This document shows positions 1 through 64,000 of a stretch of DNA of 64,000 nt, piece after piece (the first letter of the stretch is position 1; each line of letters begins with the position of its first letter). The DNA lies in contig JAFCMP010000412.1 of assembly GCA_017506865.1 (NCBI GenBank), positions 558,001-622,000 of the forward strand. Direction: 5' to 3'. A program made the position numbers and the translations under genes. The notes below the pieces were generated by a model. That model had not been told where the DNA came from. It saw nothing but the letters and a program-made list of their open reading frames with translations, and made no database searches. The stretch comes from Tribonema minus (taxonomy: Eukaryota > Sar > Xanthophyceae > Tribonematales > Tribonemataceae).

Positions 1-56
1 CGTTTTACAACCTGATTTCAATAACAATCAGAGTATTGTGTTCACTGGTCCTGCAG

Positions 57-2120
57 CAAGTGGTGTTGAAGATACCTCGCGACGACGCGCCGCGCACCTC
101 CGCCAACGACCTGGAGCTGGAGATGGTGCTGCTCAAGGAGCTGGGCCACCCGAACATATGTGAGACGAGCCACAACTGCTGCGTTGTACTCCTCATGGAC
201 TTGTACTGCCGTGTACTACACCTTGTACTGCCGTGTACTGCACCTTGAATGGTCATGCTACAGTACACGACGTTGCACGCAGCATGAATCCTAGTGCTGT
301 AGCTCCGACGTTTCAACTATCAGTACCGCTGTGCAGTACACCTGCACACTTCATTGTAGATGTACCTACAGAGGTGGCGTAACTCCTCGAGGCAGTGCTC
401 CCCCCCCCCCCCCCCCCTAGCACTTGTGAGATGACTGGCTTAACCTTGGCGCCATAAGCGAACACTTCATGCTAACCCTAACCCTCACCCTGCAGCAACT
501 TCAGCAACTCCACAGCCACATTGAGGCAGCTTATTGCAACAGCACATATCGAACAATCAAAATCAGCATCTGTGAAGGCAATGGTCCACTCTCGCTTTTG
601 AAACAAGATTCTTCTCACTGTGAAGCGCTGGTCTGCATTCTCCGGGATGAAAGTGGGAATGGTGCACTTCACTTACCAATGTCGCCTGTTCTTGGTTCAC
701 AAACCTCTTCGTTTTCACATTTTCAAAGTCGTAGTCCCCGCCCCCTCCCCCTCCCCCTCCCCCTCCCCCTGTTTGTTGTGGCACCGACCGGCGCATTGAT
801 TCAATCAGCGCATCTGGGACCAGGGTTCTCGACACCAGGCCCATGCGCTTCTTCCTAGTCCTCGTGCCCCCCCCCCCCCCCCCCCAAATCTCGCATCAGG
901 CTAGGGTATTATAAGGTTTGCGTGCGGGACCAGGGGCAGCATTACCAAGACGTGCCCCCCCTCATGACACTTGCACTTGCTGCGCGTTCGCAATGCAGGC
1001 GCCATGATGTTTGGAGGCAAGACGCCAACGGGCACTCCATTCATGGCTATGGAGCCGTTGATGGGCGGCAGCCTGACCAAGGTGGTGGACAACATGTCCA
1101 GATTTGCGCCGTGGACGCAGGTGGGCGCGCAAACTAAGTAGGGCTAGGGCTTGGGGTGGCAGCAGACTGTTGCCCTGTGCATTTGCCGCGCCTGCTGTAA
1201 ATGCAAGCTGATGGACGATGCGCCGACAGTCCGCGAGAAGGAAGGCGCGCCACTAACAAATGTCAGTCGCAGTGTGGCCCTCCTGCTGCAGTTTGTACGG
1301 GTCTGCATGTGTACTGTTTACTAATTCTCGCTCAGGGCGCGAAACAGCCCAGATGAATGGCATCTAAGTTGAAGCTTGCTGTACGGAATCTACATGTCGT
1401 GTGACAGTCTGAAAGTGTCTCAATGACAACCACTCAAACGCCGCCGCCGCCATATGGCATCGCGTATAGAAGTATGTACTTCTATAGGCCCTGAGGGAGT
1501 CCCTACGTCGGGTGCGCTCTTGTGGTCCGCGGCCTATGCTGCACCCCAAGACCCTCAGTAGATGCTTGTGTCGCAATGCGGCCCAACATGTGCGCCCCAC
1601 GCGTGTGTATGCCACAACAGGTCCTTTACTTGCTTCTCTCTTGCGTAGAAGTATTTAGGGTATGTTTACCCGAGTGACCGCGGCGCTCATGGCTCTAACT
1701 TGATCTTGCTCTGAACTCCCCCTTGCAGGGCCTGCATTACGCACGCGACATCGCATGCGCCTTTTCCTTCCTGCACGAGGAGGCGATCGCAGGTGAGAGA
1801 TTCAGATCGCAGTCTGCAGCAGCTTTGCTGGGTTGCGGTCAGCCTTAACGTTAGGGTTGATTATGGGGTAAGGTTTGGGTTAGGGTTAGACACTGATAAC
1901 CCTACACCGCAGCAGTCACCAAGCCTGTGCAAAACGAACAGCAATTGTTCGCGCCGCATTGTGGGTAGTGCCTGTGCCTGTGCGGACGTGCACGGAACGT
2001 GGGTGCACGCAACAGCGCCTGACCGCAGCAGCGGCAGCAGCGCTCCGCCATTCATGCTCTGCAGCAGATGGACAGCGTGCGCGCGCACGCCTTGCTTGTG
2101 GCTGAGCAGCGCCGCCATAT

Positions 2121-2163
<43 letters not shown>

Positions 2164-5100
2164 GTTGCATGTACGCGTCGTTGCTTAGGCCAGCGATGCT
2201 GCGCACTGATCCGGGCAGCAGCGCTGAGCGCTGCCCTAGAAGTATATCGACCGTTGCGGTGCGCATAACACCCCATGTAGGGTGTACTCAGTGTGCACCT
2301 GTGGCGCGGGGCGCAGAACACTCTATGTAGGGTGTACTCAGTGTGCACCAGTGTCGCGGGGGGGGGTGCGATGACTGCGTCAAGAGAGGCGGTGCGGCAG
2401 ATTTCAGCATCTGCTCCTTCATGATGAGCAATGACATCGTTGAGATTTGCGCCAAAGTTGGCACCTGCAAAGTCATCCAAATTCGCATCTGAACAGGCTT
2501 AAATTTTGTGAGCATTGTGAACCTCATGTGAAATTTGCTCCATTTGCATTCAGGTTATCGATGAGACGGCACGCGGACCGCTGTTTGAATAATCCCGTGA
2601 TTACTGGTTGTCTGCATGTCACAGGCCACATCGTCATACACCGCGATCTGAAGCCTGATAACGGTAAGAGCTATTTTTGTGCTATTTGAGTCATTCATAT
2701 TCGTTTTGATGCCTCGCCAAACTATGGTGGGTGACACACGGCAACTTGCGCAAACCGGCTAGTCTTGCATGGTTGGCGCACAATGCCAATTGTTAGGGTT
2801 AGCACCAGTACCCATGCTATTACTTGTACCGGTGCAACAGGTGACACGCCATCTCTGGGGTTAAGAAAGTCACTAACAATGCGCATTTTGCTTGTGGCCT
2901 ATATTTTACTTGAAGACCCAAACATGGGGCAAGATATGATATGCATGCCTGCAAGGTGGCTGTAGGATGCATCCGATTTGCATGTACGCCTCCAATATTC
3001 TTGTGCGTACCGCAACCTCGTGTACGTCTCACATTGATAATTTGATGCAGCTGGCGGGTATGGACCAGTGCTTGAGGGGTTAGCGTCGGACGTGCTGCTA
3101 CCTTCTGTCTCAAAAAAAAAAACACGCCACCTAAGCCTCAACTCTACAGGTGTAGCCGGGGCAAGCGAGCACCGCGGCTTTAACGGGCCAACAGCGTGAG
3201 GTCTCTTTTGGCACGTGCTATACAGCTGGCATGGGACTCATCCTCAGCATATGCGTGTGCTATCGCGATCGTCAGCTGCTTCGTGGCTTACACGCTGTTC
3301 CTGTCGCTTCCCACTGCCCCCCCCCCCCCCCCCCCCCCCTTCCATCGTCCTTGCCCGCCGCAGTGTGCTTCACGAGTGACATGAAGCTGAAGGTGAGCGA
3401 CACATATATCATGTACATGTTTGCCAATGACATGCTTGCGGTCAGAATTTGTGGCGACAGGTGGCAAAGAGTGAGAACCTGCTGGACTAGCAGTAAACCA
3501 ATATCGCACGTATATGCGTACCTGTTGGCACAGAGCACAAGTCGCAGTCGTAGTAATAGCCGCTCATTGTTAGTTTTTCTTATCAATTTTCCAAGATCAC
3601 AAATCTTTGGAGTACTTTTACTTGTTTGAAAAAGCGTATTTGCTGCATGAATATTTCGCGCTACGCTCAATGCGTTCAACAATGGTGCTATGCGCCACAT
3701 GTGATGCATGCTCTGCCCTGTGCTGAACTGTGCCACCGATCGTTGATTTCGGCTTGCTGTCCAGCGCAAGTACGCCACCCTGTTGGAGGCGTGGAAGACT
3801 CCTTTCCATGTCTGTCAGCTCGTCATTTTTCAGCGTTTTGATGCCGTACATACCCCGTGCCATGCTGAGCCGTGCCACAGATAGTGGACACCGGTCATGT
3901 GCGACAAATTGCTCATGTGCTTAAACCCCATTCCATGCCTGTCGGCACGTCATTGTTCAGCGATTTGATACCATACATACTGTTCCCCGTGCCATGCTGA
4001 GCCGTGCCACAGATAGTTGATTTTGGCCTGGCCAAGGTCGTCCGGCGAAAGTACGCCAACCTGTCAGAGGCGTATACCATGACATCACAGACTGGAAGTC
4101 TGAGGTTCATGGCACCGGAAGTAGGGCTTGACAAGCCCTATAATGAGAAGGTGAGCGAGGTTCCCTTGTTTTTTTACACGTCGTTGATGTACATGACTTA
4201 TGATCTCGCAACTATAAGTGCAGTTCGTATTCATTCTGAACACCCATGGCGTCACAGATGGGCAGCCTGAACGTGAATGAGCGTCCGTTCTGATTCTTTT
4301 CACTGTGAAGCGCGTTGACGCCATGCATGCAGTCTAGATGGCAGCAACGAAATGGCATCATGTGCCTGGAACCGAAGGGCTAATTCCACAGTGCACCTCA
4401 ACATTGTCGCTGCTGACGTCATGTTGAAGCGCTGCACGCAGACACCAGCAGCTAAGTCCCATGTCAGCGGTTCTAACCTTAGTTTATCCTGCATCTCAGC
4501 ATTGAGCTGTGCCAACCATCGTGTGTCATTTGCGTTAGCAATACTTGCAACTGCCAGGAACAGTGCTCCCCCCTCCTGCTGATGCTGACAGTAGCACAAA
4601 AGCCACCACGCGACCGTAGTACGCCTCGAGGCTCTTAGGGTGACGTTTGCGGCTTGCACGCGCGGCATTCATTCATGATCATGCAACCAAGCACTTCCCA
4701 CTTATTGTTGTTGTTCATTGTAAATATTCAAGTCCCCAACATAGAAATTAAGACACTTGGTTCCTCGTTGATTGTTTGTTGTGATGCGGATGACTGCATG
4801 CAGGTCGACGTGTACTCGTGGGCCCTGGTATGCTGGTACACGCTGGCCAGAATCCTGCCGTACAAGACCATCGCCTACCGGCACTTCCGCACAGACGTCT
4901 TCGACACTGGCGTGCGCCCCGACCTGGCCCCCAGGTGAGTCTCCGCGTGCAGCTGGGGGCGGAGGCGTGTACGCGTAACTGCCAGTACGTGTAATTGCCA
5001 GAAGATGTTATTGCCGTTGTGCCCATGACACAAAAGCAACAGTGTACGGGGGTAGGAGACTCTGATTGAGACTCTGAAAGTAGGTCGCGGCAGAGGCGCA

Positions 5101-7911
5101 GGGCCCGAAGTGGTAGTCCTGGAGCGATCCTGCAGCGGGTTCCTGGACAGAAATTGGCAGCAGAGGTTTCGCTGCATTATTGCAGCGGGATAAGGTGCAT
5201 TAGGCATGTTGCGCTAACGTGGCAAAGTCTTTGGCCAGTCTGACGGGTGCCAGGAGCAGAAGTGACTAATGTGCCTGTGTATTTTCTCCAGTAGCATTTG
5301 TAGGTCTTGTGTCCGTTGTCACAAATCACTACAGGCAGACTGCAATCTATCCCGTTTGAACTGGATGAAAACAGTCTGTGATGGTGCATTTTCTGCATGT
5401 GTGCTGCTGCGCCTTTTGCGGGGGGGACGGGGGGGGGGGGGGGCTGGACTGCAGGGACTGTTGCAACAGGCTTGGCGATGTCCAACATCATGCCACTTCG
5501 ATTGGCGTATTCTCCAACTGCATGCGCCGCAGCATACCCTCTCTGCTCCTACCAAGTGGCTCACTGCCTGTGTGCGAGCAGTGGTGGTGGGCAGGCATAC
5601 CAACCTACCCAGTGCACGCACCCCACAATCCTCACAACACATTGTGCAGACGTGTCAACACGCAGTCGTCATGCGCAACCCTAACACCAGCCCTAACCCA
5701 TTGCGCGCTCCCGTTGCGCTGGCGTTTACGCAGCATACAGGGGGGGTCACGATATAAGAGCGCTCGATATAAGAGCGGTCACACTTTAAGAGCGGTCTGA
5801 CGGCTGAACACGGATCTGGTCGATATAAGAGCGATTTGGGGTAGCGCGGGGCAGACCGCTCTTATATCGTGCCCACCTACCACTTGCCGCCTCACGAACA
5901 ATGCCTGATCAGCGGATTCTGCGTGATATTCAACAACGCTCAAGCGTGTACCGATCAGTCACAGCGTATAGCGCACGGTGCGGTTGCTTTCCGGCTTGAT
6001 TTATAGCCAACTTCAACTGTTGGCACACTCACCCTAGCTATTTACTTCAAACCCTAGGTATAGGGCTAGGAGTAGCCTAGGGTTAGCCCTAACCCTACTT
6101 AAGCACAAGGACGATATAGGAGCGGTCACAGTATAAGAGCGGTGAGGCTGGCGGGACGGACCCGCTCTTATATCGTGACCCCCCCTATACATAGATGGCA
6201 TGCAGGACCTCCCATGACCCTAACCCTAACCCTAACCCTAAGCAGCCCACAGCGACTGCGCGCTCCCGTCGTGCGGCATGCGCACATGCACGTATCTTCA
6301 TGTGCGATCACATCCAGCGACCCTACATAGCATGCAGTTCTCGCTGCCTCCCAGGCATGCACGGATGCCGAGGCCGAAAGAAGCTCCAGAGGGAGAGGCA
6401 CTTCAATTTCTTTTGTATGAAGTGCAGTGTAGCCTGAAGCGCCCCAATCAGAGTGCGCTTGCAGATGCCGTCGCTACCGAGCTTGCAGATAAGGTGGAGG
6501 CGGACCTGCAACAGCTGCCGCAGGGCACGCAACGCACGCAAGCACTTGCTCGATTCCGGTCGCAGCGCCACATGCACTCGATCGGCATGGCATTCCTCAA
6601 CGAGCCCATGTACTCCACAACGGCTTCGTTCGACGGCCTATCCTGGCAACTGGCCGTCAAACGCGCCATCGGAGTAGAGGAACAGACGACAGGCTGCAAG
6701 CTGTGCGGGAAGTCGCCGGGCGGCACCCTGCATGCACGGCTTTGTCAAGCGCCACGCGTCAAGGCGCACGACACCATCGTCCATAATAGCATCATGAGGG
6801 CCACGCAGCGCATCCTGCGGCAATACCTCAAAACGGGACTGGTTGACGAGGACTACACGCCGTTTCTGGGGTCCGCCGGGCCGCCGGGGAGTCGCAGGAT
6901 GGACATCGTGCTGCCTGCCGACGCCTTCCCGGTGACCGGCTACGACGACCCGACACGCCACCTACCGCTCATGGTGGACGTTACCTGCTTCGAGGCACAG
7001 GTGGCGTCGCGGGCGGCGAAGACTGCAGCAAACCCCGAGCGATGCTGCCGCGACCAAGAGGCCGCCAAGACTACCCACTATTCTGGTCATTATGATCAGA
7101 ATTGCTACAAACTTGCCACTTTGGCAATAGGGTCATTTGGCAGCATCGGGGAGCAGGGGCGGAAGCTGCTGGAGGCTGTGGCGACGGAGTATGCCAGCAG
7201 GATGTCAGTGCCCGGAGGAGCGCGCCCTAAAGCTCTCAAGGGCATCGCCCTGGCGCGCTTACGCTCGGCACTGTCGGCAGCGCTCCACATGGCGTACTCT
7301 GGCCGTGTCATGACACACATGGCAGAATCCAGGGGGGGGGGGCACATGGAGGAGGACGTAGGGGAGGACCCCGAGATGCCATTTGGCGGCGGTGGCGTTT
7401 GAGTGGTTGTCGTTGCGACACTTTCAGACTGTCGTACGACATGTAGATTCCTTACAGCTAGATGCCAATCATCCGGGCTTTTTCGCGCCCTGAGCGAGAA
7501 TTAATAAAAAGTACCAGTACTCCCTGTACCTTGAAGTGGCTCAGATGAACCTGAAAGTGACGCAGTTGTTGGGTCAGCCCAATAGTGCCAGTCGTCAACT
7601 AACTTCAAAGCGTAATGGTCTGCTCCTTTCATGCCTCTCTTGCTAGGAACGGTGCACAGCTGCGCAAACCAGAGCCCCCCCCCCCCCCCCCCCCCCCCCC
7701 CCGCCTCACCGGCCTCTGCCCCTCTCCTCCACCCCCTTGTTTCCTTGTGTCTGTGCGCAGCTGGCCGGCAGAGCTGCACAACCTGCTGCACGATGCGTGG
7801 CACCCCAACTTCAACCAGCGCCCCTCTTTCACCGTCATCGTGGAGTCCCTCGACGCGATACTCGCATCCGAGGGGGGGGGGGAGCAGAAGCCCTGCTGCG
7901 CCGTGTCATGA
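57..7911 (+). CDS. TKL-like protein kinase, 5' partial, 8 exons
   Basis: Exons 57-159, 999-1120, 1729-1792, 2625-2663, 3364-3392, 4013-4150, 4804-4934 and 7761-7911 join in frame with GT-AG introns. Kinase subdomains run in order: the VVLK lysine, the C-helix glutamate in LELEMVLLKELGHPNI, hinge FMAMEPLMGGSL, catalytic loop HRDLKPDN, DFGLAK, activation-segment end GSLRFMAPEV, then VDVYSWALVCW and the NQRPSF arginine. All key catalytic residues are present, so a Ser/Thr or dual-specificity kinase of the TKL or protist Raf-like kind is likely; the substrate is unknown. The glycine loop and any regulatory N terminus lie before the window. The protein ends CCAVS, a possible CaaX prenylation box. 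The last intron (4935-7760) is swollen by an inverted-repeat element and a retrotransposon 3' end. A G run in the last exon, at 7872-7881, codes for glycine and is a likely slippage site. Family call firm; exon edges good. Confidence 0.88.
400..417 (+). repeat. C homopolymers in kinase introns
   Basis: This C run is one of several on the sense strand of the kinase gene: also 867-885, 3317-3339 and 7675-7702, with a CCCCCT repeat at about 731-769. The runs at 3317 and 7675 lie shortly before the acceptors at 3363 and 7760 and probably serve as extreme polypyrimidine tracts. The rest of 160-998 holds no gene that I can see. Confidence 0.7.
1318..1462 (-). mobile_element. Retrotransposon 3'-tail fragment (minus copy)
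   Basis: Read on the minus strand, this segment matches the end of the element at about 7378-7510: the last codons of its open frame, then the 3' tail with the GGGCTTTTTCGCGCCC-type stem. It sits reversed in a kinase intron. Only the tail survives, as expected of a 5'-truncated non-LTR insertion. Confidence 0.75.
2123..2160. repeat. AT dinucleotide microsatellite
   Basis: About 19 AT units in the kinase intron between 1793 and 2624. The rest of that intron holds short direct repeats near 2265-2350 (two copies of a GTAGGGTGTACTCAGTGTGCACC block) and no gene. Confidence 0.9.
3728..3893 (+). repeat. Degraded copies of the kinase DFG-exon acceptor
   Basis: 3728-3792 repeats the end of intron 5 and the start of the exon at 4013 (CCAC, then a GTTGATTT-GG core and AAGTACGCCA-CCTGT). 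A second copy at about 3806-3893 repeats about 85 bp of intron before that acceptor, with its CCACAGATAGT acceptor. Both lie upstream of the true exon and read as tandem copies of the 3' splice junction. Confidence 0.8.
5738..6189. mobile_element. MITE-like DNA element with inverted termini
   Basis: The ends are inverted repeats of about 25 bp: one starts at 5738-5740 with a G run followed by TCACGATATAAGAGCG; its mirror ends at 6189 with a C run. CATA flanks both sides (5734-5737 and 6190-6193), a possible 4-bp target duplication; a TA duplication is the alternative. The ATATAAGAGCG motif recurs inside, including a hairpin with arms 5821-5834 and 5857-5869. It has no coding capacity, so it would need a transposase from elsewhere. 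It lies in the last kinase intron. Confidence 0.8.
6215..6243. repeat. Interstitial CCCTAA telomere-type repeat
   Basis: Four CCCTAA units lie just after the inverted-repeat element and before the retrotransposon open frame. Shorter tracts of one to four units occur at about 471-485, 1850-1890, 15600-15632, 19338-19355, 19880-19895, 19979-19993, 33004-33018, 61725-61737 and 63268-63312. Confidence 0.85.
6278..7515 (+). mobile_element. 5'-truncated non-LTR retrotransposon, RLE endonuclease end
   Basis: An open frame at 6278-7402 (374 codons, true start unknown) codes for the C-terminal part of a retrotransposon polyprotein. It has a zinc knuckle of pattern C-x2-C-x8-H-x3-C (CKLCG to HARLC), then PD-(D/E)xK-like motifs, RRMDIVLP and LPLMVDVTCFEA with downstream lysines, and a region around LAIGSFGSIGEQG that resembles the conserved tail of algal and plant RT proteins. 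This order matches restriction-like-endonuclease non-LTR elements (R2 group and relatives). The reverse transcriptase itself is absent, so this is a dead 5'-truncated copy. A 3' tail with a short stem and GAGAATTAATAAAA follows to about 7515. It lies in sense orientation in the last kinase intron. Class inferred from motifs, not from a search. Confidence 0.72.
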
Positions 7912-8924
7912 GAGCGCGCATGCTCTGGGCGCTGTGATGCAGCTGGAGCGGACCAGCAGCAGCGCTCGCACTCACACGTCGCTATCCTCTTCGCTCAGAC
8001 GGCCCACGTTCCAACACTATTGTGACCACCTTCCAGAACTATTGTGTCCTGCTTGCAAAGGCCCAGCGCCTATACAGGCGCTCGGTGGCGCCGTTTGCAG
8101 TAGCGGGGCCGGGCAGACGTGCCTAAGCACTCGACAGTATGTCACCTCGGCACTTGCGTTGATAGGTAGAGTCCAGTTGCCAGTACACGTACAACGCTGC
8201 GGTCACGGGAGGCCTTTGTGCAGAGGTTGCGACCCGCAGCAGGAGTCCTTGCGCGATCCTCATACTTGAAGTTCATTTGTGTGCATCCGGGCCAAGCTCT
8301 GACAAGAGCACAGATGCGCGGCAGAATGTGTCCAGGCATTCCTCACCCCCCCGCTTGCCCCTCGCCTCCTGTCCCCCCCCCCCCCCCCCCCACACACAAC
8401 ACCCCTGCTTTTTCTCTATGATTGTGTGTTGTCGAGTCCAATTGAGGGAGGTGTACTGGCAGGCGTCGTTGACAGCGACAGATTTCAACGTGCCCTTTGC
8501 CAGCAAGCGCCACCTAAGATTACGCTACAGTGATTGGACAGAGTTTCCAGTAATGTACTGGCGGAATACATGCCTGCGTCGACGTGTCATGTGCTGTCGC
8601 TGCTGACCGTCAATGGTTCATGCGCTTTTACGAACCGCCGTTGATGCTCTGAAGGAAGTGCACCGCGGTCAACAACGCAGGCGCTGCATTGTCACACTGT
8701 GAAAACGGATGTAGGTGCTGCATGGCTCCACTGAAAGTGGATACGATACGATACTACTGATGGACTGGTGTATGCGCATGGGCGTCAAAGCTCGCATACG
8801 CACGGTCCAGCATCCAGCTCACAGCCATTGCCTTGCCTTAGGTCGGCTCATGTAATAGCTTCTGAAACATGTGATGTCAAGTGTGACATATTTATAGAGC
8901 AGCCATGTACTTTTTTTTACACAT
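7912..8924. other. Kinase 3' flank, no further gene
   Basis: The kinase 3' UTR must lie at the start of this stretch. A C run at 8373-8391 is followed by CACACA. I see no conserved coding region and no clear polyadenylation signal. Confidence 0.5.
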
Positions 8925-9000
8925 CTCGCCAAGGGCGCAACAAAACCCAGTGTACTTGTATTAATTTCGCTTTGCAAGGGGCGCGAAAAGCCCTCTCTTT
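8925..9000 (-). mobile_element. Two short retrotransposon tail fragments
   Basis: On the minus strand two adjacent pieces match the tail of the 6278-7515 element: a GGGCTTTTCGCGCCCC stem and GCGAAATTAATA at 8955-9000, and a second, weaker copy at about 8925-8950. Both lack the coding part. Confidence 0.6.
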
Positions 9001-9130
9001 GGATGTGCACTCAATGCAACATTCCTTCTCCGAAGAGAGACTCAACCGCAAACAGGCTTCCCCCTCTTCACACTACCACCATCACCCCACAACCAAACCC
9101 TACTTAGGGTTGCCCAGCCGTGAGGCACAC

Positions 9131-9560
9131 TTGTCCCGTCTTGAAAAAGATTTATGCAGGCCTGGGTCGCCTTTGACAGCGCCCAGAACTGAGGACCATG
9201 CTGACACGTCTGAATCACGCCTCTAGGCAAAATGATCACTGGGCACCAGGCACTGGTGCTAAGGGTATCAATGCTGTTGCTACGAAGAGTCCAACCCAAC
9301 CCCAACAAACACCACCCAAACCCGATCGGTCCCCACTATCATGCTGCACCAAAGTGCCTAAGCTACTGCCTCTACTTGACCAGACCCACTTTGAGGCCTC
9401 CCGTGTCTCTGCCAAAATGGTCCTAACCGTGAACAGCTTTGTGCAGGCCTGGGCTACTGGTAGCAGCGCCCAGAACTGAGGACAATGGTCATGGATCACT
9501 AAGTGCCAGGCACTGGTGCTGCAAAGGCTGATGCTGTCACTCCAGCAAGCATATCTACTA
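9131..9560. repeat. Direct repeat, unit about 140 bp, 287-bp spacing
   Basis: 9131-9275 and 9419-9560 share long blocks: GCAGGCCTGGG, then CAGCGCCCAGAACTGAGGAC, then GCCAGGCACTGGTGCT-type sequence with small gaps. Both copies are degraded and neither holds a conserved open frame. Confidence 0.75.
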
Positions 9561-9744
9561 AAACCCGCCCTTCTATTTGCTAGTGTTACCCCCCCCGGTG
9601 TCGCCGGCCGCACACTGGAACCCCTGCTGCGAACTCCTTCCTCCTGCTGCTCCTGCTCCTGCTCCTCCGCGCCGCTCCCGCCAAGCAGCTGCCGCCGCCT
9701 GCCCCGTCGCCGCGCACAGGCGCCGCTCTCTAACCACATGCCTT

Positions 9745-10502
9745 GGACAACACTCCGCAGAGTTGTATGACTAACAATCAAGGGTGCCGCGAGGCCCCAA
9801 GATAGTGTCCTTGTGTCAGTTGTGGGTTGAAGGCGTGCGCCATCGCCGGCGGCAGGGACGGCGGCGGATAGGCTCCGGTCTTCGACGGTGTGGTTGCAGG
9901 TGTTGGTGTTCGCGTTGATGATCTTGGCGCAGCAGGCAGCAGGCTTGACACTCGGTCGCTGCGTCCGCGTAGGCCACCAAGCAGGCGAAGCCGCCACCTG
10001 CCTGCGCCGTCGCCGCATCGCTGACCCTCCCCACGGACAAGACTCTGAAAGAGTGTGTGTAACAACAATCAAGGGTACCGCTAGGTCCCAAGATAGTGTC
10101 CAGATGTGAGGTGCTGGGGCAGCAAATGCGGTGTACGGCGGCAAGTGCTGGTGGAGGCAGCGCAGGTCCGATGTCCACAGTCGCCGATGCAGCAGTCGGG
10201 GCCAGAGGTGCCAGCAGAAGCTGCGGTTTGCCGCCACACGAACAACACTCCATAGGAGTAGGGTCAACAATCCAGGGTGCCGTGAAGCCCCGGGATAGTG
10301 TCCTTGGTGGCGAACTTCAAGCGCAGGTTGGTCGGCACATGGCGGAAAAGGCACGAGCCCTGGCGACGGCCGAGCAGGCGTAGTCTGCAGCAGCTGCGCA
10401 CAGCTGCATGAGCCCCACTCCTTCTGCTTCAGCCACGGATCAGCTCGAAGAGCAATTGGTATGACAATCAACGGTGCCAAAAGGCCCGAAGATAGTATCC
10501 TT
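9745..10502. repeat. Array of four 38-bp blocks with upstream hairpin
   Basis: Blocks at 9772-9810, 10064-10101, 10265-10303 and 10463-10500 share ACAATCAAGGGTGCC, then AAGATAGTGTCC. In copies 1-3 a small hairpin lies just upstream, its arms differing between copies but still paired (ACTC with GAGT; ACTCT with AGAGT; CTCC with GGAG). Spacing is about 290, 200 and 200 bp. The minus strand here is open for 507 codons (9236-10759), but the blocks fall in different frames, so the array is probably not coding. Confidence 0.7.
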
Positions 10503-10798
10503 GGGTGGCGTGAGGGGAGGGAAGTAGCTGCTCGTGCTGCTTGAGAGGCGAACTGCAAAGCTTTCCATGTCCTTGCCGATGCCGCGAGCTCGAACGTAAT
10601 GCTCCTCTGGCCTGCTGGTGCTGTGTGATAAGGGGCTCCAAATGTGCGGCTGAAATGTGGCAGGTGCTGCTGCGGCGCGCCAGATGCACCATGGCTGGTG
10701 AAACATGCTAGCGCGCCGGACAAGCAGCCCCCACCCTCCACTTCATGGCGCTGCCACACCTTTCGATGTTGGCGAGCTGGCCCGGGGGGGCCAAAACG

Positions 10799-11085
10799 TG
10801 TGTTTTTAATTTAATCTCGCTCATCACGGCGCGAAGAAGCCCAGATGGTGGATGTCCATGGACTTGCGGACAGAATCTACATTGTCTGTGAACATCCTGA
10901 AAGAGTCTCAATGTGCTTTGCCGATGCCTTCTGCTTACACGACATGGCCATTTGGCATCTTCTCCCCCCTCGAAGTCCTCGTCCATCTCCCCCACTTAGC
11001 AAGCCCTTACACTCCGCTATATGCGTCACAACACGCAAAGTGCCATGTGGAGCGCTGCCGACAGGCCGAGCAGATGCACGCCTGT
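10799..11085 (-). mobile_element. Retrotransposon 3'-end fragment (minus copy)
   Basis: The minus strand matches the end of the 6278-7515 element: the codons around SALSAALHMAYS (11040-11080), the glycine-rich end and the tail stem (10815-10845). It contains frameshifts and stops, and the match ends at about 11085. Confidence 0.7.
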
Positions 11086-11137
11086 ACCTTGTTGAAAACC
11101 CTACCTGATGGCATGTCTATGCAAGTACATACCGTAT

Positions 11138-11176
11138 CTGGGCTTTTTCGCGCCCTGAGCGAGAATTAATGAGAAG
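11138..11176 (+). mobile_element. Retrotransposon tail stem (plus copy)
   Basis: A nearly exact copy of the tail stem and GAGCGAGAATTAAT motif seen at 7478-7503, in plus orientation. With the minus copy at 10799-11085 it forms a tail-to-tail flank around about 50 bp of other sequence. Confidence 0.75.
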
Positions 11177-11215
11177 TATATGCATGCTCGTTAACGCCGA
11201 GAGGCGTGGCAGCGA

Positions 11216-12181
11216 ATGCGGCTAGTTTGGTGGGTGGGCTGGGCTGCAGGGCTTGCAGGAGCTAGCACCAGCGGCCCTCAGGTGATGCCAGTGTGCGTAG
11301 CTCCTTCGAGAGAACTTCAAACGTGTGGTGGTGTCTCGGAAGCCCTGGCTGGCGTGCGGAGGAGGGACAGGCAGCGGCTTGGCGTGCTTGGAGAGCAAGC
11401 GGAGTCGGCTGCACGCCACGGCACTAACCACAAGTTACTCGCAGCGGTATATGGCAATATCTTGTCAGGCTTGCAGCCTGCGGTGAGCCGTGACCTCGCT
11501 CATCAAGGAGGCGATGCTTTACTTAGTTATGTAGCCTTTCTCTCTAGCGTCAGCGCCTGGCGCCCAGTGACTCCCTCTGCTTATCTCTATGATATCGGGG
11601 TTCACGTAGATAGCCACAATCTCCAGTTCAGGGCCCATCATGGTGACCTTGGCCTGCATGAAAACTTTGAGATGGAGTCTGCGTGGAGCTGGGTGGCCCT
11701 TAGAAGGGTCTGTCTGTGGGGGGAGAGTCTTGCAGCTTTGTTTGGTATCCCTGCTAGTGTGTGGGGGACAGTCGCTTGCGGATGCTTTGTTGGGGGTGAT
11801 AGGGGGGGGCCGGTGAACCACCGTCCTGCTTATCAAGGAGGCAATGCTTTGCTTAGTTATATAGCCTTTCTTTCTAGCGTCAGCGCCTGGCGCCCAGTGA
11901 CTCCCTCTGCTTATCTTTATGATATCGGGGTTCACGTAGATAGCCACAATCTCCAGTTCAGGGCCCATCATGGTGACCTTGGCCTGCATGAAAACTTTGA
12001 GATGGAGTCTGCGTGGAGCTGGGTGGCCCTAAGACGGGTCTGTCTGTGGGGGGAGAGTCTTGTAGCTTTGTTTGGTATCCCTGCTAGTATGTGGGGGACA
12101 GTCGCTTGCGGGTGCTTTATTGGGGGTGATGTGGGGGGCGGGGTGTGGCGTGCAAGCTTTGCATGCTACATCCAAGAGTGA
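11216..12181 (+). CDS. Open frame with two 110-codon repeats, status unsure
   Basis: This 321-codon frame is not recognised. Its second half is built of two direct repeats (about 11500-11810 and 11830-12140) offset by exactly 330 bp, so the duplication keeps frame. By eye about a dozen bases differ. In this frame most changes are synonymous (for example AGG to CGG, CTT to CTA) or conservative (V/I, V/M, A/V), while the mirrored minus-strand frame gains stop codons, which favours this strand. The encoded segment is hydrophobic and aromatic, with repeated motifs YLYDIGVHVDSHNLQF and VCLWGESL. There is no signal peptide or known domain that I can name. It may be a young lineage-specific gene, a piece of one, or a repeat that happens to be open. 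The minus frame has ELEIVAIYVNP, loosely like LINE endonucleases, but is interrupted. Confidence 0.35.
   Translation: MRLVWWVGWAAGLAGASTSGPQVMPVCVAPSRELQTCGGVSEALAGVRRRDRQRLGVLGEQAESAARHGTNHKLLAAVYGNILSGLQPAVSRDLAHQGGDALLSYVAFLSSVSAWRPVTPSAYLYDIGVHVDSHNLQFRAHHGDLGLHENFEMESAWSWVALRRVCLWGESLAALFGIPASVWGTVACGCFVGGDRGGPVNHRPAYQGGNALLSYIAFLSSVSAWRPVTPSAYLYDIGVHVDSHNLQFRAHHGDLGLHENFEMESAWSWVALRRVCLWGESLVALFGIPASMWGTVACGCFIGGDVGGGVWRASFACYIQE
11500..12140. repeat. 330-bp tandem duplication
   Basis: Unit 1 starts at about 11492 and unit 2 at about 11822; each matches over about 310 bp with roughly a dozen mismatches, so the duplication is recent. The period of 330 is a multiple of three. Confidence 0.9.
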
Positions 12182-14147
12182 GAACAAGGCGACACACCTA
12201 CAACATGGCATTTCCACAGCCACAAGTGGAATATAATTAAAGTACATACCGTAAGTGGGGGGAGGGTGGTCATTGTCATCTTGGTGGCGATTGCAGTTCG
12301 TCAGCAACGGGCAGCAACTGCAACGTGGTTTCATGAGCGCGGCATTTGAGCGCATCTCATAGTGCACACTGACCTGCTTGCTTGCTGTTCCTGTGAATGG
12401 TTCTAAGCTCAAGTTGATCATTGCGCCATTTACTTTTGATCAAGTGGCTTATGGTCACAATGCTGCTGGTATGTATGTATGCCACAGTGCAGTCGGAAGC
12501 AGGCAGGCACACCATTGCCAATGCACAGCAGCAGAGGAAGCAGCGGCATTGGAGGCGGCTTGCGTGTGCGTAGAAGGAGAGACAGTAATTTATTAAGCAG
12601 ATGGACACTGCTGTGTTTACGATGCAAGCACAAGCAGATCTGCAGAGCTATTGCAAAATCCTGGTCGCATGTATGTGGCATATACATTGCCATTCAATAT
12701 TCAACTACACATCTAGTCGCATAATCAAGGTTTTATCAAGTGTTTGATTTTTGCATCAAATGTAGTCGTGTCCACCATACTCGTAAGTGGTGACACGCTC
12801 ATCTGCCAAAGTCAACGCTCAGCTATCATGGTGCCCCTGCCATGAATTGCAAAGCAGTATCTTTGAGCTTAAATGGCGTTAAGCAGCAGCAGGCTGATGC
12901 GCACGTGGCTTGATGACAGCTGCAGTATGTGTGGTACTGACGGTATTGACATTCACCTGTAAGCACAGCTCTCTCACCCATTGTCTGAATGGCAGCGACA
13001 CCACGATAAAACATTCAGCATCAAATTGTTCAGTCTGCATGCTATGCAGCGCAAGCTTATCGATTCATCAATGTGTATTGCCATGGCGGAGTGGACCTTG
13101 CCAACTTTCAACTCTTTCAAGTGAACGGCTCTCAATCAAGAAGAGGACACATCAAACACATACATATGACTGATGAATCAGTCTTACGCAGCAGTCTAGA
13201 TTGCCACAGAACACTGGCAGGCGGCCAAACGCTGGATCAGTTAGTAGACATGTAACCACATGCACGCTCAAGCTATATGGCAGCCACAATCACAATGCAC
13301 GATGCTGCACAAGCAGAAGCACAAACAGGACAAAAGTGTAAGCAACTGGTTCACAGCATTCAGCGTGTGCATTGATCGTCACAGCCACACATCAGCTCCA
13401 GCCATGCTGCAATGCGGTGACCTGCATGGTGCTTCACTGCTTGGCACGGCTGAGATGCGGGTGCACGTGGCATTATCTGCCATTCACTGAAGCAATGCTC
13501 GGCCAAGCCATCTCCCCCCGTCAACAAACACGAAGTGCTGAGGCCATACCATGAGCACCCTGAGCATGGCTGCTTCGGTGAGTTGCATGACACAATTAGC
13601 ACAGCAGTACAGCTTTGCGCACAGAACCTGGAGATGCATGTTTCAGCACCGTTCGCACTCGCAACAACGTGACACCTGCAAGTCGCATCGGGGCATCAGG
13701 CCTCAAAGTCGCTGCATACCCTGCCCGTGAGTTGCTGGGGCACAGTGCACTCAGTCTGGCCTGCCGCACAGCATTAGAGGCGGCAGCCGGCAGAAGGCAA
13801 TTGGCAGCACACGCACTGCAAGTCTGGACTTGCGCAGCGCCTTTTGTGTCGGCGCAGGTGACACGGGCGCAACCACAACCACCACCCCAACATCTATAAC
13901 CAAACACACCCCCACAAGGCGCCTCAGCCACGTTGCACAGAACACTCGTCATCCTGCTGATCTCAGTACACGCGCTCTGCTGCCTCTGGGGGCACTCTTA
14001 CGGTCAGCCTCTCGTTGGGTGCATACCTCTCTCCGGGTACACACTTCAAGTCTTGCTTCAGGAAGTTTGTGATTTGTTGCTGCCACCACTCTCAGATCCG
14101 ATTTTGCTGGCGTCGATTCATCGCTCCTCGCGGGCGTCCCTGCAGCT
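12182..14147. other. No gene recognised
   Basis: Only short overlapping open frames without family motifs occur here. Base use is A/T-richer up to about 13.6 kb. I see no RNA gene or repeat array. Confidence 0.5.
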
Positions 14148-15890
14148 TCACCCGCCCATCACTCCGCCGCGCACCCCCGTGCCGCTGTTCGCCGCGCCGG
14201 CAGCCACTGCCTGGCGCGCGGCAGCAGGGGCCGCTGCGCCAGCTGCGCTCACTGCCACTGTGGCGATGTGGCCGGAGTGAGCAATGACCGCGCCTTGCAG
14301 TGCGCCCACACGAACTGCCGTGCCGTGATTGACCTCGAGGGACCCCGCCGTTGCGCTGGAGTCGCCGCTGTTGACGCCAGCCGCAGGCTTGGCAGACGCG
14401 GGGGGAGGTGCGTCGCGAGCTGCTCTGCCCCGCACGCTGTCCATGCCCGCTGCCGACGTGTTGTGGTGGCCAGCCTGCGCGACGCTGGCGGCGCTGGCAG
14501 TGACTGCAGGCGAAGCGCCGCCGCTGTCGCTGATTGCTGACGCGACACTGGCAGCAGCAGCAGCGTCAGCAGCAGCTGAGCCCTGCTGGCTGTGGCGCTC
14601 TTCGGTGCGGGTAGCAGCGGCGGGCGCAGCGTCTCCGTTGCTGATTGCTGACGCGGCGCCGGCGGCAGCGGTGCCTCCAGTAGCTGAACGCGGCCGGCCG
14701 GCCCCCTCGTTGAGCGCAGCGGATGGAAGGAGCAGTTGGACTTGAACTTCGTCCGCCTGCACCGATCACAATGCATCAAGTGTTGCCGTGCGTGAATACT
14801 CTTTCAGGCAATAAAGGTGCTTGTACGGAGCCATGTCATGAACGCCTGCGCGCATTTGAGGCCGGCAGGCAATGGGGGCATCATTGCGTGTCTGCGAACA
14901 GCGATGATGCCCAAGGCTCAAGCATGTGGTTAACATACTTGCCTATGCTCTCATTGTTTGCGATTGATGAGAGCCTCTCATCAATCGCAAACCGGAAGCA
15001 CTGTAGGAGGGCCGCAATTTGCCAAGTGGGTATTGACAACGGCTGGGCAGTTTGCTGAAGTGACATTAGAGGCGCCAAGGAACCTCAAGGCCCAAGAAGT
15101 ACAGGCAAAAGCAAATTCAATTGCAGTTCTGACAAGTACGTGTTGATTAAGTGGTAAATACACTTTGTTACAGCCTGATTGACATGGCATGCACATACAC
15201 GAGCTCAAATCCTACATAGTTCTCACTCATCATGGTTTGCCACCAAAGGAGCCGGGCATCTGCCAGTTGAAGTGCAACCTACATCATCTTCAAGCACCCT
15301 CTGTACAGTACGCTTGCACTGCAAATTCAAAACACAACAAGTCTTTCAAAGAGCCCTGGTTTTGGCATGTACCCGTCATGACGAAATGGGGCATTGCGCA
15401 TGGCACAGCTACAAAAGCACATCGTTGACAACAGAATGAAAGGCATGCAAAACTTGCCAACTGCGGTCGCCTTGTCTGCTGCGTATCCCAACCACGCCTT
15501 TGAACATAGCATCTTCGTGCGTGTGCACCAATGAAAACGAGACTGCTTTGTTGTTGGCAGCAAAGCATTCAGCAGAGGCACAACCAAAGTAACAACCCCC
15601 AACCCTACCCCTACACCAAACCCTAACCCCAGACGATCATTCTCGCAAGCCTTACCTCAGACTCAGCAGCGTAAGCATATCCCATGACGTTGTCGATGAG
15701 GAAGTCCTGCAACTCTCCAGCCTGCCTTTTTACCAGACGGTGCCAGTGGGCCTGCTGATTTGCGGGCGTCGTTATCCCCGCGTGCTGCTGCATGCGCGCC
15801 TTCGCCGCGGTGCGCTCGCGCATCAGCTGCTGCAGCAGCTCTCCTGCCTGCTGCCGCAGCGCCGGGTGTGCGAGGACGGGCGCACGCTGG

Positions 15891-15928
<38 letters not shown>

Positions 15929-18900
15929 CTGCTGCTGGTGCTGCTGCTGCTGCTGCGGCGGCGGCGGCGGCGACGCGGGAGCGACCTGCGGCAGCACCAT
16001 GACGGAGCTCACGACGGGACTGGCCCACCTCACATGGCGAGCCGAGGGCTGCTGCTTGAATGCTTGTATGTCGGCGGCAGGCGCACTCCTCTGGACACGA
16101 GCGGCGGCAACAGCAGCGCCGGGCGCTGGGCTGTTGCCGCCCCCAGAGGGCCCAGCTGCCGGCAGCGACGGTGTTGGCGACTCACTGATAGGGTGCGCCA
16201 CGGCAGCAGCAGTCACGGATCCCCTGTCGTCATGGTGGCTCAGCTTCGGCGTGTCCCCACTGCCTGTCGCCGCGGCAGCTTTGGCAGGTGGTAGCGGCTG
16301 GCTTGCTGCGGCAGCAGCAGCGGGTGGCGACGCCGGGGTGCTTGCACGCAGGGCCGGACTGCTGGGCATCACATCGTGCTGCGAAGCACTGCTGCTAGTT
16401 GCTAGCACCGCTTCGCTTTCCGTCTGTAAGAGGCGTAGAATGCAGGCATACACGTCAGTACCGACTGCCACTGCTGTCATGACAATCATAAGTGTCAATG
16501 GGGACGCTGCGTCTACCACGGCTGGGTGTGTGTGTGTGTGCGTGTGTGCGTGTGTGTGCATGCAATAGTACAGTACCACTTCTGCATGTGTTCTGATGCC
16601 GGAAAAAGAGTTCTTCTACTTTGAAGTACACTCTAAGGTGGTGTGTTGCCCATGGATGTGTGGGAACAAGCACTCAAATCAGCAGCAGGCATCGGCGGCT
16701 CGGATTGCGGTTGTGTCAGCAGTTTGGTGCATGCACCAGCGATGGAGGATGTTACATATGAATGCAACGCGCCACTACAGTGATACAGCCATGTCTCGCA
16801 TGCACTGCTGCAATAGACTAGCACACGATATATGTCACAGTCCTTGTCTGCATCTGCCAGGCCTCGTGCTGTTGCATCAGCTATTATCGTACGTGGAGCG
16901 TCACATATTTTGTTCAAGCTCAACTTGAAGTGGCAACTGCAGCGCTCAAGTTACAGTACCGCCAAGGACAGTTGACCGAGTAAACACACCTTTGCTGTTG
17001 CAGTTGCATATGTTTTATTTCCAAGTGACTGCTGAACGCCAATCCGATGCAGTTCAATACGTGAGAGAGGAGCTGTGTGACCGAGATTGAGCAGCTTGAT
17101 GTCTTCGTTGTGATTGCTATGAGCGTGCAGCAGATGAACAGATGCACAGCCTGAAAACGCCTGCATGCACTTGCAGCGCTTGCCCACAACTTGCTGACCA
17201 AGCAACGGCAAAACAGAAGCACTTGTCGTCAAAACTAACATTATTGAATTGAAGTTGAACATCATCAAGTGGCATGTAACATCAGATGACTTCAGATGCC
17301 GCTCACGTAACCATCGAAAAACATGTTCCCTCTCAGATTGCTCATTGAACGAGTGCTCTGCAGTGCTTGCTGCCACAGTGTGCAGTGCTAGCAATCTTAC
17401 CTGCGCAGGAAGCGCGTCTTCAAGGATGGCTGCCGCTGTCGTCTGATCAACAAACCCTGCCTTCGGATTGCGCTCCACCTGAAAACAAATCGCACACAGC
17501 ATCATCCGTAAGTGGCAGACCACAAGGCGCTTGCACTTGCAGAAACACCCAGCGAATCAGCAAACCGCAAGAGCGGCAACAGAACATGCGCATCAAACAG
17601 GTGGCCTGCCTTGGGGACTGGATACCGCAGTGCTGACGATGCATGAGCTTGTACCACTCTCGCTTCTTTTTCTTACAACAGATTTATTCAAGTACGGCAG
17701 AACCGATCTTCAATACAGAGCTACTTCAAGTCATCGCTCGATAAAACAAATGCCATATTGTACTGTTGAGCAATCATCATTGTAAATTGTGTCAGCATCA
17801 GATGTGGCAAATGCCCAAACGCGCTGTGTGGCAGAGTTTGATTGGCACGGGCCAGCGTTGTAGGTGGCGTTATCACATGCGCAACAGCCTTTTCGCACAT
17901 GCTTCAAATGCGGCACCAGATTATATGCTGAGTACCGACTATACAAATTTTGTTGCAATCGCGCGCAGCCTGGGCAAAACAACGAGGGGCCATTGCTTAC
18001 GCTGACATGGACATGGTACGAATTTATCGTACACCCAATTTACAGTGAGGCCGTCGACATCTCAAGTGACAAAGTGACGCAGGGGTCTTTCGTTGGCTGC
18101 GATACACACATACTGGCAATCATACGCACATTGAGAGTCGCGTTTTGTGCCGTGATATGTATACATGGTGCACAGTAAGTTGATGAGCGCAGGCACGGAG
18201 AACTGCAGACACCTGCCTCTGTACGACGTAACTCTCTGCTCTTAACACTTTTTGAAGTCAATTGAAGCGGGTAGTTCACTCGAAGTTCAACTTCAAGTTG
18301 CGACGCACTTGCATCCAGTCTTTGCATGGCGCTAGCTGCGGCAGATGCACAAGCAGCTCACCTGCGCCACGCCCAGAGCACCATATGACTGTGAGTCCAG
18401 CGGAAGGGGCGCAACGTGTGCCAGCTGGAGCCTGCGCTGATTTGTCGAGGGCGCGACAGGGGCCAGGTCTGCCAGTGCTGCTGCGGTGCTTGCGTTGGCC
18501 CTCAGTGCCTTGGAAGTTGCCACTGTAAAGTCCGGGGACGTTGAGGCGGCGGTGCTGGCCTGCAGGATGCGGGGGTCATCTGTTGATTTAGCCAGCCACT
18601 TGTAGTCTTGGTAGCGGCGGGTGGAGGTGACACCGCTGCTTCTGTGCAACGCAAGGCGCATCTATGTCACCATCGCTTCTGTTTAGCATGTAGGTTTGGA
18701 GCACATGCGGTGAACCTGAGCTTGCAGTCTCAAGGGGAACTTGCGCATGTGGTGTTCGCCAAAAGAAGTACGTTCTCCAAGGTCTTTATTCTTTTTACTG
18801 CTGGCTTGAATGATATACTGTGTTGCACATAGACAGTATGGATCACCAATGAGCTGTTGGCATCTCTGCGGTGCTCGTAACTCCATACCCTTAGTGGGCG

Positions 18901-21900
18901 ACCGTACTTGGGCACATGTTGACCGAAACGGTTAGGGTTAGCGTCAGGTCGGTTGTCTCATACTTGTATCATCCCCCATACCTTTTCGGACAGAAACACG
19001 ATTGGTGCAATGCGATGCACAACAATCAGCAAAGTGGTCATGGAATTGAGCTCCCAGCACCACATTGGTGCCCTACTAGCCCAACCACTTGCCCGAAACC
19101 CGAACTGCGGCCCCTGACCATAATCTTGAAGCTCCCGAAACCTCAAGTGACAGTGCGCATCATGACCGCATCCTTTGGTCCTAGCCACTCAGTAAGATCT
19201 GGCAACGCACACCCATTGAAGCACTTGCTTCCCGCTCTCTGCTGTGGCTTCAGTGCAGCGCCACAAGACACAAGCTCTGGTCTCCGCCGCAAGCGCCAGC
19301 GCACAGCAACATGCGCAACAACCGCATCCCAGCCGTCACCCTAACCCTAACCCTATTTGTATCTGTAAGCTCTGGCATGACGGAGAGCGGCATGGTGACA
19401 GCTGATAGAGTACTCGCTCCCGCAAGCATCGCTCCAAAAACGACGCAAAGCAGAGACTGCGCTGCAGAAAGAGCGACGGCGCTCGGCTCGCATGCACAAG
19501 CGTCTCTTACCTGCGCAGAGCCTTGACCAACCTCAACTTGGGGCGTCCCGTGCGAGATGCCGGGCGCGCTGCTGAGCGCCTGCTGCCGTGCGGACTGCTG
19601 TGTTGAGCGCTGCTTCTTGACGGGTGCAAGCGGCGTGAGCTCGGCGTCCGCAGCGGTTCTGGCGTGCCGTGCCGCAGCGGGGAATGTGGCCTCCAGCGGA
19701 CGCGTTGTTGACCTGGCCGCTGCAGCATCGATCGCCTGCAACACAAATGCAGCACAAGGGGCGTCGAAAGCTCGCCACTATGCATACTCAGTGTTGTACT
19801 GGGTTGATAGCCTGCCACAGGCAATATGGTGAACGAATGCGCTTGTACAATTGTTGCGGAGCACTGCCGGGGGCGAGCGCTAACCCTAACCCTAGCCCTC
19901 AATTGGCCTGTGGGGTGAGGGCTGGGCCCACTGGCATCTAGTGCGAGCATGCTGGCTTAAAATGTAGGGTGAGGGGTATCCCTAACCCTATCCCCATGTA
20001 TGTGTGTTTGTGTGTGTGTGTATGTATGTATGTATGTATGCATGTACGTACGTATGTACGTACGTATGCACGTATGTGCGTCTGTACGTATGTATGTATG
20101 TATGTATGCATGCATGTATGGATGTATGTATGCATGTATGTATGTACTATGTACTTCGAAGTACGTATGCATATACATATGTATGTGTTTCTGTTTCTGC
20201 GTCTTTCTGTCAGCAGCTCGCATACCGTGTCTCAGTGCAATACAACAGCTCTTAAGGGTCCGCCTGGCTAAGGTCTGCACAGGTCAAGTGATGAACGTGA
20301 TGCCAGCCAGCGTACACGTCGTTAGTACATGTGCTCTCCACCATCTCCAGTTGAGTGTCGTAGAGCATGGGGTCCGCGCACTCGCCCTCTTCAATCTGCA
20401 ATTTCAGCCGTGTTCGCACACCGCCGGTACATCCTACATACCTGCCCAAATCCTGCAGGCGCGACGGCTGCCTGCTGCCGGTCTCTTGTCGTGCTGCTGA
20501 CCAACTTGTTGAGGAAGCGCTTCATGGCGCGGTCATCGAGGCCCGTATCCGCTCGCACGCTGTGGTTGAGTCCGTCGCGGCCGATGCGTAGGAGGCACGA
20601 CGCGAGCTGCTCGGCGTCCCACGGAAGCGAGTGCCCGGACTTGGACAGCAGCACCTCAGCAACGCTCAGTACGCAGCGCCTCCGCCCGGCTGGCCAGGGG
20701 TCGCCGCTGGTGAAGGTGGCGAAGATCAGATCCATGAGCTTGGCGGATCGCATGAGGACGGTCTTGCGCGGCGGCATCATGGCCATGGGCGGCTCCTCCT
20801 ATATGTGCACAAGGTTGCAGTCATGACAGTAATGACAGGTTTTGAGGCTAGATTTACAACTGACCGTTCAGACAAGCAGGTGCCAGCACGGATCGCATGA
20901 GGACAGCCTTGCGCGGCGGCATGGATGTGCACAGGCAGATGCACGGCGCTGAGATGCGCAATGTTTTTATGCATGTACTTCGAAGTATGTATGTATGTAT
21001 GACGGGCTGTGGGCATGCGGTTGCAAGGCCAGGGCAATTGCACGTGCTCTTGAGTGGTGGCCGACATGAGCCGAGGTGCATGTCCAATGAGCAAGGATAA
21101 TAATCATCATGGTAATGTAAGCCTGCCTGATCATTGGCTACAAACCGTTGATTGCTGACAATACGTGTGAGGTAGGCACGCAGTGCACTTTGCCGTTCAC
21201 ACTTATTCTGTAGCAGCAGGGAAGAATGTGCGGTGCTTGAACTTGGCAGCAGCGTTCTTTTGTATGAAGTGTCATGGTGATCCTGTACATGTAGCTGAGC
21301 TGAGCACAGCATCATCATCAGGAAAGCTCACCTCCACCTGCGCTGCACATGCGGCCAGTGCAGCATTGTCGCCTTCTGAGGAGTTGCCGTTGTAGGCCGC
21401 GTGCATGCTGTGTTGGGTGGCAGTGGCCGCCTGCATTCAGCGCTGGAGAATGCAACAGGGGGTTAACTCTTGTACTGAGTACTCAGGCTGATTTTATGCT
21501 TTGAAGTGTGGAGCTATTAGTCTACTGAGTAACTGGGCGTGCAGGTATCAATCAGGTCAAGCTGCCATCACGCTGTTTACTGTGTCACCATGGCATATTG
21601 GGAAAAGCAGAGATCAGCCTTACTGAATTGTTCTGCCAAAGCGCTGCTGTGAAAAAATTAGGTCTAGGGGTAGAATGCAGTAGGAATGCCACCATGCGAT
21701 TATTGCGCACTTCAAAGAAGTGATGTGGCCTGCGCACTGTAACATAGCTATGCATAGGGCAGCATTTATCTGGCAAACACCATATGGGTGGCTCACCAGT
21801 TCTGCCGATGACGCTGTGCCTCCAGCCGCTTGCTGGCTCTTGAACGCTCTCGCGACTGCGGCCAGCTCGCAGATCACTTGGGCCATGTGCTTATCGCTCA

Positions 21901-22135
21901 GCTTGGTAGTGGCACGGGGCCCAGTCGCTAACGTTGAAAAGCCAGCCTGCAGCAGCAATGTGGCGACACTATTGCTGTCCCACACTGCTGGGTCATCTGC
22001 TCTGGATACCAGGACCGAGGCAATGCTCAGCACGGTGCGTGGCCGGCCAGCCGGCAACTCAAAGACCCCGGGGCCATCGAATGCAGTGGCAAGTAGTCCT
22101 CTCAGCCGAGGGGCAAGCTGCAGACGTCTCGCCAT
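14148..22135 (-). CDS. Unknown 857-residue protein, 7 exons, duplicated domain
   Basis: Exons, in order of translation: 22135-21797, 20798-20442, 19735-19511, 18559-18362, 17478-17401, 16423-15656 and 14756-14148. Every exon is a multiple of three and every intron is phase 0 with GT-AG ends. The first two exons are paralogous domains of about 100 residues: LPAGRPRTVLSIASVLVSR in the first matches WPAGRRRCVLSVAEVLLSK in the second, each followed by DS/DAE-x-LA-x-LL and a K/R-LSDKHM or LDDRAM helix. The later exons are low-complexity: A/T/Q-rich, then P-Q-H-rich with a glutamine-histidine tract coded by CTG units at about 15887-15957, then a RTAAKARMQQH helix and a very Ala-rich end. I do not recognise the family; a nuclear adaptor or transcription-related protein would fit a polyQ tail, but that is inference. 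The start ATG at 22135 has no better upstream exon. A further small exon near 21330-21373 is possible but breaks frame. Confidence 0.6.
15887..15957 (-). repeat. CAG/CTG repeat coding polyglutamine
   Basis: CTG units interrupted by GTG on the plus strand give a Q tract with H interruptions in the 16423-15656 exon. All three frames stay open here on both strands, which explains several spurious long frames. Confidence 0.9.
16524..16562. repeat. GT dinucleotide repeat
   Basis: Imperfect GT run in the intron upstream of the polyQ exon. A second run is at 31203-31258, in a TOP2 intron. Confidence 0.9.
20000..20170. repeat. GTAT tetranucleotide tract ending in TACTTCGAAGTA
   Basis: A long imperfect GTAT/GTAC repeat ends in the palindrome GTACTTCGAAGTAC at 20151-20164. 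The same palindrome with flanking GTAT units recurs at about 20971-20995. Confidence 0.85.
20891..20924 (-). repeat. Copy of the 20798-20442 exon start inside its upstream intron
   Basis: The codons for MPPRKTVLMRS at the start of the second exon of the unknown gene (20782-20745) are repeated as MPPRKAVLMRS at 20924-20891, about 140 bp upstream in the intron. Confidence 0.8.
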
Positions 22136-25100
22136 GACCGCTCCTACTGCCTGGTCACATGCAAGGGGGGAAAAAGATTAACGTTGTTTCAGATCTCACA
22201 TTGCGCACATGTGCGCGACAGCATACTCTTACAAGCGATTACAATGTGTCATGGCGTCTGATTGTGACCAATGGCCTCCACAACATATCGTAGAAAGGTG
22301 CCTGGCGCAGAGACACGCAATGCCAGCCGTCCACATGTGCACACGCCCCTTAGCACAGCCTGAGTATGCAGCAACATCTACGTGCGACATTGAATGCGCT
22401 ACATACTGGCATTTGGCTCATCTACCAGAAAACGGCTTGCTATTTTAAGGACCAGGTCATTCTGCTCATCAGATTTTGTCAACCAGCGAGCACCAGCCCT
22501 GCCTATAGGCAGTGGACAGACTCATTCACTCTACAAGCTTGCAAACTCGACATGCGACAATGGCAGAAGCGGTAAGGCACCAATCACATGCTTGCTGATG
22601 GGAGATCAAAGTTGCTCCACGAGCTGCTCCTCGGCTTTTCATCTCGGTCTCCAAGTGCCACAGCAATTGCAAAAGTGGGCCATTATGATCATGATGTTGT
22701 TCTGATTCTTACGACATCTACTTTCGCATCATGCATGGTGCTATGTGTCGCTCACCTTGAGCGCCGGCTGTATTTTCCTGGGCGTTCTACGCACCCTGCG
22801 GCCTTGAACTAAGTACTACCGTGGCGGTCTCCGAGATTCCTCAACGCGGACACCAGCTTCTTCTGCTCAACATCCGGCAACCGTCTTCTTTGTCGTCACA
22901 CATGATGATGAGCTGGTCGTGTGCGGTTGCAAGGTTGTGCGGTTTCACGCCACGCTAAAGCGCTCGGGCAGCTTCTCAAGGGCAGATCTGCTGCTCACTT
23001 CATCAATCACCACGGGCAGTTGCCTCGCACCTCAATCACCACGGGCAGTTACTGGAGCCGCATCGTGACAGAGGCGGAGCGTCGCACTTCCAAAAATAAT
23101 CACCTCGGACAGTTACACTGGGGGCGCAAATTGTAACGACGGGAGTGAAAACAAAGACACAGAGACATTGTGGCGGGATGTGCCTTGGAGGTACCATGAC
23201 GCCTTCGCATCGCTCTTCAGGCTATGCAGGGCGATTTTGGCCCGGGCACTGCCCGGTTCGGCACCACAGCGTCATCAGGTAAGTGCCAGACAAGCGCTGC
23301 TGTCTGAACACAGGAGGCCAATCAGGCGCAAAGTCAACTTTGTGTTGACTGCCTGGGCCAGCCCACTGCGGCTGCTGAAGAGCACCCCAGTTGCGTTTGG
23401 GCAAGTCGTGCTGCCATTTCGGCGACCGCGTTGCTGATCACGGTTTGCACTCTAAGCAGCAATGAGGATCATGAAGTGGTCTGCGGGAGAGCATCCAGTC
23501 TCTCTGCCGGAGGAGAGGGGGTACTGCCGCCTTCTCTCTAAAGGGACCGTGCCTGTGTTCAGCAGCATGCGCTTGTCTGGCAAGCAGTATGTTGATCCTC
23601 AGAAAGGTTGCAAGCACCACTAGGCACCACCCCATGCACTTGGCCTGCCTTGGCTTGCGCACATGCATGCATGCTGCTGCTGTGCGGTGGATGCCGCGGC
23701 GGTGTTTGCTGTCTTTCTTGTGGCTCAGCAAGCTGCGCGTTTGCCTGTGTAGGTAGTTCCCCCGCAAAAGCGGTCTCCACCTTGATGTGGTGCGGGGGCC
23801 TGACACTGTGCCTTATCGGTTCAGCGCACCAAGTGAGACCTTGTGAAGTATGTTTCATGATGAGAGCATCAATAATTTGACAAGGCAAGGCTAGCGTTTA
23901 AGAAACAGGTTATTATAGGGCAATACAAAATATCAAATCACGTGAGCGCCAGTACTCAGCAAGCAGAGTGTTGTAGAGCAGCCAGCAATCATTGTTCTCA
24001 GCAAGCAAGCGACAGAGGATCCAGAAGCAAGGACCCGTTGAGCAAAACACAGCGCACCAACAATATGCCAGTTTCTTGGTCAGGCGTGGGTATGGACTTT
24101 GGGGGAGTGACAAGGGTCCGGGCAGGGGGCGGGGGGGGGTTGAGAGAAAGCACACATACCTAGGCGCAACGCAGTCGGACTCCAGGATCAGAGAGGGGAA
24201 TACACAGCTCCTTCCCCCCTCCACCTCTCCACAAAATGTCAAAATACATGTGATTCACAAGCCGTTTGCCCTCTGCATTCTCACGCTGTGTTTGCTGGTG
24301 ATGGACTGCACAGGACCTCTCACACTTGTGCAACAATGACGATTGCGTATTTGTCGCGTTTGCAGCACCACAGACATCACATCAAGCTGCTTGTGATCCG
24401 CAAACGCTTTATCTGCGAATCCTTGCACCGGTGATGAGCCAGATGCGCTTCCCCTGCATATAGTGCAAACCAATGGCCATATGGCAATGTCATTGACTGT
24501 AGCACGTTTTTGAGAACTGTGTACCTCTGCTCGTTAGCACCGAGAGGTGCGGCAGCGCTCGCGGTGGCGCTGATGGTGGCGAGGGTGCATCAGGCAGCAA
24601 GGAGATGGGAGATGCTGGCTGTGAGCAGGAGCTGCGGAGTCGCGTGTGGTGAGGATACGGCTTTGGGCAGCAGCAGGGGACATCGGAACATGGGGATACG
24701 GATAGCATCAGGGCACACTGTAGATCGTTTGCTTGAACCCGCAAGAAAGAGAACCTCGGCCAGGCACGTCAGCGGCGTGCTTAGGCAAGGAATCGAGGAC
24801 CGGGCGCCTCTGGCCCAAATGTATACTAGAGGCATAACCGCGGTCCTCCGGCGTTTTCGCTCAAGAGATGGAGACATCGGCTACGATAGGTGTGGCTCAG
24901 ACTGGGTGCCGCTGTGTCTGCCCCCCATGAGTCTAGTACAAGCCTGCGACGCAGGGCTCTAAGGGCCCGTCCGATTTTAGTTTTTTGCAATCTTATCCAA
25001 CGCATCAAGCCCACCTTGGGGCTGCTATGAATACAAGATCATAAGTACTTGTGCAAGGCGTAGACACCTTGCAGCAAGTATTGTGTTGACCATTGGTGTG

Positions 25101-25869
25101 TGGATCGTGGACTTTTTCACACGATCGCTCCTGTCAGCCTCGATAACTCTGGCAACGTCCATGTGCACAGTGACGGTGCTTCATTCAACGACATGCAACA
25201 TCATGCTCACACATGCCATAGAGTATTTATACACACCGCCAAAAGTAATCACCTACGTAATGGCATATCGTAGTGTACTCCAAGAGCATGTTCACCATCC
25301 CAACAGCCTGAGGTGTTTGCTTGGTCACACCTTGTCAGCAGACAGATCAATCCTGGCATACATGATTCACAAGCGGAAATCATGCCGGCAAAGCATGCGA
25401 GGCGATGCCCCTGTGCATGGCCGTTCACACGCAACGCAGGCGACAGGCACTGAGACTAGCTGCACCAGTTTGTCACTGTAAAGTGCACGTGCTATGTACT
25501 GCTGGCCGCACGCGCGCTGCGGCGCCACGCAAATCACAAGCGCCGGACCTACTCCACTCCAGTAAAACACACACGAAACGCTAAACACGGGTGCGACGCA
25601 CGCACTCCGCTCCTGCGTGACAAGTCGCATCCTGATCAGCAACCTCCCTATGTAAGAGACAGTCCCCGCCCACTCCCCACAAGGGTCAGGGTCTGTGCCA
25701 CCCTGACCAATTCTCCCCGACACCCTCCCCACTTCGCTCGCCGCACCGTCTCGTCACATCCCACCAGAGCGCAGCAGCCCATTCGTCCTCGCTGCGCTGC
25801 ACGCCAGCGCCAGCAGCGCGCTGGCTGAGCACTGCGCCACCAGCGCAGAACGGCAGCGCGCCCGCGCGC
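22136..25869. other. Intergenic, no gene recognised
   Basis: Only short open frames without family motifs lie here; the longest on the plus strand is 24510-24962 (150 codons), R-rich and not recognised. Three copies of an AATCACC-CGGGCAGTT motif lie at 23003-23023, 23033-23052 and 23097-23117. G runs occur at about 24127-24140. Confidence 0.5.
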
Positions 25870-28800
25870 TCACTCGCTGTCGCTGCTGAGATCCACGACG
25901 CCGTCGCTGCCGCTGTCGTCCGAGTCGGCGTACCTGACGGCGGCACGCGCGCGCGCGGGCCTGCTCGCCGCCGCCGCGCCGCCGACGTCGCCATCGCTCT
26001 CGCTCTCCTCGCTATCCGCCTTGCGCGCCTTGGCCGCCGCGGGCTTCTTAGCCGCCGCCTTTTTCTCACCGCCAGCGCCAGCCTTGGCCTTCGCGGGCGC
26101 CTTCTTCGATGGGGGCTTTGCAGCCTTTGGCGCAGCCTTGGGCTTCGGCGCGGCCTTGGGCTTCGGCGCCGGCGCGGCGGCAGCGCCGTCGTCATCGCTG
26201 TCGAGGTCGACCGGCGCGCTGCGGCTGCCGCCGCCGCCGCCCGCGCGCGGCTTCTTGGCTGCGGGCGCCTTGCCCTTGGCGTTCGCGGGCGGTGCGGGCG
26301 GCATTTTGAGCGTCAGCGTGGACGGCTTCCGCACCACCGCCACCGCGTCGCTGTCGCCACCGTCGGAGTCCATCGCGACGGCGGCGCGCTTCGCCGCGGC
26401 CTTGGGCTTGGCGACGGCGGCGACGCTCTGCTTCTTGGCGGCCGCGGCGGCGGCGGACGGCGCCTTCTTTTTGGGCGCCGGCTTGGCGGCGGCGAAGGAC
26501 GCGTCGCTGTCGCTGCCGCTGTCGCCTTCGCCAGCCTCGCTGCCGAACGCCTCATCCAGGTCGTACAGGTCCACGGCGGGGGCGGGCTTCGCCTTGGGCT
26601 TCGCAGCAGCGGCGGCGGCGGCAGCGGGTTTCTTGGCCGCGGGCGCCTTCTTTGCGGGCTTGGCGGGGACGTCGCTCATGAAGTCGTCGCTCTCGTCGCC
26701 GCCCTCGCTGCCGCTGAGGTCATCCTCCGCCTCCGCGGCAGGCGCAACGGCAGCGGCCTTGGCTTTCGCCGCAGCGGGCCTCTTCGCCGCCGGCGCCTTC
26801 TTCGGCTTCACCTCGCTCATGAACGCATCGCTGTCGCTGCCGCTGCCGCCGTCGCTGAGTTCCACCTCCATCTCTTTCGCAGCGGCGGCGGCGGGCTTCT
26901 TCTTGCCTGCCGCGGTCGCCTTCTTGACAGGCTTGGCGGCGCCGAAGTCGCTCTCGAACGCGTCGCTGGCGTCGCCGCCGTCATCATCACTGCCGCTGTC
27001 GCTAGCGCTGCCGCCATCGCTCTCACCGTCAGAGCCGTCGTAGTACTTGCGCGAGGGCGCGGCCTTGCGCGTCGCCATCACGCGCTCCCCCGCGCCGTCC
27101 CCCCCCTCGCTGCCCGACGACTCGTCCATCGAGTCATCCACCTCGCGCCGTGGCGCCTTCGCGGCCGGCTTTGCCTTCCCCTTCGCTGCCGCTTTGGGCG
27201 CCGCCGGCTTGGCAGCAGGCTTGGCGGCGGCCTTCTTGGCAGCAGCAGCGGGCTTCGCCGCCGCCTTTGCAGCTGCCGCAGGCGCCTTCGCCTTCACCAC
27301 AGCAAGGTCCTTGAAGATGTCGTCCGCGTCGTCGTCGTCCGTCGCGCAGAACGCAAACTTGTCTGCCGCCGCCGCGGCCCTAGGCCCCGCGGCAAGCTTT
27401 GCCTGCATGCGCGCCGCGAGGCTCTGCACCACGTCCTCCTCCTCCTCCTCCCCCTCCTGCGCAGCAGCAGCAGCTGCAGCGGCGCTCGGCTTCTTGGCCT
27501 TCGCCTTGACGGCCTTCTTAGCTGCGGGCGGCGGCGGCAGCACGGCGAACAGCGTCCGCCCCTCCTCCGCGCTGCCCCTGCCGCCAATTTCATCGTCGTC
27601 GTCCAGCGCGATGACGTCGTCGTTTCCGTTGTCAACTTCAACTTCACTGTCGTCGCCGCCGCCGCTGCGTGTGCCTGCGGCGCGCAACGCCACAACCGCC
27701 GCCGCCAGGTCCAAGGCCTCGCGCTTGCGCGCACTGCCAAACTTGCCCTGCGGCAGCAGTCAGGACCAGGAGAAATGACATGGGTCAGGGCGTCTATGTG
27801 TAATTGCGTTACAGGACAAGTGTGCTATGCAGGGTGTGGGCGGCCCATATGCGTGCTGCTGCAAAAGACACTGCTACAAAGACGCCGCCATCGGCATGTC
27901 AAGGTTTCTGGCAAACAGCCCTGCGTTGGAACGGGGGAACCACGCTATTACTGCTGCGGTTCCTTCTTGGCACACATCTACTGACCCAGATTCGTAGCTC
28001 ATTGGCGCCTGACTTGGGGTGGCTTGCCGAGATTTGCATGTCATGCATATGGGCATCAGCAACGTGCTTGCTTCATGATGTCGCACACCACCAGACTTGT
28101 CATTATGACAGTGTATGCACCACGGCGTCCACATTGCGTTTCAACTGCATAGGCTTCAACAAGCGGCGCGCCATCTGCGCAAGCGCTACTCAGCGCCCTT
28201 GGCTGTGCAGTGACGTGCCACCACGCCGCCCACAAACTTCTCGTGTGACGCGCCGTGCGCAGTGCCCCTCAGCCAAGCATGTACTTGTCTCTGCTGTGGC
28301 ACCGGCACACAACCCACGAACGTTCATCTGCACACAAGCTCCCACCTGCGCCACAGCCGCCGCGAATGCCTCGGACACCTTGACGCCGCCCTCAATCTCC
28401 ACCTCCGTAGAGCGCGAGTGAACGGCGGGGGTCGGGGGAGGGGGCCCCACGGGGGGCGCCCTCCCCTTGTTCTTCTTGGATCGCTTGTGGGGAGTCTGCG
28501 ACTCAAAGTCTGAGTCGTCAGAGTCGGCGGCGCGCTTGCGCCCGCCCTTCTTGGTCTTGCTGGCGCCGCCGCCGCCCCCCTTGCCGGCGTTGCGGCGCTG
28601 CTTGGACTCCGCCCTGGCGTTCTCAATGTGCATGTCGTCCACGGCATCCAGCGCCTGTGAGGACGCAGGGACAAGACATAGTTCAACTTGAAGTCCAGCA
28701 CGATGCACCTTGCCGATGGCGTCGAAGTGGTGTGCAGCAGCGCGCAACACAGACAATGCCAGCGCTCACCGGCGCTCGCATGCTTGTTGAGCGCGGCCGC

Positions 28801-31800
28801 AGGCGAGCACTGCCACATGCAACAGCAGCGCTCAAGCCCTGCTGATCGCAGCCACAGACGACAGCAGCAGCGCTCGACACGCACCTCGCCGGCGGCGTCC
28901 AGGTTGCGCAGCCACAGGTCCGACAGCAGTGCTCAACACAGAAAACGCCAGCGCACGCACCAACGCGCGCGCGCTTGCTGAGCTCGGCCGCAGGCGAGCA
29001 CCGCCACATGCAACAGCAGCGCTCAAGCCAGGCGGCAGCAGCGCTCGACACATACCTCCCCTACGGCGTCCAGGTCGCGCAGCCACAGGTCCGACAGCTC
29101 CATCGCGCGCAGCTCCTCCATCTCCTGCTTCTTGGCCGCGAGCTCCGCCAGCAGCTTCGCCACCACCTCCTTGGTGAGCGTCCACAGCTTGAGGCCCAGG
29201 AGGTAGTCGTAGCCCTTGGCGAGCGCTGCCGACTCCGAGTCGGAGTCGTCGTCCGAGGCGGCGGCCGCGTCTGCGCGCGGGGGCGATGTGATGCGGAGAG
29301 CGAGTGAGGCTCTACATAGGCTCTGCGCCGCGTTTGTATACTTCGAAGTATACATGTTCGTGTGCATGTAGCTTGAGCGAGATGGGGGTTGGCTGGGGGT
29401 GAATAAAGATTGTGAAGCGCGTGGAACATGCAACGCGCAATGACATGTATACTTCAGAATATATGCACACGTGTGCTTGGTAGCACCCATGTATGTACGT
29501 GAGACAGTACACGCGGTGTCAATTCTCGCCTTCGTCGCCCTTGTCCTCCGCCTTGGCCTTGCAGCCCATGCCCTTGGCAGCACACTCGGGTGACTTCATA
29601 ACGTACACGGACATGCATACTTTGAAATATATGCACAAGCGTGCTTGGTGGTGCACATGTATGTGTGACATAGCACATCGTGTTATTTGAAAACTCTTTT
29701 CTTGCCTTCGTCTCCCTCGTCCTCCGCCTTGGCCTTGGTGCCCACACTCTTGGCGACACTCTCTGGTTAATAAGATACACTAAAATGTATACTTCAAAAC
29801 CATTGCACATGTGTGCTCCGTATTATGTATGTACGTGTTGCATTAATTTCTCACCTTCGTCTCCCTCGTCCTCCGCCTTGGCCTTGGAGCCCACGCTCTT
29901 GGCAGCGCTCTCGGGCAGCAGCGGGTCAAAGCCGTCCGCGCGCAGCTGCGCCAGCAGCTCCGACTTCTTGCGGTTGCGAACTTCAAGTTTACCCTGCACC
30001 ACCGCCACCACAAAGCGCACCTGCGGCGCAGCGCCGGCGTCATTCAGTAACGTTTCATGAGAGCCTGACGTTGGCTTTGGTTTCTGAGGTTTGGCCGCGG
30101 ACGTCGAGTCGGTTGCTGCGGCGCGGTGCACTGTGCCGATGGTGACTGAGCATTGCAGTAAGGTCGGGGTTCGTTTCCTTGACAACAACCTCAAGTGACC
30201 TGCAGCGCGGTGCGTGCAGAGTTTAACGTTGCGCTGATGACTGCGGCGCCGACAAGCGCTGCTGCGGGCGACGGGAGTTGAGCACTGTGCTGATGACTGC
30301 AAGGAAAATGTGTGCGTGCTGAGCAATGCAGCGGGCGCCGAAGCTGAGCATTGTGCTGATGTGAAGCCATGCGACCGCACACACGCTGCAGGGTTTGGCA
30401 CCCCGCCTGCCGCACCGAAGAAGTCCATGCAGTAGACGAAAGTAACAGAGTTCATTGCAAACTGTACTGTGAAGCACTTGGCAGAGGTCTGTTGGCATCA
30501 GTGGTATTCTGCGAGGAGCGCGGCTGCTGGTATGAAAGCAGCCGACGCTAATGCAGGCTACTTGAAAGCACACACCTAAAAGAATTTGAGCGACTGCAGC
30601 AAATGACACTTCAATGCAGGTGCGCACAAACCTGTTTCCTTGTACAAGGGTGAGTGAATGAGGGTGCGTCGGACCCATTTCGAATGTCAACACAAATAGA
30701 GCACCTGCACAAGAGTGACGACCATGTTTTATGGGCTTATTCAGCATGTCATACTCCTGCCAAATGCAAGGGGGCTCTCAGCCAGGCAGTAAGTGGCCGC
30801 TGAACCACCACTACATGGTCGTGGATTTGAAGCTAATACCACCTAAGTAAACATAACATGCCTCAGTCACCGCGGCTCACCTGCGGACACACCTGAAACT
30901 ACCACTGTCGCGAGCGCTTGTCAAGAACATGACTTCAAGTCTATATGACAACATCAAGTCAATGACGCCCCAGTGCTCACCTTGTTGTCCAGCCGCATCC
31001 ACTCCTTCTGCATGCGCGCGAGCAGGTGCTCCTTGCGCATGCCGTAGTGGCGCAGCCTTAGGTCGTAGAACTCCTCCATGATCTGCATGCCGTGTACGCA
31101 TCGTAATGGGGGTTTGAGTGAAGGTGCATGTAATCATGCATGTGAATTGTGCCCGTGCGCGTATGTGCACATATTTCCCGGGGGGGGGGCGTGGTTGTGT
31201 GCAACAACGAGGTGTGTGTGTGTGCTACAATGATGTGTGTGTGTGTGTGTGTGTGAGTGTAGACGCGTATGTATGCAGCAACGACGCGCCGGAAACCAAG
31301 CACGAACACGGGTACAGGCATTACAATAGCTGGCGTAAATGCCTTTTTCCTTTTGAGAGCCCAACAATTAACGACGCACGCACCTGCAGCGGCGACTTGT
31401 ATCGCGCGATCATGCCCGTGTTGTCAACTTGCACTTCAAGTTCAACAGTGTGGTCAAACGTCTACATCAAGCTCAACTGGAGACGCGCGCGCGCACCTGC
31501 AGCGGCGACTCGAGCGCGCAATCATGCCCGTGTGGTAAAACTTGCACGTCAAGTTCAATAGCGTGGTCAAACTTGTACTTCAACTTCAACAGGTGACGCG
31601 CGCGCGCACCTGCAGCGGCGACTCGTAGCGAGCGATCATGCCCGTGTTGTCGAACAGCGTCATGTTGGTCTCCGCGAGCGTCGTCTCCAGCTTGAAGAAC
31701 TTGGACAGCCCCCCGGGCTGCTGCTCGATGGCATCCAAATCCGATTTGTCCATGGTGATCGTGAAGTGAACCGTGGTGTCCGTGTGGTTCTCCCTGAAGT

Positions 31801-34800
31801 CCTTGATGTGGAAGCGCGGCTTGGCGGCGGCCTTGGTGGGGGACTTATTGTCGGCGTCGTCACCGTCCTCATCGTCCTGCCAGTGCGCAAGGGAGTACAG
31901 GTACAGTACAGTACAGTTTAAGTACAATTACAATTCAGTTGCAGTTCACTTTGAGTTCACTTGCAGTACAGTATGGTACAGCTGTACACGAGGAGCTGAG
32001 CAACTGAGCAACGTCACAGAAGTAGCAATGGTTGAGATCGAAACGTACTTCATCTCTGATATTTGCTCTATCAGCCACGCTTGGTTTGCCCTAATTCTTA
32101 CCCCATTCCCAACCCTTGTCAAATGCTATTGACTCCGCCAAATGCTTATACTCAAAATGAAACCTTCATTCATTGCAATGATTTGATCATATAAGATGTT
32201 GTCCCACATCTGCTGCCTTCGTGTAGGGCTGCGTTCACCTCAGCATACTCAAAAGCATGTAGTCAACGCTTCAGAGAATATGCCTTGTATGTATGCCTTG
32301 TATGTATACATACGCACACGTCCACGGCCATTTGGACATGTGTGTAGTAGATGTGTGTGGCTGTGTGTATTATAATCACCAATCACCACTCACATCTGCG
32401 GCCTTTGCCTTCTTCTTCTTGGGCGCCGGCTTGGCGGCAGCCTTGCCCTTGGTCCCAGCGCCCGCTTTTTCCTTGGGATCGGCACCCGCGATGAGGCTCT
32501 GCAGCAATGCACAATCACAAGCAGGAGGGGTAATGAGGTGAGCGACAGGGGGGCTGAGTGGCATTCCAGTGGAGACTGCAGGGGGGGGGGTGGGGGGCGG
32601 GGGGGTCCTTCACCTGGCATTCCACGCCCGTCATGTGAAGCCGATGCGCGATTCAGGGTCCTGTGGCAAGTACTAGTTCCTCGTGTGCAAACCTCAATCG
32701 AATCATGGTGTCCCTCGTCTGCTTCTGATGAGCGTTGCCATGCATGGCCACGCTGCTGAGCATCAGCACCAGCGCAGACACACTGAGGTCTACATACGGT
32801 ACAGTGTCTGCCTGTGACGCGTGTGAACTAAGGTCGCCGACCCCACGCCTCTTGTTCACCCCAATTCCTGCAGTGCGTGGTGGTCCTGACCATTCTCATT
32901 GACAGACCTGACCTAATAAGCGCCTGCCCCTCGACTGCACCTCCACGTGGTACCGCCTTGCACCATGTATTTTACTTCAGAGTATGAGATCGTGAACACC
33001 TAATTCTAACCCTAACCCAGGAGCATCCCCTGCAGCCCCCCTGGCTGTTTGATGCAGCATGCCCTCAAAGCCCCACTCGCATCGCACACTTGAAGTAGCT
33101 TTTGTCGCTGGTGACTCACCTCCAGGAACGCCCTGCACCTCCCAGGACGCATTATCACACACTTGAGGTAGTACTTGAAGAAGCAGTCAATTTGCCAGTG
33201 ACGCACCTCCAGGAACGCCGTTTAGTCCTGCGTCCACTTCTTGACCCTAACCCCACTGCAGGAGCATCCACTGCAATCTGTCTGTCTCATGCCGAAGATA
33301 CCCTTGTGTCGCACACTTGAAGTAGCAGTTGTCGCTGGTGACTCACCTCCAGGAACGCCTTGTAGTCCTGCGTCCACTTCTTGACGGGCAGCTCCGTGAT
33401 CTCCAGCGTCTCGTCGCCCGTGCGCTCCACGATGCCCTCCACCGTGAAGCTGGAGCCCTTGGCGCCGCCCGCCTTGCGCGCGATGGTGCCGACAAAGCCC
33501 CTGCGGAGCGAGAGAGGGAGAGGGCGCGCAGTTGCAGAAAAGTGAAAATCCATGAAAATTCATACTCAACCTACTGAACTCAACGCTAACCCTGAGTAGT
33601 CCGCAGCGATGGTGTCAGCGCAGTCGCACATGCTGCGGGTACGTTCCCAGCTTGCACGCTATTTGGCGTGCACGAATGTGGTTAGCTCTTGGTACTGGGT
33701 TGACGACTCACGTATGGGCATTGTCACATCCCGTTAAGAGCCGTCAAGCCCCCGCGACGAGAGAGCGCACAGTCGGAGCTCCAGTGAGCCCTCGCGCTTG
33801 ACCCAAGAAGTCCGAGATATGGTCTCAGCACACCACACAAAGTGAAGCAGTGCGCGACGGCTGATGGACAGAGCGCAGTCGCGGGACGCAGTGAGCACTG
33901 GCGCGTGAAGCAGTTACAAGATGCAGTCAGTACACCTAATGTACTGATAATTACAGCAGTGCACAACAGTTCACACAGCAAACCCGCGGTATGCTCCACA
34001 GCATGATTTCATCAGTACACAATGTGCACCGGAGCAGTGCAGCGATGAAAACTAATTGGCGCCGCCAGCTGCGCACGCACGAAGCTGCCAACGCAGCCAA
34101 AGTGAGACACTGCAGCTGGTCGGACCATGACCAAGGGCAGGGAAATAGCCCACCTGTACCACGCCCGCATCTCTACCATAAGCTGCCCACAGATGCAACA
34201 CTGTAGCTGGTCAATCTCGATGATCAACACTGTAGCTGGTCAATCTGATTATATTTAGATCTTTTGATTCGTCTCCATCAAGTAGTAAGCCCACCTGTAC
34301 CACGGCTGCATCTCCACCATGGGCTGCCCGCGGATGCGGCGGCGCAGGTTCTCCATGACGTCGCGCGGCGAGTAGTTGGGCACGCCGCTGCTCCATCCGG
34401 TGCCTGCCATCGGCAACAGTAACGCGACAGTTACAGAACCACTGGCGGCGGCGCGTGTCAGCGGCGGCACTGTGGCAGCGAGTGTGCTGTCGCCCGAACT
34501 GAGCAAAGCCGCAAGGTGATGGTATGGTAACCAAGACAATCATTTTAACGGCAATGGCGTAGGCAGCGCGAGTGTGCTGTCCGTCAAGCTGAGCAGGGGC
34601 TTGCTAAGTTAGCATGGGTTTGCTAGTATGGGTTCATAGTCTAACAACACAACAATCGTGACCGGCAGTGGTGCACACTACGATGGAAGGGAGAAGAAGA
34701 TGATGCCGGTGATTGATGAAGTTGAAGTTATTTTCAATTTATTTCGGCTGCTGCTCATTAAGCTGTATATGATGCATGACGGCTGTCATACTTCCTGTTG

Positions 34801-37800
34801 TGCAGCAAAGCAATGCAAGACGCGCTTTGCGTCAGATCCGCAACTATCAGAACCAGGCAAGACGCCTCGAGCAGCTTCACGTTGAAGTTAAGCTACCGCC
34901 GGGATAAATGCCACTTCTCCCAAGCACAAGCAGGTGATGTCTGCACCAACTCCCCCCCTCCCCAATATTCAAATGGTGCTCTAGGTCATCTGCACCATCG
35001 AGCAGACACCTACAGCATCATGTGTCCATTGTTGACTACAAGAGACCCTGAAAGAGTATCATGAACATTTTGCGTTGAACAGACAGTTGGTGACATGTGC
35101 TGCTGCACGGCTACTTCTAACAGGCATGAATGAATGCCGATGCCCTCGGCGCTGTTGACGAAAACGAGCGGCAGCACCGGCACTTACTTCAACTTCAACA
35201 AGTACACAGTCTCAACTGTCATGACCATATATACTGATGCCCTCGGCGCCATTGATGAGGACCAGCAGCAGCACCGGCACATATTACAACTTCAACAAGT
35301 TTGTCGGTACTCAGTTATTGCCGACTTCAATGTTCAACAGGTATGTAGGTACGAAGTCATCAATCGACGTGACCATACATACCGATGCCTTCTGCGCCGT
35401 TGACGAGCACCAGCGGCAGCACCGGCACGTAGTACGCGGGCTCGATGGACATGCCGTCGTCGTCCAGGTAGGTAAGTATGGCGTCGTCGTCGGGGTGGAA
35501 GATGGCGCGCGCGACCTTGTCCAGCCGCGTGAAGATGTACCTGCGGGGGGGCACATTGGTGTTTGATTTGAAGTTAGGTGTTTGATTTGAAGCGAGGGCG
35601 ACGCTGAAGGTGTAGTTGTGGAGCGCGCAGCAGCGCTCACAACTGGGGCTGACGTCATTGTTATCTGGGCAACTGGCGAGCTTGGTGCCGCCACACGGCT
35701 CAGAGGTTCAGCCGCGTGAAGTTGTACCTGCAGGGGGGGGGGCACGTCAGTGTTTGAAGTTAGAGGGTGTGAGCGTTCTTCTGGCAGCGCCGGCGTTGGC
35801 AAAATACCCAGTAATTTTCCTGGACTTCGCCGGTTCCTTCATGGCGGCAGCTAGGGCAGTACCCTGAAGGTGTGCCTACATACCTACCAGGGGCACATGG
35901 CAGTGCTCAGAACTAGACGTTGCGCGGTGGCGTCGCCACGAGACTGAAAGGCGATAGATAAGAGTGCAAGATCGTCGAGTGTTAACTGCAGATCACAGTT
36001 AACACGGTGCTCGGCCGGTGTTGCGTCGCTGCCCCTTGGCTTGCCAGCCCTATCAGCCGAGCAGCGCTTCCACGGCAGCACATGCCAGCGCGGTCTGGTC
36101 ATCGAAGCCGGCCCTGTCCCTACGCTGAACTATATTCGCTGATCGCCAGGTTCTGGCAGTGTAGGGAGGTATTCTGGGTTGTGCTGCAAGGTATGCTGTG
36201 GGTAAGTATGCTTAGGTCGGAATGCGTGTCAATATTTTGGGTTGCGCTGCAGGTGTGCAGATAAGAGGTTGGAGTTGCGGGCTGGTACCTGGAAAGGCCC
36301 TGGTCCTTGCCACCCATGAGGGCGGGCGTCTTCAATTTTGATGCTGAAAGAGGAAACAGAGCACAGGGGCGCCGTGCCAGCATCCCTCAACTTTCTTGCC
36401 CATTCCGCTGAACATCACTTCTGGAAGTACTTCAAGTAAGATCATTTAGTACTTGGGCGAGGCCTGGTCCTTGCCGCCCATGAGGCGCTTGCCTCCAATC
36501 ATCAAGTTGACTTAGGAAACTGAGCACAGGGGCGCTGCGTCAGTATCCCTCAACTTTCCAGCGCATGCCACTGATCATCACTTATGTAGGTACTTCAACA
36601 AGTAAGTTACTTCAAGTAGGTACCTGGGCGAGGCCTGGTCCTTGCCGCCCATGAGGCGCGTGCCGAACTGCCCGCCGGGGTACAGCAGCGCGACGTTGTT
36701 GGAGCCGCAGTAGCTCTGCGCCATGGCGGTGATGGTGCCCGTCAGCGACACCTCGCCGTGGTGGTACGCCGAGTGCTCGCTCACGTAGCCCGCCAGTTGG
36801 GCAACCTGCGATTAGATTAGACACACCGTTGCAGCATGGTCATTTGCAATGTCAAACGGTCGATAGACATAGAGACACCTTTGCAGCATGGTCGCTCTAT
36901 CTGAGAACGTCGAACGGTCCAAGGACGCCACAGGAGCATGGCCACGAATGAAACCGCATATGATGCGCAGCGAGGCGTCGCCGTGGTGGTACGCAGAGTG
37001 CTTGCTCACGCAGCCCGCAAGTTGGGCAACCTGTCCACACACCGCTGCAGCATGGTCGCTTTGTGATGAAGGTGAACGGTCAAGTGGTGACGACAACATG
37101 AAACGGCCGATGCGTTGTGAACACCAAGGTTGCTTCTGCGGCGAGGCGCTTCATTGCGCAGAAATGATACATCAAGTGAGCGACTTGCATGGATTGCAGC
37201 ATGGTCGCTGTTGTGATGAAGGTGAACAGTCGGTGGATGCCGCAGTAGCATGGGCACAACATGCAACGGCCAACGCGTTGTGAACACCGAGGCTGATGCA
37301 GCAATGTGGTTGTCGGTGTTGCGTAGAAATGATACAGCAACTGAGCGACCTGCATGAACACCAGCGCGGCACAGTTACTCCAATATTCCCCTACGCAGGA
37401 CCGCTTCGTGTGTGCTCCCCGTGTGCGGAGGCAGCTCAGCGTGTAGTGTGACCACCATCATATGAGGCTGAGGGCGCTGCTGGCTGCTCCTATCCAAAAA
37501 AAAAAAGTGGTACCAGCAAACCCAGCCACACGCACATGCCCATATGGTGATGCCACTCAGCTGATCGTTGAGCGATGTGCACTTTTGAGACCCAAGACAT
37601 GCTCATGAGTGTATACCTTGCGCTAGTCGCTACTGATCATCTGGTCTCTTTGCAGTCCAATTGAGCACACATTGCTGAGCACAACTAGGCGGCACTGTAC
37701 ATACCTTGATCTCGTTCTTGAGCTTGCGCTTGAAGCACGCAAACAGGACTTTGCGCTGGCTCGGCTTGAGCCCGTCCACCATGCATGGCAGGGAGCGCTT

Positions 37801-40800
37801 GTTGTCCTCGATGGAGAACAGGATGAGCTCGCGGTTGAAGAAGGCGTCGTACGTCATGGCGTCCACGCCGTAGTCCACAAACGTTCCGGGGACAAAGTTG
37901 CGCAGCCACTCCTTCCTGCGCGGGGGGGGTGCGTGGGGGGGGGCGTGCGATGGAGGCAATTAGATATACGTTGAGGCAATTAGATATACGTTGGTGAACT
38001 TTATGGTCCTCAGCTTGCGCATACCTACACATGTACCTGCTTTCAGCATCAGCATGACCGCCACATGTACCTGTCTTCAGCTTGTGTACCCCTACACGCT
38101 CGTCTTCAGCGTGTGTGCACGCCCAACGTACCTGTCTTCAGTGCGCTGCTTGTTAAGGATGGAATGCCTGTCAGTGAGGGTGTGCATCCCTACATGCCTA
38201 CACCCCTGTATGCTTAGCATGCATACCTGCCTTCTGGCTGATGCCCGCCTCGAGCCGGCGCATACTTACTACGTGCCCGCTTTCAGCTTTGACACAACCT
38301 GCAGTACTTCAAAATCAATACGAAGCTGCCTTCAGCGCACTCCTTGATGGAGACGAGAAGCCCGTCGTTCAGCGTTGTGCATACATATATGTCTGTGCCC
38401 AGCTGATACAACCTACTTCAGAGTCCATACTTCAAGTACATACCTGTCTTCGGCGCGCTTCTTGTTGAGGACAGATGTGTGCACATACAATGTGCCCATC
38501 ATCATGTGTACACTTACAAACCCGTCTTGAACTTGTGCATACTTACCACAGTCCTTGCCTGACTTCAAGCTTGCCACAACCTGCGGTAGTTCACAGTGCG
38601 CACCTGTCTTCGGCGCGCTTCTTGTTGAAGACGAGGTCCACCATGTCGCCGTCCGCCGCGTCGTCGCGCCACTCAAACGGGATCTGGTGCTGGTCGAGCT
38701 TGGCAAAGTACTCCTTGGCCTCCTTGGCGGTGGACGTACCCAGACCCTTGTAGTACTTGATGGACCAGCCACGCTGCTGCGCGTGCGCCGCGCGCCACGT
38801 CTCGTACTCGGGCACAGTGAAGAAGCTGGGGGGGGGGGGGAGGGAGGGTGATGTGGAAAGCGGTTTCACAAATCATAACACGATGTGGGAAGCAGTTGCA
38901 CAAATCGTATAGCATTGAGAGGGCAGCGCTCAGCATGCCACGTCACGTGTTTGAGCACCGTGAAAAAGTCGAGGGGGCGAGCGGCGGTGGCGCTGTGCAC
39001 GGTCACCAAATGACGCACCCCTATCACCAACGGGCAGGCGCTGTAGCACGTGATGGTAGCCCGGCTGCACTGCTGCTCGTTGTACTCCAGCGCCACAAGG
39101 GCAGCACATGATCATGCGATGAGCGATGGACCGCTTGGTGGCAGATATACCTACCTGCACGCGGCCCCGTGCGCACGCACTTGGCGATGGCCGCCATGAA
39201 TGCGAATGGAGGCCTGTTACATCTGAGCATTGCTATGCGTTATACATACCCCGGCATACACCCCACAGCGCAGCGCTCTCCTCAGCTCGCGCCGCCCCCC
39301 GCGCACGCTTTGAATATAGGCATGACACGTCTGGAAGGAGCCTGCTATTTACGCGGCCCCGTGCACGCACTTGGCGATGGCCGCCATGAATGCGAACAGG
39401 AAGCCCGCTACATTGAAGCACTGTGATGCGCTATACATACTGCCATACCTACACCACCTGCCCGCGGCGCAGCGCTCACCTGAGCTCGCGCCCCGCACGC
39501 ACGCACTTGACGATGGGCGTGATGACCTCGAGTAGCAAGCCGGCTATATACATCGGAGCACTGCCCTACAGTACACCATACATACCCTGCCATACCCACC
39601 GAACCTAGCGCTCACCTCAGCTCGCGCCCCGCGCGCACGCACTTGACGATGGGCGTGATGAACTCGAGCAGGAAGCCCTCCACGCGCAGCAGCGACGGCC
39701 AGAAGTAGTGCAGCAAGTTGATGAGGAGGCCCTTGATGTGCGAGCCGTCGTGGTCCTGGTCCGTCATGATCATGAGGTGGCCGTAGCGCAGCGCGCGCGC
39801 GTCGGCGTACTGCGTCCCGAACTTGAGCCCCAGGATCTTGACGATGTTCGAGATCTCCTCGTTCTTGGACACGGCCGCGTGCGCGGTTTCGCGCACGTTC
39901 AGCGGCTTCCCCTTGAGGGGGAACACCCCGTAGTAGTCGCGGCCCACGACGCCGAGGCCGCTCACCGCGAGCGTCTTGGCCGAGTCCCCCTCGGTGAGGA
40001 TGAGGGTGCAGTCTTGGGAGTGCTTGGTGCCCGCAAAGTTGGCGTCGTCGAGCTTGGTGATGCCTGTGAGCTTGCTCGTCTTCTTGCCGCTCTTCTTGTC
40101 GAGCGCCTTGGAGGCCTGGAAGCTGGGGGGGGGGGGGGGGGGGGGGGAGGGGGTGCAACGCGGTGGGGGTTAGTGTCGGTGAAGGACGTGTACGAGAGTT
40201 GACGACAATCGACATTTGCGATCACCCAACACCATTGAACCAGTGACCTGCCAGAAGGTCAATGCGCAATTCACAGTAATGCTATGTTTCCGCAACATGA
40301 TACTTTGATTGGCATGCGGCCTTGAGGTCCTCGCTGATCCAGTCGCATGCGGTCATGACGAGCACGTACAGTCCGAGCGAATGAGTGAATGAGTATAATC
40401 CGACAAAATAAATAAAAGTGACCGTCGTTCCCCCCAGCTCACTTGGTGTACGCCAAGATGGCCTCCACGATGGGCGACTTCTCAATGGCCTTGAGCGCCT
40501 TGTCGCTGAGCTTCAGGTCCGCGCCACCGAACGCAGACGCCTTGGTGGTGAGCGTCTCCTTGCTCTGGCTGTCAAACGCGGGGTTCTCCACGAGCGCGTT
40601 GACGCACACGCATAGGTGGTTGCGCACGTGCACGGGTTTTACCTCCGTGCCCTTGGACTTCCTCTTGACGACCTGCACAGGGGGGGGGGGGGGGTAGGGT
40701 TAGGGTTGGCGTCAGCGGGGCGGCGATGGGTGCGATGGTGCACAGGTGCGATACGCCACACATATAGCAGCGACCTCGAGAGATGCGAACACGGGGGCGT

Positions 40801-43800
40801 GGGTGTGCTGGTATGTGTGTGCGCGACACGCCGCTGCGTCCGGGCGCCATTGCCGCTGCCACTGGCAAATGCAGTACCCCACCAATACTGCGTCACTGTA
40901 TGCGTATGCAGTGTACTTTGGGGCATACGCAATAGAAGTACGTGTACAGTACATAGAGGTAGAACATATAATCTGTACCTTGACAAGGCGCAGCACAGCG
41001 TGCTGCCCCTACATGCACAAGAGAGTCCAATTGATCTGGATGGTTGGCACTGCTTCAGTGCTACATCACCAGTGTGACAAGTGTCCACCACGGACAGAGA
41101 ATTGCAGCCATGTCGTTGCATTCAGACGTGGTGCTCACGCATGCATGAGACACCTAGATCAAGCGACCGGGCATAACGAAGGCTGCCCTATAGTATGTAT
41201 GTTTGCTTACCTTGACAAGGTGCGCCACAATCTGCTCCGCAATGTGCGTGACGTGCTGTCCGCCCTTGACCGTGCAGATGGCGTTGACAAAGGACACCTG
41301 CTGCAGCTGCCCGTCGCTCGGGCCGATGGCGATGTCCCTGCACAATACCATTGGCAAGGTAGGTAGGGATGCATCAGTTCATGAAATGGCGCAGTGTCGT
41401 TCACATGTGGTACGAATGCCTCAACGCAAACAGCAAACTTATGCACCAGTGGCAAGCAAGAAGATGATACCTTTGCACTTCCATGTATGATCTTGTTTGG
41501 CGTGTTGACAGCTTGCAACTTCACAGTGCCCATGAGGCAGCAACGATGCTCACCAGGCACAACAGTTTTCTTTTCAAGTTAAAACCACAAAAGACAAAAG
41601 TGAAGTACAAAAGAGACAGCAGTGCTCACCAGGTGCCGATGCGCTCATGCAGCACCAGATCGCAGAGATTCTCATACAGGGTCCTTGAAGCTCATTGGTG
41701 GGAGTGTCATAGGTGAAGTACAATCAGAGGCAGCAGTGCTCACCAGGTGCCAATGCGCTCGTGCAGCGCCAGGTCGCTGAGGCCCTCGTACAGGCTCAGA
41801 TAGTTGGTTGGAGTGCCACAGTTGCAGTACAATGAGAGGCAGCAGTGCTCACCAGGTGCCGATGCGCTCGTGCAGCACCAGGTCGCTGAGGCCCTCGTAC
41901 AGGCCCAGGTAGTCCTTGAAGCTCTTGACGTCCAGCTGCTGCTTGTTCAGGTACACCTGCCGCGTGGCGCGGGCAAGGCAGCGATTGCGCACGTCAGCTC
42001 TGATGCGTTCTGCTATGCATTTGTGTATGGGCGGCGTGGGCTAGTAAGGTGTGACAGCCGCGCAAACATGCAGAGCGGTGCCACGGTTGCACGTGCATTC
42101 ACAGCGGCAAAGTCTGGGGCGGGTATGCTGCCCCACAATTCTTGCAAGAGCGCCTTCCAGGTCCGGCCAGGTTCATATGAAATGCTTCCATCATGAACAC
42201 GAGTGATTGGTACGGATGGCAAAGCTTGCCGAGGGGTGGTGATGACCTGGCGCGTCAGGGGTCCCTGACAGCGCCCTGCGTGACATCATGTTTATGACTT
42301 GTTCATATACATGCATCATGGCTCAGTCACTGGATTTCTGCCACCATAAATTGCCACTTGTGCGCACGCAGGACTCTGCGCCACAAGGGGTTTGTCACAG
42401 GTTCTCGCCCGCCTGCCGCAGTAGGTGCTGATGCCAGCAGTGGCGAGCCACACAGCTGAGCTTTGACTTGACGTCACCCGTTCAACGCCGCGCGCGCGCT
42501 CGTGCAGCAGCGCCCTCACGTCATCGCTACCACGGCCGCACCATCATAGCGTCGCTGGCAGACGCTGTACTCGTCGCGCAGCGATCAACCAATGCTGCGC
42601 AGCACCGTCACGATATTAGCCCGCACGCGCTTGCCGCCGTAGGTGCTCATGCAGCCCGCAATGTCGTGCGCACGCTACTGCGGCGTCGCTGACAAACGCT
42701 GCACTCATCGTGCCGTGCTGAACCAATGCCGCGCACTCACCCGCACGCGCTTGCCGCCGTAGGAGCTCATGCAGCCCGCAATGTCGTGCGCGCGCTTCTG
42801 CAGCAGCGCCTCCGTATCGTCCTCCATCCCCGCCATCCCGAAGCGGCGCCAGTCCGGCTTGAACGTGATGCAGGTGAACTCGTCGCCGCTGCGGCAGCAG
42901 CAGGGGGAAGACCAAGAAGCGTTCCGTTTAGAATCATAGAGTGCAAGTGGGACGGCGTAAAAGTGGTCTTGGACAGGTGTGCCCGCCGTGCCTTGCGGCG
43001 CGCTTGCAGTTCACCAAAAACATACTACAGTAGGTAGCACAAATAACATACTAGCGTGCTGCAGTGCGGTCGCTCGCAGAGGCACAAACCCGCCCGCGAG
43101 AGCGAGCGACGCGTTCGTGTGACACCGCGTCAGCGCCTTGCTAGGCACCCCACCATCTGCCTGTGAGGCAAACACGCAAGGGGCCGGTATGTGTCGAAGA
43201 ATGCACCGAAGCGCTCTCACGCGCACGCCGGCAATTGAAGAAGCGCTGCTCATCATGGACCACCCGTAGCCATCGGCGCTTAGCCCACGCAGGTCAGCGC
43301 GCACAAAGGGCAACACTCAGGCGAGCGACAAAGGCATGTCAACTTCAACTCACTCGTAGTCCTTGATAACCGGCTCGTCCTTGTCCCCCATGTTGTTCCT
43401 GAACACCTGGCGGTAGCGCTTGCGCGTGGCGCCGTCCGCCGTCTCCACGACAAACTCCGTGGAGAAGATGTTGGCCAGCTTGGCGCCGTAGCCGTTGCGC
43501 CCTCCGGTGGTCTTCTTCTCCTGGTCGTTGAAGTTGCTGCCTGCAGCGCATCGAGATCCACAACAGAATATTAATCAGAAGGCTGATGTTCTCGGGACAC
43601 TCAGCACCAGCCAATATCAATGCTGCCAAAACGTGGTGAGCACATGAGTAGCTGCACAAAGCTGCTTGGGCGGCATTCCCAAAGCACTTCTTCTTAAAAA
43701 GCATATATTGCTGACATGAAAAGCTGCAATCGATTATGATTTAGAGTGCGCAACTGAACAGGGAGGATTCGGCACAGATCAGCAGCGTGTGGCGCGATCT

Positions 43801-44842
43801 ATCTCCAGCCATCAGCGCTCAGCGCTCCACACGCGCGCGACGCTCACCTGTGAGGAGGTGGCCAAAGATGAGTTCCGGGATGTAGCAGCCGTGCTCGGCG
43901 TGGCGCGCGATGGGGATGCCGCGGCCGTTGTTCCACACGCTGATGGACCCCGCGGCCTTGTCCACCGTCACCTTGAGCATGGTCATGGTCGGGTCGCGCT
44001 GCTTGTTGTCGGCGGCGTTGACGATGATCTCATCGAAGATCTTGTAGAGGCCGGGGACGTAGGAGACGGACCGCCGGACGATGCGCGACGTGTCGGCGTC
44101 GAAGACCCACATGTCCGCCGTGTTGCGCTCGATGGAGCCGACGTACGTGTCCGGGCGCAGCAGGATGTGCTCGAGCTGCGTCTTCTTCTGGTAGATGTCC
44201 TCGATCTTGCGGCCGCCGATGGTACGCACCTATACAGAAAATTTCAGGGGGGTGAGGGTGACGGAGTTGATTCGCGATGCATAGCAACGGCGAGTGCTTG
44301 TGGAGGCAGTAGCATGGCTCGGCATGACTCTCGGTGCAGTTGACCCTGAGCATGCAGCAAGAACTGTTTGAATTTCCAGTTCACACACCGCCAAGCCACA
44401 GCGCATGAGAAGCATGGTAGGCTTAGCCATTGTACTGAAATTGGCAAAAGGCAGGGCACTGGCTAAGTGACGATATCTCATCAATATGAGCTGGGAAGCT
44501 GATCCCCCCGCAGCCCCGAGCACGTTCTTCTGCTAGTTCAACAAACCGTGAGTAGATCGACCGTACCTCTTCTTCGCCGCCCACGCCGGCAATAGGAGCC
44601 TTCTTTTTCGCCTGAGCCGCCTGTGCACATAGCAGAAGAGGTGCGTTCTGAGGTCTGAGGCCTTTCGCATCGTTCGCAACAGCAAGCAGAGAAGATGCCA
44701 ACGATGATCATAAAAGCTTTTCATGGAGAGTGCTTCGACTCCTGGTGACGATGTGCGCCTGAGACGAAGCAACCTTTGCACTTACCGCAGTGCCCTTATT
44801 GGTGCCCGGCATCCTGTTTTCTCGCTCCAGAGCCGTCGTCAT
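25870..44842 (-). CDS. TOP2: DNA topoisomerase II, complete, 22 exons
   Basis: Exons: 44842-44786, 44620-44567, 44229-43848, 43540-43354, 42888-42741, 41956-41853, 41337-41211, 40672-40443, 40122-39616, 38825-38604, 37915-37705, 36805-36624, 35540-35383, 34403-34295, 33500-33347, 32498-32394, 31876-31610, 31082-30981, 30020-29855, 29270-29056, 28654-28346, 27747-25870. All junctions are GT-AG and phases agree, giving 1957 residues. The nuclear type IIA enzyme passes one DNA duplex through another using ATP. Seen in order: GHKL ATPase ([32 protein letters not shown]; the QTK-like region), TOPRIM ([23 protein letters not shown]), breakage-reunion domain with [15 protein letters not shown] (tyrosine near residue 805), then WLVGML-equivalent helices. 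From about residue 1333 a 625-residue tail alternates acidic SD-rich and basic KAPAAKKP blocks, far longer than the usual tail. The start is the first of two in-frame ATGs. Confidence 0.95.
28700..28935 (-). repeat. TOP2 intron 20: copies of exon 20 end
   Basis: The end of exon 20 ([14 protein letters not shown] and donor) recurs at 28884-28932 as [14 protein letters not shown] with GTGCGT, and weakly at 28700-28735. About 60 bp of following intron sequence (GCAACAGCAGCGCTCAAGCC) is copied too. Confidence 0.88.
29443..29850 (-). repeat. TOP2 intron 19: tandem units of exon 19 end plus intron
   Basis: The end of exon 19 ([16 protein letters not shown]) and about 90 bp of following intron recur as units whose exon parts are at 29695-29767 and 29521-29588. 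Each unit carries an ACATGTATACTTC-like motif, so the duplication clearly spans the splice site. Confidence 0.9.
31378..31533 (-). repeat. TOP2 intron 17: two copies of exon 17 end
   Basis: The end of exon 17 ([13 protein letters not shown] and donor) recurs at 31487-31533 and 31378-31425, each beside a CTTCAAGTTCAA-type intron motif. Confidence 0.88.
33105..33245 (-). repeat. TOP2 intron 15: two copies of exon 15 end
   Basis: The end of exon 15 ([12 protein letters not shown] and donor) recurs at 33195-33245 and 33105-33140. The preceding CACACTTGA-GTAG intron motif is copied too, so the unit spans the junction. Confidence 0.88.
34147..34196 (-). repeat. TOP2 intron 14: copy of exon 14 end
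   Basis: The end of exon 14 ([12 protein letters not shown] and donor) recurs about 144 bp downstream with scattered changes. Confidence 0.85.
35131..35285 (-). repeat. TOP2 intron 13: two copies of exon 13 end
   Basis: The end of exon 13 ([16 protein letters not shown]) and donor recur at 35222-35285 and 35131-35187. Confidence 0.88.
36288..36490 (-). repeat. TOP2 intron 12: two copies of exon 12 end
   Basis: The end of exon 12 with its donor ([11 protein letters not shown]) recurs at 36449-36490 and 36288-36327. This is the exon edge just before the catalytic tyrosine. A copy of the exon 13 start with its acceptor lies at 35697-35733. Confidence 0.88.
36966..37290 (-). repeat. TOP2 intron 11: copy of exon 12 start and intron repeats
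   Basis: 36966-37033 repeats the start of exon 12 with its acceptor ([18 protein letters not shown]). Further up, two units at about 37045-37135 and 37200-37290 share GTGATGAAGGTGAAC, CAACATG-AACGGCC and GCGTTGTGAACACC blocks. Confidence 0.85.
38128..38473 (-). repeat. TOP2 intron 10: three copies of exon 10 end
   Basis: The exon 10 end (FNKKRAED and donor, plus-strand ACCTGTCTTCGGCGCGCTTC at 38602-38621) recurs at 38442-38473, 38325-38358 and 38131-38163. Two keep the donor dinucleotide. Confidence 0.88.
39150..39540 (-). repeat. TOP2 intron 9: three copies of exon 9 end
   Basis: The end of exon 9 (ITPIVK to GRELR and donor, 39616-39675) recurs at about 39480-39540, 39270-39412 (split) and 39150-39205, with growing divergence. 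A fragment of the start of exon 10 (FFTV-E) also recurs at about 38930-38975. Confidence 0.88.
40974..40998 (-). repeat. TOP2 intron 7: short copy of exon 7 end
   Basis: The final CTTGTCAAG and donor of exon 7 (41211) recur here as CTTGTCAAGGTACAG, 235 bp downstream. Confidence 0.65.
41533..41800 (-). repeat. TOP2 intron 6: three copies of exon 6 end
   Basis: The end of exon 6 plus its donor (CACCAGGTGCC at 41850 on the plus strand) recurs at 41741, 41627 and, more degraded, 41551. The first two copies include about 60 bp of exon sequence and retain the GGTGAGC donor. Confidence 0.9.
42595..42690 (-). repeat. TOP2 intron 5: copy of exon 5 end
   Basis: The last about 70 bp of exon 5 (coding for [17 protein letters not shown]) are repeated about 110 bp downstream. 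The donor GT of the copy is changed to GC. A weaker second copy lies at about 42409-42500. Confidence 0.85.
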
Positions 44843-45212
44843 GGCGTCACTCGCAGGACTGCTTTTCTTGGTGGCCTGCGCTTTTAGATTTCAAGAGGAT
44901 AGCTTCTGGCTGTAGAGAAGGTGGCACTGAGATGGCAGGGTCGCTACGCCTCTCCTGCGCAACTCCTCACTCTCGCCTCGCCGCTCCCGCTCCAGCCCTG
45001 CAGGCTCGCTCCTTCTGAGAGAAAATGAAATGGGCTCGACAAATTAATTGATCAACGCCAGGACAAGGCACAGAGGGTTGGTAGGGTTTGACTTTTTTAT
45101 TCAGTCCAAAGCAAATTGAAGCTTGCAAGCAGCAGCAGCGGAGCTTTGGCGCATCAGAGTTGCAGATTCATCCTCCCAGCGCCGCCGTTGAGCCTTCTTC
45201 ACTGGCGTCAGC
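44843..45212. promoter_or_regulatory. Shared TOP2/BUD31 promoter region
   Basis: Only 370 bp separate the two divergent start codons, so both promoters and 5' UTRs must share or overlap here. I see no clear TATA box. Confidence 0.55.
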
Positions 45213-46433
45213 ATGTCTCGGTTCGCCCGGAAAGAGCGCCCTCCCGCAGGCTTCGAGATCTTGGAGCCCACCCTCACGGCGCTGGAAGCAGAGCTGAGAG
45301 AGAAGGTGAACCAGCCGCATGAGGGGCTTCGGAGGGGCGAGAGCCTGTGGCCAGTGCACCAGATCAACTGGCAGCGCAGCCGCTACGTGTACGACATGTA
45401 CCACGTCTACAAGGAGATATCGAGGGAGGTGTACGACTACTGCATTCGGATGAAGCTCGTGGATGCTGGCCTCATGGCCAAGTGGAAGAAACCTGGCTAT
45501 GGGCGCCTTTGCAGCACCTACGTCATCAACCCCAAAAACTACAAGTTCGGCACGGTCAGCATCTGCCGGGTGCCCCGCCAGTTTCTTGAGCCCGACACAG
45601 TCGTGGAAGACTCCAACACAGGGTGCAGAGGATGTGCCAGCGGGCCAGGCGGCCAGCGAAACATCTTCGGCAACAAGTACGGGCAGTATCTGGCAGCCAT
45701 TCAGGTGGCGCGAAAGAAGCGCGCGCTGGAAGAAGAGGCGCGGCGAATGGTTGGCAAAGGCAGGGAGAAAGCCAGAGCGGAGCGGGAGGACAGCGAAGGG
45801 GACGAAGACAGCGAGGACGAGGAGGCGGGCATTTGGGCGCAGAACGAAGAGGAGGCAGTGCTAGGACCCGGCGATGATGTGCAGGTGAGCAGGCTTGCGG
45901 TACACACATAGATGGCACAGATGTGGGAGGGTACACCAGGAAACTCTAGCGTTCAAGGCGACAGGCTCACTTCAGCCTTGGCTCAGCAGTGAGCAGCACA
46001 TTCTCATTCTGTGTGCTCCCCAGCGATGCTCCCCTGTTGATGCGCACACAGAGCGGTTTCTGATCATTGCATTGGACATAACCGCACCCCACCTTCTGCT
46101 GTCATCGCAGACAGCTCACTGGCACATGGTGGTACCTTTTTGTGATCTCCGACAGTTGCTTCTAGAGTGCAGCAATCGCCAGGCAGCACAATCATCGCAC
46201 AACATGCGTTGCACTGGGCCGAGTTGCTGCCAAAGGTTTAGACTAGTGCTTGATGCAGTCTTGTTGCCTGCGTTGCAGCGTGGACTACTGACTGCCGTCA
46301 CGTTTCTCGGCATTTTGTGCACCTGCAGGGGGACGTGGAGGCGGACCGTGAGGCTAAGAAGTTCCTGACAAAGCGCGGCGGCGAGTTTGGCGCAGGAGGA
46401 GGGTCCAGCGATAAGCGGCCACGTCACGCGTAG
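45213..46433 (+). CDS. BUD31: BUD31/G10 splicing factor with extended C terminus
   Basis: Exons 45213-45884 and 46329-46433 give 258 residues. The first about 145 match BUD31, a spliceosome component: EPTL, PHEG-R-ESLWP, the RYVYDM-Y---ISRE-Y-YCI helix, AKWKK-GY, FGT and ICRVP, ending GCRGC. Family members end there at about 145 residues; this one adds about 110, first a helical KKRALEEEARRM segment, then an acidic EDSEGDEDSEDEE stretch and a basic end. By comparison with the family, five of nine zinc-region cysteines are replaced (the LCC-x2-C, N-C-IC and EC-x2-C positions), leaving four. A changed zinc site, or a paralog of the canonical protein, is therefore likely. Start chosen at the ATG before SRFARKERPP. 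Confidence 0.88.
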
Positions 46434-46918
46434 TATAGCATACTGTAAACCTGTAGCATGGAGCCAGCAGTATGGTCTGCAGCCGCTGTAGAGTGCGCCT
46501 GTGCTATGTATGTTCCGCGTGGCTCACGCGAGCTGTGATCACCAGGAATCCTTGTATTTCGGGAGCAGCAGGGTGGCCCAGCTGCATGTGCACAGCACCT
46601 GTCTGGCGGCTGCAGCCCTCAGAGTTGCATTGTGAATAGAGGCTTTGCATATCTCTGCCGTGCCGCCCTGGCGACTCTTCCTTGTATGCTGTGCCGTGTT
46701 GTACTGGGCATGATGTCTTCACTGGGTCCTCTGTAATTGCGACTGACTATTACGTGCTTCGGGGGGGGGGTGAGCCAGTGAACTTCAAATTGAACTGACA
46801 CTTGAAGTTAGGAACCTCCAATCGTGAGCTCCTCATCCTCATCCTTCAGTGAGCATATGCAGGCAATCATCCTTCAGTGAGCATATGCATGCTGCAGGCG
46901 CAGTTGATTTGAGCCACC

Positions 46919-48619
46919 ATGGCAGATGATAGCGATGAGGACAACCCGCTGCCGCGATGGCTGGAGGGCGACTCTCTGGCACCGCCATGCCAGGCCGGAT
47001 ACGACGTGGTACAAGCATTGCTGGAGTTCGCTGGGGTGACAGCGAAGGATATTGTCTATGATCTGGGCTGTGGCGATGGGCGCTTCTGCACAGAGGCCGC
47101 TGAGAAGTTCGGCGCGAGGTCATGCGGTAAGTAAATCAGTTTGCCGTGATTTGTTTCGTATTTCTATTTCGTGTAATATAGTGAAGGACATCCACTGGAA
47201 ATACGGACAAGTGTGCTCGATTGGCTCTCTGGTTTTTGTTGGAGGTGCCACGCATCCTGGAGTTTCAGCTGCCACCAAACCACACCTGAGCAGTGTGTCG
47301 TGGTCCAACTCGTGGAGAGCAGTTGTTTGTGTTGAGCTCTGCGTTGAGATGCGCGAGATCACCATTTCTGCCACTACATGCATATCGCAGTAAATTTTCT
47401 TACGATCCAGAAGTGCACAATGGTCGCAGGCGCTCATGACCCTCATGCTGCTATCTGTGTGCAGCTCGTGCTATGAGCAGTGGTGCTGCTGTACTCCATG
47501 GTTGCCCTCTGCATGAGTTAAAGTGTGCCATTGTATGTCAGTCAGATTTGCGCGGCAATTATCGCGATTGAGCGCCACTGGATTGCTGTTGACCATTTTG
47601 TTCTTAGCAGGGCCTTTAACAATCAGCGTGATCAAAGTGCGCGTTGCTGTTATGCTACAGGCATTGAAATCGAGGAGGACCTGGTGCAGTCGTTCAGAGC
47701 CGCTGTAGAGGCGAAAGGATTGCAGCAACGTGTGCGCGTGGTACACGGCGACCTGCTGGAGCAGGACCTATCGGGTAGGTACAGACGGGCACCCCCCCCC
47801 CTCTAGTGGGCAGCACACGCCGGACTGATGGCATGCCCAACATGTGATTATCATGTCTACAAGTATGACACGTGTTACCTTTTGAAGTGGTTGCAATGAG
47901 CTCGAAGTATATGTGCGCAGTGTATGTGTGACGCGCAAGCGACCTGTAGTGTAGCATTGGGTACATATGTATCAGCAGCGTTGATCACCGGGCTTCACCG
48001 AAGTCTGCACTCCTGGTGATCGTGCATATGACAACTTGACTGCACCACAATAGAGCGCGGTTGTACAGCTGGCAACTAGCGAAGCGAGCACAGTTTGTGC
48101 TCCAGACTTGCGCACCATAGTATAGGCACTTGGCTCATCGCTGTGTAGCACCCTGACCTTGAGCACTTCAATTTGGCGAGATGCTGCGGGCCATGTGTAT
48201 ACAATGTGTCAATAGGAACATCACACGGTATGAGGCGCCGTTGCCATCACTGCCTTGTAAGGATGGAACTGATGATGAAAGCTCGACCATTATTCGCAAA
48301 CTCTTGGTGGTTTTTCTATGACTGCATGAGACTCAGTTGCGTGCACATGAAAGCACTTACACGGTGCCTTTCAGCTCTTGGAACTGACACACTCTGCTTC
48401 TCTTGCGCCACTGCAGATGCCACCATCATCGTCATGTACCTGCTGCCTGAGGCCCTGGCCCTGCTCGAGCCAAAGCTCATCCGTGAGCTGTCCCGTGGCT
48501 GCGTCGTGGTGTGCAACACCTGGGGCCTCAAGAGCCTCGTGCCTGTCAGGCAGGCGGCAGTTGGGCCCTTCTCGCAGACCAACCTGCTGATGTACACGCG
48601 CGACAGCTTGCCACCATGA
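46919..48619 (+). CDS. Class I SAM methyltransferase, ATPSCKMT/FAM173-like
   Basis: Exons 46919-47126, 47661-47774 and 48417-48619 give 174 residues. Motif I is VYDLGCGDGRF, the acidic post-I end is GIEIEEDLV, HGDLLEQDLSDATIIVMYLLPEAL follows, and then LSRGCVVVCNTW. This order and the YLLP segment match the small FAM173/ATPSCKMT methyltransferases, which modify lysine of the ATP synthase c subunit in animals; archaea and bacteria have relatives. Here the substrate is unknown. There is no obvious N-terminal targeting peptide (it begins with acidic DDSDEDNPLP), so a mitochondrial site is not supported by the sequence. C-terminal end short but complete. Confidence 0.82.
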
Positions 48620-49958
48620 CTATACGGCTAGTCTTCAGAGAGCTGATATGTGGCTGGTGGCCAGTCTGGTTGGGGTCAGGGGCACGGGAGTGGTGGCAAG
48701 CTGACTCTGTTGAAGGCACGCAAAGCAACGCAGGGCGTTGTCAGTGTGGCTACAGAGAAACTACATGCGAGTTGGTGCTTCACGCGCAGTATATGCGCAT
48801 AAGCGCAGGTGACTCTCCCTCCCTGACGCTCACTGCAAATGGAGCGCAGCCTCAGGCACACGCATGTTGTTGTCACAGCTGGGCAGGCAGTGATGTGCTC
48901 TCATGCACCAACTTGAACTTGAAGATGCAGCTCGATCTACCCTGCAGGCTAGGGTATGGCAGGGTATTTGAAGGTGCAGCGTCAGTTCATTCCAGTCAAT
49001 GCATCAGACATTGTTTCAATGCTTCTTGTGAACATGTGTTTCATGGCACACGAGGTTGTGGTGTTTGACAGTGCAAAACTGCTGCTGACGTGTGTTGCAT
49101 CAAGATTGCACCCTTGCCTTGCGGCTGCATGGGGTCAAAGCAGCTGCAATGCCCCTGCCTGTAGTGCCTCCCAAATGGCATCAATTGCCAGAAGGCTGGC
49201 GCACCAATCCAGTGGCTTTGCTCAGGCAACAGTATATCTTCGGACAGCCAAAAACTGGTCCGTAATAGTAACGATTCAGCCCTTCATGGTACCAGACACA
49301 AGTGAGACAATCAGCATCCTGAAGTGAAGTATGTAGCGGGTTGATGTGATGGGCCTTTGTGTGTTGGCTGTTGCGGCCTGTAATGACTTTAAGGCCACGA
49401 AAGTCAGCAGCTCACCCAATGAATCACATGTTCCTAGATATTCTCAGTGGTGAAACTGGGCATTCAACATCAACATAACATAAGAAGCCAGCATAACAGC
49501 ACATGACGAGAAAAGCACTGCAGCAAAGTCCAGCCCATGCACTAACACAAAACCCATAAGTGTGGCAAGTTCTTACAAATAACTCGTTTGAAAAATAAGC
49601 ATGCACCTGACCAGCACCAATGTGAGGTGTGGTACATCAGCACGACACTGCAACAAGCCCAACGTATGGGAGCACCAGCACAAAAGAGCCACATACAGCA
49701 TGAACCAACTGTGAAGTGCCCTGTACTTATTTGTCGTATGTATGGCCTGTAGCCGATGCGAGCAGGCCCCTTCTCAGACGCAACCTTTGTACCACTATGT
49801 CAACTGAATGTGCATGCGCGGGTGCCCCTTGCGATCACGCCTCACCCTGGCCCTAACCGCCAGCTGCAACGGGCAAGCTGCCTCACCGCGCAGAAAACTG
49901 GCATTTGCGCAATGCCAGAGACACCGGTGCTCACAGCGGGGGGAAGGGGGGGGGGGGG
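48620..49958. other. Intergenic between convergent genes, no gene recognised
   Basis: Holds the 3' ends of the methyltransferase (+) and NDUFS4 (-). Short frames only; a G run at 49938-49958 lies just before the NDUFS4 stop on the plus strand. Confidence 0.5.
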
Positions 49959-52900
49959 CTACTTCTCTGGCTTCGGCCCGTGCTGTTCTACGGGAGCGGT
50001 GCCGTGGAAGTTGAGCGGGCGGAAGTAGTGGCTCGCGTTCGCTCCGGGGCGCACAAACTGCTTGGTCTTGGTCTTGTTCAACTTGAGGTCCGCGAGCACC
50101 GCCTCCGGCAGGAAGTTGTACGAGTACGACTTCTTGCCATAGAGGTTGTCGTACGTGTACTCGTTGGACTCCTCCAGGGTGTACCCCCAGCCCATCTGCG
50201 ATGACGAGAGGGCAATCACGGCCAAGTCAGCTGTTCGTGCTGCAGAAACGATGCACTCCGGAGACATTACAACGAAGCGAGCTCTGAGGTACGCTTACCG
50301 CCCAGCCCACGTCTGCCGCGGACGGTGAAGAATATGAAGCAAAATAAGGGCGCGTCACAGCAAGTGACGTCGGGACCCATGAGTTTACAGGCAGCCCAGA
50401 CGCAATGACAACATTAAGGCTATTAGTGCCAGTGCAGCAGAGGAGCCACAAGGCGTCAACATGTGCCCAGGTTGACTTTGCATCTGTCTGGTAGATGCAC
50501 AAGCACAATCCCCAGGAAACATGGTAGTCCCCCGCACTTGATTGATATCCCCTTACTGCCCATCTTTTCATCCCTGGCTGCTGAAAAGTAGAAATGGGGA
50601 GGGACAGGGTTAACCTGGGGTTATTACCCCCCTCCCCCTCCCCCTGCCCCCCCCCCCCCCCCCTCCAATCGGATGCAATGGTCAGTGTGCTGGTGGGCGT
50701 TCCTACAGTTTCTGACTGAGCCAGCAAAGGATGCCTGCAGAGCTTCAAGCGCATCTTCGTTGCCTTTTGGTCAAAGTTGAGCGCTGCGTGTGGCTCGGAC
50801 GTCGCTGCCCTGTGCTCTCAAACTAGCATGCAAGCCATAGCCTCTACAGCACTAAAAGAGAAAACATGGCGCCATGCTCACTATACCTTCTCGCGGAACG
50901 CGGGCTACACTTCCTTCACCACAACTGCGTACGTGAACCTACATGATCGGGTACGTCTGCAGGGACGACATCGCCACCCAGCCCGTGAGCGCAGTCATCT
51001 CTACCCAACCGTCAAGCGCGCTTGCAAAACATACAGGATCACGCTGAGTTGACATCCTTCTTGTCAACGAGAGGCAGCTGTTTGGCAGCACGTCATCACT
51101 GACAGCTGCAGTCGAGCACAGAGCGAGAGCTTTGATTGAACAAAGCATTGACACGGGTTTCCTTCCCACCTTCTCGCAGAACGCGATCGCCTTCTCCTTG
51201 TCCTCGAAGAGCATGTCGAGCGACGCGAGCGGGTCCGACGTCGCCGCCCAGCCCATGAGCGCGTTCGTCTCGAGCTCCTTGTGGTCGTCCCAGCGGATGT
51301 GCCACTTGACGACGTTGTGCCGGAACGACGTCATGGACGACTTGGCGTTCTGCGAGATGGTCACCACGCGCTTGCGGTGGTTCTCCGGCTGCATGGCGAG
51401 CACTGCCACCTCCTCCTTGTTCTGCGGCGTGCGCCCCGGGAGATCCGGCAGCGCGGCGACGTGCTCCGGTACAACTGCAGGCGCCAGTATGAGAAGCGGC
51501 GTGGTGAGTAAAAAGGGATGACTGCGGCGCCAGTGTCAGAAGCAGCACGGTGAGAGCAGGAAGTTGCTAGGCGTGAGATGTGCGCACGTTGGTGTCAGGT
51601 CGTCGTGCATTGGGCCATGGATGATGAGAAAAGGAGGCTGCTTCGCATGAGGCGCGCGCGCTTTGGTTTCGTCGTCTGCATGACGCCGCTGCAGCACAGA
51701 CAGATGGAAACTGCCGTACGGGAGGGGTGTGCACACGATCCACAGCCATGAAGTTCTCGAAGTTGTATCAGGGTCTGGAAAGCTCATTGTGGTGGGATCG
51801 CTTGCTGACTGGATGCTGAGCGTGAGCTGCGGCCACACGGCCAGCATCATAATCTGTTGTTGGTGATGTGCATGCTGCTGCATGAACCAACATGACATGT
51901 CATGGTCTGAGGGTATTGCCGTGACCTCGCCGCAGCCGCTTGCACTGAGACCACAATTACAAAGAGCCTCCAAGCCTGATGAGAACAACACATCATGTGA
52001 GCATGACGGCGGTCCTCATCCTAATCCTAATGTGCTGCAGCCATTAAGCCCCTTCCTGCCACATAACTGTGCCTGTCAATCGTAAGCAACAGCAGTCTAA
52101 AACTGTCTTGCAAGACAGCAACAGGGTGGCATAATGATGACCTGCATGTTGAGCGGCGCCAGCTCAGGCTCACCCTGAAGCATGCGCCGACACAGCTGAG
52201 ACACGCGGCCGCACTGGCAGCAACCAGAGTAACACAAAACTGCCAACTCTGCATCGTATGCGACGATGCCAGCAAATGTGATGTGCCATCAGCAGCATGA
52301 TCTTCTTCTTGGGAGTTCAGGGTTCTAAACTATGCTACCTGAGCAACTTGAAACTAACACGATCTGGACAAGACGCTTGGTAATACTGCCTCCATGTAAT
52401 ACATGACTCCACGTGATACATCCTTGGGAGAGGAGTCTTCAAACAGCTCAAACGAAGCCGCACAGCACGCTGCTGAACCTGGCGTCACTGCCGTACTCGT
52501 CAAAACTCTGCTTCGGAACTTGCATATGTTACTATCATTGAAGACAATAGGATTGAAGAGAGCAAAACAAACTCCCTGCTATACATGGTACACGGGGGTG
52601 CGCAGTGCGCAGTGCGAGTATGCTGCTGGGCAGGACCTTTCCGGAGCTTTTGACGTAGGTTTGTGTCAGAACGGATATACAGCTGCCCCATTAATGACCT
52701 TCGACAACATAGGGAAGGCAACTTCGTCCAGAGCACAGCATGTCAACGCTGAACACACTGCGGTAATTGCGAAGCTCCTCTGGAGTGTTTGCATGGTGAG
52801 CTTTTGACAAGAGGCGCATCAGACGGGTGTGCATCTTAAAAGCATCACTGGCTTGACTCTTACCCTTCAGACGACGCGCCTTTCTAGCCTTCTCCGCCAT

Positions 52901-53026
52901 CTTCTCGACCACCTCGGGATCGGGCTTAGGAGGGGGAGTAGCAGGTGCGTTACTGCTGAGGACACGCACAGCTCCTGCCCGAGACCGCTGCGCTCCGCGC
53001 AGACCACATCTAGTAGCTGCCAACAT
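49959..53026 (-). CDS. NDUFS4: NDUFS4, complex I 18-kDa subunit, 3 exons
   Basis: Exons 53026-52864, 51474-51170 and 50195-49959 give 234 residues, phases consistent. The N terminus (MLAATRCGLRGAQRSRAGAVRVLSS, rich in R and lacking acids) is a typical mitochondrial presequence. The core has the ETC complex I conserved region: KWHIRWDD, NALMGWAATSDPLASLDMLFEDKEKAIAFCEKMGW, then YNFLPEAVLADL and a C-terminal HYFRPLNFHG segment also seen in algal homologs. NDUFS4 is an accessory subunit at the peripheral arm needed for assembly and stability. The link of exon 1 to exon 2 rests on phase, targeting sequence and position. Intron 2 holds a degraded copy of part of exon 2. Confidence 0.88.
50640..50663 (-). 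repeat. C/G homopolymer in NDUFS4 intron 2
   Basis: A CCCCCT repeat followed by a C run on the plus strand. On the sense strand it is a G run, so it is not a polypyrimidine tract here. Confidence 0.8.
50945..51010 (-). repeat. Degraded copy of NDUFS4 exon 2 in intron 2
   Basis: The plus-strand sequence around CGCCACCCAGCCCGTGAGCGC resembles the exon 2 part coding for NALMGWAATSD (51230-51280), about 280 bp away. A weaker trace lies at about 50788-50830. Confidence 0.6.
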
Positions 53027-53175
53027 AGCGTCTCACCGCCTCCAAGCGCTTCCTTCTGCAACTCTCCAACTCACTCCCGCACACACTGGTTAAATAGAGT
53101 GGGTCTAGAAGTTTAAACTCTCAAATTGAAGTTGTGCGTTGAAGTTCTGGGGATCACAGTACTGTGAGCTGTGCT
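53027..53175. promoter_or_regulatory. Shared NDUFS4/PPCDC promoter region
   Basis: 149 bp separate the divergent start codons of NDUFS4 and PPCDC. No TATA box is evident. Confidence 0.5.
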
Positions 53176-55260
53176 ATGCCGGAGGATAGCGAGGGAGAGC
53201 GGCACTTGCACAGACCTCGGATTCTGCTTGGCGCTACTGGCAGCGTTGCCACCGTAAAGATCCCCAGGCTGGCACTGCTGCTGCAAGAGTTTGCAGATGT
53301 GAGTGAGGTTCAACTGGCTTTCGAAGGCGCGCAGGTTGGCATAGGTGCACTTGTCTGGCAACCATTTTATTGTATCTAAAGACCAGCGATCTGCACCCGG
53401 CATTGAAGGCGATTGCTGTGCTTCTTAGGTGAAAATCATCGTGACGAAGGCCAGCAGGGCATTCCTGGATTGTGCCAGGGACTACGATCGACCATCGTAT
53501 GATGCTTGGTCCGCGCTGGAGCCACCTATGGAAGTTCTTGCAGACGAGGGGGAATGGGGTATGTGGAGCAAAGTTGGCGACCCCGTACAGCATGTGCAGG
53601 TGAGCGACATGGGCTAGCATGCGTTTGCATTGGACCACTGCTGTTGAAGCTGGGCTTCATGCCTCTTTACGCTATTACTACTGGCTGCTACTTCAGAGCT
53701 TCATAGTGAAACAGTACAGACACGTACACCTGCAGCAGCAGCAAGCATGTCTCCTGTGTGCGGCCCCACCACAGGCCTCTACAGCCAACCTTTTGCGCTG
53801 ACACACATGTGGCACAAGTGTCATGCATTCGGTTGTGCAGTTAACACACTCTCTTGATAATGCAATTGAGCCGAATTTCACGCCGTGCTTACATGTGTGA
53901 GTCTGGCTATCATGTTGGCAGAGTATATGGTTGCCATCATCAGGCTCTGGGCCAGAGAATCTGGTCGTGATGATTCACTGATGATTGGCAGCAAATGCAC
54001 CGCGGCGCTTGCTGTTCATCCATCGCCAGCCACGCCTGCATCTTGCTTCCATGCCACTGCTTTCGAGCCACAATATGCAGCCAAACGTGCGTGGCTGCGC
54101 ATCTGGTATGCTGCGCGGCGGTTCTGCGCTTCCCATGAGTCATGACGGCATGCTGCTGAACAGCTTTCCTCGCTTCCCCCTCATCCAGTGGGGGAAATTA
54201 TGATGCCCTGTTTATGACACTCACCTGCTGATCGCCGTGAATCTTTGCAAAGGCAGCTGCGGGAGTGGGCTGACCTGCTTCTCATAGCACCACTGTCAGC
54301 AAACACCCTGGGCAAACTCGCCAATGGGCTTTGTGACAACTTATTGGTGAGTGACTTCAAGCGTGCCGAGTGTTGATTGATAGAGAGTACACGACCAAAG
54401 CTGACTGTAATGGCAGTAAGTGCAATTCCAAGGATTAGCAGATGATCGCTGTTAGACGCGACTTCGTGTGTAATGCAGGGGATAGGCATCATGTCATGCC
54501 ACAGTTTGAAGTTGCCTTTGTCTATATGAAGTATGTTGTTGTACGCAGTACAGTCATGCATCATCTCTCTACCTCAGCCACACGGGCTGACAAGACCAGA
54601 ATGTCACGGTTGCTTTGACTGTGCCCTGCATTCAATGCGCCGCTTCCGAGATCAAGAGCTATGCATCTGCTGTTGCATGGTCACAACCGCTCTCGCTCTG
54701 AAGCATAGCAGAGAGCAGTTGTCACCAGCAGTGAACCCACGCTGTGCAATCTGATGTTTCACTGCACACGCATGCGTGCGTGCTTACTGCCAATCAACAC
54801 ACCCGCACGGGCGGCGCAACGCGCTGCATGGCCCCGGCAGCGTTGCCATTATTCTTAGCGACGTTACTGTTTGTTGGGTGACCAACAGCTCTCAACTCAA
54901 GCCAGCTGCAACTGCATTGGTGATCAAGGCAGCGTACCACAAGATGCCCCCCGTGCTGCCAATGGAGCTGACGCACCGCGTTCCACACCGCACTCTCGCG
55001 CGCAGACGTGCGTCGCACGGGCGTGGGACGTGACGAAACCGCTCATCGTCGCCCCCGCAATGAATACGCACATGTGGAGCCACCCACTGACGGCGCGCCA
55101 CTTGGCATCGCTTGGAGTGCTGGGCGTCACAACTATCAGTCCCGTCGTCAAGACCCTGGCTTGCGGTGACACCGGGACGGGAGCGCTCGCTGATGTTGCG
55201 GACATCGCTGCCGCCGTCAGGGCTGCGCTTTTGTCTGACGCAGCAGACGGCGCAGGATGA
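53176..55260 (+). CDS. PPCDC: Phosphopantothenoylcysteine decarboxylase, 4 exons
   Basis: Exons 53176-53298, 53429-53599, 54257-54346 and 55006-55260 give 212 residues, the usual family length. This flavoprotein makes 4'-phosphopantetheine in coenzyme A synthesis. Motifs: ILLGATGSVATVK at the FMN site, VTKASRAFLD, the catalytic histidine in DPVQHVQLREWADLLLIAPLSANTLGK (His before VQL), NGLCDNLL, the substrate motif PAMNTHMW, and the reductive cysteine in LACGDTGTG. All key residues are present, so it should be active. All introns are phase 0. It is a lone eukaryotic decarboxylase with no fused synthetase. Confidence 0.93.
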
Positions 55261-56699
55261 TGCTGGCACGGAAGGGAGTGGCTCAAATCATCTTGGAACG
55301 AGAGGTGCCCACGCGCGTTTGTGTGCACACAGGCACATCCAGTGATGGCCACCCTGAGTTGCTGTAGTGTGCCATGATGCAATACAGATGCTGCACATAT
55401 GTACAGTCATGGTCGACGTTGGCCATGATGCCATAGTTGCTGAACTGTATGACCGTTGTTAATGTTAATTCTGCCATGACCTTTTCTGAGCTTTGTATGG
55501 CCGTTGGCTTCGTGTGTGCTTTGTCTTCTTGTGTTGTTTGTGCTGATGGAGAGTTGAAGGTTTGTTTTCAAGAGCTGCAACAACGTACACTACTTCAGCT
55601 CGTGTAACAGTGTTGTGTGTCCATGCGTACAACCGTGCATTTCTGCACATCATAGTCTTGAAGAGTGTGCTGGTATGCGTTCATGCATACTGCAAGTATG
55701 AAGCAACAGATTCTGCCAATGCAGGCATTGTAAGGCGCAAATGTAACAAACTTTGCGCACTTCTGATGCAGCATGCCACCAATACAGCGCTCTCGTGCCG
55801 CCGACCCAAACAGCCGTTGAGATCGTTGCCTGCAAGTTTGCACGATGACGAGCGCACACCAGTGACAGGACCAGCTGTCTTACAGGTCACTGCTCCGACC
55901 GCAGTGGCAGCAGCGCGCGCATCTCCGCCTTCTACTGGCTGTGCAGCTCAGAGATTAGCGCAGTACGCGCTCGCTCGCGCTGTGTTGTGATGCCGTCAGT
56001 CTCCGCCTCCGGCAGCTGTTCGGTGTCCCCGATCATGCTGGTGCCCAGTGACCACTCCGCTCCCGCGCCGTCAGCCTCAGCTGCCGTTGTCGTCACTGCT
56101 GCGGAGTGCAGTGCCGCCGGCGTTGATGCCACAGCAGTGCTGTCACCATCCGCAGCCTGTACCGCAGCTCTTCCGCCGCCGCTGCCGTCGCAGGCACTTT
56201 CAGCGACAGGTCCGCTTACAACACGGCGCTCCACAGCACCCACTGCCATCAGCAGTCAGGCGAATGCTGCCTCCGTGCCACAGCAGCGCTGTACAAAAGC
56301 GGTGGCTGGTGCGCACGGCGCAGCATAGCGCGCGCTGCGGCAGCCCTCGCGCACTTCTCAGAGTCGACAGCGCAGCCCGCAGCGTGAGCAGCACCGCCAT
56401 CAGCGGCCGCTCCAGCAGGCTTATGTGCCCACCGTCCTACGGCGGCACAGGTGCGGCGCTAGCGGCACGTGTGCTCTCGGCTTTGGTGGCAGTGAGAACG
56501 GCGTCATCATGCGCTGGGAAGCGCGAGAAACTCCACCAGACTGCGTTGCACGCTGGCAGCAGTTTGTGCAGCCGCTGCGGCAGCGCCCCACGGGATGGCA
56601 AACCTCTCCAACTCAAGGGAATGCTGACCACAATGAAGCGCGTATACACGGACTGCCCACGGGACAGACGCCTGCAGGGACCGCGACTTGTTCCGCGTC
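55261..56699. other. Intergenic, A/P-rich frames, no gene recognised
   Basis: From about 55.9 kb the sequence becomes GC-rich and several frames on both strands stay open with Ala/Pro-rich products, typical of base composition rather than coding. 56490-56690 is a first, poorer copy of the repeat unit described at 56700-57499 (it shares the codons for TTMKRVYTDCPRD). Confidence 0.5.
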
Positions 56700-57499
56700 G
56701 CGCACATCCAGTACCTCAAGCCCTCCATCATAACGCTGCCGGAGTTGAGTTGAAGTTTCCGTCGGCCTCTCGCCGTATAGTGCAGCAGCAGTCGCATCTG
56801 CGTAGACGGCGACTTCCCCGCCACAACGGTGCTGCAGGAGGGTGTCGCGGACCGCGACAGGACGCTTCAGTGCGCCACAAACGCGACGGTCATGGTGGCG
56901 GCCGCATTGCTGGCGCCCTGCGCCCACTGGCAGGCGTTCCACAGCATGGCGAACCTGAGCGACCGCATGCCAACCACCATCAAGGGCACCTACACGGACT
57001 GCCCGCGGGGACAGGCATCGCAAGCTCTTCCGCGCGGCCCACGCCAAGTATCTCCGCCAGTTCTACAACGCAGGAGTTGACGTATTCGTCGGCCTCGTTC
57101 GTCAGTGAGATGCGAACAAGTACGTCAATTCCCGCGTTGTACAGCGCGCGGAGATGCTTGACATGGGCAGCGCGAGAGCGTTGCGGTGCTCGTCCCGCGG
57201 GCAGTCCGTGTATATGCCCTTTGCAGTGGTCGGCATTCGGTTGGACAGGCTCGTCGTGCCTTGCAGCGCCTGGCCGCCGGGGCGCCAGCTCAACGGTCTC
57301 CACCCATGACCGTTGTGTTGGTGGAGCACTGAAGCGTCCTGTCGAGGTCCGCGACGCCCTCCTGCAGCACTGTTGTGACGGGGAAGTCCGCCGTCTGCGC
57401 CGATGCGGCTGCTGCCGCATTATTCGGCGAGAGGTATGTAGACGATTGCGTCAATCTAACTCCCGCAGCATAGAGGGCTTGGAGGTACTGGATGTGCGC
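56700..57499. repeat. Large imperfect palindrome of broken gene units
   Basis: Left arm 56700-57084 and right arm 57121-57499 are inverted copies with a spacer of about 36 bp. Each arm codes in pieces for the same protein segment: FPATTVLQEGVADRDRTLQC, then LSDRMPTTIKGTYTDCPR, then RAAHAKYLRQFYNAGVDV. Both need frameshifts to read through, and the right arm has a stop, so these are remnants. The family is not recognised. Confidence 0.75.
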
Positions 57500-57723
57500 G
57501 GCTGCTGCTGCTGCTGCCGCCGCTCAGCTGCGAGCCGGTGAAGAGCAGGTCGCGGTGGGCGCTGTAGGTGGATGCATTGGCGGCGTTGACCTCGTTGATT
57601 GCGCGCTCTCGGCAGCGGTCACCGTGCAGCGCCGCATGGCGGTCAGCGCTGCGCGCACCTCTGCCTGGCTAGAGGGGTCGGGGAGTTTGACGCCAGCATG
57701 GCGATAACGGCGTCGCTTGAAAG

Positions 57724-58308
57724 ATGCGCGCTGCCGGCAATGACACACTCTGTGGCAGCCTGCTGAACCACCAGGTTCTCCATCTGCGCAGCGCCGTCTG
57801 GCCACAGATCACCTTTGCACGCCGGAAGGCTGTTTACGTGTCGTGCAGATTGCTGCCATTGCAACGTTCCAACATCACTGGTGTCAGCATTTACAAATGG
57901 AGACATGCAGGTTTGTCAACAGGCCATGGCCACGGTGGCGAGCACAGCCCCTCTCAATCACGTGTTACCGCAACTGCCAATGTTTTTCGAAAGCATGACA
58001 TTGTGGACATTTTCTCTGTAAATTGGCACAGTGAGGTTATGCGCTGTGCTGTTGTGTACGTTGAGGCCACCGCCGTAAGGAGGGCAGTGCAAAGGTACAC
58101 TGAAGGTGTAGCAGCAACGCCTCTGCTGCAGCCTTCTGCCCCTGCCGCGGCCACTTCTGCACCTGCGGTGCCGCTGCCCGTCAGGAAGTCGGCACGTGCT
58201 TCGCGTCCATCCCGCAAGGCCGCCGAAGCTGCCGGTGACGTCGATCACACCGCTGCAGCGCCACATGGCCCACCTGCGTTTTTGAAGCATTCACACACGG
58301 AGACATGA
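57724..58308 (+). pseudogene. Unknown gene fragment with RKSARASRPSR motif
   Basis: An open frame of 194 codons. The last half (ATAVRRAVQRYTEG, then VRKSARASRPSRKAAEAAGDVDHT) has a related minus-strand copy at 58985-59260, where the same motif reads RKSARAPRPSRNATEAAADVDHT after a frameshift. Amino-acid-level likeness between the two copies suggests both come from a once-coding sequence. Function unknown; it could be part of a mobile element or a multigene family. Confidence 0.35.
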
Positions 58309-58640
58309 GGGTTATCAACAGGCTCGGTGATTGTTGGTGGTGAGCACAGACCCTGTCAATGAAAACGAATCAAAAGATTGCAGAGCTCTAGGTGACAAGG
58401 AGTGGTTAGCCGCAAGTGCCTTCCAGCGATAACCGTGGTCGCCGCTGCTGCAGCAATTGGCCACGAGTCCAACAGTGCCATCATATCAACAGTAGTCAAA
58501 AAGACTTCTTTGCGCAAGCTTTTTAGCGTTCGAGGCATGGGTGTTCAGTATGGAAAGGTCTCACGTGTTCGGTATCACACGTGTTGCCGCAACTGCCAAT
58601 GTTTTTCGAAAACATGACATTGTGGAAATTTTCAATGCAA
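57899..58640 (+). repeat. Direct repeat split by an insertion
   Basis: 57899-57964 (GGAGACATG, GTCAACAGGC, GAGCACAG) recurs at 58299-58363. The following block 57960-58015 (TTACCGCAACTGCCAATG, then TTTTTCGAAA) recurs at 58577-58632. In the second unit the two blocks are separated by about 210 bp of other sequence. Confidence 0.75.
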
Positions 58641-58984
58641 AAGGGCACTGTATCTAAGGCAAGGGGCATTGCATCACACTTAAAAGCACAGCTTGGAGTC
58701 TGCTTCATACTTCCGCGAGATTGCTGCTGAATTCAGATGCAGCTTTGACGTGGTGAGAAGAGACCGCATGAATTTCTGGTTGTTGAGTAACATCATAACA
58801 TGCTGCACGCCCAAAATCCATTTAATCACAAGTAGGTCATTCGCCATACACCATGGCACTCTTGTGTGGACACTGACGCCTGAACAGCAGGAATGTCCGG
58901 CGCCGCGTGTCCAGCGGGTGTGTTAGGAATGTAACGGCCATGTTCTGTCACATGTTTAGTGCACTAGCTACTAAACTTTCATAC

Positions 58985-59260
58985 GTGAACTCACCTTTCG
59001 CGTGGCGGCCTGCGGTGTGGGGATGCGGCGGCGCTTTGGCGACACAGGTGGGCGATGTGGCCCTGCAGAGGTGTGATCCACGTCAGCGGCAGCTTCAGTG
59101 GCGTTGCGGGATGGACGCGGTGCACGTGCCGACTTCCTGCTGGGCAGGGACGGAGGACTGCGGCACAGGCGTTGCAGCCGCACCTGCTGTAAATCTGTGC
59201 GCTGCCCTCCTCACGGCGGTGGCCTGAACGCACACATGAAGCACAGTGCAGAACCTTAGA
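58985..59260 (-). pseudogene. Inverted copy of the RKSARA fragment
   Basis: On the minus strand this matches 58030-58300: QATAVRRAAHRFTAG, then, after a frame change, SRKSARAPRPSRNATEAAADVDHT. It is frameshifted, hence broken. The 59261-59685 stretch to the next gene holds nothing else that I can see. Confidence 0.5.
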
Positions 59261-59685
59261 ACGCGACCGGCAGCGGAAAAAATGCCACCATCGATGCATG
59301 GTTTCGAAAGGCGACTTCTCACCCCTCAACGATGCTGTACAAGAGTTTGCTATGTGTTTTCTAATTAATTTAATTACTCGTCTGTGATGACTTCTCTGAG
59401 GCTGGACCACTCAACGATGACGTCTTGAGTGGGCGCAAGATGCTGGCGAAGAGAATTCAGTCAAAGATCTGGATGCGGCAGATCGTCACATGCCGTTGGG
59501 TTGCTCAACGCAGCATCCCCGCATGTGGTTGCAAGCGAACAGATCTTTAGGTTGCTTACCTCAGCCTCTGGTTTTGAGTCTCATGTCACCCAACTTCAAC
59601 CTCAAGTTGAAGTGCAGTGTTCGTAATCATTGACATGTAGCAGGATCGGAGCAGCTGCTTCGGATCTGGAGCACGAGCTGCAATA

Positions 59686-62600
59686 ATGTCGGAGGATGCG
59701 AAAGAGCAGCAGGTGGAAGGGAGCTCGGGCTGGGAGGTGGAGGCGCCGGCTCCTCAGCGTGCTGTGCTGCGAGGCCTGTATGACTTCACGGACGATGAGG
59801 TTGATGAAGACGTTGACAACAGCATATTCAAAGAGGTGCCGGGAGGGCTTCTGAGGTTCGACACCAAGGCAGAATGCAAGGCGTTCATGATGAAGCACTG
59901 CACAGTGGGCAGCAATCCGGACTACCCTCACCTGCAGCACATGTTCACCATGCTTGTCAGCTGGCACCAGATCGAGAAGTACCTGCTGAGCAAGGTAAGA
60001 CACCACTATAGGCTGCAATACAGCTGAAAACTATGGGTCCATGCATATAGCCCGGTGAACAGCAACTCATTGACTGTTGCTCAACTTTCCTTCTCTAGAG
60101 AACATTGTGGTGGACCACTTGTTGAGAGCAGGAATGTCATGTTTAGGTGCATGTGCCACTGCTTGTGATATGTGTGGCGTGTATCATTGCAGAGCCACAA
60201 TCCAGCATCAAGAGGTGGTGAAGCGTTTAGACCTTTGAGTAAGCGGAGTTGTCTGTTGTGATGAAAGGCTGTGAACAGCTACCAGACGGCGTGCTTCAGC
60301 CGCAGCTACACAGTTGTATGGCAACGTTGGACATAAAAAGTCAGGCAATGTTAATTTCATGTCTCACTGGGCGTGCCAGTAATTATGGGGCCTGCAGCGC
60401 TTTGCACCAATTAATGTTCACATTTACGTTGGTTTCCCACATGTCTCACAGACGTGCGAAAAAAAGAGTAACTGGTGCATTGTACTGGCAAGTTATCGTC
60501 AAAGGCCACTGTAAGAGAGAACAAACCATGAACAACCCATCCGCAGTCTACCTGTCTAATTTGCAATGACCAGTTCGCCACCACTGAGAAATCTGTTGAT
60601 CTGCACTTGCAATACAGAGGCAAATGACGTCCCATCAAGCTCACAAGATCCTCGCATAAGTGTGTAATATTCCCTTCTGCGTTCTGGACACGTGTGACAT
60701 CCAACAAGCCCATGTTGCCTCTGTTCTCATGAGAACTTAGGGTATTTGATTGCAGCCCGATCTGCAGCACTCGGGGAGCGAGAGTATACTGGCCTCTAAT
60801 TGCGGGTCTTATCCACGTGCTGCGCCCGCTGCTGCAGATAGACTACTTCAACAGGAAGTACCCGCCACGCCCAGCGCCGACAATAGACTGCAGCAAAAAC
60901 GTGTACCTGCAGCAGGACAGTGGGCGCGGTCCGGAGGGGGTTGAGGGGTGGGGGGACTTCGACGCAGCGCGCGTCATGCGGGACGTGCGGAAACGGCTCG
61001 ACTTGCGCTTTCACCAGGTGAGACGCCGCACAGAGGGGGTGCCTGGCCGCTCTGCCGATGCTGCGGTCGGCTACGCACGATGCACTGTGGCTCAGCACGT
61101 GTGGTGGTGGGGTCCTGCTGAGCACAACTGTACTTTGACTTCCTCCTACAGCACCTGGCCGCTCGGCGGACGCTGTTTTGAGCAAGGATTGGTGCGTGAT
61201 GCAGCATGACTCACTCCATGTGGTATTCAGTCCTGCTGAGTACTGCTGTGCCTGCTGGTCACGCCCAGCAGCACTTTGACTCTGTCTTGCATCTGCTCAG
61301 ATTCCGTGGTCGTCTCGTTCTGGCACAGCAGTACTCTGTCAGACTTGACCGTTCCTTAGCTTGTGAGGCTTGATTGGTGCATGGGGCTGCACTCTTAGAC
61401 ATGAAGACAGCACATTCTGCGCCATTAACAATGATGTCCGCCGGCTGTTCTACACTCGCTTTTATGTGTGCCAATGCGTGAATGAAGCCGGTGGGCTAGT
61501 CTGGCATGCTCGCCAATGGCGCGAGCACTTGCAGTACCGTGCATAATATCAACTGAATATTTCTGACACACTGTTTGCGATTGCAGCAGACATCAGTACT
61601 CCTGTGAAAGGATGTGAAGTACAACTTGAACAGTCCGCCTCCACGTGCTGTCACATCTTGCCAATTGCCGCGCGAGCGCCGCATACACCCGTGGAGCATA
61701 CAGTCATCCCTCATTTCTCAATGTAACCGTAACCCTAAGTCATTGAGGACACTGCTTCTTCTGCCGCGCTGTGCATCAGCATCATCAGCACCCCTGCCCC
61801 GGCACAAGTTGCCCTTTGTCACAAGTGTGCCACAAGTCCCGTGCGTATCTTATTGCGGCATCCTCGGTCCAGCAGTCCAGACCGTGTGACTGACTCGCTG
61901 TGCGCCGCATCGCTGTGCGCGTTGCATTACCAGCCTCAGCGCGCGCGGCACGCTGCGGTACCTGTACGTGAACTACAACTCCCACCGTTCGCTTCGACGC
62001 GCTACCACATGTTGCCAATGGATACAGGAATGCCGCATGCCCTATGGCAGCATACACTGTATAGTTTGCCTAACCCTCACCCTACATCATGGTCCAACAT
62101 TCGCGTGTATTGCCGTGCGCACTGCGTCGCTGCCCCGCGCAGTGCATCACCAGCGTGAGCACGCGCAACACGCTGCAGTACCTGTACCACCACATGCGCT
62201 GCGGCATCTACGTCATGATACGGCACGGCAAGCTCGTCATGTTCATCCCGTTCGTCAACAAGGACTACTCCAACGACTGGGGGCAGCCGCCGCGGCTGCC
62301 GCTCAAACCGGATGGAACCCCCATGACGCAAAAGGTACGGGCATTTTGTGCATTGCATGGCATCATTGCGTGCATGAATGTGTTGCGTGTGCGCAGTGCC
62401 TAAACCTCAAGTGCAGAAATGTACCTGAAAGCTCCAACTACTCTGGATTGTAGAACAACATTTTTTTTTTCTTCTTGCTCATAGCGGATGGAACCCCCAT
62501 GACGCATAAGTTACGGGCACTTCGTGCATTGCGTCAGTGTGTGCATGCGTGTGTTCAACGTGCATGGCTGTTTGCCTAACTTCAAGTGCAGTACTGTGCC

Positions 62601-63247
62601 CAGGAGCAAGGCTTGTTGTCATATTAATTTGTGTAATCACAGTGCGGCGGCGCCCCTACAGTGTATTGGGCCTTTGTTGTCTACTCTAGGTGCACAGGCC
62701 TTGAACACAGCGCAAGCAGTGTAACCACATAATGGACAGCCTCACAAGGATGTCAACGACTCTGCATACCTTGCGGTGGATGTGCACACAAGCGGTCATA
62801 AGGATATGTATGGGCAAGATCGCTTTAGCGGACCAAGTTCTGCAGTGAGGCTTCTGGCATCACCCCAGCCAGATTTGAGCTGACATCACTGTACGTGATC
62901 ACACCACTACTGGCCTAATGGTCACCTACATAACTAGTCAACACCACATATCCTGCCTCTTGTTGCATCATGCAAAGGTCTCCTTTGAAGCATAGTCCTG
63001 GCAAACAGGCTTCCTGGCGGTGGCCTCCAGGAGAACTCAGTCGTTTAAATACTTCAAAGTATATATATATGCAGATATAATGTTTACAGTTGTTGTGTTT
63101 GCTTCCTTGAATGATCTGCAGGAGTACTACGTGGACAAAGCTCAGGTCTTCCGGCCTGAGAACATCATCCAAGACTATGGCCAGTGGTGGGCTAACGGCA
63201 ACATCATCTGCAACGAGCACCAGCGACCGGGCGAGAAATTCAGCCAG
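59686..63247 (+). CDS. Conserved GT90/CAP10-like or giant-virus-family protein, 3' partial
   Basis: Exons 59686-59994, 60838-61017, 62143-62334 and 63122-63247 join in frame (269 codons); the end lies beyond the window. It begins with an acidic region, then KSIDYFNRKYPPRP-type sequence, NTLQYLYHHMRCGIYVMIR, KLVMFIPFVNKDYSNDW, FRPENIIQDYGQWWANGNIICNEHQ. The pattern of a small cysteine-bearing segment, FxPFVNKDYxNDW and WWANGNIICN recalls an algal and nucleocytoplasmic-virus family sometimes annotated as CAP10/GT90-like glycosyltransferase. I recall this from memory, so the assignment is tentative; a sugar-transfer role is not shown by the sequence. No signal peptide is seen at the chosen start. 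Introns hold copies of its exon edges. Confidence 0.6.
61900..61985 (+). repeat. Copy of the 62143 exon start in its upstream intron
   Basis: The acceptor region and start of the exon at 62143 (codons ITSVSTRNTLQYLY) are repeated about 235 bp upstream in degraded form. Confidence 0.8.
62484..62560 (+). repeat. Copy of the 62334 exon end and donor
   Basis: GGATGGAACCCCCATGACGCA, then TTACGGGCA, repeats the exon end (62309-62334) and about 40 bp of intron, 176 bp downstream. The donor GT is changed (AAGGTACGG to AAGTTACGG). Confidence 0.88.
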
Positions 63248-63420
63248 GTATGCATGGCATGACGCGGTTGGGCTTAGGGTCAGGGTTAGGGCTAACCCTA
63301 ACCCTAACCCCAACCATTAGCTTGGCTGGTATCCCACCCTCGAGAGGTTCAACTTCGACTTCTTGTCTCTGTGGCTTGTGCACCTGTGGTGAGAAGACGC
63401 AAGGTGCCCTGTAGCATTCA

Positions 63421-63690
63421 TGCTTCCTGAAGTCTGCTAATACTGTACTCGTCTGCCAACGGCAACATCATCTGCAACGAGCACCAGCGACTGGGCGAGA
63501 AATACAGCCAGATGTGCACTTTAATATGATGCCATGACCCTAAACTAGGCTCATTCACTGTGTAATGCGCGTTATTGATATCAATCAACATGTCCCTGCG
63601 CCCGGTGTCATGATTTTGATGAAGACACAAGTGGCCTGAAGCGCTTTCTTGCTTCCTGAAGCCTGCTAATATGTACTCATCTGCAAGTTT
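63421..63690 (+). repeat. Copy of the 63247 exon end, with intron repeat
   Basis: 63457-63518 repeats the end of the exon (codons NGNIICNEHQR-GEK-SQ), about 270 bp downstream, with the donor changed from AGGT to AGAT. The segment just before it (TGCTTCCTGAAG, CTGCTAATA) recurs at 63650-63687. Confidence 0.88.
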
Positions 63691-64000
63691 CTGGGATTTC
63701 TTGGTGATTACTCCTCTGAATGTAGTGGTGGGGCCGCCGAGTGGCCCTGGAAATGCGTTGACGTGGCCCAGCATTCTTACGTTCAAGAGGTCGGTTTCTG
63801 ACCTCTATGCACGTTCCACAGGTCTGTCATCAACCTCTACTCCGAAGTGTGACTGAGGTAGTGGGGATGTCCTTTGCTATATGGAGCATACTTTTAGTGG
63901 GCAGATGGTCACACATCAAAGCAAAGTTCAGCCGCATGCAGCATCAGCGCGAGACCTTGATCCGTGAGATGAATCCTAGCATAGCCTGCGCGTTCAGTTG

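Follow-up and report, generated by a model that had tools for sequence, protein, structure and literature searches.

Intron lengthening, unlike intron origin, is rarely visible in sequence. The question raised by this locus is whether the copies of exon ends that an initial annotation, made from the sequence alone, had noticed in the introns of one gene of Tribonema minus are real, and whether they record how those introns became longer. The window, i.e., the whole stretch of 64,000 nucleotides that was analyzed (contig JAFCMP010000412.1), comes from a genome assembly of 158 Mb in 554 contigs and carries the eukaryotic DNA topoisomerase II gene (TOP2) on its minus strand (44842-25870), with 22 exons and 21 introns. 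The exon map was guided by alignment to a human TOP2A sequence; the coding sequence of 5,874 nt is open throughout, 21 of 21 introns are GT-AG, and Pfam recognizes HATPase and Toprim domains in the product. Intron lengths range from 165 to 1,083 bp and sum to 13,099 bp, and many exon ends read AG/GT (the slash marks the junction). All TOP2 analyses below use this homology-based model and not gene-finder output.

Exon-edge copies in the TOP2 introns

Self-comparison of the window, proposed with the initial annotation as a check, gave 50 direct pairs less than 3 kb apart, compared with 3 direct pairs lying farther apart and 7 inverted pairs (4 near and 3 far). For the edge test, 60 nt of an exon end were compared with the intron next to it, and the 20 other TOP2 introns together with 100 dinucleotide shuffles served as controls. 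On the donor side (last 60 nt of the upstream exon) the own intron scored above all controls in 11 of the 21 introns (5, 6, 9, 10, 12, 13, 14, 15, 17, 19, and 20), and on the acceptor side (first 60 nt of the downstream exon) in 4 of 21, with a strong score in intron 11 (46) and scores of only 18-19 in introns 9, 12, and 14. Edge copies on either side are present in 12 introns, and 9 introns fail the edge test. Intron 7, the thirteenth of the at least 13 introns for which copies had been claimed, is borderline, as its score of 15 ties with the shuffle maximum of 15; against a second control set of 50 shuffles and 50 foreign intron segments it passes by one point (15 vs. 14), and with this set the TOP2 totals are 12/21 donors and 4/21 acceptors. 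The claim is thus solid for 12 introns and uncertain for the last.

The far edges of the same exons matched their own introns in 0/15 and 0/16 cases, the reverse strand of TOP2 yielded 0/21 matches at donors and 0/21 at acceptors, and no match was found when a foreign intron was used as the null for the TOP2 edges. These results confirm that the exon-edge copies in the TOP2 introns are real and statistically strong. The catalog (Table 1) holds 29 copies, 24 donor-side and 5 acceptor-side, which are 72-98% identical to their exon edge, and a GT is present at the projected donor in 13 of the 24 donor-side copies. Most copies had been described as donor-side and as lying about 75-200 bp apart, and both descriptions agree with our counts and with the measured spacing of donor copies (67-194 bp). 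Tandem Repeats Finder reports three arrays in TOP2, with periods of 109, 113, and 163, each of which starts inside an exon. Because the copies match their own intron only, are in direct orientation, are spaced head to tail, and carry intron flank next to the exon part, the first proposal of repeated tandem duplication across the junction is well supported. The description of the introns as filled with such copies was too strong, given that 3,786 of 13,099 intron bp (29%) lie inside detectable arrays and that nine introns gave no match in the edge test. Array-bearing introns are longer than the rest (mean 741 vs. 467 bp, one-sided P 0.009).

Table 1. Copies of exon edges and tandem arrays in the TOP2 introns, in positions of the window.
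Intron (span)	Feature	Positions	Strand	Details
5 (42740-41957)	donor-edge array	42410..42689	-	3 copies: 42621-42689 91%, 42477-42555 82%, 42410-42461 77%
6 (41852-41338)	tandem array	41600..41913	-	period ~109, start 61 nt inside exon 6
6	copies	41744-41804, 41630-41697	-	GTGAGC kept in both
9 (39615-38826)	donor-edge array	39157..39541	-	4 copies
9	acceptor-edge matches	39035-39096, 38928-38968	-	two, weak
10 (38603-37916)	donor-edge array	38132..38560	-	3 copies
11 (37704-36806)	acceptor-side copy	36960..37030	-	first 74 nt of exon 12, 89%
12 (36623-35541)	donor-edge array	36284..36664	-	period ~163; copies 36454-36493 98%, 36295-36327 94%
12	acceptor-edge copy	35706..35727	-	short, 22 nt, 91%, with CTGCAG/GTA
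13 (35382-34404)	donor-edge array	35138..35287	-	2 copies
14 (34294-33501)	donor-edge copy	34154..34223	-	CAG/GTGGGC kept
15 (33346-32499)	donor-edge array	33006..33245	-	copy 33207-33245 (95%) and shorter second copy
17 (31609-31083)	donor-edge tandem array	31375..31655	-	period 113, 2 intronic copies
19 (29854-29271)	donor-edge array	29530..29766	-	2 copies, 90 and 89%, donors now GC
20 (29055-28655)	donor-edge array	28713..28927	-	2 copies, 91 and 72%

Position, order, and decay of the duplications

When TOP2 pairs are sorted by place, 20 fall at donors, 2 at acceptors, 2 within exons, and 2 inside introns, the last two (introns 11 and 13) being read as copy-to-copy pairs of edge arrays. 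The same pattern could arise if tandem duplications were placed uniformly and edge copies simply stayed recognizable longer, since one of their sides is conserved. The exon side of the copies does diverge less, and the other predicted genes have many interior pairs: there, 25 pairs are intron-interior (8 of them from one locus), 15 lie at donors, 5 at acceptors, 6 span both, and 28 are unclassed. However, when duplications aged like the real arrays were simulated in five array-free TOP2 introns, 147/165 interior and 162/165 donor duplications were recovered, and there were no false calls in nine array-free TOP2 introns; interior duplications of the same age would therefore mostly be detectable, yet TOP2 has none apart from its edge arrays. 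Under uniform placement, finding 11 of 11 arrays at donors has a P of ~5e-9, with arrays taken as independent and acceptors set aside. We therefore consider uniform placement with unequal visibility unlikely. The absence of separate interior arrays in TOP2 is not readily explained by selection either, which would leave two options. Either duplications tend to start within exons or at their edges and survive only if they involve an edge, or the extreme position of TOP2 is due to chance. As judged from these sequences, the edge preference is firm for TOP2 only, with HSP90 in support.

In TOP2, first-copy units (n = 11) measure 109-171 bp and contain 29-69 nt of exon, while over all genes the exon part of 27 first copies is 24-111 nt (median 43), with 21 of the 27 within 29-69 nt, and the period is 87-384 bp (median 152). 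The exon share of the unit departs from a uniform expectation for the 27 first copies (P 5e-5) and for TOP2 alone (P 0.04); an earlier, hand-picked set of 19 first copies (11 from TOP2, 5 from HSP90, 2 from GyrB, and 1 from a fimbrin-like gene) gave P 0.014, and the eight first copies outside that set, all from other predicted genes, have exon parts of 24-102 nt and periods of 152-384 bp. As a possible breakpoint mark, the motif TTGAAGT or a near form of it occurs within 40 nt of 7/34 copy starts as compared to 88/2,520 random places, a comparison in which copies inherit the motif from one another. GC skew at donors is mild (0.10-0.16), and a test for RNA stems, based on complementarity between the 5' and 3' end 8-mers of the same intron, was not convincing (48/146 introns, with a mean of 37.6 and a maximum of 50 in shuffled sequence).

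Divergence had been said to grow with distance from the exon. Nine TOP2 introns hold two or more donor copies. When the first two are compared with the exon, the nearer one is the less diverged in 8 introns, and one intron is a tie; summed over 404 shared columns, the nearer copy differs from the exon at 40 and the second copy at 84. Raw identity falls in 8 of 13 successive pairs. The finding that the least diverged copy lies next to the exon fits repeated duplication at the exon edge. First and second copies show 96 differences between them and share 12 changes, 5 of which are in intron 17; these five would fit growth inside the array, and intron 17 may have lengthened in that way instead.

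Divergence was also followed site by site in 24 copies (17 from TOP2 and 7 from HSP90) that were selected because they span the junction, a choice which favors a kept splice site. Exon-derived parts of these copies have an identity of 0.88-0.90 (10-12% divergence), and intron-derived parts 0.78-0.79 (21-22% divergence). The mismatch rates by codon position (0.167, 0.147, and 0.196) show that the copies lack the substitution pattern of coding sequence. With divergence about twofold greater where both copies are free to change, and with no excess conservation of the copied GT, the data speak for neutral decay without sign of constraint.

The initial annotation had described rows of decoy splice sites, and such false donors could in principle be kept for a function, because they attract U1 snRNP, delay splicing, or give rise to isoforms. 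The many copies in which a GT persists at the projected donor would be expected in that case, as would the retention of copied exon positions -3 to -1 (68/72 bases, or 0.944), which is slightly above the rest, and AGGT sites inside tandem repeats are usable in human genes according to PMC10809524. Even though the copies were chosen for spanning the junction, the copied GT is retained at 42/48 bases (0.875), no better than the adjoining exon positions -30 to -4 (556/617), and positions +3 to +6 are retained at 79/96 (0.82). Additionally, spacing shows no frame bias, as the periods of TOP2 first copies are not biased to multiples of three (5/11). A maintained role for the decoys is thus very unlikely.

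Edge arrays in other genes

In order to place TOP2 among other genes, 153 kb from 16 places were sampled and genes were predicted by a finder trained on TOP2, so that all models outside TOP2 are predictions; Pfam recognized a domain in 7 of the 8 predictions sent. The finder was used in its third version, which drew 22/22 TOP2 exons before retraining and 23 exons after. A second version, which fitted TOP2, was dropped because it fused genes at other loci, and a per-base gene-finding model was dropped because it predicted too many tiny exons.

Arrays are found in several unrelated genes, at rates that differ strongly between genes, and are no peculiarity of TOP2, although TOP2 is an extreme case, with 12/21 introns as compared to 14/115 in 21 other predicted genes with introns. 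In these 21 genes the 14/115 donor matches are accompanied by 7/115 at acceptors and by 0/64 and 2/65 at far edges, and the reverse strand gives 3/115 at donors, 3/115 at acceptors, and 1/64 and 0/65 at far edges. Four HSP90 loci yielded 8/27 donor and 1/27 acceptor matches and 0/41 at far edges, with donor counts by locus of 4/6 (one of the four by only 15 vs. 13), 0/6, 1/7, and 3/8. Edge arrays are also present in a GyrB gene. Five CCT/CPN60 loci gave matches at 7/36 donors, 5/36 acceptors, and 0/43 far edges; a single CCT gene, L037, is the source of 10 of these 12 matches, although its predicted structure is distorted by copies that the finder mistook for exons, and the other four loci have 2 donor matches together, one of them by 14 vs. 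13. In L037 acceptor arrays outnumber donor arrays: five copies at 90-97% identity lie upstream of one exon start, one to three lie upstream of each of four others, and identity shows no steady fall with distance. Pooled over 199 introns, matches are more frequent at donors (41/199) than at acceptors (17/199, P 0.001), a total that includes the distorted L037 model, with its opposite bias, and HSP90 and CCT rates that are uneven by locus. Judging by these predicted genes, edge duplication is not peculiar to TOP2, with arrays in HSP90, GyrB, fimbrin-like, and CCT genes and little or none in others.

The fimbrin-like gene (L019, with three CH domains) contains a perfect 87-bp duplication without microhomology (0 bp). 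Its unit is read as 74 nt of exon plus 13 nt of intron, the finder having drawn only 28 nt of that exon. Unless this perfect copy is an assembly error, the duplication process is recent or ongoing.

Two further observations from the same material concern the organism. Repeats of the TTAGGG type occur as 18 doubles, while TTTAGGG and TTTTAGGG gave none. A plastid-type CPN60 at L036 contains AFAP in its presequence; together with the TTAGGG-type repeats it hints, at most, at an alga with a complex red plastid.

Introners or other mobile elements that fill introns would provide a different source of repeated intron sequence. The orientation of TTGAAGT, which favors the sense strand near donors and the antisense strand near acceptors (28:12 vs. 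7:19, P 0.0009), is what terminal inverted repeats would show. Nevertheless, exon edges score higher against their own introns than against the others, and the 199 introns, which are a small part of the genome, share only 26 cross-locus matches that are mostly short or weak (the best is 105 bp at 94%), with no TOP2 intron among the best 25 of the 26. Mobile elements are therefore a highly improbable source of the arrays.

Probable growth of existing introns and its relation to known systems

The initial annotation had set the arrays in the frame of intron gain by tandem duplication. In the model of Rogers, tandem duplication of exon sequence bearing AGGT creates a new intron; this route is well documented, as summarized in PMC3443670, and many TOP2 exon ends do read AG/GT. 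The copies in TOP2, however, lie mid-intron and carry intron flank, with more intron sequence between them and the real acceptor, which makes the growth of existing introns the better frame and intron gain itself improbable in the extreme. Mis-joined long reads could produce a perfect copy such as that of L019, but assembly errors would give near-identical copies, and since TOP2 copies are 72-98% identical with mostly separate changes, an artefact is barely credible.

We conclude, with a probability of about 0.78, that the existing introns of TOP2 grew by recurrent small tandem duplications at exon edges and not by intron gain. In the proposed sequence of events, a segment of 109-171 bp, reaching from a point 29-69 nt inside the upstream exon to an early part of the intron, would be duplicated, and some acceptors would undergo the mirror-image duplication. 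A duplication that spans the donor would keep the exon, the first donor, and the acceptor in their order, so that the mature message could stay the same; if the cell, as we presume, uses the first donor, splicing at the original site would leave the mRNA unchanged and the duplication would be tolerated. Each new copy would adjoin the exon and push older copies deeper into the intron, where all of them would decay neutrally. Exon edges would then be preferred sites of the duplication event, and the molecular event itself could be fill-in repair of staggered breaks, which fits the clean junction in L019.

Duplication at an acceptor would put a functional acceptor, followed by part of an exon, upstream of the real exon and should be worse. 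Selection may thus account for the excess of donor copies over acceptor copies, an extra acceptor ahead of the exon presumably being the more harmful. The arrays of L037 show that acceptor arrays can persist, an observation that runs counter to this account of the donor excess.

A broader proposal, to which we would give slightly less than even odds, is that ~140-bp tandem duplication recurs in this genome at exon edges, especially at donors, that introns grow from the exon outward like a conveyor belt, in dated layers of which the youngest lies nearest the exon, and that this duplication may be coupled to the way in which certain genes, perhaps those with high expression, are transcribed or spliced. 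If edges turn out to be preferred throughout the genome, a mutational process linked to exon boundaries would be indicated, and the duplicated splice sites would serve as a natural test set for donor choice. In TOP2 the intermediates of growth are still readable in many introns, and they carry both their own chronology and a neutral clock; the false splice sites look like neutral debris, yet they record how introns lengthen.

Zhuo et al. (2007) reportedly linked human introns with tandem arrays. Among the titles and abstract openings of the matches listed, none describes exon-edge duplications that recur across many introns of a single gene, which is weak evidence of novelty because subscription literature lies mostly outside this set. 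In intron gain by AGGT tandem duplication, as outlined in PMC3443670 and PMC2891723 and, for cases in fission yeast and ATP2A1, in PMC4974935, an exon segment becomes a new intron. The processes have in common a tandem duplication within the gene that copies splice-site sequence and that splicing keeps out of the mRNA; there a new intron arises from an exon segment, whereas here existing introns lengthen. The nearest single case found is the potato RdRp gene, where an intron arose from one duplication that spanned an intron-exon boundary, according to the account in PMC4974935. Like the duplications described here it crosses an exon edge and copies splice signals along, but it appears there as a single acceptor-edge event that made a new intron, in contrast to the repeated events in many introns, mainly at donors in TOP2, that we observe.

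With respect to mechanism, fill-in and end joining at staggered breaks make short tandem duplications, with insertions of less than 100 bp in PMC8355091. Such a route would be expected to require Ku, CST, and Pol alpha-primase. Short direct duplications are common to both, and the single fresh case here lacks junction homology; the units here are larger (87-384 bp, median 152, over 27 arrays) and recur at exon edges. The arrays do not look like the introner invasions surveyed in PMC9860276, or like the Amoebophrya introners as presented in PMC7789003, given the few cross-locus matches among the 199 introns. Human UBC, as summarized in PMC10809524, is a tandem array with dual-specific AGGT splice sites, and by analogy with such repeats the edge copies could in principle be used as splice sites. 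Each repeat unit carries a potential splice site in both systems, but the UBC units are coding and used, whereas the copies here are decayed and intronic. Each ingredient of the process is known; judged by the matches listed, what appears to be new is that duplications recur at the edges of most introns in a single gene and that the least diverged copy adjoins the exon.

Duplicated exon edges outside TOP2

Duplications of exon edges with their splice sites were also found in genes sampled elsewhere in the genome (coordinates are collected in the table). In the CCT chaperonin gene at L037 they form arrays on the acceptor side, where the start of one exon is represented by five upstream copies, most of them preceded by AG and a pyrimidine tract. 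The duplication in the fimbrin-like gene (L019) spans a donor, and microhomology is absent there. Donor-edge copies are present as well at a second cytosolic-type HSP90 locus (L032), which itself looks incomplete or decayed.

Features in the window and in loci sampled outside it
Feature	Location	Remarks
Interstitial TTAGGG-type repeats	window 6217-6241; other loci
330-bp tandem repeat	window 11481-12142	two copies, ~94% identical; outside TOP2
BUD31 splicing-factor gene	window 45192-45911	one uninterrupted open frame
TTGAAGT example sites	TOP2 introns 12, 13, 17
Candidate virus- or Polinton-type primase/helicase-like predicted gene	L013 3859-6758	translation judged by eye
TTGAAGT-dense tandem arrays	L017 (G000:C300:20001-23065), 4-1790	143-bp unit
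Donor-spanning duplication, fimbrin-like gene	L019 5732-5905	perfect, tandem, 87 bp
Second cytosolic-type HSP90 locus	L032 (G000:C379:402801-408500)
Acceptor-side arrays, CCT chaperonin gene	L037 5371-6316 and adjacent exons

The TTGAAGT motif

The 7-mer TTGAAGT, part of the palindromic form ACTTSAAGT, occurs several-fold above expectation in most stretches sampled genome-wide, and within introns its orientation is biased: sense copies prevail over the initial 100 nt, antisense copies near acceptors (28:12 vs 7:19, P 0.0009). The L017 arrays carry it 23 and 30 times on the two strands; at 143 bp, the unit of these arrays nearly matches the average duplication period in TOP2 (142 bp).

Other repeats and genes

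Across the window and the sampled loci, with overlapping loci counted twice, 18 doubles of TTAGGG were counted; doubles of TTTAGGG or TTTTAGGG were found in neither. The single-frame BUD31 gene directly adjoins the intron-rich TOP2. Finally, the presequence of the plastid-type CPN60 at L036 contains AFAP, which resembles the motif of complex red plastids and offers a hint as to the kind of organism.
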